Assembly (NCBI GenBank): GCA_025463365.1
Contig: JAOBWM010000019.1
Location: 1 to 39,217 of the forward strand
Direction of reading: 5' to 3'
Source: Acidimicrobiales bacterium
GTDB taxonomy: Bacteria > Actinomycetota > Acidimicrobiia > Acidimicrobiales > Iamiaceae
DNA: 39,217 nt
The notes under the pieces were generated by a model. That model worked only from the letters and a program-made list of their open reading frames with translations. It was not told where the DNA came from and searched no databases. The position numbers and the translations under genes were made by a program. Below are positions 1 to 39,217 of the stretch, piece by piece; the stretch's first letter is position 1; the number at the start of each line of letters is the position of its first letter.

Positions 1-1
1 C

Positions 2-1198
2 GACGTCGCGGCCTTGGCGAAGGGCGGCCAGCTTCCGCACCGGTTGTCGTACCCGGGCGAGGACGAGGGCCTGACCCAGGTGGTGGATTCGCAGCGTCGG
101 GTGATCTCGTACACCGCCAACCTCTCGGGCGAGCGGCCCATCTCGTCGCTGCGGCCCGATGTCGGTTCGACCGTCTCGGAGATCGTCGATCGGCTCCCCA
201 TCGGCGACGGTTCCCGCTTCGTGGTGGTGGCGACCACGGTCGCCACCACCGGCGGTCCCGTCACCGTCTACTCGTCCGCCTCGCTGGAGCAGGCCGACAA
301 GACCATCCACACGGTCATGGCTGCGCTCGTGTTGGGGTTGCCGCTGCTGGTCGGGCTCGTCGCGGTGGTGACGCGGGTGGTGGTCACGCGGGCCCTCCGG
401 CCGGTGGAACGCATCCGAGCCGAGGTCGCGGAGGTCACCGAGACGGACCTGCACCGTCGGGTCGTCACCCCCGGTACGGGAGACGAGATCGACCGGCTGG
501 CCGGGACGATGAACCAGATGCTCGAACGGCTCGAGTCCGCGAACGAGCGCCAAGCCCGGTTCGTCGCCGACGCGTCCCACGAGCTCCGAAGCCCGTTGGC
601 CGCGATCCGCACCGCCCTCGAGGTGGCCGTGGCTCATCCGTCCCGAGTCGATCCGCAGGCGGCGATGACGGGAGCCCTCGTCGACCAACGGCGGATCGAG
701 GCGCTCGTCGACGACCTCCTCCTGCTCGCACGGGTCGCCCCCGACGCGGCGACCGCGTTGGGCCCGGTCGACCTCGCCCTCGTCATCGGCGACGAGGTCG
801 CGGCGTTCGACGATCCGCGGATCGAGGTGGAGGTTGCTGCGCCCGAGCTCGTGATCATCGGCGATCAGCGAGCCATGAGCCGAGTCGTCCGGAACCTCGT
901 GGACAACGCACGCCGCCATGCCGGCTCGCAGGTGCGGGTGACCGGGAAGGTCGTCGGGGAGTCCGTGGTGGTGACCGTCGAGGACGACGGTGATGGCGTC
1001 GCTCCGGCAGACCGGACGCGGGTGTTCGAGCGCTTCACGCGGCTCGACGACGCACGGTCGCGCGCCGAGGGGGGGAGCGGGCTCGGGCTGGCCATCGTCG
1101 ATGAGGCCGTTCGCGACCAGGGCGGCACCGTGGTGATCTTCGAACCACCCCTCGGCGGCGCGGGCTTCTCGGTGACCCTGCCGATCCGCCGCCCCTGA
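2..1198 (+). CDS. Sensor histidine kinase, 5'-truncated by the window edge
   Basis: Membrane histidine kinase of the EnvZ/BaeS type; it should autophosphorylate and pass phosphate to a response regulator lying outside the window. The frame is open to the left edge, so the N-terminus and first membrane segment are missing. Counting from the TTG at 14, an extracytoplasmic part comes first and a membrane segment lies at about 101-123. A HAMP linker follows, then the H-box (RFVADASHELRSPL, phospho-acceptor His about 189), an N-box (VVRNLVDNARRHA) and the G boxes (DDGDGV and GSGLGLAI). All ATP-lid motifs are intact, so it looks functional. It is convergent with the phosphoesterase at 1234-2214, only 35 bp away. 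Its substrate and signal cannot be told. Confidence 0.93.
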   Translation, partial: DVAALAKGGQLPHRLSYPGEDEGLTQVVDSQRRVISYTANLSGERPISSLRPDVGSTVSEIVDRLPIGDGSRFVVVATTVATTGGPVTVYSSASLEQADKTIHTVMAALVLGLPLLVGLVAVVTRVVVTRALRPVERIRAEVAEVTETDLHRRVVTPGTGDEIDRLAGTMNQMLERLESANERQARFVADASHELRSPLAAIRTALEVAVAHPSRVDPQAAMTGALVDQRRIEALVDDLLLLARVAPDAATALGPVDLALVIGDEVAAFDDPRIEVEVAAPELVIIGDQRAMSRVVRNLVDNARRHAGSQVRVTGKVVGESVVVTVEDDGDGVAPADRTRVFERFTRLDDARSRAEGGSGLGLAIVDEAVRDQGGTVVIFEPPLGGAGFSVTLPIRRP

Positions 1199-1233
1199 TG
1201 ATCAGCCCGCGGTGAGGGTCGACCGGGTCTGGG

Positions 1234-2214
1234 TCAGATGTGCGCCGACGCCCGGAGGCTCACGGCGGTGGTCAGCTGGCCCTGCCGAAGGATCGGGAGG
1301 GCCAGTGCCTCCTCGATGGTCTTCAGGAGCGCGGCGTGGGATCCGGCCCGGCTGCGAATGGACCCGGCGTGGGCCGTGGGCGCGATGAGCAGGTTGGGCA
1401 CGGGCCGGTCCTCGTCGTAGACCACGACCACGAGCGTCTTCCCGGCCCGATAGCTCTCACCGTCGAGGATCCGCGACAGCGTGGTCTTCGCCCACGAATC
1501 CACGGTGGCGTCCGAGCAGTCGTGGCCGTCGTGACAGAGGTTGGGCACGATCATCGTGAAGGTCGGGAGGTGGCCGGGATCGAACTGCGAGAAGGGTCGC
1601 ACCTCGGCCGTGCAGAAGGTGGCGTCCTTGGCGCCTTGGTAGTACAGGGCCGGGATGTGCTTGGCGGCGTTGCCCGAGGCCGAGCAGGGCGAGGTCGCAC
1701 CATCGACGAACGTCCGGGCCGATCCACCCGCGGCGCGGACCTGGCGGAACAGGTTGTCGTCGGTCGATCGACAGGTCGGCGACGGGCTGCAGTCGTTCAC
1801 GGTCTTCGAGTTGAGGACGCCTGACGTCAGGCCGATGTACTGGTTGAGGCTGTTCTGGGCCGCGTTCGTCTCCGACCAGTCGGCGAAGTAGCTGCACTTC
1901 GTGGCGAGACCGTGGAGGAACGGCATGGTCCTGGCCGAGAACCCCATCCCGACCGCGGGAGACCTGCCACCGGTCCAGGTCCGGTTCTCCTCCACCAGCA
2001 GCACCACGTGCCGGTACGGCCGGGGCGGGGTCGTCGTCCGGCCGCACGGCTGGGCGAGCGTGGGGACACCGGTGGGCGCGGCCCGGCGGGCGAGCTGTGG
2101 TCGCAGCGCGGCAGGCGCACCCGAGGCTGGCGCCCCGCAGGACGCGTTGACGGCGATGAGACCCAGCACGCAGACCCCGGCCAGCAGCGATCGGACCCAT
2201 CCCCCTCGGTTCAT
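1234..2214 (-). CDS. Secreted phosphoesterase (PF04185-like, acid phosphatase/phospholipase C superfamily)
   Basis: Predicted exported phosphoesterase of the alkaline-phosphatase-like fold, 326 aa. A hydrophobic signal segment lies at residues 7-25, followed by Cys near 26 (N-A-S-C), a weak lipobox, so it may be a lipoprotein. Family hallmarks are HVVLLVEENRT (metal-site Glu/Asn) near 70-80, the QNSLNQYIGLTSG block, and the late VVVVYDED segment followed by LLIAP. The Cys-rich middle (several CS/CT pairs) fits a disulfide-bonded exported enzyme. I use the ATG at 2214; a GTG directly before it at 2217 is equally possible, and neither has a strong ribosome site. It lies 19 bp downstream of the CoA transferase on the same strand, so it could be co-transcribed, although the functions do not obviously connect. 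The substrate is unknown. Confidence 0.8.
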   Translation of the reverse strand: MNRGGWVRSLLAGVCVLGLIAVNASCGAPASGAPAALRPQLARRAAPTGVPTLAQPCGRTTTPPRPYRHVVLLVEENRTWTGGRSPAVGMGFSARTMPFLHGLATKCSYFADWSETNAAQNSLNQYIGLTSGVLNSKTVNDCSPSPTCRSTDDNLFRQVRAAGGSARTFVDGATSPCSASGNAAKHIPALYYQGAKDATFCTAEVRPFSQFDPGHLPTFTMIVPNLCHDGHDCSDATVDSWAKTTLSRILDGESYRAGKTLVVVVYDEDRPVPNLLIAPTAHAGSIRSRAGSHAALLKTIEEALALPILRQGQLTTAVSLRASAHI

Positions 2215-2233
2215 CACACCAGTCTTGCGCCCG

Positions 2234-3451
2234 CTAGAGCACCGCGCCGTCGATCTTGAGCTGGATCAACTCGTCCTCGCCGATGCCGAGCTCGGTCAGG
2301 ACCTCGTCGGTGTGCTCGCCGTGGTCGGGTGCCCGGACGAGGTCGGGGGGCTGCTCGTCGAACTGGAGGGGCGACGGGATCATCCGGAACGTGCTGCCCG
2401 ACGAGTGGACCACGTCGCGCACGTAGCCGTTGGCGAGGGCCTGAGGGTCGACCAACAGCTCGCCCGGCGTCTCGACGGCGGCCCAGACCCCTTCGGAGTC
2501 GGCCAGCGCCTCGCGCCACTCGGCCAGGGTCCTGGTGGCGAAGATCTCGTCGAGCACGGCTACGCAGGCGGCCTTGTGTTCGAAGCGGGCGGCGGCATCG
2601 ACGAACCGTGGGTCGTCGACGAGCTCCGGGCGCCCGAGGCGCCGGGCCAGGTCGGGCCACCATCGATCCGACTGGAGCATCATGAGCGTCAGGTAGCGGC
2701 CGTCCCCGGTCCGGTAGTAGCCGATGAGCGGGTTGGGCACGGCCTCCCGCGACGGCGCCGGCATCTGGTCGAAGCCGAAGAGCCCTGCGGCCATGAGGGT
2801 CGCCGATCCCGCCCACATGCCGTTCGCCAGCAGGGAGTTGTCCACGACCGTCGGCTCACCGGTGCGCTCGCGGTGGAACAGGGCGGCCGCGATCCCCCCG
2901 GCGATGGTGAGGCCGCCCTGGAGGTCCCCCCACGCCGCGCCGGGCTGACCCGGTGGTGGCTCGTCGCCCTTGGTCGCCGACAGCCCCGCGGTCGTACGGC
3001 CCCAGAAGTGGCTGCCGTCGAAGCCCCCCTTGCCGGCTTCGTCACCTCGCACGCCCTGGCCGCTGCCGCGGACGTAGATGATGTTCGGGTTCGCTGACCG
3101 CAGGTCGTCCACGGACAGACGCAACGAGTCGATGGCGTCGGGGCGCATGTTGGTGAGGAACACGTCGCTCGTGGCGGCGAGCTTCATCAGCAGCTCGCGA
3201 CCCGCCGCGGACTTGAGGTCGAGGCCGACGCTCCGCTTGCCGCGGTTGGGAAGCTCGATCATGTGGTTCACGCCGCCCGGACCGGACGGCACGAGACCCG
3301 AGGTCACGAGCCCTCGCTGGGGATCGCCCGACTCGGGGTGCTCGATCTTGATGACGTCCGCGCCCCACTCGGCCAACACCGCGCCCGCCGCGGGCACGTA
3401 GGTCCATGCCGCCACCTCGAGCACCCGCACGCCGCTCATCGTCCCGGTCAT
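2234..3451 (-). CDS. CaiB/BaiF family (class III) CoA transferase
   Basis: Class III CoA transferase, 405 aa, the usual family length. It moves CoA between carboxylic acids through an aspartyl-CoA anhydride. The N-terminal signature (GVRVLEVAAW, AEWGADVIKIEHP) and the NRGKRSVGLDLK segment are typical. The GGFDGSHFW block supplies the likely catalytic Asp (about residue 145). The open frame continues upstream, but the ATG at 3451 has AAGGGGG about 8 bases before it and starts the conserved fold, so I chose it. It is divergent from the P450 gene across 140 bp that contain a duplicated motif. With the P450, SDR, VOC and dehydrogenase genes nearby it suggests breakdown of a carboxylic-acid substrate via CoA esters, such as a terpenoid, steroid or carnitine-like compound. 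The true substrate cannot be read from the sequence. Confidence 0.9.
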   Translation of the reverse strand: MTGTMSGVRVLEVAAWTYVPAAGAVLAEWGADVIKIEHPESGDPQRGLVTSGLVPSGPGGVNHMIELPNRGKRSVGLDLKSAAGRELLMKLAATSDVFLTNMRPDAIDSLRLSVDDLRSANPNIIYVRGSGQGVRGDEAGKGGFDGSHFWGRTTAGLSATKGDEPPPGQPGAAWGDLQGGLTIAGGIAAALFHRERTGEPTVVDNSLLANGMWAGSATLMAAGLFGFDQMPAPSREAVPNPLIGYYRTGDGRYLTLMMLQSDRWWPDLARRLGRPELVDDPRFVDAAARFEHKAACVAVLDEIFATRTLAEWREALADSEGVWAAVETPGELLVDPQALANGYVRDVVHSSGSTFRMIPSPLQFDEQPPDLVRAPDHGEHTDEVLTELGIGEDELIQLKIDGAVL

Positions 3452-3484
3452 CGTTCGGACCCCCTTCAGCCGGACCGTCGCCCG

Positions 3485-3566
3485 GTCGGCACCATACGGC
3501 CGCCGTCGATGGCTCGCGGGCTCGTCGGGCCGAGCATCCCCGAGCCCCGCGTCGGTACCATCGGCC
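3485..3566. promoter_or_regulatory. Duplicated motif in the CoA transferase/P450 divergent promoter region
   Basis: Two near-identical copies in the same orientation: GTCGGCACCATACGGCC at 3485-3501 and GTCGGTACCATCGGCC at 3551-3566, differing by one substitution and one inserted A. Starts are 66 bp apart, about six helical turns. The right copy is also part of an inverted repeat, CGTCGG-N10-CCGACG (3550-3571). The left copy contains TATGGT on the minus strand, a possible -10 for the CoA transferase; the right copy contains TACCAT on the plus strand, a possible -10 for the P450. Probably sites for a shared regulator, inferred from repetition and position only. Confidence 0.4.
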
Positions 3567-3591
3567 CGACGAGGCACAGGGGGTCGTGCGA

Positions 3592-4806
3592 GTGACGAGC
3601 GACGCGGCGATGGCCGGCGAGGTCGAGTTCGACCCGTTCTCCGAGGAGTACTTCAACGACCCGTACGACGCGTATCGCCGCCTCCGCGACGAGCGTCCCG
3701 TCTACCTGAACGAGCGGTACGGGTTCGCCGCGCTGTCGCGCTGGGACGACGTGGTCGAAGCGCACAAGAACTGGCGCGACTTCAGCAGCGCGTTCGGCGT
3801 CGACCTGGCCACGCTCACGAGCGGGAAGATGCCCGAGTTCGAGAGCCTGATCATGATCGACCCGCCCCGCCACGATCGGCTGCGATCACTCGTGAGCCGG
3901 GTCTTCACGCCCCGGGCGATCAGCTCGCTCGAACCGATGATCCGCGAGGTCATCTGCGGCTACCTCGACGCTCTCGATCCGTCGGTGGAGATGGACCTCG
4001 TCGGCGACTTCTCCGGCCCCTTCCCGGTCGAGATCATCAGCTGGATGCTCGGGGTACCGGCGGGCGACCGCCAGCAGGTCCGCCACTGGCTCGACGCCAT
4101 GCTCCACCGCGAGGTCGGGGAGATCGGCCCGGGACGATCGGCCGACGACGTCGCGGTGGCGATGGGCACGTTCTTCTACGAGCTCGCCGGCGAGAAGCGC
4201 CGCAACCCAGCCGACGACATGCTCAGCAACCTGACCCAGGTGGAGTTCGCCGACGACGACGGGGTGCTCCACCGGCTCGACGATGCGGAGATCGCCGGCT
4301 TCGGCATGCTCATCGGCGGCGCGGGAGCCGAGACCGTCACCAAGCTCGTCGGCAACGCCGTGGTGCTGTTCGGTGACCATCGCGACCAGTGGGCCGAGGT
4401 GCTGGCCGAACCCAGCCTCATCCCGGGCGCGGTCGAGGAGATCCTGCGGTACCACCCGCCCTCGCAGTACCAGGGCCGCTATGCGCCGCACGACGTCACC
4501 CTGCACGGCGTCACGATCCCCGCCCGCACCCCCGTGATCCTGCTGACGGGCGCGGCGGCGCGAGACGAGCGGGCGTTCGACGATCCCGACCACTTCGACA
4601 TCCACCGACCTCCATCGCTGTCGATCGGCTTCGGCCACGGCATCCACAGCTGCCTCGGCGCCGCCCTGGCCAGGATGGAGAGCCGGATCGCGATCGAGGA
4701 GATCGGTCGCCGCTTCCCCCGCTACGAGGTCGTCACCGACGGCCTCCGGCGGGTCCAGATGAGCAACGTGGCCGGCTACTCCCGCGTCCCGATCCGCGTT
4801 CGCTGA
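3592..4806 (+). CDS. Cytochrome P450
   Basis: Soluble bacterial class I P450 monooxygenase, 404 aa. Visible motifs: the I-helix oxygen-activation segment GGAGAET (about 243-249), the K-helix ExxR (E283/R286 in EEILRYHPP), and the heme loop GFGHGIHSCLG with the axial cysteine at about residue 354. The N-terminus (FDPFSEEYFNDPYDAYRRLR) is typical of CYP families of actinobacteria. The start is the GTG at 3592, which has AGGGGG 8-9 bases upstream; the in-frame ATG at 3610 has no nearby ribosome site, and the longer open frame upstream lacks family similarity. No ferredoxin or reductase gene lies adjacent, so the electron partners must be elsewhere. It is convergent with the SDR gene. The substrate is unknown, but pairing with a class III CoA transferase suggests hydroxylation of a lipid- or terpenoid-like acid. 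Confidence 0.95.
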   Translation: MTSDAAMAGEVEFDPFSEEYFNDPYDAYRRLRDERPVYLNERYGFAALSRWDDVVEAHKNWRDFSSAFGVDLATLTSGKMPEFESLIMIDPPRHDRLRSLVSRVFTPRAISSLEPMIREVICGYLDALDPSVEMDLVGDFSGPFPVEIISWMLGVPAGDRQQVRHWLDAMLHREVGEIGPGRSADDVAVAMGTFFYELAGEKRRNPADDMLSNLTQVEFADDDGVLHRLDDAEIAGFGMLIGGAGAETVTKLVGNAVVLFGDHRDQWAEVLAEPSLIPGAVEEILRYHPPSQYQGRYAPHDVTLHGVTIPARTPVILLTGAAARDERAFDDPDHFDIHRPPSLSIGFGHGIHSCLGAALARMESRIAIEEIGRRFPRYEVVTDGLRRVQMSNVAGYSRVPIRVR

Positions 4807-4823
4807 CGACGCTCGTCGGGGTG

Positions 4824-4841
4824 CCCGGCTTCAGGGCCGGG
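4824..4841. terminator. Possible hairpin between convergent P450 and SDR genes
   Basis: CCCGGC (4824-4829) and GCCGGG (4836-4841) form a 6-bp stem with a 6-base loop, located 18 bases past the P450 stop and overlapping the SDR stop codon. It has no T-tract. It could serve as a bidirectional terminator, but in DNA this GC-rich such stems also arise by chance. Confidence 0.3.
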
Positions 4842-5607
4842 GCGTGACGACCACCGACGGCATCTGGGCGCCCGACGACAGGACCGACGCGACGGTCGCG
4901 GCCAGGTCTTCGACATCGACCAACGCGCCCGAGAGGAGCCCGCGCTCGGCCCACTCGCCGAACAGCTCGGTGGCCAGCGCCGGATCCCACCCGTCGGCGA
5001 ACTGCGTCGTGCTGTCGCCAGGTCCACCAGCGCAGTCACCGCTGACCACGCGCGTGAACGCGACCGTCGGGTGCTCGATCGCCCACGCCTCGACGAGCTT
5101 GTCGAGCGCGGCCTTGCTCGTGGCGTAGAGCCCCAGCCCGGGCCAGGGGGCGGTCTGGGACGCGGACACCGACGAGAGGAACAGGGCATGGCCGCGCGCC
5201 GACTCGAGGTGCGGCAAGCACGCCGCCGTGACGAGCGCGGCGCCGGTGACGTTCGTGGCGAAGCTGTACGCCCAGTCGTCCGCGCTGGCATCGGCCAGCC
5301 GGACCAGCCGACCGATCGCGCTGGCGTACACGAGCGCGTCGAGCCCGCCGAGGTGTTCGACCACCTCCTCCACCGCGGCCCGCACCTGGGCCGCGTTGGT
5401 GACGTCGCAGCCCACGGCGAAGCAGTCGGCTCCATCGCCAGCGGCGACGACCGCAGCGGCGACCGAGCCCGCCAACCGATCGACCCGCCGCGCCGCCATC
5501 GCCACCCGCGCCGACCGGCCGACGAGGTCGAGCGCGATGGATCGCCCCAGCCCGCTCGACGCGCCGAACACCAGCACCCGCCGCCCAGCCAACCCCGACC
5601 CGGTCAC
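4831..5607 (-). CDS. Short-chain dehydrogenase/reductase (SDR)
   Basis: Classical SDR, 258 aa, an NAD(P)-dependent oxidoreductase. The nucleotide-binding motif GASSGLG lies at 15-21, the catalytic Tyr and Lys at Y161-x3-K165 (YATSK), and the active-site Ser near 146 in FLSSVSA. The usual NNAG motif is replaced by YASAIG, a modest departure seen in divergent SDRs. The ARR after the second strand favours NADP(H). The start is a GTG at 5607 with GAGAG about 8 bases upstream. It is convergent with the P450, with 24 bp between the stops. Its place between the P450 and the VOC/dehydrogenase genes suggests oxidation of an alcohol intermediate, but this is inference. Confidence 0.9.
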   Translation of the reverse strand: MTGSGLAGRRVLVFGASSGLGRSIALDLVGRSARVAMAARRVDRLAGSVAAAVVAAGDGADCFAVGCDVTNAAQVRAAVEEVVEHLGGLDALVYASAIGRLVRLADASADDWAYSFATNVTGAALVTAACLPHLESARGHALFLSSVSASQTAPWPGLGLYATSKAALDKLVEAWAIEHPTVAFTRVVSGDCAGGPGDSTTQFADGWDPALATELFGEWAERGLLSGALVDVEDLAATVASVLSSGAQMPSVVVTPRP

Positions 5608-5725
5608 GCGCTCGAACTCTCGGTCAGATCCACGTCGACCTCCCGGGTCGGTGCCGCCTGGGACCGTAGAGCAGCGGCCCGTCCGCGAGGTCGGATCCGG
5701 CAGCGCGGAGAACCGTGGTCCGCGC

Positions 5726-6124
5726 TCAGGCGGGTGGCGCGAAGAACTCGAGGGCGATGCCGTCGGGGTCGCGGAAGCTCAAGCCCGAGCCGTACGCGGC
5801 ATCCTTGATCCCGTCGTGGGGCACACCGAGCTCGTCGAGGCGTTGCGTCCAGGTCTCGAGCTCGCCTCGATCGGCGCAGCCGAACGCCACGTGGTCGAGC
5901 CCGACGTTGAACTCGCTGAACCCGTCAGGTGATGCCGGCGAGCCGTGCTGGTGCAGCCCGACGAGCGTGCCGTTGCCGAGGAGGTACACGGTGTGGTGCA
6001 TGTCGGGGTCGGTGTCCTCGTCGATCACCGGCTGGGCGCCGAAGAGCGCCTGGTACCAGGGGACGCTCGCCGACAGGTCGCGCACCGTGAGTGCAACGTG
6101 GGTGAGTGGGGGGAACGGGTCCAT
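5726..6124 (-). CDS. VOC-family protein (glyoxalase/dioxygenase fold)
   Basis: Single-chain vicinal-oxygen-chelate protein of 132 aa with two beta-alpha-beta-beta-beta repeats. Candidate metal ligands are H9 (LTHVAL), H78 (LDHVAF) and E126 (IALEFF), the usual H/H/E set, so a divalent-metal enzyme is likely. RDPDGIALEF is a typical C-terminal signature. The start ATG at 6124 has a good ribosome site (CAGGAGC, about 7 bases away). It lies 41 bp downstream of the dehydrogenase at 6166-7020 on the same strand, so the two probably form an operon. The family covers glyoxalases, extradiol dioxygenases, epimerases and resistance proteins, and nothing here decides among them. Confidence 0.85.
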   Translation of the reverse strand: MDPFPPLTHVALTVRDLSASVPWYQALFGAQPVIDEDTDPDMHHTVYLLGNGTLVGLHQHGSPASPDGFSEFNVGLDHVAFGCADRGELETWTQRLDELGVPHDGIKDAAYGSGLSFRDPDGIALEFFAPPA

Positions 6125-6165
6125 GGTTGCTGCTCCTGTTGTTGAGATGGGGCCGCCCGGTGGGG

Positions 6166-7020
6166 TCAGTCGCTTCGGTAGCGGGAGGTGACGTCGGCGA
6201 TGTCGCCGGGGGCGCCGACCTCAGCCTCAGCGGTGCGCTGGTACTGGTCACGGGCGGACGCCGTCACGGGGAGCTGGTGGCCGTCGGACGCAGCCAGGTC
6301 GACGGCGAGCCCGGCGTCCTTGGCGCCGAGTGCAGGGCTCCACCACCCCTCCTGACCGCCACGGAGGATCCCCTCGAAGCGGTTGGCGATACCGGGCGGC
6401 ACGATCGGGCTCGCTGACAGGAGGTCGGCCAGCTGGTCCTCGGTGAGGCCGCCAGCGCGGCCGACGGCGAAGGCCTCGGACAAGGCGACGACCACGTCGA
6501 GCAGCAACGTGTTCACCGCCAGCTTGGCGGCCCCGGCGAGCTGCGGTTCCGGGTACCGGCGCACCGAGTCCGACAACGAACGCGCCAGCGGCAGGGCCAC
6601 CTCGAGCACGTCGTCGGAACCGCCCAGGAGGAAGATCGCCTTCCCGGACGCCACGGCGACAGGAGCACCCAAGATCGGCATCGCCGCATACCGGGGGATC
6701 GCCTCGGCCAGGTCTCCCGCCATGCCCGGCGACACGGTCGAGGCGTCGAGGTAGATCGTCGGCCCCTCGATCGATCCGGCGACACCTCCGCGCCCGAGCG
6801 CCACCTCGCGCACGGCGTCGTCGTTGGCCAGGCTCGTGATCACGACGTCGGTCCCCCGTACGGCCTCGGCGATCGAGCCCGCTTCGGTGGCGCCCGCACC
6901 GACCACCGGCCCCGCCCTCCCGGCCGTCCGGTTCCAGACCCTGACCGAGTGTCCGCCTTCCAGGAGTCTGTGGGCGACCGCCTGCCCCATGCGTCCCATG
7001 CCCAGCACCGCGATGTCCAT
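6166..7020 (-). CDS. NAD(P)-dependent beta-hydroxyacid dehydrogenase (3-hydroxyisobutyrate dehydrogenase/6PGDH-like)
   Basis: Beta-hydroxyacid dehydrogenase of 284 aa. The Rossmann motif GMGRMG is at 7-12. The substrate-binding DASTVSP block is near 92-98, and the catalytic Lys is K166 with the neighbouring N170 in GAAKLAVN. The canonical second Gly-rich segment is partly changed ([10 protein letters not shown] instead of APVSGG), hinting at a substrate other than 3-hydroxyisobutyrate, or at an imine-reductase-like member of the family. The open frame reaches 7119, but the ATG at 7020 begins exactly at the Rossmann strand and has GGAAGGAGC about 7 bases upstream. It is divergent from the zinc alcohol dehydrogenase; a perfect inverted repeat lies in its leader at 7049-7063. 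Confidence 0.88.
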
Positions 7021-7048
7021 CGCGGCGCTCCTTCCCACTTGCTGCCAG

Positions 7049-7063
7049 GGAGCGAACCGCTCC
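7049..7063. promoter_or_regulatory. Inverted repeat in the leader of the beta-hydroxyacid dehydrogenase gene
   Basis: GGAGCG-AAC-CGCTCC is a perfect 6-bp inverted repeat with a 3-base centre, 29 bases upstream of the ATG at 7020 inside a 179-bp divergent promoter region. It could be an operator, or an RNA hairpin in the leader. No adjacent regulator gene is present to assign to it. Confidence 0.35.
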
Positions 7064-7199
7064 GAGCGAGAATCCGGCCCTCCCGGTGCGTCCTCTCGGT
7101 CGACGGTCCCGGCCGGCACGGGCCTTGTCGGCGAGAGCGGGCATCCGTACCGTCAGATCCATGCAGGAGCACCCGACCGGACGCGGGATGGGACGATCG

Positions 7200-8207
7200 A
7201 TGCAGGCGTGGATCGTCGACCGGCCCGGCCCCGCGGCCGGCGGCCCGATGAACCTGGTCGAGCGGGCCGTCCCGGAGCCCGGCCCCACGCAGGTCCTCGT
7301 CGAGGTCCGCTGTTGCGGGGTGTGCCGGACCGACCTGCACCTGGCCGAGGGCGACCTGGCACCGAAGCGCCACGGCGTGACCCCCGGCCACGAGGTCGTC
7401 GGGACGGTTGCCGCCACCGGATCCGACGCCCACCGATTCCGCGTCGGAGACCGGATCGGGATCGCCTGGCTCGGCCGGACGTGCGGCCGCTGCCGGTTCT
7501 GCCGCCGCGGGAGCGAGAACCTCTGCACGGATCCCCGCTTCACCGGTTGGGACGTCGACGGCGGGTTCGCCGGGTGGACCACGGTGGAGGAGCAGTACGC
7601 CTACGTGCTCCCAGGCGAGATCGACGATGTCCATGTGGCCCCGCTCCTGTGCGCCGGGATCATCGGATACCGCGCCCTGCGCCGTGCTGCCGTCCCGCCC
7701 GGCGGCCGGCTCGGGATCTACGGGTTCGGGGCCTCCGCGCACATCACGGCCCAGATCGCCATCACCGAAGGTGTCGAAGTCCACGTGCTGACGCGCTCCG
7801 CTGCCGCCCGTCGCCTGGCGACCGAGCTCGGCGCGGCCTCGGTCGGGGACGCAACGGACCCGCCGGCGGTCCCCCTCGATGCGGCGATCTTGTTCGCTCC
7901 GGTGGGCGACCTCGTGCCCGTCGCCCTCGAGGCCCTCGACCGCGGGGGGACCCTCGCCATCGCGGGCATCCACCTCTCCGACATCCCGCGCCTCGGCTAC
8001 CAGCGCCACCTCTTCCAGGAGCGCGTCCTCCGAAGCGTCACCGCCAACACCCGCGAGGACGGCCTCGAACTCCTGGAGATCGCGGCTCGCACCGGCATTC
8101 GAACGATGGTCACGCCCTATGCGTTCGCCCATGCAGACCGTGCCCTCGCCGACCTCGCCGCGGGCCGGATCACCGGGGCGGCGGTGATCCAGCGGCCCGG
8201 CGGCTGA
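7200..8207 (+). CDS. Zinc-dependent alcohol dehydrogenase (MDR family)
   Basis: Medium-chain zinc alcohol dehydrogenase, 335 aa. Catalytic zinc ligands are C42 (CGVCRTDLH), H64 (GHE) and C151. The four structural-zinc cysteines are C95, C98, C101 and C109 in the [10 protein letters not shown] segment. The cofactor site is GFGASAH near 175-181. I place the start at the ATG at 7200 because the family begins [10 protein letters not shown], and GGGA precedes it; ATGs at 7188 and 7161 are in frame and would add 4 or 13 residues. It resembles the AdhA-like group common in actinobacteria, which oxidises primary alcohols or reduces aldehydes with NAD(P). It is convergent with the DUF3618 operon, 48 bp away. 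Confidence 0.92.
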
Positions 8208-8255
8208 GGCCTCCGGCTTCCTGGCCGATGTCGCCGGCCGTCTGCTCCAGAAGGT

Positions 8256-8885
8256 TCAGGGCGAGATCTGGCGCGCGGCGTCCTTCGCCTCGCCGGCCAC
8301 CTCGTCCTTGGCGCTCCCGGACTGCTCCTTGACGGTCGAGGCCGCTTCGGAGGCGCTGTCCTTCACGTCGGACGCTGCCTCGGTGGCGACCTCCTTGGTG
8401 CGCTGGGCGCCTTCTTGGGCCTGCTGCTTCGCCACCTCGGCGATCTGCTTGCCGGCGTCGGTCAGCTCACGCTGCAAGGGCTCGACGACCTGGTCCGCCA
8501 CGTGCACCTCGGCGTCGCTGGGCGGGGCGAGGGAACCGATCAGCACGCCGATCCCGAAGGCCACCGCGCCGGCGGCGATCGGGTTGCCGGCCGTCGCGCC
8601 CTTGAGCTGCTCCGGGGCGTGCCCGAGCGCCTCGGTGGTGCTCGACGCCGCACCCCCGGTCGACGCGAGCAGGTCCCCGCCGGCGGCCGAGGCCTTCGAT
8701 GCGACCACGCGGGGCGTGCCCATGATCGACGTGGTCATCCGAGTCGTCGACCGGCGGACACCGGTCCACCGCCGTTCGGCGATCCGGCCGGGGCTGACCC
8801 GGTCGCCGATCGCCTCCAGCGTCCCGGTCATGTGGGTGCGGGTCTGCTCGATGTCCCGCTTCAGCTCTTCTGTTCTTTCAGCCAT
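8256..8885 (-). CDS. DUF3618-family envelope protein
   Basis: Protein of 209 aa with the DUF3618 N-terminus (ELKRDIEQTRTHMTGTLEAI, then RVSPGRIAERRW). A membrane segment lies at about 103-120 (GAVAFGIGVLIGSLA), followed by a long charged Ala/Lys/Glu coiled-coil tail (TKEVATEAASDVKD and similar near-repeats). The tail resembles apolipoprotein/LEA-like helices that lie on membranes. The start ATG at 8885 has a near-perfect ribosome site (GAAGGAGGA) located inside the upstream holin-like gene; the two genes overlap by 25 bp. It is the last gene of the three-gene operon running from 9954. Function is unknown; families with this order are common in actinobacteria and are usually read as cell-envelope or stress proteins. 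Confidence 0.88.
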   Translation of the reverse strand: MAERTEELKRDIEQTRTHMTGTLEAIGDRVSPGRIAERRWTGVRRSTTRMTTSIMGTPRVVASKASAAGGDLLASTGGAASSTTEALGHAPEQLKGATAGNPIAAGAVAFGIGVLIGSLAPPSDAEVHVADQVVEPLQRELTDAGKQIAEVAKQQAQEGAQRTKEVATEAASDVKDSASEAASTVKEQSGSAKDEVAGEAKDAARQISP

Positions 8886-9262
8886 TGGACGTCCTCCTTC
8901 AAGGTCTCGATGGTCTGTTCGGGTGCGGGGTTCAGGCTGGGCAACTGGCTCCGGGCCCGCTGGGCCAGCGCCGCGGCGACGGCGCCGAGCACGACGGTGA
9001 CGATCAGGAAGGCCGCCCACATCGGGAGCAGGAGGTCCAACAGGAGACCGAGGGTGATGACCAGCGCGACGCCGGCGTAGTGGCCCACCCCAGCCGCCGC
9101 GCCGAACCCCGCCGCCACCTTCGTCGCCTTCTGGCCTTCGGCCCGGAGCTCCTCCTTGGCCAGCTCGACCTCCTTGCGCAACAGCGTCGTGAGGTCGTCG
9201 GTCATCGACGAGACCAGCTCGGACAGTGAGCGGTCAGCCTGCTTCGGTTCGACGGCGGTCAT
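8861..9262 (-). CDS. Phage-holin-like membrane protein (PF07332, Phage_holin_3_6)
   Basis: Small membrane protein of 133 aa. An amphipathic N-terminal region (LSELVSSMTDDLTTLLRKEV, followed by ELAKEELRAEG) is typical of the 'actinobacterial phage holin' family PF07332. Two hydrophobic segments follow at about 50-78 and 82-100, then a charged C-terminus (ETLKEDVQWLKEQ). Despite the family name, these chromosomal copies are not next to lysis genes and are unlikely to be true holins. The start ATG (9262) shares bases with the TGA of the upstream gene (ATGA), implying translational coupling. The gene ends inside the start of the DUF3618 gene. Confidence 0.88.
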   Translation of the reverse strand: MTAVEPKQADRSLSELVSSMTDDLTTLLRKEVELAKEELRAEGQKATKVAAGFGAAAGVGHYAGVALVITLGLLLDLLLPMWAAFLIVTVVLGAVAAALAQRARSQLPSLNPAPEQTIETLKEDVQWLKEQKS

Positions 9263-9954
9263 CGGAGCGCACCCCCGGGCAGGTCGCCCGCCACCGCAAC
9301 GGGAGCAGGCGTCGACGGGGAGGGCGCCTCGCCGATCAGCAGCGCCTCGGGCGGAGCCATGACCGCCGCCGGTGGGTTCGTGCCGGCGTCGGACGGTGCC
9401 GACGCCGTCGACGTGCCGGAGGAGGAGTGCGTCTCCTTTCCGGCTCGGGCCAGGCGCCCGAGGAGGATGCCGGCGGCCGTGGCGCCCGCGAGGAACGCGA
9501 CCGGCCGACGCCGGGCCAGTTCGCTCACCTCCTCGGCCGCCCCGCGCACGCCGAGGTCCTCGACACGGTCGGCCAAGCGGTCGAGCCGCTCCCCAGCCTG
9601 TCGGGCGAGGTCCGCGGTGCGACCCGCGTCCTCAGGTCGGCCCTCGGCCAGCGCTCGAAGCTCACCCGCCGTCGAGTGAGCGGCGGCAGCAGCCTCCCCG
9701 AGCCGCTGCTCGAGCTGCGACTCGACCTCCGAGGTGGTCGAGTCCATCACGTGCTTCGCCTGCTGGCGGGCCTCGCCGGCCACGTCACCCACCTGCTGGC
9801 GGGCGTGGCCAACGACGTCCATGGCTTGATCGGCCGCGGTCTTGGTGAGGTCCTTCGCCTGGGCGGTCGCCGTCGAGGCGGTGCCGGCGGCGGCGGCCTT
9901 GGCCCGATCGGTGGTCGAACCCTCCGGGGGCGGTTGGTCGGTGGTGGTGCTCAT
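9259..9954 (-). CDS. Ala-rich amphipathic-helix protein with a late membrane segment
   Basis: Protein of 231 aa, first gene of the operon. An N-terminal repetitive helical region (TAQAKDLTKTAADQAMDVV, then GHARQQVGDVAGEARQQAKH) resembles LEA/apolipoprotein-like 11-residue periodicity. It is followed by a second helical part (LARQAGERLDRLADRVED), a short hydrophobic segment at about 155-172 (VAFLAGATAAGILLGRLA) and a Pro/Ala/Ser-rich tail. The start ATG at 9954 has CGGAGGAC about 7 bases upstream; the longer open frame to 10440 has no family support and overlaps the divergent YihY gene. It overlaps the holin-like gene by 4 bp. Likely membrane-associated; function unknown. The three-gene unit probably acts at the envelope. 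Confidence 0.8.
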   Translation of the reverse strand: MSTTTDQPPPEGSTTDRAKAAAAGTASTATAQAKDLTKTAADQAMDVVGHARQQVGDVAGEARQQAKHVMDSTTSEVESQLEQRLGEAAAAAHSTAGELRALAEGRPEDAGRTADLARQAGERLDRLADRVEDLGVRGAAEEVSELARRRPVAFLAGATAAGILLGRLARAGKETHSSSGTSTASAPSDAGTNPPAAVMAPPEALLIGEAPSPSTPAPVAVAGDLPGGALR

Positions 9955-10174
9955 GGTGTGTCCTCCGTGCGGCGGGAGCGTGGGCGTTTCGCGACCGGCG
10001 CTACCCGCGCGGTCCAGAGCCAGGCTCACCCGGAAGAACGGTTCCCGTGGGCGACGTGGCAGCGGCGAACGAGAACGTCCCGAAGCACCCGCGGGGGTGA
10101 CGGCGCAAGCGGGCGGGACGGTCCGACGCGGGTAGGCCGCGACCGCCGAGCCGTTGCAGCTGCAGGAGCGACCG

Positions 10175-11299
10175 ATGAACCGACAGCACCCCATCGAGCG
10201 GACGGCGCACGGGTCAACGGCGGACGAGCGCGCGCCCCGGCCCCGGCGCGGGGTCGACGCTGACGCCGACATCGACGCCGACATGGACATCGACATCGAC
10301 ATCGACGACCGCGGCCGATCGGACCTGCAGCGCGCCGGCGAGGAGGGACGGGGCCGCCGCGCCGAGGCCCCGTCGGAGATCCCAGCTGCAGGCTGGAAGG
10401 ACGTCGCCCGCCGGGTGAAGGCCGAGGCAAGGGAGGACAACCTGCCGCTGCTGTCGGCAGGGGTGGCGTTCTATGCGCTGCTCTCGCTCTTCCCCGCGCT
10501 CGCCGCGGTGGTCTCGATCTACGGCATCGTGGCCGATCCGAGCGAGGTCTCGCGCCAGTTGCGATCACTGACCCGCGCCCTGCCGTCCGACGCCGCCCAC
10601 CTCATCGTCCAACAGGCCCGGGACGTCGCCGGCACGTCGAACGGCTCGCTCGGCATCACCGTGGTGGTCGGCATCGTGCTGGCCCTGTGGAGCGCGTCGA
10701 GCGGGATGAAGTGGCTGATGGCGGCGCTCAGCCTCGTGTACGACGAGCGCGAGGAGCGGAAGTTCGTGAAGCTCCGAGGGACAGCCGTGCTGCTCACCAT
10801 CGGCGCGGCCGTCGGCCTCGTGATCAGCATCGGCCTGATCTCCGCGATGCCGGCGATCTGCCGCCACCTCGGCTTGGGCGCCGCAGGGACGTGGGTCGCC
10901 GTCGTCCTGCGCTGGCCCGTCCTGGCCGCACTGGTGGTGGCCGGGCTTGCCGTGCTCTACCGCTACGGCCCGAACCGGGACCGGGCCCGGTGGCGCTGGG
11001 TCACCTGGGGCTCCGGCCTGGCCGCGGTGATCTGGCTCGTGGCCTCGGCCGCCTTCGCCGCCTACGCGGCCGTGGCCGGGAGGTTCGCCAAGACCTACGG
11101 CTCGGTGGCGGGCGTGGTGGTGCTGATGCTGTGGTTGTACCTGAGCATCCTCGCGATCCTGCTCGGCGGTGAGATCAACGCCGAGATGGAGCACCAGACG
11201 GCGGCCGACACCACCGTCGGCCCGTCCCGGCCGCTCGGCGCGCGAGGAGCGGAGATGGCCGACACCGTCGGCCCGACGGAGGCGGACGACCCACGTTGA
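10175..11299 (+). CDS. YihY/BrkB-family membrane protein with Asp-repeat N-terminus
   Basis: Integral membrane protein of the YihY/virulence-factor BrkB family (old name 'ribonuclease BN'), 374 aa. The family core starts near residue 72 (GWKDVARRVKAEAREDNLPL) and has about six membrane segments; FYALLSLFPALAAVVSIYG and the final SVAGVVVLMLWLYLS stretch ending in GGEINAE are hallmark segments. The N-terminal 70 residues are cytoplasmic and unusual, with residues 28-45 alternating Asp with Ala/Ile/Met. The start ATG at 10175 has GCAGGAGC 6 bases upstream; a TTG at 10154 would add seven residues. It is divergent from the DUF3618 operon (220 bp between starts), consistent with shared envelope function. 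Transport substrate unknown. Confidence 0.88.
   Translation: MNRQHPIERTAHGSTADERAPRPRRGVDADADIDADMDIDIDIDDRGRSDLQRAGEEGRGRRAEAPSEIPAAGWKDVARRVKAEAREDNLPLLSAGVAFYALLSLFPALAAVVSIYGIVADPSEVSRQLRSLTRALPSDAAHLIVQQARDVAGTSNGSLGITVVVGIVLALWSASSGMKWLMAALSLVYDEREERKFVKLRGTAVLLTIGAAVGLVISIGLISAMPAICRHLGLGAAGTWVAVVLRWPVLAALVVAGLAVLYRYGPNRDRARWRWVTWGSGLAAVIWLVASAAFAAYAAVAGRFAKTYGSVAGVVVLMLWLYLSILAILLGGEINAEMEHQTAADTTVGPSRPLGARGAEMADTVGPTEADDPR
10256..10309 (+). repeat. Asp-X dipeptide-encoding microrepeat in the YihY gene
   Basis: Eighteen codons (D28-D45) built from GAC alternating with GCC, GCT, ATC or ATG, ending in three GACATC units. It yields an 18-residue strip with Asp at every second position plus a terminal Asp pair. 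The unit length suggests slippage-driven growth and variation between strains. Confidence 0.8.
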
Positions 11300-11341
11300 A
11301 CGGCCGGCCTGGGGCCCGTCTGTCGCCCGGCATCGGGTGCA

Positions 11342-11374
11342 CCGCACCGGGTCATCGGCTTCTCCGCACCGGGT
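11342..11374. repeat. Two 11-bp direct repeats upstream of the SRPBCC gene
   Basis: CCGCACCGGGT occurs exactly at 11342-11352 and 11364-11374, spaced 22 bp start to start (two helical turns), in the 183-bp gap between the YihY and SRPBCC genes. The second copy runs into GGGTA, which resembles a sigma-B/F -10, but the -35 at the right distance (GGTCA) is poor. Possible activator sites. The rest of the gap shows only GC-rich sequence. Confidence 0.4.
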
Positions 11375-11482
11375 AGGGATGGCGGCCTCGCTCGGGCTCC
11401 CAGGCCCGACGCCCGTGCCCGGGAACCGCCGAGCGCCCCCGACAGCGCCACCCCACAACGCACCCCAGTCGAAGGAGCCCCG

Positions 11483-11938
11483 ATGGCGACCGTCAGCGAG
11501 CAACTCTCCCTTCCACGCTTCGCCGTGTTCGAGGCGCTGGCCACTCCAGAGACCTATCCGCACTGGCTGGTGGGGTGCCGGGCCATCCGGTCGGTCGACG
11601 CCGGCTGGCCCCGTGCCGGCACCCGCTTCCATCACCGCGTCGGCCTCGTCGGGCCGCTCACCGTGGCCGACGACACGAAGTCGCTGGAGAGCGATCCGCC
11701 CACCCGGCTGAGCCTGGAGGTCCGAGCGCGCCCGTTCGGCCGCGGCCGGGCGACCTTCCGTCTGTCGGACGCGCCCGACGGCGGGACGGTCGTGGAGCTC
11801 GACGAGGCCCCGATCGGGCTCATGGCCCCTGCCAAACCGCTCGTCGACCCGATCACCGCCCGCCGGAACCGACGCTCGCTCCGAAACCTGGCCGATTACC
11901 TCGAGCGTGGCCGATCCCACGCCGCTCCTCCCGCGTGA
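11483..11938 (+). CDS. SRPBCC (START/polyketide-cyclase-like) family protein
   Basis: Small protein of 151 aa with the SRPBCC helix-grip fold: the opening FAVFEALATPETYPHWLVG and the later RFHHRVG and ATFRLSDAPDGGTVVELDE strands match polyketide cyclase/dehydrase-like members, which bind hydrophobic ligands in a deep cavity. The start ATG at 11483 has GAAGGAGC about 6 bases upstream. The C-terminal helix is Arg-rich (ARRNRRSLRNLADYLERGR). It stands alone between the YihY and CsbD-like genes on the same strand. Ligand and role are unknown. Confidence 0.85.
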   Translation: MATVSEQLSLPRFAVFEALATPETYPHWLVGCRAIRSVDAGWPRAGTRFHHRVGLVGPLTVADDTKSLESDPPTRLSLEVRARPFGRGRATFRLSDAPDGGTVVELDEAPIGLMAPAKPLVDPITARRNRRSLRNLADYLERGRSHAAPPA

Positions 11939-12007
11939 CCCGACCCGCGGGCCCGTCCCCACCACGGCACCCGTTTGGTGGAACCTGCTCGCCGATTGCA
12001 CACGATC

Positions 12008-12033
12008 GGCTTGTCGGAGACGACAGCGGGGTA
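12008..12033 (+). promoter_or_regulatory. Sigma-B/F-like promoter of the CsbD-like gene
   Basis: GGCTT (12008-12012), 16 bases, then GGGTA (12029-12033). This matches the mycobacterial SigF pattern GGTTT-N15-17-GGGTA with one changed base in the -35. The start of transcription would fall near 12040, giving a leader of about 40 bases before the ATG at 12082. CsbD of Bacillus is a known sigma-B general-stress gene, which fits. This is a pattern match only. Confidence 0.45.
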
Positions 12034-12081
12034 GTCGGCGGTCCACACCGAGCCACCGAGCACCGACCCCGTGGAGGATCA

Positions 12082-12591
12082 ATGGCTGCCCCTGGTGAAG
12101 GAAACCCCCTCGTCGAGCGTATGAAGGGCACGGCCAAGCGACTGGCTGGCGCCGCCACCGGCGATGACGACCTGGTGCGGGAGGGCGAGGCCCACGACGA
12201 CAAGGCCCAGGCGTTGACCGACGCCCAGCGCCTCGAAGCGGAGGCCGCCAAGGACGAACGCGAGGCGGATCTCGCCGCGCGCGAGCAGGCGATCGTCGAG
12301 GAGCGCCAGCGCCTCGAGCTCGCCGAAGCAGAGGACCGTGCCCGCGCCGACATCGAAGCCAAGCAGGCTCGAGAGCAGGCAAAGGCCGAGACGGAGGCCG
12401 CCAGCACGCAGCAGGCCGCTGAGCGCCAGGCCGCGGCCGAGCAGGCCGCGGCGGCCCGGTCCACGACTGCTGCCGCGCGCGAACGCAACGACGAGACCAC
12501 GAAGGCAGCGGTGCTCGACGCCGCCGCCGACGATGCCAGAGGCGAAGCGAACCGCCTCGACGACCGAGCCAACGACCTCGAGGAGCAATGA
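12082..12591 (+). CDS. CsbD-like N-terminus with long coiled-coil tail
   Basis: Protein of 169 aa. The first 40 residues (NPLVERMKGTAKRLAGAATG, then DDDLVREGEAHDDKAQ) resemble the CsbD stress-protein motif (K-x-x-A-G-x-x-T-G-D-D-x-L-x-x-E-G). The rest is one long Ala/Glu/Arg/Gln helix, predicted coiled coil (LEAEAAKDEREADLAAREQA and onwards), with no Cys and no membrane segment. The start ATG at 12082 has GTGGAGGA about 4-5 bases upstream; the longer open frame is not supported. Its stop overlaps the next start (ATGA), so the two are translationally coupled. Behind a sigma-B/F-like promoter it is probably a general-stress protein; molecular role unknown. Confidence 0.78.
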   Translation: MAAPGEGNPLVERMKGTAKRLAGAATGDDDLVREGEAHDDKAQALTDAQRLEAEAAKDEREADLAAREQAIVEERQRLELAEAEDRARADIEAKQAREQAKAETEAASTQQAAERQAAAEQAAAARSTTAAARERNDETTKAAVLDAAADDARGEANRLDDRANDLEEQ

Positions 12592-13220
12592 CCACCACCA
12601 TGGCCATCCAGGACCTGCCCCGCAGCACCCTCCGATTGGGCGTGACCGCGACACGGTTGCCGCTCACCGCCGCCGAAGCGTTGCTCGGCCACCGCGGCGA
12701 CGCGGAGTGGCCACCCGCCCTGGCCTTCGACGCCGCCCAGGCCCACCTCAAGCTGGCCGTCGGCGGCGTCGTGCGGGACGACGTCCTCCAGGAGGAGGGC
12801 CGCCTGATCGCCGCCAAGGTCGACAAGTTGCGCCAGGCGGCGCGGTTGGAGGCGGCAGCCGAGCTGCGCACGGCGGCCGCCGACGACCAGCTGGCCGAAG
12901 CCCGCAGCAGTGCCGACCGCCGCGCCAGCCAGGCTCGTTCGACCGCTCGACGGCGCAAGCAGCAGGCCGATCGGGCACGGAACGATGCGGAGCGCAAGGC
13001 GGCCGCGTCCGCCGCACGCAAGGAACGGCTGGTCTCCGATGCCACCGACGCCGCGGCCACGGCGGTGGATCGCGCCGCGCGGGGTCGGCGCCGGACCGCG
13101 TTGGCGAAGGAACAGGCGGCGCTCGACAAGGAGAAGGCGGCCACCGCCCGCACGAACCAGGCGGCGGCGAGCGACGCCCGGATCGCCGCCAGCAAGCGAG
13201 CCCGCTCCACGAAGCGCTGA
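12588..13220 (+). CDS. Ala/Arg-rich coiled-coil protein, conserved hypothetical
   Basis: Protein of 210 aa, coupled to the CsbD-like gene by a 4-bp ATGA overlap. The first 65 residues look globular (LRLGVTATRLPLTAAEALLG, then WPPALAFDAAQAHLKLAVGG). This start recalls actinobacterial proteins often misnamed 'IF2 family translation initiation factor', a label given because of the low-complexity tail and not a function. From about residue 75 on it is an extended basic helix rich in Ala, Arg, Lys and Asp, ending KRARSTKR; the positive tail could bind nucleic acid or membrane phosphates. No catalytic motif is visible. Probably works with the partner coiled-coil protein in a stress response. Confidence 0.75.
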   Translation: MTTTMAIQDLPRSTLRLGVTATRLPLTAAEALLGHRGDAEWPPALAFDAAQAHLKLAVGGVVRDDVLQEEGRLIAAKVDKLRQAARLEAAAELRTAAADDQLAEARSSADRRASQARSTARRRKQQADRARNDAERKAAASAARKERLVSDATDAAATAVDRAARGRRRTALAKEQAALDKEKAATARTNQAAASDARIAASKRARSTKR

Positions 13221-13280
13221 CCCTCACGGCGCGGCCGTCGCCTCCTCCGATCCTCCGACGCCGACACCCGCGGGGTCAGG

Positions 13281-13871
13281 TCAGGCCCGTCCTCCCCCGG
13301 CCCGGCGCTTGGCGACCACGCGGGCCGCGCCCGGGCGCCGAGCGGCGATGGCCCGCTCGACCTCTCGGAGGATCCCGCGGGTGAGATCGGGCCCGAGGTG
13401 ATCCTGGAGTTGCTGAACACCCACGAAGCTCGAGAACGTGAGGCCGGCCACGATCCGGCGTTCCTCGGGATCGACGACGAGGGCCTTCAGGACCTCGTCG
13501 AGGAACGCGAGGCGGCGGTCGTCGATCCGGTCCTGTGCCCGGCGGACGGTGCCGGACGTGTTGGCCCACGCCCTCAGCGCGGCCTCGGCGGAGTGGGGCA
13601 CCTCGGTGGCGAGGGCGAGCAGCACCCCGAACCGCTCGGAAGCCTCGCCGTGGCTCCGGGTGAGGTCGATGATGCGCTGGGTCTCCTGGGCCTCCCACCG
13701 CTCCAGGAACTGTTCGAGGAACCCATCGAGGCTGCCGAAGTGGTGGTAGAAGGATCCGCTCGTCACGCCGAGCGTCCGCCCGAGGGCCGCGATGGTGACG
13801 CCCTTGAAGCCTTCCGACGCGAGGAGCTGCATCGTTGCTCGGTAGTACTCGTCCACGGTGACGGTGCTCAT
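13281..13871 (-). CDS. TetR/AcrR-family repressor
   Basis: TetR-type regulator of 196 aa. The N-terminal helix-turn-helix is at about 25-50 (VTIAALGRTLGVTSGSFYHH), including the YHHFGS/LxGFL family signature. The C-terminal ligand/dimer domain matches no specific group. The start ATG is at 13871; the ribosome site is weak (CTGGGGG). A perfect 20-bp palindrome lies 34 bases upstream (13905-13924). A close relative (15 of 20 positions) abuts the start of the EAL regulator gene upstream, so autoregulation plus control of that gene is likely. It lies 102 bp downstream of the EAL regulator on the same strand. A read-through transcript and a private promoter are both possible. The ligand is unknown. 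Confidence 0.92.
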   Translation of the reverse strand: MSTVTVDEYYRATMQLLASEGFKGVTIAALGRTLGVTSGSFYHHFGSLDGFLEQFLERWEAQETQRIIDLTRSHGEASERFGVLLALATEVPHSAEAALRAWANTSGTVRRAQDRIDDRRLAFLDEVLKALVVDPEERRIVAGLTFSSFVGVQQLQDHLGPDLTRGILREVERAIAARRPGAARVVAKRRAGGGRA

Positions 13872-13904
13872 CTTCGGCCCCCAGCTCGCATCCAGTGCCC
13901 ACCG

Positions 13905-13924
13905 ACCATGACATAGGTCATGGT
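13905..13924. promoter_or_regulatory. TetR-type palindromic operator in front of the TetR gene
   Basis: ACCATGAC-ATAG-GTCATGGT: perfect 8-bp arms around a 4-base centre, a size typical for TetR-family operators. On the minus strand it contains TACCAT, a possible -10 box, so binding would block transcription of the TetR gene starting at 13871. Confidence 0.7.
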
Positions 13925-13973
13925 ACGGAAGCGCGGCAGACCCTAGCCGTCGCCCCAGGTCAGGCGGGTGGAG

Positions 13974-15866
13974 CTACGTCGGGTCAACGTGTCCTGGCCG
14001 GCCCCATGCGAGCTCGGCAGGGGGACGGGGATGGGAGAAGAGGTACCCCTGCCCGAGCCCACAGCCGAGGCGCTGCAGATGGGTGCGCTGCTCCTCGAGT
14101 TCGATGCCCTCGGCCACGACCGTGATCTCGAGCTCGGCGGCCAGCGAGATCAAGGACGCCACGATGTGCGCGCCTCTGGTGCCCGAGTTCAGGGCATCGA
14201 CGAACGATCGGTCGATCTTCAGGGCACGCACGGGGAACCGGTGCAGGTAGGTCAGGCTGGCCCAACCGGTCCCGAAGTCGTCGATGGCGATCTGGGCGCC
14301 GATGTCGTTGAGGCTGGTGAGGGTGCGCACCACCTCATCGAGGTCCTGGACGAGCGAGGTCTCCGTGACCTCCAGCCAGAGTCGTCCTGCCGGCATGGCG
14401 GTCTCGCCGATGAGCCGTTCGACGTCTCCGATGAGGCAGCCGTCGATGAGCTGGCGCGGCGAGATGTTGACGGAGACGTCGAGGTCGAGGCCGTCGGCGC
14501 GCCAACGTTGCGCTTGCCGACACGCCTCCTCGAGGGCGTGCCGGCCGAGGCTGACGATGGTGCCCGACTGCTCGGCCGCCTCGATGAAGGCGTCCGGCGG
14601 CAGGAGCCCTCGACGGGGGTGCCTCCACCGGAGCAACGCCTCGACCCCCACCGGCCGTGCATCGTCGAGGCGGACGACCGGCTGGTAGTGCAGGACGAAC
14701 TCCCCGCGCTCGAGGCCCCGTTCGATCTCGCGGGCAAGGTCACCGTCGACCGCTTTGGCCGGTGCCGCCTGGCCGCCCTCGATCTGGTCGATCGGGCGGT
14801 CGCCCGAGATCAACGGCCACATCGTGACCTGGCTCGCGGGTTCGCCGTCCCACAGCACCGGCGTGGACGCCAGCTCCACGATGACGTCCTCGCCGTCGCT
14901 CCGACGAAGGGTGATGAGCTCGGGGCGGGGCCACCGTCCGCTTCTCGCACGCTTGTGGCGGGCCCGCGTCGCACCCACCGACTGGAGCGCGACGAACTCC
15001 ATCAGGTCGTGGCCCACGAGGTCGTGTGTGGCTGCGACGCCGAGGAGCGACAGCGTCGGGGCGCTCGCGAAGACGATCGTGCTCCCGACGATGACCGCGA
15101 TCGCCTCCCGCGACGCCGGCGCGTGCGAGCGGGCATGCAGACCGACCGGCGGCGCGGTCTCCGTTGGTGGCTCGAAGCGATAGCCGACGCCGCGCACGGT
15201 CTGGATCATCGTGGGGTGCGCAGGATCGGGCTCCAGCCGCAGCCGGAGGCGTCGGATGTGCTCGGTGACCGTTGCGTCGGTCTGCCACTCCACAGACGAC
15301 GACCACGCGGCGTGGAGCAGCTCGTCTCGGGTGAAGGTGCGCCGGGGGTGGCGGGCGAGCTGGACGAGGAGCTGGAACTCCTGGCGTGGCATGGAGACGT
15401 CGCGCCCCGCCACCCGCACCTGCCGGGCCGCGAGGTCGACCTCCAACGTCCCGAAGGCCAAGACTGCATCGGCGACCGCACCACCCGCGCGGCGCCGCGA
15501 GGCGGCGGCCACCCGAGCCGTGAGCTCGCGTTGCGTGGAGGACGTCAGGACGTAATCGTCCGCGCCGGCGAGGAACCCGGTCATCCGGTCTTCCTCGTCG
15601 GCGACGGCCGCCACCATGATGATGTGGACGTCGAGGCGTCGCCGGCGGAGCTCACGGATCATCTCGATGCCCGAGATCCCCCGCAACCTGCGGTCGATGA
15701 TCGCGATGTCGGCGGCCGATGCTCGGGCGAGTGCCTCGTGCGCGGAGCCGGTCGCGGAGGCGGCCAGGCCCTCGAGCTCGAGCGCGGCCCGGATGTCCTC
15801 ACGGAGGCCCGGATCATCGACCGCGAGCAGGATCGGCCGACGAGACTTCGAACTGCCCGCTTCCAT
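13974..15866 (-). CDS. Receiver-winged helix-PAS-EAL fusion: predicted DNA-binding c-di-GMP phosphodiesterase
   Basis: Protein of 630 aa that joins a response regulator to a c-di-GMP hydrolase. Order: receiver (about 10-125), OmpR-type winged helix (about 135-234, ending VRGVGYRFEPP), PAS-like region (about 252-345), EAL domain (about 375-620). The EAL domain looks active: E409-A-L, N467, E499-V-T-E502, D529-D530-F-G-T-G, K550, E586 and Q606-G-Y are all present. The receiver keeps D17/D18 and the phospho-acceptor D58, but the switch Thr/Ser is Ala (near 86) and the conserved Lys of the DDYxxKP motif is Thr (108). Phosphorylation-driven switching is therefore doubtful. No GGDEF domain is present. 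The ATG at 15866 abuts the operator at 15867-15886, leaving little room for a ribosome site, so a near-leaderless mRNA is likely. No partner kinase is adjacent. Confidence 0.92.
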   Translation of the reverse strand: MEAGSSKSRRPILLAVDDPGLREDIRAALELEGLAASATGSAHEALARASAADIAIIDRRLRGISGIEMIRELRRRRLDVHIIMVAAVADEEDRMTGFLAGADDYVLTSSTQRELTARVAAASRRRAGGAVADAVLAFGTLEVDLAARQVRVAGRDVSMPRQEFQLLVQLARHPRRTFTRDELLHAAWSSSVEWQTDATVTEHIRRLRLRLEPDPAHPTMIQTVRGVGYRFEPPTETAPPVGLHARSHAPASREAIAVIVGSTIVFASAPTLSLLGVAATHDLVGHDLMEFVALQSVGATRARHKRARSGRWPRPELITLRRSDGEDVIVELASTPVLWDGEPASQVTMWPLISGDRPIDQIEGGQAAPAKAVDGDLAREIERGLERGEFVLHYQPVVRLDDARPVGVEALLRWRHPRRGLLPPDAFIEAAEQSGTIVSLGRHALEEACRQAQRWRADGLDLDVSVNISPRQLIDGCLIGDVERLIGETAMPAGRLWLEVTETSLVQDLDEVVRTLTSLNDIGAQIAIDDFGTGWASLTYLHRFPVRALKIDRSFVDALNSGTRGAHIVASLISLAAELEITVVAEGIELEEQRTHLQRLGCGLGQGYLFSHPRPPAELAWGRPGHVDPT

Positions 15867-15886
15867 AACATAACCTATGCTATGTT
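15867..15886. promoter_or_regulatory. Second TetR-type operator, abutting the EAL regulator start codon
   Basis: Plus strand AACATAAC-CTAT-GCTATGTT: 7 of 8 arm positions are complementary around a 4-base centre. Read on the minus strand it agrees with the palindrome at 13905-13924 at 15 of 20 positions, including the central ATAG. It covers the -10 box and ends one base before the ATG of the EAL regulator gene. Confidence 0.62.
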
Positions 15887-15906
15887 CTAGCGGAGGCAGA
15901 AGCCAA
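15877..15906 (-). promoter_or_regulatory. Likely promoter of the EAL regulator gene
   Basis: On the minus strand: -35 TTGGCT (15906-15901), 18-base spacer, -10 TAGCAT (15882-15877). Transcription would begin within a few bases of the ATG at 15866, giving a leaderless or nearly leaderless mRNA; an alternative -10, TAGGTT, would place the start on the A of ATG. The -10 lies inside the operator at 15867-15886. Confidence 0.5.
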
Positions 15907-15967
15907 CCTGCCCGCCCGGCACCCGGCTGGTGCGCCGCCGCTCGACGTGGCAAGACGCCGGACGTGG

Positions 15968-16987
15968 TCACGCCGGCGCCGTTGCACGCGGACCTCGGCG
16001 TCGCCACGCGAGTGCGGCGATGGCGGCGGTGAGGAGCGCCGCCAGGAGACCGGCCCCCCCGAGCAAGAGGGGTCCCCCACCGCCCGTCGACACGGAGCTG
16101 GGTGGGCCCGACGACCCCTTCGCGGCCGGGAACGTCAGGGTGGTGGTGGCCTCCTCGGAGGTGAGGCCCGAGACCACGGTCAGGTGCGCGTCCCATGGGC
16201 CCCGCGGCAGCTCCGTGTCGAGGGTGACCGCCACGGATCCGGTGGCACCCGGCGCGAGGGTGGCGACGCCTCGGGCATGGAACGGCCCGGCGGTGAGCGA
16301 AGAGGGACCGTTGGTCAGATCGAGGGTGCCGGACAGATCGACGGCACGCTCGCCGGTGTTGTGCACCGTTGCCGTCACGACGGGGTTGCCGAGGTGGTCG
16401 CGACGCGCCGTCATCTGGTCGATGGAGAACGTCGTGCGAGGTGCTCCGCCGGGACCGACCGAGAGGTAGATGCGCACCCCGACCCGGCTCACGGTGGTCA
16501 CGCCCCTGCCGGTCGGGGGCGGGACCGAGCGCTCCGCGAGGGCGGCGGCGTAGCGCTCGCCGGTGCTGGCGTCGCTCGGGACTGCGATGGTGACCGTGAC
16601 CGGCACGGTCGCGCCCGAGGCCACCGTCGTCCGGTCGGTCGAGAAGGTGATCCAGCTCGTGAGCTCGTTGCCCTCGCGGCCGGGCAGGACGGCGAAGGCG
16701 TCGCCGCCGATGTCGGCCGCCGCCGCGTAGAACGAGAGATCGATGGGCCGATCGTCGCCGTTGGAGAACCCGATCCGTCGAGAGATGGTGGTGCCCGGGG
16801 CCACGTGGTCGATGACGTAGTCGTGCGCTCGCGGGTCATCGAGGTTGTCCGCCGGCCCCTCGAGCAGCCTGACCCCGAGACCGGGAACCGGCTCGGTGTC
16901 GGCCTGGGCCCACGCACCCGTCGCCGGCACGCAGAGCGCACCGGCGACGAGCAGCACCAGGACCAGGCGACGGAAGGTCGCCCTCAC
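15968..16987 (-). CDS. DUF916-like secreted protein with C-terminal membrane anchor
   Basis: Exported protein of 339 aa. A signal peptide covers about 1-27 (LVLVLLVAGALCVPATGAWA, then Q). The body is built of beta-sandwich repeats: ISRRIGFSNGDDRPIDLSFY and GATVPVTVTIAVPSDASTGE are typical of the DUF916 (WxL-associated, NEW3-like) domain, and a second sandwich follows (NPVVTATVHNTGERAVDLSG). A Ser/Gly-rich linker, one membrane helix at about 305-328 and an Arg-rich cytoplasmic end (RRRGPRATAPA) complete it, so it is anchored facing outward. The start GTG at 16987 lies 2 bp after the stop of the WxL-like gene, so they form one operon. In Firmicutes DUF916 proteins bind peptidoglycan and partner WxL proteins; the same role is inferred here. 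Confidence 0.78.
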   Translation of the reverse strand: MRATFRRLVLVLLVAGALCVPATGAWAQADTEPVPGLGVRLLEGPADNLDDPRAHDYVIDHVAPGTTISRRIGFSNGDDRPIDLSFYAAAADIGGDAFAVLPGREGNELTSWITFSTDRTTVASGATVPVTVTIAVPSDASTGERYAAALAERSVPPPTGRGVTTVSRVGVRIYLSVGPGGAPRTTFSIDQMTARRDHLGNPVVTATVHNTGERAVDLSGTLDLTNGPSSLTAGPFHARGVATLAPGATGSVAVTLDTELPRGPWDAHLTVVSGLTSEEATTTLTFPAAKGSSGPPSSVSTGGGGPLLLGGAGLLAALLTAAIAALAWRRRGPRATAPA

Positions 16988-16989
16988 GG

Positions 16990-17502
16990 TCAGACGACCG
17001 TCTGCGTGATGGTGCCCTCGTAGGTGCCGGAGAACGGGTGGCTCTGGGTTGCGAGCGTCGCCGTGGGGGTGAAGGAGTAGGCCGAGTCGATGCTGTCGGC
17101 CGTGACCGAGACGAGCACGTCGGCGGGCGGGGTGCCGACGGTACCCGTGCCCGAATCGAAGCCGCCGCTGGACGCCGCGATCGCGATGTCGTCAGCGGGG
17201 ATCGTCGCGGCACCGGCCACCAGGTCGGTGACATCAGCCGTCACCGTCCACGCTCCGCTGCGGGCGGTGTCGTTGCGGCCGTCCACCACGGAGGTGACGG
17301 GCAGGGCGACGGCCGTACCCTCCACGAGCGTGATGGCCGGGGCGGCGGTCTGGGAGAGCGACAGCGCACCGGAGGCGACGGAGAACGTCACCGGCTGGGC
17401 GGGGCCGACGTCGGCCGATGCGGGGCCGGCGACGCCGAACAGCGACAGGCCTGCGGCGAGCGACGCGGCGGCGGTGAGGGGGACGATCTTCCGGAGCTTC
17501 AT
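16990..17502 (-). CDS. Secreted WxL-like surface protein
   Basis: Exported protein of 170 aa. A signal peptide (MKLRKIVPLTAAASLAAGLS onward, cut after A-S-A at about 30) is followed by a beta-rich, Thr/Ala/Val-rich domain with no Cys. It ends in HPFSGTYEGTITQTVV, which resembles the closing strand of WxL domains (…YxGTITWTL…) but lacks the Trp. It is the first gene of a two-gene operon with the DUF916-like anchored protein, the same pairing as WxL/DUF916 in Firmicutes. The start ATG at 17502 has GAAAGG about 7 bases upstream; the much longer open frame to 18300 is antisense to the SARP gene and not real. Likely a cell-surface structural or adhesive protein; abundance and partner unknown. Confidence 0.72.
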   Translation of the reverse strand: MKLRKIVPLTAAASLAAGLSLFGVAGPASADVGPAQPVTFSVASGALSLSQTAAPAITLVEGTAVALPVTSVVDGRNDTARSGAWTVTADVTDLVAGAATIPADDIAIAASSGGFDSGTGTVGTPPADVLVSVTADSIDSAYSFTPTATLATQSHPFSGTYEGTITQTVV

Positions 17503-17601
17503 GTGAATGCCTTTCGAGCCGGGTTCGCCCGGTGCGGCGCCGTGGTGGCGTACCCCTTCCCTCGGCCTCCCCCTGCAGAGCCTGGAGCGATGTCGGGCAA
17601 G

Positions 17602-17630
17602 GTTGCGAGGGTGTTGTGCAACGGTCGCCC
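17602..17630. promoter_or_regulatory. 11-bp-phased heptamers between the WxL-like operon and the SARP gene
   Basis: GTTGCGA (17602), GTTGTGC (17613) and GTCGCCC (17624) begin exactly 11 bp apart; the second matches the first at 5 of 7 and the third at 4 of 7 positions. SARP regulators are known to bind direct heptamer repeats with 11-bp pitch. A palindrome, GTTGTGCAAC (17613-17622), lies in the same place. The rest of the 243-bp gap (17503-17745) shows only short GC-rich inverted repeats such as CCGGCG-N5-CGCCGG. Confidence 0.35.
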
Positions 17631-17745
17631 GGCATCGTTCCGCGAGGCCATCAGCCATCCACCGGCCTCGACAGGCGTCACCAGCCCGGCGCCGGTCGCC
17701 GGCCGTCCTCCGATGGAGATCGGCAGGGACTCGTAGGCTCGCGAC

Positions 17746-20700
17746 GTGTTGGAGATCGCGGTGCTGGGACCGATCGAGGTCCGGCGCGACGGCCAACCCG
17801 TGGCGGTACCGCTCGGCAAGACGTCCGAGCTGCTGGTCCGGCTCGCGCTGGAGGCCGGCCACGTCGTGGCGACCGAGCGGCTCCTCGACGACCTGTGGGA
17901 CGGAGTCGACGCGGGGCGGAACACGCTCCAGTCCAAGGTGGCCAAGCTCCGACGTGCGCTCGGTGAGCCGAAGGTCGTCGTCAGTCGTGGTGGCGGCTAC
18001 CACCTCGACGTGGAGCGGACGATCGTCGATGCGCTCAGCGTGACCAGGCTCGTCACGGACACGAACCGGCTCTTCGCGATCGGTGACCACCGCGAGGCCG
18101 CTGCGCTCGCCGCGTCGGCGTTGGAGCTCTACCGGGGAGTCGTGCTCCCGGCGGCGGGCGACGGCGAGTGGGTCCTCCCGCACCGCGCCCGTCTCGACGA
18201 GGCCCGGATGCAACTGGTCGAGACCGGCATCGCGGCGCGAATCGAGCTCGGCGACACCGGCGACGTCATCGGCGAGCTCGGAGCCGCGGTGACCACGCAT
18301 CCGTTCCAGGAGGGCCTTTGGGAGCTGCTGATCACCGCCCAGTACCGGGCAGGGCGCCAGGCGGAGGCGCTTGCCGCCTACCAGCGGGTTCGCGTCCTGT
18401 TGGCGGACGAGCTCGGCCTCGAACCCGGGCCCAAGCTCAAGGAGCTCGAACGGCAGATCCTCTCCCAGGACCCAACGCTCGGCGCCCGGCTCCGCCCGTC
18501 ATCGCACGTCGAGCCCCAGGATCGGGTCGGGAACCTGCCCTCCATGACCGCCGATCTGGTGGGTCGCGACGCGGAGGTCCGGGCGGTCAGGGAGATGCTC
18601 GATGTGGCTCGGCTCGTCGAGATCATCGGCCCGGGTGGCATCGGCAAGACGGCCACGGCCATCACGGTCGGCCACCACCTGGGCGCGACGGGCGCAGCGG
18701 AAGGCGGCGGCACGTGGCTGGCGCGGCTCGAGACCGCAACGACGGGCGACGAGGTCGTCGATGCCGTCATCGCGGCGCTCGGCGTCACGGGCGAAGCGGC
18801 GCTGTTCGAACGGCTCCGGGGTGCCGCGGCCACGCTGATCTTCGACAACTGCGAACACGTCGTCGATGACGCGGCCGCGCTGGCCATCCGGCTGCTCGAC
18901 GCCGCCCCCGGACTCCGCATCCTCTGCACGAGCCAGGTTCCCCTCGGGGTCGATGGCGAGGCCTGCTTCGAGCTCCGGCCACTGAGCCTCGCCGAAGCCG
19001 TCGAGTTGTTCACGCGGAGGGCAGCTCGTCGTCTCACGCTGCGAGGAGATCCCGGCGAGGAGATCGACGAGCTCTGCCGATCGCTCGACGGGCTCCCCCT
19101 CGCCATCGAGCTCGCCGCGGCGCGAACCAGGACCCTGTCGGTCGCGGAGATCACCCGCCGGCTCGACGACCGCTTCGAGATCCTGCGTGACCCTGCAAGC
19201 CGTCGCTCCGAGCGCCGCCGCGCCCTCAAGTCCACGATCCGCTGGAGCTACGAGCTCCTCTTCCCCGACGACCAGCGCGGCCTGTGGGCGCTCGCCCCGT
19301 TCGCCGGCGGCGCGACGCTCCCTGCCGTCGAGTCCGTGCTCGAGTCGCTCGACGTCCCGGCAAGCGCGGCGATCGACGTCGTGGGTCGGTTGGCCAGCCG
19401 GTCGCTCCTGATCGTCGACGACGACCCGCTGGCAGGCTCGGCGACCCGGTACCGGCTGCTCGACAGCATCCGCGCCTTCGCACTCGACGCCGCGACGGGC
19501 GCTGGACTGGCGCCCCAGGCGCACGATGCCCACGCGGCGTGGTTCGCGACTGCGGCCGGCTCGTCCACCGACGGCGTTCGCAGCAGCCGGCAGGCCGAGC
19601 ACCTGGCGTTCGCTCGGGCTGAGCGCGCCAACCTCGACGTTGCCTTGACGTGGTCCGCCGTGCACGACCCGCGGCGCGCCCTCGCCATCGCCAACGGGTT
19701 CGGATGGGCATGGATCGTCCTGGGTGACAGTCGAGGCGCGCAGCGGATCCTCGCGGTGCTGGACGCAGTGGGGGGTGACGCCCCAGCTGGTGCACGGGCG
19801 ACGGCGATGCTCCTCGCTGGCTGGATCGAGGCGTCGACCGGTGATCTCGAGCTCGCCCGCGGTCACGTGCTCGGCGCATCCGCGCTGGCGAACGCAGCCG
19901 GAGACGTCGACCTCCAGGCACGCGCCGCGTACCACCTGGCCTATGTGGTGTCGCACCAGGGCAGGTGGGGGGAGGCGCTGGAGCTCACCGATCGCAGCCG
20001 AGCGCTCTACGAGGGGCTCGACCGGCCGTGGGACCAGGCCGCCAACGAACTGTTCGCCGCGAGAGCCGCGATCTCCGCGGGCGAGGGCCGCCGGGCCGCG
20101 GCCGCGTTGGATGACGCCAGCGGCTGGCTGCGGGCCGTCGACGACCCCTGGCTCCACGTTCGCCACGAGGCCGCGCTCGGAGAGCTCGCCCGCGTCGAGC
20201 ACCGGTTCGATGATGCGGTCCGTCACCTCGGACGCGCCGTCGACACCTCGAGACGACTCGGGTTCAAGCAGACCGAGGCGTACCAGACGTCCAGCCTTGG
20301 ACGGGCGCAAAGCCAGGCCGGCGATGATGCGGCCGCCGCCGCCACACTGCAGATCGCCATCGACCGGGCCGAGGCGACCGGCGACGTCCGCATGGCCGCC
20401 CTCGCCCGGGTCCACCTCGGGAGGGTCCTGCGAACGCTCGGTCGAGTCGTCGAGGCCCGTTCGGCCCTCGAGTCAGCCACCCGGTGGCACCGGGAGGCGG
20501 GCGGCGGGGAACAAGCGGCCCTCGGCGAGTGCCTGCTCGTGGCGATGGACGCGGCGGCGGGGCGTCCAGGCGCGGCCGAGCGCCTCGCCGCGGACCTCGA
20601 TCGGGCTCGGCTCGACGGTGATGCGGCCGTCGAGGTCTTCGCGCTCGATGGCCTGGCGCGTCTGGCCGCAGAAGCGGGCAACCTCTCCCAGGCCGAGGAG

Positions 20701-20796
20701 ATGCGCGACATCGCCGACCGGCGCATGGAGTCCGCATCGCACTTCATCACCGATCGCGATCGGGTCGACGCCCACGCGTTCACCGCTCGAGGCTGA
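17746..20796 (+). CDS. SARP/AfsR-type regulator: winged helix, BTAD, NB-ARC-like ATPase, TPR
   Basis: Large STAND-type regulator of 1016 aa. The N-terminal OmpR-like winged helix (about 1-95: LEIAVLGPIEVRRDG, ends RGGGYHLDV) is followed by the bacterial transcriptional activation domain (about 95-245: ALELYRGVVLP, GLWELLITAQYRAGRQAEAL). Next is a P-loop ATPase with Walker A GPGGIGKT at 295-302 and Walker B-like LIFDNCEHV near 365, and then many helical TPR-like repeats to the end. Such proteins activate secondary-metabolite or surface genes after ligand or partner sensing. The start is GTG at 17746 with only a weak ribosome site. It is divergent from the WxL-like/DUF916 operon, its most likely target. 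Its last 17 bases overlap the convergent DMT gene. Confidence 0.92.
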   Translation: MLEIAVLGPIEVRRDGQPVAVPLGKTSELLVRLALEAGHVVATERLLDDLWDGVDAGRNTLQSKVAKLRRALGEPKVVVSRGGGYHLDVERTIVDALSVTRLVTDTNRLFAIGDHREAAALAASALELYRGVVLPAAGDGEWVLPHRARLDEARMQLVETGIAARIELGDTGDVIGELGAAVTTHPFQEGLWELLITAQYRAGRQAEALAAYQRVRVLLADELGLEPGPKLKELERQILSQDPTLGARLRPSSHVEPQDRVGNLPSMTADLVGRDAEVRAVREMLDVARLVEIIGPGGIGKTATAITVGHHLGATGAAEGGGTWLARLETATTGDEVVDAVIAALGVTGEAALFERLRGAAATLIFDNCEHVVDDAAALAIRLLDAAPGLRILCTSQVPLGVDGEACFELRPLSLAEAVELFTRRAARRLTLRGDPGEEIDELCRSLDGLPLAIELAAARTRTLSVAEITRRLDDRFEILRDPASRRSERRRALKSTIRWSYELLFPDDQRGLWALAPFAGGATLPAVESVLESLDVPASAAIDVVGRLASRSLLIVDDDPLAGSATRYRLLDSIRAFALDAATGAGLAPQAHDAHAAWFATAAGSSTDGVRSSRQAEHLAFARAERANLDVALTWSAVHDPRRALAIANGFGWAWIVLGDSRGAQRILAVLDAVGGDAPAGARATAMLLAGWIEASTGDLELARGHVLGASALANAAGDVDLQARAAYHLAYVVSHQGRWGEALELTDRSRALYEGLDRPWDQAANELFAARAAISAGEGRRAAAALDDASGWLRAVDDPWLHVRHEAALGELARVEHRFDDAVRHLGRAVDTSRRLGFKQTEAYQTSSLGRAQSQAGDDAAAAATLQIAIDRAEATGDVRMAALARVHLGRVLRTLGRVVEARSALESATRWHREAGGGEQAALGECLLVAMDAAAGRPGAAERLAADLDRARLDGDAAVEVFALDGLARLAAEAGNLSQAEEMRDIADRRMESASHFITDRDRVDAHAFTARG

Positions 20797-21718
20797 CCTC
20801 GGGAATGCCGATCCTGGTGGCCGCGTCGCCCCGCTGGTTGATCAACAAGAACGCCAACAGGCCCGCGGTCAGCACCGCGATGCCTGCCAGCTGTCGGCCG
20901 TTGAGGCGCTCCCCGAGCAACAGGAGCGACCAGACCACCGCGAGCGCCGGCTGGATCACCTGGACGATGCCGATCGTGCCGATCTGGATCGACTTCTGCG
21001 CGAAGACGTTGAGGCCGTGTGCCGCCACGCCGGTCAGGGCGGCCAGCACGATCATGTAGGTCCATCCGGTGCGGCTCATCGAGGCGACCCCGCCGTTGGC
21101 GATCGCCAGTGGGAGGACCGCGATCGCGCCGATCGGGCTGATCGTCGCCATGAAGGTCGCGACGTCCATGTCACGGCGGAAGTAGCGAGTCGAGGCGATG
21201 TAGGCGGTCCACAGCACCATCGCGATCAGGCCGAACAGGTTTCCGCGCGTCGATGCATCACCGTTCGGTGACGCACTGAACAAGACGACGACCACTCCAC
21301 CGAACGCGACCAGAGCAAACAGCAGGGCTCGGGCATCGAAGTACTCGCCGAACAGCCGGGCGCCGAGTGGCACGATCACGAACGGCGCGAGCGAGCCGAT
21401 CAACGCCGCGTTCGCAACGCTGTTGTGCGTCGCCCCGGCGAAGAAGATCGCCAGGTTCAAGCCGAAGCAGATGCCCGGGATCAGCGCCTGGCGCACGTGA
21501 CGCAGGGTGACCCGTCGGCCCGTGGACCAGAGGAAGCCGTTCCACACCACCGACACGGTGACCATCCGCCAGAACGCCAACAGCACGCCAGGTGAATGGG
21601 CCCGCTTCACGAGCGTGGAGCTGAGCGAGAACGCGACCACCACGCCGGCGACAGCGAGGGCCCCAAGCGCTTGCTCGCGGCGAGCGGAGGTTCGCACGGG
21701 CGAGATCGTGGTGGTCAC
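20780..21718 (-). CDS. EamA/DMT-family exporter
   Basis: Drug/metabolite transporter of 312 aa with two EamA repeats and about ten membrane helices (for example LGALAVAGVVVAFSLSSTLV, GLIAMVLWTAYIAST, QLAGIAVLTAGLLAFLLI). The closing GIVQVIQPALAVVWSLLLLG region (then ERLNG) is a strong family marker. Start GTG at 21718 with GGGAGG 5 bases upstream. The 3' end overlaps the convergent SARP gene by 17 bp, leaving no room for a separate terminator, so the two transcripts must overlap. Substrate unknown; members export amino acids, metabolites or drugs. Confidence 0.92.
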   Translation of the reverse strand: MTTTISPVRTSARREQALGALAVAGVVVAFSLSSTLVKRAHSPGVLLAFWRMVTVSVVWNGFLWSTGRRVTLRHVRQALIPGICFGLNLAIFFAGATHNSVANAALIGSLAPFVIVPLGARLFGEYFDARALLFALVAFGGVVVVLFSASPNGDASTRGNLFGLIAMVLWTAYIASTRYFRRDMDVATFMATISPIGAIAVLPLAIANGGVASMSRTGWTYMIVLAALTGVAAHGLNVFAQKSIQIGTIGIVQVIQPALAVVWSLLLLGERLNGRQLAGIAVLTAGLLAFLLINQRGDAATRIGIPEVSLER

Positions 21719-21785
21719 CTGGCCTCCCGCGGCCGATGGATGTTGCCCGCCACGCTACCGGTGCCGGTCGCGCCGTGGCTCGGGC

Positions 21786-22136
21786 TCACGGCGGGCCGGT
21801 CTTGTCGGGCAGGGCGCGGCTCGCACCTCCGGAGGCGATCCAGGCGACGATGAGGCTGTCGGGATGGTCGACCAGGTGATCGCGCGCGAGGGCGTCCACG
21901 AGGTCGTGCTCGTCGGAGAGATGGGCGAGCGCGATGGCCACCACCTGCCGGTTCCGAACGGTGGTGGCGATCGACTGTGCTCTCGCCAGGGACGACGGTC
22001 GTCGCTCGATCACGGCTGCCATGGTCACGACCCGGGGATCGTCGCTGCCGTCGGCGTGCTCGACCAGCCAGGCCGAGGCATCGGCATCGCCGCCGATCGC
22101 CATCCGAATGGTCGTGGCAACACCGTCTTCAGTCAT
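21786..22136 (-). CDS. Small unknown helical protein
   Basis: Protein of 116 aa that I do not recognise. It is mostly helical and soluble (DASAWLVEHADGSDDPRVVT, SIATTVRNRQVVAIALAHLS, ARDHLVDHPDSLIVAWIASG), with no signal or membrane segment. The ATG at 22136 is chosen because the preceding 20 codons lie in the likely promoter region; its ribosome site is weak. Acid/His-rich spacing and the RNRQVVAIALAHL helix recall small helical-repeat proteins, but nothing firm. It is divergent from the MMPL transporter (148 bp) and follows the DMT promoter end by 67 bp. Confidence 0.6.
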   Translation of the reverse strand: MTEDGVATTIRMAIGGDADASAWLVEHADGSDDPRVVTMAAVIERRPSSLARAQSIATTVRNRQVVAIALAHLSDEHDLVDALARDHLVDHPDSLIVAWIASGGASRALPDKTGPP

Positions 22137-22159
22137 GCGAGCAGCGTGCACGGCGGCGC

Positions 22160-22195
22160 TGACACTTCGTTGACCCCTCATACCCGGAGGTGTCA
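22160..22195. promoter_or_regulatory. Long inverted repeat in the divergent region before the MMPL gene
   Basis: TGACACTTC (22160-22168) and GAGGTGTCA (22187-22195) are complementary at 8 of 9 positions across 18 bases. Inside lies TTGACC (22170-22175), a possible plus-strand -35, although no good -10 follows at 17 bases. It could be an operator for the MMPL gene; its regulator is unknown. Confidence 0.35.
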
Positions 22196-22284
22196 TCGCA
22201 GGGTCACGCGTTCGTCAGGGCCGGGGCGGATCGTTCGAACGGGCGAGCAGGACCGCTTGCCCGTGATCCAGGGAGCAGGCACAC

Positions 22285-24528
22285 ATGTTGAAGCGCATCA
22301 CCTCATGGTCCGTACAACATCGACGGGTCGTCGTTGCCGCGTGGCTCGTCCTCCTCGTCGGCATCAACGTGGCCGCCATGGCGTTCGGCGGCGAGAACCG
22401 CCAGGACTTCCTCGCCCCCGGCTCCGACTCGAAGGCCGCGGTCGACCTCCTCGACGAGCGGTTCCCCGCCCAGGCCGGTGACACGGTCACGATCGTGGTC
22501 CGCCATGACGCCGGTGTTGCGTCCGCCGAGGCGCTCGCTGTCGCCAAGCCCCTCGTCGCTCAGGTTCGGAAGCTCCCACATGTCGTCGGGGTGCTCGCCC
22601 CGTGGGATCGGGCAGGTGCAGCCCAGGTCTCGGCCGACGGCAAGACCGCGTACGCGACGGTGCAGCTCGATACCACCGCGGCGCGCTTCCCCACCGACGT
22701 CGCCAAGCAGATGATCGATCTCGCCTCGGACGCTCGGGCCGCCGGCACGCAGGTCGAGATGGCCGGTCAGGCCATCGACAGCGCACAGTCCACGAGCATC
22801 GGCGCCGAGGGTCCGGGGCTCGTGGTCGCGGCGATCGTCCTGCTCATCGTGTTCGGGTCGCTCGTCGCCATGGGCCTACCGCTCGCCACGGCCCTCTTCG
22901 GTGTCGGGGTCGGGCTCGCAACCGGACAGCTGCTCACGCTCATCCTCGACGTGCCCGATTGGGCGAGCTCCGTCGCCACGATGATCGGCCTCGGTGTCGG
23001 CATCGACTACGCGCTCCTGATCGTCACCCGCTATCGGACCGAGCTCGCGAACGGATCGTCCCCCCGGGTCGCCGTCGCCACCGCGATGGCGACAGCCGGA
23101 CGATCCGTCGTCTTCGCTGGAGCAACCGTCGTCATCTCCCTCCTCGGCATGCTCACGATGACCCAGCCGTACGTGCCGGGCGTCGCCTTCTCGGCGGTGG
23201 CCACCGTGCTCGCCGTGATGCTCGCCGCGCTCACCCTGCTCCCCGCGCTCCTCGGCTTCGCCGGTAGGAGCATCGACCGGCTGAGCCTGCCGTTCCGTCG
23301 ACCCACGAAGGCCACCGAACGGGGCTTCTGGTACCGGTGGAGCCGTGCCGTCCAGCGCCGGCCGATCGTCACCGGTCTCGCCGGGGCGATCGCGCTGACG
23401 GTGCTGATCCTGCCGGTGTTCAACATGCACCTCGGCTTCCCGGATGCCGGCAACGACCCCACGAGCCTCACCACTCGACGCGCCTACGACCTCATGACCG
23501 ACGGCTTCGGTGCCGGCTTCAACGGGACCTTCATCCTGGTGGCCGACCGTGGCGACCCCGCCGCGATCGCGGCGCTCGACCGACTCGAGCACACCCTGTC
23601 CACGACGCCGGGTGTCGCGGCGGTCTCCCCGCCCGTGGCGAGCCCGAGCGCCGACGCGGCGGTCATCGCACTCACGCCCGAAGCCAGCCCGCAGGACCGG
23701 ACCACCACGGAGCTCCTGTCGAGGTTGCGTCGTCACGTCGTGCCCGACGCGCTTGCCGACAGCGGCGTGCAGGTCCGCGTCGGTGGGATCACCGCGTCCT
23801 ACGTCGACCAGACCACCAGCATCTCGTCCCGGCTTCCGATCTTCATCGGCGCCGTGATCGCCCTCTCGTTCCTGCTCCTGCTGGCTGTGTTCCGGTCGGT
23901 CTTGGTGGCGCTCAAGGCCGCGATCTTGAACCTGTTGTCGATCGTCGCCGCCTACGGCGTGGTGGCCTATGCCGCCGAGGGTGGGTGGTTCGGCCACCTG
24001 TTCGGCATCACCACCCCCACGCCGATCCCCGCCTTCATCCCGATGATGATGTTCGCCATCCTCTTCGGCCTGTCGATGGACTACGAGGTGTTCCTCCTGT
24101 CCCGGGTCCGTGAGGAGTACGTCCGCACCCACGACAACGCCACCGCGGTGGCCGACGGGCTCGCGGCCACCGCCAAGGTGATCACGGCCGCCGCGCTGAT
24201 CATGACGGCCGTCTTCGGGGCGTTCATCCTCGATCCCCAGATCTTCCTGAAGATCATCGGGATCGGGATGGCGGCCGCCGTGATCATCGACGCCACGATC
24301 ATCCGCCTGGTCCTCGTCCCCTCCACCATGGAGCTCCTCGGCGACCGGAACTGGTGGATGCCCCGCTGGCTCGACCGGATCGTGCCGCACCTCGACATCG
24401 AAGGCGAGCACGCGGTCATCGACCTCGGCGACGAGGTCGGCGACGAGGTCGGTGACGGTGCTGGACCCGACGACGGTGCTGGACCCGAAGCCGAGACGGC
24501 GCCGCCCCGTGAGCCACTCACCGTCTGA
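22285..24528 (+). CDS. MMPL/RND-family transporter (first copy)
   Basis: Proton-driven MmpL-type transporter of 747 aa with two repeats of one helix, a large periplasmic loop and a five-helix bundle. Key proton-relay Asp-Tyr pairs are D241-Y242 (GVGIDYALLIV) and D599-Y600 (LSMDYEVFLLSR). The first helix is VVVAAWLVLLVGINVAAMAF. The DRNWWMPRWLDRIVPHLDIE end is typical of actinobacterial members that move lipids or hydrophobic compounds. The start ATG at 22285 has CAGGGAGC upstream. The C-terminal cytoplasmic tail carries short tandem repeats (24430-24489). A paralogue is at 29132-31639. The small membrane protein at 24577 follows by 48 bp and may be co-transcribed. Confidence 0.94.
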   Translation: MLKRITSWSVQHRRVVVAAWLVLLVGINVAAMAFGGENRQDFLAPGSDSKAAVDLLDERFPAQAGDTVTIVVRHDAGVASAEALAVAKPLVAQVRKLPHVVGVLAPWDRAGAAQVSADGKTAYATVQLDTTAARFPTDVAKQMIDLASDARAAGTQVEMAGQAIDSAQSTSIGAEGPGLVVAAIVLLIVFGSLVAMGLPLATALFGVGVGLATGQLLTLILDVPDWASSVATMIGLGVGIDYALLIVTRYRTELANGSSPRVAVATAMATAGRSVVFAGATVVISLLGMLTMTQPYVPGVAFSAVATVLAVMLAALTLLPALLGFAGRSIDRLSLPFRRPTKATERGFWYRWSRAVQRRPIVTGLAGAIALTVLILPVFNMHLGFPDAGNDPTSLTTRRAYDLMTDGFGAGFNGTFILVADRGDPAAIAALDRLEHTLSTTPGVAAVSPPVASPSADAAVIALTPEASPQDRTTTELLSRLRRHVVPDALADSGVQVRVGGITASYVDQTTSISSRLPIFIGAVIALSFLLLLAVFRSVLVALKAAILNLLSIVAAYGVVAYAAEGGWFGHLFGITTPTPIPAFIPMMMFAILFGLSMDYEVFLLSRVREEYVRTHDNATAVADGLAATAKVITAAALIMTAVFGAFILDPQIFLKIIGIGMAAAVIIDATIIRLVLVPSTMELLGDRNWWMPRWLDRIVPHLDIEGEHAVIDLGDEVGDEVGDGAGPDDGAGPEAETAPPREPLTV
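24430..24489 (+). repeat. Tandem repeats in the MMPL C-terminal tail
   Basis: A 12-bp unit, GACGAGGTCGGC/T, occurs twice (24430-24453), followed by an 18-bp unit, GACGGTGCTGGACCCGAC, twice with one mismatch (24454-24489). Both keep the frame and encode acidic DEVG and DGAGPD repeats. Likely a slippage-prone flexible tail. Confidence 0.8.
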
Positions 24529-24576
24529 CCCACCCTGCCCCCACCCCCCCGTTCGTCTGCGCCCCAGGAGGTCGCC

Positions 24577-25161
24577 ATGCCCACCCAGACCGATACCCAC
24601 CTCAGTTCACCCCCGGCGGTCAGTCGCTCCGGGACTGCGTTGCGCTGGCTCGCGACGTTCATCGGGTTCCCGCTCGGAGGGCTCGTCGCCGAGATGGTCG
24701 TGGGCCCCATCGACGGACCGGTCCCGGCGATCGTCGGCGGGGCCATCACCGGCGGGTGCCTCGGCGTCGTGCAGTGGTACGCCGTGCGGCGATCCGGCCC
24801 ACGCATGATCCACTGGGTCGGCGCGTCCGCCGTCGGCATGGCCGTCGGGCTCGCGACGGGCGCCGGGCTCGTCGGCTACGGCACCTCCACCGCTGATCTC
24901 GTCACCCAGGGCGCGGTGTGTGGCGCCGTCATGGGCATCGCACAATCCCTTCCGCTGGCGGGTCGGATCGGCCGACTCGCTGCCGGGTGGCCGGTCGTGC
25001 TGGCCGGCCTCTGGGCTCTGGGCTGGGCCACCAGTGCAGGGATCGGCGTGGACGTCGAGGCGCAGTACACGGTCTTCGGCGCCAGCGGCGCGCTGGTCGT
25101 CGCGGCCGGGACATCGGTGCTCCCGATGGCCCTCGCCCGTGCCAGCACGGTCAAGCCCTGA
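24577..25161 (+). CDS. Small multi-pass membrane protein, unknown
   Basis: Hydrophobic protein of 194 aa with about five or six membrane segments (LRWLATFIGFPLGGLVAEMV, AIVGGAITGGCLGVVQWYAV, VGMAVGLATGAGLVGYG, WPVVLAGLWALGWATSAGI, FGASGALVVAAGTSVLPMAL). The repeated GxxxG-rich helices, each followed by QW- or Q-type polar turns (VQWYA, IAQSLPL), suggest an internal duplication. The start ATG at 24577 has CCAGGAGG about 6 bases upstream. It lies 48 bp after the MMPL gene on the same strand, so it may be an accessory protein. No catalytic motif or known family is recognised with confidence. Confidence 0.78.
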   Translation: MPTQTDTHLSSPPAVSRSGTALRWLATFIGFPLGGLVAEMVVGPIDGPVPAIVGGAITGGCLGVVQWYAVRRSGPRMIHWVGASAVGMAVGLATGAGLVGYGTSTADLVTQGAVCGAVMGIAQSLPLAGRIGRLAAGWPVVLAGLWALGWATSAGIGVDVEAQYTVFGASGALVVAAGTSVLPMALARASTVKP

Positions 25162-25163
25162 CG

Positions 25164-25180
25164 GCCGCGGGTGCCGCGGC
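25164..25180. terminator. Terminator-like hairpin between convergent genes
   Basis: GCCGCGG-GTG-CCGCGGC: perfect 7-bp GC stem with a 3-base loop, starting 3 bases after the stop of the small membrane protein gene and facing the end of the MFS gene at 25229. It has no U-tract, as is common for actinobacterial terminators, so it could act on both strands. Confidence 0.5.
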
Positions 25181-25228
25181 ATGCTCGTCATCGCGCTTCC
25201 GGGCGAGCCGCAGGCGCCGCGTCCGACC

Positions 25229-26521
25229 TCAGGTGGCCAAGGCTGGGCCGGCAGCTCGGCGGTCTTGGGGCTCGGGAGCGTCGGCGCGGGCCGAGCGTCG
25301 ATAGCCGACCACAGCCACTGCGCAGAGCAGCGCGGAGAGTCCGCCCAGCGCGAACGGCACCCGCGGCGAGGAGACCTGGATGACCCAGCCCATGAGCACG
25401 GCGCCGATGGGCGTGCTCCCGAACCAGGCCATCTGATGGAGGGCCATGACACGCCCCTGCATGGACGGTTCCGTGGCCCGCTGCAGCACGACGGTGTTGA
25501 CCGACTGGAACGACGCCGAGGCGAACCCCAACAGGATGCTCATGGCCACGAACGGCCAGAACCCCGGGGTGATCGACAGGGCCAGGCACGCCGCCGCGAA
25601 CCCCACCAGCACGATGGCCAGCGTCCGGCGCGGATGCGGGTTCACGCCGGCGATGTAGATGCCGCCGATGATGGAACCGATGGCGCTGACGCTCATCGCC
25701 GTGCCCACGGATCCCGCGCCCCGGTGGAACCCGAAGCGGACCATCGAGGGGAACGTGGTCGGGAAGTTCAGGGCCACCGTCCCCACGACCACCATGACGA
25801 GCAGCGGGCGCCCCACATCGGGGTGGGTGCGCACATAGGCGAACCCTTCACGCAGTCTCCCCTTCGCCCGCCCGATGAGTGGCCGGTCCACGAGTTCGCT
25901 CGATCGCAGAGCAAGGAGTGCGCCGATGACCACGACGTAGGACGCGGCGTTGATCAAGAAGCACGTCTCCACTCCGACGGTGGCGATCAGTGCGCCGGCA
26001 AGGGCCGGGCCGACGAGGCGTGACACCGAGTTGATGGTGCTGTTGGCCGCGACGGCGCTCGGGAGCAGCTCGGGCCCCACGAGTTGGAACAGGATGGCCT
26101 GCATGGTGGGACGCTCCACGGCCAGGACGACGCCGAGCAGCATCGTGAGCGCGTAGATCCACCAGATGGTGAGATGGCCAGTCGCGACGACGACGCCGAA
26201 CGTCAATGCCAACAGGCCCGACGCGGTGGATGTCGCGAGGAGCAGGCGTCGATTGTCGAGCTTGTCGGCCAGCACGCCGGCAGGCGGGCCGAGCACCAGC
26301 ATCGGCAGGAACTGCAGTGCCATCGCGATGCCCAGCCGGTCACTGCGGTTGGTGATCTCGAGCACCAGCCAGATGACGGCCAGCGACTGCGACCACGACC
26401 CCACGCTCGAGATGGTCTGGCCGACGAAGTAGAGCCGGAAGTTGCGGTTGCCGAAGGCCTCGAAACGGTGTGTGGCACTCTTCGATCGGTCCATGGGCCG
26501 AGCTTGACCGGCCTCCCGCAT
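25229..26521 (-). CDS. MFS transporter (EntS/MFS_3-like exporter)
   Basis: Major facilitator of 430 aa with about twelve helices. The opening FGNRNFRLYFVGQTISSVGS, then WSQSLAVIWLVLEIT, is typical of the EntS/MFS_3 exporter group (siderophores, macrolides and other small molecules). The conserved loop 2-3 motif appears as GVLADKLDNRRLL. The start ATG at 26521 has AAAGGAGG 8 bases upstream; the in-frame ATG at 26494 (MDRSKSATHRF) has no ribosome site. The start is only 19 bp from the start of the divergent XRE-cupin regulator, so their control regions are shared and the MFS ribosome site overlaps the regulator's start region. Probably regulated by that protein. Confidence 0.9.
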   Translation of the reverse strand: MREAGQARPMDRSKSATHRFEAFGNRNFRLYFVGQTISSVGSWSQSLAVIWLVLEITNRSDRLGIAMALQFLPMLVLGPPAGVLADKLDNRRLLLATSTASGLLALTFGVVVATGHLTIWWIYALTMLLGVVLAVERPTMQAILFQLVGPELLPSAVAANSTINSVSRLVGPALAGALIATVGVETCFLINAASYVVVIGALLALRSSELVDRPLIGRAKGRLREGFAYVRTHPDVGRPLLVMVVVGTVALNFPTTFPSMVRFGFHRGAGSVGTAMSVSAIGSIIGGIYIAGVNPHPRRTLAIVLVGFAAACLALSITPGFWPFVAMSILLGFASASFQSVNTVVLQRATEPSMQGRVMALHQMAWFGSTPIGAVLMGWVIQVSSPRVPFALGGLSALLCAVAVVGYRRSARADAPEPQDRRAAGPALAT

Positions 26522-26535
26522 TCTGGCAACCTCCT

Positions 26536-26550
26536 TTGCCATGCAGGCAA
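26536..26550. promoter_or_regulatory. Inverted repeat over the XRE-cupin start codon
   Basis: TTGCC-ATGCA-GGCAA is a perfect palindrome with 5-bp arms; a third half-site, GGCAA, lies at 26525-26529. It covers the ATG of the regulator (26541) and overlaps the ribosome site of the divergent MFS gene. An upstream TTGACC (26504-26509) with CAACCT 17 bases later would give a leaderless transcript starting near 26540. Candidate operator for self-control. Confidence 0.42.
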
Positions 26551-27119
26551 CGCCGCCGGAGGAGACGATCGACGCCCGGGTCCGCCGTCGGCTGCGACAG
26601 CTACGGACCGACCAGGGGCTCACGCTGCAACAGGTCAGCGAGCGGGCTCACATCGACGTCTCGATGTTGAGCCGGCTCGAGTCCGGCAAGCGTCGTCTCG
26701 CGTTGGACCACATCGCCGGCCTCGCGTCAGCGCTCGGGGTGAGCGCCGACGACCTCCTCGGCGGCACGCCCCCACCCGACCCGCGCGTCCGCATCGAGCC
26801 GGCCAGGTTCAACGGCGTCACCGTGTGGCCGCTCACCAACCGTGGTCAGGCGGGTGGGCTCAACATCGTCAAGATGCGGATCAGCGCTCGACGACGCAAG
26901 CCACCCGAGGAACTGCGCGTCCACGAAGGCCACGACTGGATGTACGTGCTCGACGGACGCATGCGGCTCCTCCTCGGCGACCAGGACCTCGTCATCGAAC
27001 CGGGCGAAGCCGTGGAGTTCAGCACCTGGACGCCCCATTGGTTCGGGACGATCGACGGCGCCGTGGAACTGATCGCCGTCCTCGGACCACACGGCGAACG
27101 TACGCACCTCCATCCGTAG
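26541..27119 (+). CDS. XRE-cupin transcriptional regulator
   Basis: Regulator of 192 aa. An N-terminal XRE helix-turn-helix lies at about 13-67 (VRRRLRQLRTDQGLTLQQVS, IDVSMLSRLESGKRRLALDH), and a C-terminal cupin at about 110-185 (EELRVHEGHDWMYVLDGRMR, EPGEAVEFSTWTPHWFG). The cupin has candidate metal/ligand residues H in VHEGHDW and H in TPHW. Such XRE-cupins bind small ligands and control adjacent transport or catabolic genes. The ATG at 26541 has no ribosome site and its start codon lies inside a palindrome, so a leaderless mRNA is possible. It is divergent from the MFS exporter, the likely target. A 56-bp gap follows before the convergent two-component regulator. Confidence 0.9.
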   Translation: MQATPPEETIDARVRRRLRQLRTDQGLTLQQVSERAHIDVSMLSRLESGKRRLALDHIAGLASALGVSADDLLGGTPPPDPRVRIEPARFNGVTVWPLTNRGQAGGLNIVKMRISARRRKPPEELRVHEGHDWMYVLDGRMRLLLGDQDLVIEPGEAVEFSTWTPHWFGTIDGAVELIAVLGPHGERTHLHP

Positions 27120-27175
27120 CTCCGGTCTGGGCCGCCCGCTCGCGTGGCACCCGGACCGACAGGTCACGGTGACCG

Positions 27176-27832
27176 TCAACGCTCGATGCGGCCGGTTTCA
27201 TGGGCCCACATGGCGATCTCGACCCGGTTCCGGGCGCCGAGCTTGTTCATCAGGCTCGCGAGGTGGGTCTTGACGGTGCTCAGGCTGATGTAGAGCTCGT
27301 CAGCGATCTCGGCGTTGGTTCGGCCCCGGGCGACGGTCACCAGGACCTCCTCCTCGCGGGCGGTGAGCGGTTCGATGGGTTGGGCCCGGGGCGTCCCGGC
27401 ACCCGGGTTTGAGAAGGTGGCGAGGAGCCTGACGGTCACGCTGGGGGCGATGAGCGCATCGCCGCGGGCGGCAGCCTCCACCGCCTGGACGAGGAGCTCG
27501 GGACCGGCGTCCTTGAGCAGGAACCCGCGGGCACCGGCCTTGAGGGCGCCGTGGACGTACTCGTCGAGATCGAAGGTGGTGATCACGACCACCGCCAGCG
27601 GATCGTCGATGCCGGGACCGGCGAGCTGCCGGGTGGCCTCGATGCCGTCGAGCTCCGGCATGCGGATGTCGAACAGGCACACGTCGGGTCGGAGCCGGCG
27701 GGCGAGCTCCACCGCCTCGCGCCCGTCGGCCGCCTCGCCGACGACCTCGATGTCGCGTTGGGCGTTGAGGATCATCCTGAGCCCGGTCCGGATGATCTCC
27801 TGATCGTCGGCCAGGACGACTCGAATGGTCAT
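27176..27832 (-). CDS. NarL/LuxR-family response regulator
   Basis: Two-component response regulator of 218 aa. The receiver has acidic D9/D10, the phospho-acceptor D55 (LFDIRMPELDG), the switch Thr in VVVITTF and the Lys in FLLKD, all intact. The C-terminal LuxR helix-turn-helix is LTAREEEVLVTVARGRTNAE followed by IADELYISLSTVKTHLASLM. Start ATG at 27832, overlapping the kinase stop (ATGA), so the kinase-regulator pair is translationally coupled. The long frame upstream to 28018 is not coding. The likely target is the divergent MMPL transporter operon at 29132. Confidence 0.95.
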   Translation of the reverse strand: MTIRVVLADDQEIIRTGLRMILNAQRDIEVVGEAADGREAVELARRLRPDVCLFDIRMPELDGIEATRQLAGPGIDDPLAVVVITTFDLDEYVHGALKAGARGFLLKDAGPELLVQAVEAAARGDALIAPSVTVRLLATFSNPGAGTPRAQPIEPLTAREEEVLVTVARGRTNAEIADELYISLSTVKTHLASLMNKLGARNRVEIAMWAHETGRIER

Positions 27833-29007
27833 GATCCGCCACTGCCTCTGGGAAGGACGGCATGCACGGTCCATCCTCGGTTCCGGTTCGGTCCGGCCTC
27901 GAGGGTGCCGCCGAGCAGCTTCGCTCGCTCTGCCATGCCGATCAGCCCGAAGCCCGTCGACGAGCGCGGGCCTCCGGCGCCGGCGTCGCCGTCGTCGCCG
28001 ACGGTGAGCTGCACGCAATCTGTCTCACCACGGACCGAGACCCTGATGCGGGTGGCGTGGCGTGCGTGGCGGACCGCGTTGGTGATCGACTCCTGGGCGA
28101 GCCGGTACAGGGCGGCATCGACCGAGGGACGAAGCCCGTCGAGGTCGCCCGAGAGCTCCACGTCGACGTGTGGCCGGTCCCCACGGCTGTTCGTGAGCCG
28201 CTCGATGTCCGCGACGCCTCGCTGCGGGGCGAGGTCGGCCTCGGTGCCCTGGCGGAGGGCGCCGACCATGGCGCGCATCTCTGCCAGCGTTCGAGAGGCC
28301 TCCTCCTCGATGACGACGAGGGCGTCCAGGGCGGCGACAGGATCGGCCGAGGCGACGACGCGTCCGGCTTGCGCACGGATGGCGATGGCCGAGACGTGGT
28401 GGGCGACCGTGTCGTGGAGCTCGCGTGCCAGCTGCTCGCGCTCGAGCAGCTTGACCTGGTCCATGCCGCGGGCACGCGCCTTGTCCTGGTAGCGGACGGA
28501 CGCGCCGAGCGCCGCCGCGACCAGCTCGACCAGACCACCGACGACGATGTTGCTGGCCGGGATGGCGTCGGCCGACGCGTGGATCTGCTGGTCGAAGCCG
28601 CTGAGCAGCAATGGGATCGACATCACGGCCAGCCCGATCACGGCCTGACGACCGGAGCCCCATCGGAACAGCGCGTAGGGCAACAACAGCACGAAGATGT
28701 TCGTGCTCAGGCCTCGCCAGTCGACGCCGACGGCGAGCGACGCAGCGTCGACGATCGTGAGCATGCCGAAGGCGACCACGACGGCTGCGAGCGGGTGCGT
28801 CCGCCGCCAGAGCAGCGTGGGCAACAGCGCCAGGGCGACGACGACGGAGAAGCCACGCCAGACCAGGTCCTCGTTGAGCACGCCTTCGAGCACCGCCACC
28901 GGCACGAGGCCGAAGACGAGCACCCAGTCCCGCCACACGCGGCGCGGCGGGTCCGCTATCCGGGGTTCGGCCCAGAACGATCGAGCCGAGTCTCGGAGCA
29001 CGACCAC
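27829..29007 (-). CDS. NarL-partner sensor histidine kinase (HisKA_3 type)
   Basis: Sensor kinase of about 392 aa. The N-terminal membrane part has about four to six helices (DWVLVFGLVPVAVLEGVL, LAAVVVAFGMLTIVDAASLA, IFVLLLPYALF, AVIGLAVMSIPLLLSG) and little outside the membrane. It is followed by a HisKA_3 dimerisation domain with the H-box (LARELHDTVAHHVSAIAIRA) and an HATPase domain (RLAQESITNAVRHA, STGFGLIGMAERAKLLGGTL). The start is uncertain: GTG at 29007, 29001 or 29058 are all in frame and none has a clear ribosome site; a TACTGT -10 box just upstream would allow a leaderless start. It is coupled to the response regulator and divergent from the MMPL transporter, as in the cell-envelope stress systems of many actinobacteria. 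Confidence 0.88.
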   Translation of the reverse strand: MVVLRDSARSFWAEPRIADPPRRVWRDWVLVFGLVPVAVLEGVLNEDLVWRGFSVVVALALLPTLLWRRTHPLAAVVVAFGMLTIVDAASLAVGVDWRGLSTNIFVLLLPYALFRWGSGRQAVIGLAVMSIPLLLSGFDQQIHASADAIPASNIVVGGLVELVAAALGASVRYQDKARARGMDQVKLLEREQLARELHDTVAHHVSAIAIRAQAGRVVASADPVAALDALVVIEEEASRTLAEMRAMVGALRQGTEADLAPQRGVADIERLTNSRGDRPHVDVELSGDLDGLRPSVDAALYRLAQESITNAVRHARHATRIRVSVRGETDCVQLTVGDDGDAGAGGPRSSTGFGLIGMAERAKLLGGTLEAGPNRNRGWTVHAVLPRGSGGS

Positions 29008-29131
29008 ACAGTAAGGAGTCGGAGCCGGCCGCGGATCGGCCGAAAGGACGAGTCGCACACCATTCCAACGGTCGGTCGCGAACGGCCGGAGTCCCGATGT
29101 GCCCGCCGGCCCATGCCGGGACGATGGCTCC

Positions 29132-31639
29132 ATGAGCACATCGACCACCACGACGAGACCAACGCCGCCTCTGGCCGCAGGGGACGGCGGTCCACCGCCT
29201 CGCCCGCCGGCCTCGCTCCTCGGACGGGTCGCCGGCTGGTGCTTCGACCACCGGATCAAGGCGGTCGCCATCTGGCTCGTCGCCCTCTTCTCGATCTTCG
29301 GCGCCGCCGGCGCCCTCGGCTCGCGGTTCAGCGCGAGCTCGGCGGTCCCCGGTTCCGGCAGCGCCGCCGGGTTCGAGGTCCTGAAGCAGCACTTCCCCGA
29401 GCTGGGCACCGGCGGCCAGTCCGGGACGATCGTGTTCACGTCGCACCAAGGGGTAGATGACCCCGGCGTTCGAGCAGCGATGCAGAAGCTGTTCAGGCTC
29501 GTCGATGCCGGGTTCCCTGACCGTGACGGCGTGCCGCAGCATCCGGGCGGCACGGTCGTCTCGCCCTACTCCGCGCCAGGCCGCGGCCAGATCGCTCGAG
29601 CCGGGCCGCTCGCCGGCAAGGTCGCCTACGCGCAGGTGAACCTGTCGGCCGATGTCGACAACACCGAATCCGGGCTGCTCGGCCAGGCGATCAGTGCCCA
29701 CGCTCCCCACATCGCGGGCCTCGAGGTCCTGCCCGGCGGTCAGTACCTCGCCGTGGCCGACCCTCCACAGACCGAGCTGATCGGTCTCGCCTTCGCCATG
29801 TTGGTGCTGATCATCGCGTTCGGCTCGGTCCTCGCCATGGGCCTCCCGATCGCCGTTGCGCTCGGTGGCGTCGGTGCGGGCATCGGGGCGACCCTCGTGC
29901 TGAGCCACCTGTTCACCATCCCGGACAACACGATCCTGCTGGGGATGATGATCGGGCTCGGCGTCGGGATCGACTACGCCCTCTTCATCGTCTCCCGCTA
30001 CCGGGAAGGGCTCCACGAGGGTCGCTCCCCGCGGGACGCGACCGTGGGTGCCATGGAATCCGCCGGCCGTGCGGTGGTCTTCGCCGGCACCACGGTGATG
30101 ATCTCGATGCTGGGGCTCCTGCTCGTCGGCATCGGTTGGATCGGAGGGATGGGCATCGGCGTGTCGACCACGGTGCTCGCCACGATGCTCACCTCCACGA
30201 CCCTCCTCCCGGCACTGCTCGGGTTCGCACGGGAACGGGTCGAGCTCACCCGCTGGCGTGGCCTCATCGCCGCCGGGTTCACCGCAGCCGCACTCCTCGG
30301 GCTGGGCCTCGGGTTCGCACCGCTGGCGGCGCTCGGCGCCGTGCTCGCCGCGCTCACCCTCCTCGCGAGCGTCGCCGTCGGGCCGCTGCGCCGCCCGGTC
30401 CCGCGGCGGGCCGCCAAGCCTGTGCGAGCGACCTACGCCTACCGCTGGAGCCGCACCATCCAGCGCAGCCCCGTGCGCTGGCTCGTCGGCGCGACCGCCC
30501 TGCTCCTCGTCCTGGCGGCACCGGTGGGGAGCCTGCGACTCGGCTGGGCCGACGAGGGAAACTTCCCCAAGGACACCTCGACCCGGCAGGCGTACGACCT
30601 CCTGGCACGGGGCTTCGGCGATGGGTTCAACGGCCCGTTCGTGATCACCGTCGTCCCTGGCGCCCATGACTCGCCCGTGGCGGTTCAACGGCTGCACCGT
30701 GCGCTGGAACGCACCGCTGGCGTCGCGGCGGTCACGCAGCCGCTGGCCGACAACCCCACGAAGCCCGGCGCCTACCTGATGAGCCTGGTCGCGACGACCG
30801 CACCCCAGGACGTGGCCACGACCGACCTCGTCCGCCGGCTGCGCGCCGACGTCATCCCTGCCGCGGTGGCCAGCTCCGGTCTCGATGTGCAGGTCACCGG
30901 CAGCGCCGCGACCAGCATCGACATCACCGACTTCCTCGCCCAGCGCACGATCGTCTTCTTCGGCGCGGTCCTGACGCTCTCGTTCGTCCTGCTCATGACC
31001 GTGTTCCGGTCGGTGCTCGTGCCACTCAAGGCGGTCCTGATGAACCTCCTGTCGATCGGCGCGGCCTACGGCGTCATCGTCGCCGTCTTCCAGTGGGGTT
31101 GGGCCGGCGCGTTGCTCGGCATCGAGGGCGGACCGATCAACCCGTTCATCCCGATGATGCTCTTCGCCATCGTCTTCGGCCTCTCCATGGACTACGAGGT
31201 CTTCATGCTCTCCCGCATCAGGGAGGAGTACCTGCGAACCGGCGACGCCACCACGTCCGTCGCCGACGGGCTGGCGTCCACGGCCCGGGTGATCACCGCC
31301 GCCGCCGCGATCATGGTCGTCGTCTTCGCCTCCTTCATGCTCGAAGACATCCGGGAGATCAAGCTGTTCGGCCTCGGACTCGCTCTCGCCGTGCTGCTCG
31401 ACGCGACGCTCGTCCGCATGGTCGTCGTACCGGCGACCATGGAGCTGCTCGGCGACCGCAACTGGTGGATCCCGAAGTGGCTCGACCGGCTGCTGCCGCA
31501 CATCGACATCGAAGGCTCCAAGCCTCCGGTCCCGTCGCCTACTGACGTCGTCGCCCCCGCGCCGCAGCCCGCGCCGGTGCCCACCCCGGTGCCCGCCCCC
31601 GAGCCCATCCCAGTGCGCACACCGCAGCCCGCGGCGTAG
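29132..31639 (+). CDS. MMPL/RND-family transporter (second copy)
   Basis: MmpL-type transporter of 835 aa, a paralogue of 22285-24528 with the same fold. First helix near 48-70 (VAIWLVALFSIFGAAGALGS); Asp-Tyr relay pairs D281-Y282 (GIDYALFIVSRYREG) and D687-Y688 (SMDYEVFMLSRIREEY). It closes with DRNWWIPKWLDRLLPHIDIE and a Pro/Ala-rich tail (PAPQPAPVPTPVPAPEPIPV). It has an extra hydrophobic insert (RWRGLIAAGFTAAALLGLGL) between the first transporter half and the second, absent from the other copy. Start ATG at 29132; the open frame could begin at 29099. Divergent from the two-component pair, so it is probably its regulated target; the oxidoreductase follows by 30 bp. Confidence 0.94.
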   Translation: MSTSTTTTRPTPPLAAGDGGPPPRPPASLLGRVAGWCFDHRIKAVAIWLVALFSIFGAAGALGSRFSASSAVPGSGSAAGFEVLKQHFPELGTGGQSGTIVFTSHQGVDDPGVRAAMQKLFRLVDAGFPDRDGVPQHPGGTVVSPYSAPGRGQIARAGPLAGKVAYAQVNLSADVDNTESGLLGQAISAHAPHIAGLEVLPGGQYLAVADPPQTELIGLAFAMLVLIIAFGSVLAMGLPIAVALGGVGAGIGATLVLSHLFTIPDNTILLGMMIGLGVGIDYALFIVSRYREGLHEGRSPRDATVGAMESAGRAVVFAGTTVMISMLGLLLVGIGWIGGMGIGVSTTVLATMLTSTTLLPALLGFARERVELTRWRGLIAAGFTAAALLGLGLGFAPLAALGAVLAALTLLASVAVGPLRRPVPRRAAKPVRATYAYRWSRTIQRSPVRWLVGATALLLVLAAPVGSLRLGWADEGNFPKDTSTRQAYDLLARGFGDGFNGPFVITVVPGAHDSPVAVQRLHRALERTAGVAAVTQPLADNPTKPGAYLMSLVATTAPQDVATTDLVRRLRADVIPAAVASSGLDVQVTGSAATSIDITDFLAQRTIVFFGAVLTLSFVLLMTVFRSVLVPLKAVLMNLLSIGAAYGVIVAVFQWGWAGALLGIEGGPINPFIPMMLFAIVFGLSMDYEVFMLSRIREEYLRTGDATTSVADGLASTARVITAAAAIMVVVFASFMLEDIREIKLFGLGLALAVLLDATLVRMVVVPATMELLGDRNWWIPKWLDRLLPHIDIEGSKPPVPSPTDVVAPAPQPAPVPTPVPAPEPIPVRTPQPAA

Positions 31640-31669
31640 CCGAGCCGGATCCGGGAAGAGGAGATCCTC

Positions 31670-32656
31670 ATGAAGGCCATCATCTGTCGCTCCTACGGAG
31701 CGCCCGCCGACGTCCTGCAACTCGTCGACACCGACGAGCCGGCGATCGCCGACGACGAGGTGCTCGTGCAGGTGCACGCGGCATCGGTCAACCCCGCCGA
31801 CTGGCACCTCGTTCGAGGCACCCCGTTCGTGGCCCGGTTGCAGTTCGGGCTGCGCAGGCCCAAGTTCCCCATCCCCGGCTGCGACGTTGCCGGGACGGTC
31901 CGGGCCGTCGGCAAGCACGTCACGTCGCTCCAACCGGGCGTCGAGGTCTTCGGAACCTCCTTCAGGCGCGGGTTCGGCACCTTCGCCGAGCTCGCGCCGG
32001 TCCCGGCGAGCCTGGTGGTGAAGAAGCCGGCGAACCTCACGTTCGACGAGGCGGCAGCCGTGCCGCTGGCCGCGTCGACCGCCCTCCAAGCCCTGCGCGA
32101 CCACGGACGTGTCGATGCTGGCCAGCAGGTGCTGGTCGTGGGCGCCTCAGGGGGCGTCGGCACGTTCGCGGTGCAGCTCGCCAAGGCGTTCGGTGCCGAG
32201 GTGACCGCCGTCTGCAGCACCGCGAACTTGGAGCTGGCCGGCGCCCTCGGCGCCGATCGCGTCCTCGACTACTCGAAGACCGACTTCACCGACGGGGGCC
32301 GGCGCTTCGATCTGATCCTCCAGGCCGCAGGCGCGCACGCTCCGATGGCCTGCCGGCGGGCGCTCCTGCCGAACGGCGCGCTCGTGCAGATCAGCGGGGA
32401 CTCCACCAACCGCTGGATCGGGCCCCTCGACCGCATCGTCGCCGCTGCGTCCATCTCCCCCTTCGTGAGCCAGCGGATGACGAGCTTCACGGTGCAGCCG
32501 AACCGGAAGGACCTCGAGCTCCTCGCCGGCCTGATCGAGCACGGCACGGTCACCCCGCTGATCGACCGCACCTACTCCCTGGACGACGTTCCCGCCGCGA
32601 TCAGACACGTCGAGGAAGGCCACACGCGAGGCAAGGCCATCGTCACCGTCACCTGA
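31670..32656 (+). CDS. MDR-family NAD(P)H:quinone-oxidoreductase-like enzyme
   Basis: Zinc-free medium-chain reductase of 328 aa, quinone-oxidoreductase/alkenal-reductase type. Start region MKAIICRSYGAPADVLQLVD; SVNPADWHLVRG replaces the zinc-site motifs; the cofactor motif GASGGVGTFAVQLAKAFGAE is strong; and GKAIVTV closes the fold. The start ATG at 31670 has GGGAAGAGGAGA upstream. It lies 30 bp after the MMPL gene, so they are likely co-transcribed, and the two-component system may control both. The substrate is probably a quinone or an enone; the pairing with a lipid-type exporter is not explained. Confidence 0.9.
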   Translation: MKAIICRSYGAPADVLQLVDTDEPAIADDEVLVQVHAASVNPADWHLVRGTPFVARLQFGLRRPKFPIPGCDVAGTVRAVGKHVTSLQPGVEVFGTSFRRGFGTFAELAPVPASLVVKKPANLTFDEAAAVPLAASTALQALRDHGRVDAGQQVLVVGASGGVGTFAVQLAKAFGAEVTAVCSTANLELAGALGADRVLDYSKTDFTDGGRRFDLILQAAGAHAPMACRRALLPNGALVQISGDSTNRWIGPLDRIVAAASISPFVSQRMTSFTVQPNRKDLELLAGLIEHGTVTPLIDRTYSLDDVPAAIRHVEEGHTRGKAIVTVT

Positions 32657-32747
32657 TCCCACACCGACAACAACCCATCAACGCACACCAACGGACCAAC
32701 CGACACCGCGCTCGTCACCCTGACGACGTGACGCACAGGAGCTGACC

Positions 32748-33380
32748 ATGCAACCCACCCCGCACGCCCACCCGATCCAGTTCGACATCGACCATCCCGA
32801 CGGTCCCCGCGACCGTACATCGGCCATCTTCCGCCTGATCCTGGCCATCCCGATCCTGATCCTGCTCGCGACGTTCGGTGCCACCGGCTTCCAGGCCGGC
32901 AACGACGGGGCATCCTTCGCCGGCGTCGCCAGCGGAGTCCTGTTCATCCCGCCGCTGCTGCTGATCGTCTTCCGCCAGAAGTATCCGCGCTGGACGTTCG
33001 ACTTCAACCTGGCGTACCTCCGCCTCCACAACCGGGCGTTCGCCTACCTCCTGCTCCTTCGGGACGAGTACCCCTCCAGCGACGAGGAGCAGGCGGTCCA
33101 CCTCCACGTCGCCTATCCCGACGTGCGCAACGAGCTGAACCGGTGGCTCCCACTGGTGAAGTGGTTCCTCGCGATCCCCCACTACATCGTCCTGATCCTG
33201 CTGGACGTCGGTGTGGTGCTGGCCGCGATCGCCACCTGGTTCGCGATCGCCGTCACCGGCCGTCACCCGCGCCGGCTGTTCGACTTCACCGTGGGCGTCA
33301 TGCGCTGGCACAACCGAGTCATCGCCTACGCCTTCGTCCTGGCCACCGACGACTACCCACCCTTCCGCCTCACCGCGTGA
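32748..33380 (+). CDS. DUF4389-family membrane protein
   Basis: Membrane protein of 210 aa with the DUF4389 layout: three or four helices (RLILAIPILILLATFG, VASGVLFIPPLLLIVF, IPHYIVLILLDVGVVLAAIA, TWFAIAVTGRHP). The signature aromatic/Arg segments RNELNRWLPLVKWFLAIPHY and RLFDFTVGVMRWHNRVIAYA close it; the first half (RWTFDFNLAYLRLHNRAFAY) looks like a degenerate repeat of the second. The start ATG at 32748 has CACAGGAGCTGACC upstream. It follows the oxidoreductase by 91 bp in the same direction. Function unknown; the family is common in actinobacteria. Confidence 0.9.
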   Translation: MQPTPHAHPIQFDIDHPDGPRDRTSAIFRLILAIPILILLATFGATGFQAGNDGASFAGVASGVLFIPPLLLIVFRQKYPRWTFDFNLAYLRLHNRAFAYLLLLRDEYPSSDEEQAVHLHVAYPDVRNELNRWLPLVKWFLAIPHYIVLILLDVGVVLAAIATWFAIAVTGRHPRRLFDFTVGVMRWHNRVIAYAFVLATDDYPPFRLTA

Positions 33381-33386
33381 CGGTTC

Positions 33387-33411
33387 CGCAGGGACCACCC
33401 TCCACCCTGCG
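33387..33411. terminator. Bidirectional terminator-like hairpin
   Basis: CGCAGGG (33387-33393) and CCCTGCG (33405-33411) form a perfect 7-bp stem around an 11-base loop. It lies 6 bases after the DUF4389 stop and 6 bases before the 3' end of the TIGR03086 gene, exactly between convergent genes, and could end transcription both ways. Confidence 0.5.
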
Positions 33412-33416
33412 AGGGG

Positions 33417-34133
33417 TCAGATGGTGCGCCCGGTGAAGGCGGCCAGGCGCTCGATCGGCGTGGCACCGGCCGGGGGTTCGGTGGCGAGGGCGAAGGTGTC
33501 GCCGTCACGCAGCTCGGGGCCGAGCAGCCCTCGAGCGTACGCGTCCACCTCGGCCACCAGCTCGTCCGAGGGCTCGTACGGCTGGCCGGTGGCCGAGGCC
33601 ATGTCCCAGCCGTGGACGAGCCCGTCGAGCACCACGTAGCGGGCGAACGCCTCGCCGGAGAGCTCACCGAAGGGCGAGGCGATGGTGCGGTCGAGGGCGC
33701 CCGGCGAACCGATGGCGCCGATCAGGTCGCCGAGGGCGGCCCCGGCCCGGGCCACCACATCGGGCCCGGCGGCGGGGTCGCCCTCGATGGGATCCGCGTC
33801 CTCGCCCCGGAAGCCGGCGGCGAACTGCGTGGCGCCGGCGATCATGTGGCCGAGCACGTCGCGCACCCGAAAGGCGGCGCAGGGCGTCGGGGCGTCGAGC
33901 TGGTCGGGCCGGATGCCTCCGGCCACGCCACCGAGCAGGCCCCCGAGTTCGTCGAGCTGTTCGAGCGGTTCCATGGTGCTGGCTCCAGGTGTCGGTGAGT
34001 CGTTCGGCTGATGGTCGCGCAGGTGCCGCACCGCCAGCTCGGCGGCCTCCAGGTCCCGGCCGTGCAGGAGCAGCTGCTGGACCTCATCCTCCCAGCCGCC
34101 CTGCTCCTCGGTCTCGGCTTCCACCTCGAACAT
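33417..34133 (-). CDS. TIGR03086-family (mycothiol-isomerase/DinB-like) protein with N-terminal extension
   Basis: Protein of the TIGR03086/MDMPI_N group, a DinB-like four-helix fold often metal-binding and mycothiol-linked. The core begins MEPLEQLDELGGLLGGVAGG and shows CAAFRVRDVLGHMIAG (with the metal His) and VLDGLVHGWDMASATGQ (second His plus Asp). The core alone, from ATG 33974, has CTGGAGCC about 9 bases upstream and gives 185 aa, the family norm. A further 53 codons reach an ATG at 34133; the first 45 have strongly G/C-ending codons and encode an acidic helical segment (EEQGGWEDEVQQLLLHGRDL), so they look coding, while the last eight (TCA CCG ACA CCT…) do not. I list the long form; a separate small gene reading into the same frame is the alternative. 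Role probably thiol-dependent detoxification. Confidence 0.8.
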   Translation of the reverse strand: MFEVEAETEEQGGWEDEVQQLLLHGRDLEAAELAVRHLRDHQPNDSPTPGASTMEPLEQLDELGGLLGGVAGGIRPDQLDAPTPCAAFRVRDVLGHMIAGATQFAAGFRGEDADPIEGDPAAGPDVVARAGAALGDLIGAIGSPGALDRTIASPFGELSGEAFARYVVLDGLVHGWDMASATGQPYEPSDELVAEVDAYARGLLGPELRDGDTFALATEPPAGATPIERLAAFTGRTI

Positions 34134-34327
34134 CCTGCGCCACCCCCGAGACCCCAGCATCGGGCAGATCAACCATCGCCCGTCGGGGCCTCGTGGGTGG
34201 TTTGCCCCATGCCCGACGGGGGCGCCGACCGCGAGATGCGTGGTTCGGCCGATGCCGGGAACGCGGTGCCGCTGGATGCTGGTGGCGGGTCCCGGAACCG
34301 TCCGGACCCGAGAGCGGAGGTTGAGCC

Positions 34328-34696
34328 ATGCACGCACCCGTCAGCGACGTCCCGATCGAGATGCAGGCGGGAGGGATCGAGACCCGCGGCGACACGTGGG
34401 GTGACCTCACGGTCCGCCACATCCAGCTGCCCGCGGGCACCGACTTCACCCCCCTCTTCGTCGGCCTGCCCGACGACCTGTGCCAGTGCGCCCACTGGGG
34501 CACCGTGACCGAAGGCTCGATCACGGTCCGCTACGCAGACGGCACCGAGGAGACCACGCGGGCCGGTGAGCTCTACTACTGGCCCGGCGGCCACACCGGC
34601 TGGACCGACGAGGGCGTCACGTTCGTCGAGTTCAGCCCGGCGGCCGCCATCGCGCCGGTGCTCGCGCACCTCGCATCGCAGGTCGCCGCTGGCTGA
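34328..34696 (+). CDS. Small cupin protein
   Basis: Single-domain cupin of 122 aa. Strand pattern GITxR…CAHWGTVTEGSITVRYADG with a C-A-H-W segment, then AGELYYWPGGHTGWTDEGVT. The expected metal set (two or three His) is reduced to H in CAHW and H in GGHTGW, with Cys nearby. The start ATG at 34328 has GGAGGTTGAGCC about 6 bases upstream. It precedes the LuxR-TPR regulator by 44 bp on the same strand, so it may be co-transcribed or regulated by it. No enzyme activity can be assigned. Confidence 0.85.
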   Translation: MHAPVSDVPIEMQAGGIETRGDTWGDLTVRHIQLPAGTDFTPLFVGLPDDLCQCAHWGTVTEGSITVRYADGTEETTRAGELYYWPGGHTGWTDEGVTFVEFSPAAAIAPVLAHLASQVAAG

Positions 34697-34740
34697 GGGC
34701 CAGGGGCGACCCGGCGCCGTCGGGGCTACCGTCGTCGGCG

Positions 34741-36405
34741 ATGGCGACACCGCGGGACGACGCCATCGCCGACGACCCTCTCGATGCCGCGAGGACATCG
34801 TTGGCACGCTGCGACTGGCAGGCGGCCTACGACGCGAGCTCCCGGCCGTTCGCCACCGACACCGTGGGCGTCGACTCGCTCGAGTCCGACCGGCTCGACG
34901 TGCTGGCCGAGGCCGCCTGGTGGCTGGGCCGGCTCGACGAGTGCATCACGGCCCGGGAGTCGGCCTACGCCCGGTACGAGGAGCTCGGGGAGCTGCGCCG
35001 GGCCGGCCAGTGCGCGGTGTGGCTCTACGAGCACCACGGGTTCAAGGCGCGGCCGGCCATCGCTGGGGCATGGCTCCGCCGGGCCCGGCGGGCGCTCGGG
35101 GAGCATCAGGAATCGCTGGAATACGGATCGCTGGTGCTCCGCGAGGTCGAGGCCGCCCATGGTCGTGGCGATCTCATCGGGGGGCTCGAGCGCGCCCGGC
35201 AGGTCGTGGAGCTGGGGCGGCGGTTGCGATCAGCCGACATCGAGGCCGAGGCGCTGCAGGCCTTGGGTCGGGTGCTCATCGACGCCGGCGAGCCCGCCGA
35301 GGGGCTGGCCACCCTCGACGAGGCGATGCTCTTTGCTGTGGAAGGCCGGTTGCGGCCGTACTCGACCGGCAAGGTGTATTGCAGCCTCATCAGCGCCTGC
35401 GAGTCGCTGGGCGACCTGCGCCGGGCGGCCGAGTGGGGCGAGGCCACCGACCGCTGGGCGCGGCAACACCCGATGGCGGTGTTCCCGGGCCTGTGCCGCG
35501 TGCACCTCGCGTCGTCACTGCGGTCGCGCGGTGAGTGGGACGAAGCCGAGAAGCAGGCCCGGCGCGCGTGCTCCGAGCTGGCGACGCTGAACGTCATGAA
35601 CGCGGCCGCGGGCCACGCCGAGATCGGCGAGATCCGGCGTCGCATCGGCGACCTGGCCGGCGCCGAGGCCGCCTTCGCCGAGGCGGAGGACATGAGCGGA
35701 CAGCCGCAACCCGGCATGGCCCTCGTGCGGCTGGCCCAGGGCAAGGTCGACGCGGCGCTCGCGATCATCACCCGGGCGCTCGACGACGTCACCTGGGACC
35801 GACTCGGGCGGGCCCGGCTGCTGCCGGCCCAGGTCCAGATCACGATCGCCTCGGGAGCCCTGCCGGTGGCCTCGGCCGCGCTGGCCGAACTGCGGTCGAT
35901 CGCCGAGGACTTCTCCAGCCCGTCGCTCATGGCTGCCGCGCTCACCGCGCAAGGGCGGTTGGAGCTGGCGTCGGACGACGGCTCGGCGTGCGCCACGCTG
36001 CGCAGCGCGTCGGAGCGCTGGCAGGAGCTGGGCGTACCGCACGAGGCCGCGACGGCCCGGATGCTGCAGGGCTCCGCGTGCCGCAAGGCGGGGGACCTCG
36101 ACGGGGCATCGGCATCGTTCGAGGCGGCGCGCGCCCGGTTCGAGCAGCTCGGCGCCGAGCTGGACCTGCGCCACCTGCGCGACATCACCGGCCGCGCACC
36201 GGGTCTGCCCGGCGGCCTCACCGAGCGGGAGGCCGAGGTGCTGCGCCTGGTTGCCGAGGGTCTCACCAACAAGCAGATGGCCCTACGCCTCCACCTCAGC
36301 GAGAAGACCGTGTCACGCCACCTGTCGAACATCTTCACCAAGATCGATGTGGCCTCGCGCTCGGCCGCCACCGCCTACGCCTTCGAGCACCGACTCGTCA
36401 CCTGA
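34741..36405 (+). CDS. LuxR-family regulator with long TPR-like N-terminus
   Basis: Regulator of 554 aa. About 470 residues of helical TPR-like repeats (LDVLAEAAWWLGRLDECITA, EALQALGRVLIDAGEPAEGL, GEIRRRIGDLAGAEAAFAEA) are followed by a C-terminal LuxR helix-turn-helix at about 490-550 (LTEREAEVLRLVAEGLTNKQ, then MALRLHLSEKTVSRHLSNIF). Unlike LAL/MalT regulators it has no P-loop ATPase, so the repeats themselves must sense a partner. The start ATG at 34741 has no ribosome site; a leaderless mRNA is possible. The target may be the adjacent cupin gene or distant genes. It is convergent with selO, 38 bp apart, across a strong hairpin. Confidence 0.9.
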   Translation: MATPRDDAIADDPLDAARTSLARCDWQAAYDASSRPFATDTVGVDSLESDRLDVLAEAAWWLGRLDECITARESAYARYEELGELRRAGQCAVWLYEHHGFKARPAIAGAWLRRARRALGEHQESLEYGSLVLREVEAAHGRGDLIGGLERARQVVELGRRLRSADIEAEALQALGRVLIDAGEPAEGLATLDEAMLFAVEGRLRPYSTGKVYCSLISACESLGDLRRAAEWGEATDRWARQHPMAVFPGLCRVHLASSLRSRGEWDEAEKQARRACSELATLNVMNAAAGHAEIGEIRRRIGDLAGAEAAFAEAEDMSGQPQPGMALVRLAQGKVDAALAIITRALDDVTWDRLGRARLLPAQVQITIASGALPVASAALAELRSIAEDFSSPSLMAAALTAQGRLELASDDGSACATLRSASERWQELGVPHEAATARMLQGSACRKAGDLDGASASFEAARARFEQLGAELDLRHLRDITGRAPGLPGGLTEREAEVLRLVAEGLTNKQMALRLHLSEKTVSRHLSNIFTKIDVASRSAATAYAFEHRLVT

Positions 36406-36432
36406 GACTCCGACGGTTCTCGAAGCCCCGAC

Positions 36433-36448
36433 CCTGAGGACCCTCAGG
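36433..36448. terminator. Terminator-like hairpin over the selO stop codon
   Basis: CCTGAGG-AC-CCTCAGG: perfect 7-bp stem (2-base loop, or a 6-bp stem with a GACC loop) that spans the selO stop at 36444-36446 and lies 27 bases after the LuxR stop. It probably terminates both convergent transcripts. Confidence 0.5.
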
Positions 36449-37943
36449 TACCGCAGAAGGTGCGGTACGGGCGCCCGCCGTGCGGGGCGGGGACGGCGTA
36501 CCCCTCGAGGCCGGGTCGCTCGTCGAAGGGCTGCGACACCACATCGACGAGCCGCCGGAACGGGTCGAGGTCGCCGGCGGTCGCGGCGTCGAGCGCCTCC
36601 TCCACACGGTGGTTGCGGGGGATGTACAGGGGGTTCACCCGGTCCATCTCGGCGGCAACGACCGCTGGGTCCGCAGCTTGCATCGCCAGCCGCGTGCGAT
36701 AGCGATCGACCCACGCATCGAACGGCGCCGGATCGCCGAACAGGACGCGAGCGGGGCGTGCATCGCCCCGCACCAGCGATGAGAGCTGGCGGAACGCCGA
36801 GGTGAGATCCACTTGTTGTTGATGCAGCATCGCCAGCAGGTCGTCGGCGAGCAGCAGGTCGTCGGCGAGCAGCAGCTCATCGTCGTGGCGGTCCCGCAGC
36901 CCGAGCTTGGCTCGTACGGTCGTCCCCCAGTGCTCTCGGTAGTTTCCGGCGAAGGTGTGGAGCACCTCGGTGGCGCGCTCCACGGCTTCCTCGGGGTCCG
37001 CCGCGATCAATGGCAGCAGCGTCTCGGCCAGCCGGGCGAGGTTCCACTGTGCGATCTGGGATTGGTTGCCATAGGCGTACCGGCCGCCGTGGTCGATCGA
37101 GCTGAACACGGTCGCGGGGTCGAACGCGTCCATGAATGCGCACGGCCCGTAGTCGATCGTCTCGCCGGAGATGGTGGTGTTGTCGGTGTTCATCACCCCA
37201 TGGACGAAACCGACAGCCATCCACCGCGCCACCAGCGATGCCTGCACGTCGATGACGCTCCGGAGCAGCTCGACGTAGGGGTTCTCGCTCTCCACCGCCT
37301 GCGGGTGATGGCGGGCGATCACGTGATCTGCAAGCCGCTGGACGAGCGCCGGATCGCGCTGGAGCGCGGCGTATTGGAACGTCCCCACCCGGATGTGGCT
37401 CGCGGCAACACGGGTGAGCACGGCGCCAGGAAGCAGCCGCTCCCGAGTCACCTGCGCGCCGGTGGTGACGACGGCCAGCGACCGAGTCGTGGGGATCCCA
37501 AGGGCATGCATGGCCTCGCTGATCACGTACTCGCGCAGCATCGGACCCACCGCTGCGCGCCCGTCGCCGCCACGTGCGAACGGGGTGCGGCCCGAGCCCT
37601 TCAGGTGGATGTCGCGGCGGCCGCCTTCCTGATCGACCACCTCGCCGATGAGGAGCGCCCGCCCGTCTCCGAGCCGCGGGGCGAACCCGCCGAACTGGTG
37701 GCCTGCGTACGCCTGAGCCACCGGCTGGACGCCGGCGGGGATTGCCGCCCCGACGAGGAAGGCAACACCTTCGGGCCCTTCGAGGGCGCCCGGGTCAAAA
37801 CCGAGCTGCGTGGCGAGATCGCGGTTCAGGACCAGGAGCCGCGGGTCTGGGCTCGGCTCGGCCTGCCACGGCTCGCACAGCTCGGGGAACGCGCGGGCGA
37901 AGGAATCGTCGAACCTGACCTCGATGAGCGCCTCAGCTTCCAC
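36444..37943 (-). CDS. selO: Protein adenylyltransferase SelO (YdiU family)
   Basis: Pseudokinase-fold AMP transferase of 499 aa. SelO moves AMP from ATP to Ser/Thr/Tyr residues of target proteins, linked to redox stress. Matching motifs: [40 protein letters not shown] (K115), and [20 protein letters not shown] with the catalytic D254 and metal-binding N255 and D264. The C-terminal redox Cys is present as FCGT (C497), where some homologues carry selenocysteine. The start is GTG at 37943 with little ribosome signal; no ATG is available nearby. A tandem duplication adds LLLADD near residues 357-371. It is convergent with the LuxR regulator and divergent from the ABC transporter operon. Confidence 0.95.
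36835..36870. repeat. 18-bp tandem duplication inside selO
   Basis: AGCAGGTCGTCGGCGAGC occurs twice head to tail with no mismatch (36835-36852, 36853-36870), adding six residues (LLLADD on the minus strand) to SelO. The exact identity suggests a recent duplication. Confidence 0.9.
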
Positions 37944-38078
37944 GGACTCAGACTAGGGAGGCGAGGGCGGCGGAGGCGACGACGACCGTCGGCGGGAAAT
38001 CGCGTGGGCCTGTCACCCGCGCCGCGCTGCGGTTCGTCAGTCCTCACAACAACCACATTTGGAGGCAGGTGGGTCCGC

Positions 38079-39005
38079 ATGGGAAACGTCATCGAGATCG
38101 CCGGACTGCGGAAGGAGTACCGGAGGGTGCGACGGCCACCCGTCGTTGCGATCGCGGGGCTCGACCTGGCCGTGCCCGAGGGAGGTGTCTTCGGCTTCCT
38201 CGGCCCCAACGGGTCGGGCAAGACCACGACGATCCGCTGCATGCTCGGACTCGTCCGGGCGAGCAGCGGGCGCACCCACGTGCTCGGCCAGCCGACACCT
38301 GCCGCCCTTCGATCGGTCATGCCCCACGTCGGAGCGATCGTCGAGACCCCCGCGCTGTTCCCGACCATGACCGGCCAGGAGAACCTCCGCCTCCTCGGCG
38401 CGATCGACCGCATCGGCCCGCGCCGGGTGGCCGAGGTGCTCGAGGTGGTGGGCCTGACCGAGCGAGCGGGCGAGAAGGTCGGTCGGTACTCCCTCGGCAT
38501 GCGCCAGCGGCTCGGGCTGGCCGCCGCGCTCTTGAAGGACCCCGCCCTGTTGGTGCTCGACGAGCCTGCGAACGGCCTGGATCCGGCGGGGATCCGCGAG
38601 ATCCGGCAGCTGCTGGTCAAGCTCGGGGCCGAGGGCCGCACGGTCTTCGTGTCGAGCCACCTGCTGGCCGAGATCGAGCACACCTGCGACAGGGTCGCGA
38701 TCTTGGATCGTGGCCGCTGCGTGCTCGAAGGCCGCGTCGACGACGTGCTGGCCCAGGCGGCGCGTCCGTCCCTGCTGGTCGGCGTCGATGACCTCGATGC
38801 CGGGGCACGTCTGCTCGCCGCGGACGGCCTCACCGTCGAGCGCGCCGACTCCTTGCTCCGGGTGGCACTCGATCGGGGCGAAGCGGCACGCGTCACCAAG
38901 GTCCTCGCCGAGCACGGCCACTTCGTCACCGAGCTCCGCCCGGAGACGGTCTCACTCGAGGACCTGTTCTTGAACCTCACCGCTCGATCGAAGGAGGCGG
39001 CATGA
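38079..39005 (+). CDS. ABC transporter ATP-binding protein (ABC-2 exporter type)
   Basis: ATPase subunit of 308 aa. Walker A GPNGSGKTT at 42-50, signature SLGMRQRLGLA at 138 onward, Walker B LLVLDEPANGLDP at 157, switch His H194 in VSSHLLAEIEHTCDRV. The C-terminal extension (about 230-308) is typical of ABC-2/DrrA/BcrA-type exporters. The ATG at 38079 is preceded by GGAGGCAGGTGGG; the longer open frame upstream is antisense to selO and not coding. It overlaps the permease gene by 4 bp (ATGA). It probably exports a drug, peptide or lipid-like compound. Confidence 0.95.
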   Translation: MGNVIEIAGLRKEYRRVRRPPVVAIAGLDLAVPEGGVFGFLGPNGSGKTTTIRCMLGLVRASSGRTHVLGQPTPAALRSVMPHVGAIVETPALFPTMTGQENLRLLGAIDRIGPRRVAEVLEVVGLTERAGEKVGRYSLGMRQRLGLAAALLKDPALLVLDEPANGLDPAGIREIRQLLVKLGAEGRTVFVSSHLLAEIEHTCDRVAILDRGRCVLEGRVDDVLAQAARPSLLVGVDDLDAGARLLAADGLTVERADSLLRVALDRGEAARVTKVLAEHGHFVTELRPETVSLEDLFLNLTARSKEAA

Positions 39006-39217
39006 ACCTGTTGAAGGTGGAGATGCGGCGGGCCCTGCACCGCCGGCTCGTGCGCTGGATGATCGTGGTCGCCCTGTTCTTCTGCGGCGCCATGGGGACC
39101 ATCGCCATGCTCTCGCCGGTCGACAAGGCGCACCCGGACGAACACCCGGGGATCCTCGTGAACTGGTGGGACGCAACCACCGGCGAGGGCGCGATCCTCA
39201 TCGGCGCGAGCGCCCTG
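39002..39217 (+). CDS. ABC-2 type permease subunit, 3'-truncated by the window edge
   Basis: The start of a membrane permease that would pair with the ATPase before it. The 72 codons visible encode a basic N-terminus (MNLLKVEMRRALHRRLVRWM) and a first membrane helix (IVVALFFCGAMGTIAML), the layout of ABC-2 permeases that begin with a short cytoplasmic stretch. The ATG overlaps the ATPase stop (ATGA), with GAAGGAGG 4-5 bases upstream, so translation is coupled. The rest lies outside the window. Confidence 0.88.
   Translation, partial: MNLLKVEMRRALHRRLVRWMIVVALFFCGAMGTIAMLSPVDKAHPDEHPGILVNWWDATTGEGAILIGASAL

Follow-up and report, generated by a model that had tools for sequence, protein, structure and literature searches.

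The window, by which we mean the whole 39,217-nt stretch of DNA that was analysed, carries on its minus strand a gene joining a receiver domain (REC), an OmpR/PhoB-type winged helix (wHTH), a PAS-like segment and an EAL phosphodiesterase domain in one chain. A gene for a TetR-family regulator follows on the same strand, and two palindromes lie at the starts of the two genes:

13974..15866, minus strand: REC-wHTH-PAS-EAL gene, 630 aa plus stop, ATG at 15866; Pfam, NCBIfam and GC3 coding bias
15510..15833, minus strand: receiver domain, residues 12–119; Pfam Response_reg 6.1e-16; degenerate pocket (V16, A86, T108; D17 and D58 kept)
15174..15407, minus strand: OmpR/PhoB-type winged helix, residues 154–231; Pfam Trans_reg_C 4.2e-21; PDB relatives MtrA and PhoB
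14841..15098, minus strand: PAS-like segment, residues 257–342; PAS_9 2.2e-4, below gathering; folded alpha/beta block in the model
14028..14732, minus strand: EAL phosphodiesterase domain, residues 379–613; Pfam 1.7e-71; full catalytic set
13281..13871, minus strand: TetR-family regulator gene, 196 aa; Pfam TetR_N 3.7e-10; just downstream of the EAL gene
15867..15886, no strand assigned: imperfect palindrome AACATAACCTATGCTATGTT, 8 of 10 pairs; abuts the EAL gene's ATG; predicted TetR operator
13905..13924, no strand assigned: palindrome ACCATGACATAGGTCATGGT, 9 of 10 pairs; between the EAL stop and the TetR start; predicted TetR operator

Receiver, winged helix and EAL domain in one chain

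The position and length that an earlier note had given for the gene (13974–15866, 630 aa plus stop) hold, and we add the minus strand, which it had left unstated. Upstream, the frame stays open to 16196, and the Pfam receiver begins at residue 12 of the 630-residue form. The architecture claimed in the same note is borne out by Pfam matches above gathering score to Response_reg, Trans_reg_C and EAL, and by a PAS-like segment whose PAS_9 match falls below gathering (21.9 bits against 27). In NCBIfam, residues 11–232 match PhoB end to end (7.8e-47) and residues 376–621 match phosphodiesterases, none of those listed exceeding its curated cut-off. Chimeric assembly as the source of the fusion is ruled out by the presence of the same architecture in five other genomes. 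Just upstream on the same strand, 15971–16987 encodes a 339-aa protein that belongs to no Pfam family and has, by eye, a signal-like N-terminus and a C-terminal membrane stretch.

An AlphaFold2 model of the protein, built on a 23-row alignment, has a mean pLDDT of 84.3 and shows folded blocks at about 12–127, 135–231, 255–351 and 375–606, joined by linkers of low pLDDT at 237–251 and 353–372; its pTM is 0.49, so the arrangement of the four blocks is not predicted. The winged helix, whose failure to match Trans_reg_C the earlier note had named as one outcome fatal to its claim, does match it. Its best PDB relatives are MtrA (1.9e-21) and PhoB (1e-16), the alignment with PhoB running through recognition helix and wing, and residues 9–236 as a whole match MtrA at 1.9e-38 in a PDB sequence comparison; DNA binding by this domain is predicted from that homology. 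In sequence, the EAL block is nearest to MorA (7e-64), in structure to BifA (8arv_B, Z 36.3, rmsd 1.7, 251 aligned), and it can also be aligned with the PdeL structure 7pk5 (1.7e-32). The structure-comparison rows from VIA-align are mostly EAL-driven and hence give no separate reading on the PAS fold. All residues of the EAL catalytic set, which we take to be E409, N467, E499, D529, D530, K550, E586 and Q606, are present, as the earlier note had stated, and are invariant in 8 of 8 aligned family members. By this full set, the domain would be a c-di-GMP phosphodiesterase, with the activity itself predicted.

A receiver followed by Trans_reg_C is also found in MtrA, PhoB and RegX3, with the first of which residues 9–236 align; those three have canonical receivers and are not known to carry PAS or EAL. 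The EAL fold and active site are held in common with RocR and PvrR (REC-EAL) and with the EAL domains of BifA and MorA, but the chains of these four are not known to have a winged helix. By the accounts available to us, two proteins resemble the window protein in joining phosphodiesterase and DNA-binding domains. In PdeL (YahA) of E. coli, a single polypeptide carries an active EAL domain and a DNA-binding domain; the protein breaks down c-di-GMP and also binds DNA, with promoter control that responds to c-di-GMP (PMC5052742). It switches on its own gene when c-di-GMP is low, and its EAL domain dimerises on c-di-GMP (PMC5052742; also PMC12564702). A 2016 review lists two trigger phosphodiesterases and has PdeL binding DNA through a LuxR-like HTH (PMC5052742); this HTH is N-terminal to the EAL domain, whereas the window protein has an OmpR/PhoB winged helix between its receiver and its PAS-like and EAL regions. 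VieA of Vibrio cholerae likewise has receiver, phosphodiesterase and HTH in a single chain (PMC4352251), with phosphodiesterase activity reported to be independent of phosphorylation (PMC4352251, PMC5498567). Its order is REC-PDE-HTH, with the HTH C-terminal, unlike the REC-wHTH-PAS-EAL order and degenerate receiver described here. By architecture, the window protein falls outside the PdeL orthologue group, having no LuxR-like HTH, and outside the VieA group by its domain order; there is no GerE match among its Pfam matches.

A receiver, a DNA-binding domain and a phosphodiesterase in one chain are already known from VieA, and the phrase 'undescribed system' in the earlier note is too strong in view of VieA and PdeL; the OmpR/PhoB winged helix would make this protein a new version of a trigger phosphodiesterase. 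The other outcome that the note had named as fatal, an architecture widespread and already characterised, did not come about: the fusion is rare (see below), and the open-licence literature yielded no characterised Trans_reg_C+EAL protein, which is weak evidence of absence. The accessible text of PMC8612252 places Trans_reg_C- and EAL-type domains in gene neighbourhoods, with no fusion, and that of PMC5845226 does not mention OmpR. Very few trigger phosphodiesterases acting on DNA have been described, and a lineage in which a complete EAL domain is combined with an OmpR/PhoB winged helix, a DNA-binding output that is very common in bacteria, would show that the same principle emerged on a different scaffold, far from those described.

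A small lineage and its receivers

The REC-wHTH-PAS-EAL fusion is genuine, no artefact, and is rare among the genomes searched, as the earlier note had supposed. A winged helix and an EAL domain in one frame were found, by BLAST of open reading frames, in 8 proteins from 6 of 298 genomes of the order (G000, G036, G066, G068, G147 and G186, with two copies each in G068 and G147). The genome search puts G186, whose contig is that of locus L007, in the window's order. At 1e-66, 25 of the 298 genomes matched, and the window's own family had a match at E ≤ 1e-90 in 1 of 24 genomes, namely the source genome. With the family alignment as query, no further full-length member was found in the samples of the class (395 genomes) or the phylum (396); non-members there were judged by query coverage, and loci in the order by BLAST for REC and wHTH. 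For families f53, f22, f14 and f46, the positives (1 of 37, 1 of 150, 1 of 2 and 1 of 1 genomes, respectively) were already-known genomes only. Candidates were scored as the best 4 per genome in the order, the best 2 in the class and phylum and the best 6 for f22, a procedure that could miss Trans_reg_C+EAL fusions of independent origin whose EAL domain is more distant. Plasmids gave no match at 1e-60; on viral contigs, 78 loci matched, only from residue 318 onward. Among the genomes sampled in the order, the lineage is small and patchy.

Pfam finds Trans_reg_C and EAL in 7 of 7 relatives, and the layouts at the loci are as follows:

L002: REC-wHTH-EAL
L112, L113 and L114: REC-wHTH-PAS-PAS-EAL
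L004 and L007: REC-wHTH-PAS-PAS-EAL with a C-terminal GGDEF domain
L111: wHTH-EAL only, 376 aa; Trans_reg_C ends at 108, EAL starts at 123
L005 and L006: REC-PAS-EAL, without wHTH
L003: incomplete, the contig end cutting the locus

The winged helices of all 7 relatives, including the receiver-less L111, are 41–56% identical to that of the window protein. In L007, PAS_9 reaches 57.3 bits for the whole protein over two stretches (cut-off 27), the better of which, 241–331, aligns with the PAS-like segment of the window protein. A conserved region with no Pfam match at 0.01 follows the EAL domain in L004:2088-5180, L007:5995-9030 and L114:8453-11173; in L004 and L007 it is followed by a GGDEF domain with a GGEEF/GGDEF motif, whereas in L114 it has none. 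A chain holding REC, DNA-binding, PAS, EAL and GGDEF domains is itself unusual. At L111, about 210 nt separate the wHTH-EAL gene from its upstream neighbour; a KaiC-family ATPase gene (L111:5230-7152) also lies upstream, with a PAS-GGDEF-EAL gene in between.

In a tree of 75 EAL domains (74 loci and the window; bootstrap not settled), a clade of 12 rows with support 100/99 unites all 8 wHTH members with L005, L006, L003 and one row identical to L005. Inside it the wHTH members need one change, at weak support (70/49), and the row nearest to the window is L002 (98/90). A single origin of the wHTH-EAL fusion is plausible on these sequences.

The earlier note had regarded the receiver as an ordinary one, but its phosphorylation pocket is damaged. 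Three of the five pocket positions are altered: V16 stands for the first acid, A86 for the Thr/Ser and T108 for the Lys, with D17 and the phospho-acceptor D58 retained. The protein therefore lacks the complete phosphorylation pocket of two acids, Asp, Thr/Ser and Lys. Among other receiver stretches of the same genome, 19 of 20 are intact (18 of 19 in REC-wHTH proteins), the comparison comprising all 19 other REC-wHTH matches and one REC-only match and leaving out nine weaker REC-only matches. The altered one, L266 (G000:C192:29250-30100), is a REC-wHTH protein whose receiver lacks the acids, Asp, Thr and Lys. Conserved Lys and Thr/Ser are considered to be needed for phospho-signalling. The window protein is thus of OmpR/PhoB type by homology and is not, on its pocket residues, a canonical phospho-regulator, and we infer that phospho-control has been lost. 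Because key phosphate-sensing residues are gone, control probably comes from c-di-GMP itself or from the adjoining repressor gene and not from a sensor kinase; weak or unusual phosphorylation may still occur, given D58 and D17. Damaged phospho-pockets are described in other OmpR/PhoB-type receivers, those of RitR and ChxR, which lack the Asp (PMC4395418), whereas the window receiver keeps Asp58 and loses Thr, Lys and the first acid. In that survey, which counts loss of Asp only, Asp-less receivers make up 2% of REC-OmpR/PhoB architectures (PMC4395418). Among the 7 members that have a receiver, Asp is missing only in L114.

The state of the receiver may follow the presence of a kinase next door. 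L004 and L007 lie directly behind hybrid histidine kinases, and L002 overlaps a downstream gene carrying HATPase_c and a receiver domain; in these members, counted as those beside a hybrid histidine kinase, the receiver is intact in 3 of 3. It is altered or absent in 5 of 5 members for which the scan of adjacent genes showed no kinase (the window protein and L111–L114), the scans of the relatives being partial and short of the locus ends, with L003 and L005 outside the count. Calculated by hand, the contrast between 3 of 3 and 0 of 5 corresponds to p = 1/56, a value that presupposes independence among what are related proteins; the tree gives 2 to 3 independent pairs, all concordant, for which a sign test gives p 0.5. 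L006, a REC-PAS-EAL protein without winged helix, has an intact receiver with no kinase in the three neighbouring genes scanned, which counts against a general rule. The association is suggestive and statistically not secure. The series from an intact receiver with a kinase, through a damaged one without, to none at all makes a change of two-component input testable.

The TetR-family gene and its predicted operators

The closest homologue of the TetR-family regulator in the 298 genomes, in G060, is 34–36% identical. TAACCTATGTTA lies there at −49 relative to the aligned start, and TGACCTATGTCA lies at an equal distance ahead of the TetR gene in the window. The motif TRACMTAKGTYA fits both TetR promoters exactly; without mismatch, either genome contains it a single time, in both cases at the TetR gene. 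With at most one mismatch, it is found in the window at the TetR promoter and at the EAL gene's start only, against 0.06 expected. Across the TetR homologues (19 of 23 matches examined), it is present without mismatch in one, that of G060. A 20-base pattern from both window sites has no third match in the window even when 3 mismatches are allowed (0 in 100 shuffles), and a 16-base core is exact in the genome at the two window sites only, with four more places at one mismatch; both patterns were drawn from the two sites, so these matches are partly circular. At the G060 locus (G060:C79, L271), the TetR homologue has P450 and acyl-CoA dehydrogenase genes as neighbours, which leads us to speculate that the TetR ligand may be lipid-like.

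Other comparisons weigh against the predicted operators. Taken alone, the palindrome at the EAL start does not stand out, since shuffling the 200 nt upstream does as well in 29 of 100 cases, and the two intergenic stretches, alike at 15 of 20 bases, are equalled in this by 13 of 150 shuffles. In the upstream 200 nt of the relatives, the motif never occurs at fewer than 2 mismatches (7 of 7), and none of their best upstream palindromes stands out from shuffles. The operator sites are absent among the 25 of 34 pairs listed by an inverted-repeat search, and a simple promoter and terminator scan of the window found none. By eye, TAGGTT lies within the site just before the EAL gene's ATG and could be the −10 box of a leaderless transcript. 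From the motif, control of the EAL gene by the TetR-family regulator is predicted and plausible.

Proposed coupling of c-di-GMP to DNA binding

From the domains, the catalytic residues, the damaged receiver, the family and the motif common to both promoters, all read directly from the DNA, we propose that the protein is a trigger-type, DNA-binding c-di-GMP phosphodiesterase built on an OmpR/PhoB winged helix, with a structural receiver and an amount set by the TetR-family regulator, a proposal that we regard as evenly poised. Most likely, the winged helix would occupy a target promoter in dimeric form, while c-di-GMP would be bound and hydrolysed by the C-terminal EAL domain. Whether the EAL dimer is substrate-bound or empty, perhaps together with a PAS ligand, would govern the presentation of the winged helices to DNA, such that promoter output would report c-di-GMP while the protein lowers its level. 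The receiver would be kept as a structural or dimerisation module and would no longer be a normal phospho-switch. The amount of protein would be set mainly by transcription, with the TetR-family regulator predicted to act on its own promoter and on the EAL gene's start. Coupling of c-di-GMP to DNA binding in the wHTH-EAL lineage would follow by analogy with PdeL, which comes nearest to a working model.

How the lineage came to this state can be read, tentatively and as one possible history, as a handover of input from phosphate to c-di-GMP. The EAL domain, by binding its own signal and degrading it, would have become the sensor that sets winged-helix dimerisation on DNA, and the receiver would have decayed stepwise where no kinase is adjacent, down to the 376 residues of L111; TetR control would have been added in the window copy.

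The protein could instead have two independent outputs on an ordinary response-regulator scaffold, the state of the receiver or dimer governing the promoter and c-di-GMP hydrolysis proceeding uncoupled from it. VieA, with its phosphorylation-independent phosphodiesterase activity, is a precedent, the linkers look flexible (low pLDDT at 237–251 and 353–372), and three relatives combine an intact receiver with a kinase neighbour. This arrangement is conceivable, though we incline to doubt it: the window receiver has lost 3 of 5 pocket residues, and L111, which has no receiver, keeps the winged helix and EAL domain on a short linker (108 to 123), which favours direct coupling between the two.

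The same pocket bears on whether a distant kinase still operates the receiver as a fully or partly functional phospho-switch, the altered residues merely shifting the kinetics. D17 and D58 are present and the window encodes two histidine kinases (14–1198 and 27829–29553), but the conserved Lys and Thr/Ser are lost and neither kinase adjoins the REC-wHTH-PAS-EAL gene, the second standing beside a LuxR-type regulator of its own; we consider this unlikely. Least probable is a decaying, vestigial fusion in which the winged helix has lost DNA binding and only the phosphodiesterase function is left, a reading that fits the degenerating receiver and the rare, patchy lineage but not a winged helix that scores 4.2e-21, aligns with PhoB through recognition helix and wing and is kept in 7 of 7 relatives at 41–56% identity, even where the receiver is gone.

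Several other features of the window are of note in their own right. The HisKA_3 histidine kinase at 27829–29553 (minus strand) adjoins a LuxR-type response regulator at 27176–28018 (minus strand), an ordinary two-component pair. On the plus strand, 17746–20796 encodes a 1016-aa SARP-like regulator with Trans_reg_C, BTAD and TPR repeats, and two genes for MMPL-family transporters lie at 22285–24528 and 29099–31639. A 951-aa open frame without Pfam match at 10565–13420 (minus strand) runs over a BrkB-like gene (10154–11299) and a polyketide cyclase-like gene (11483–11938); it is probably an antisense frame of high-GC DNA, and the genes that it overlaps are likely to be the real ones.
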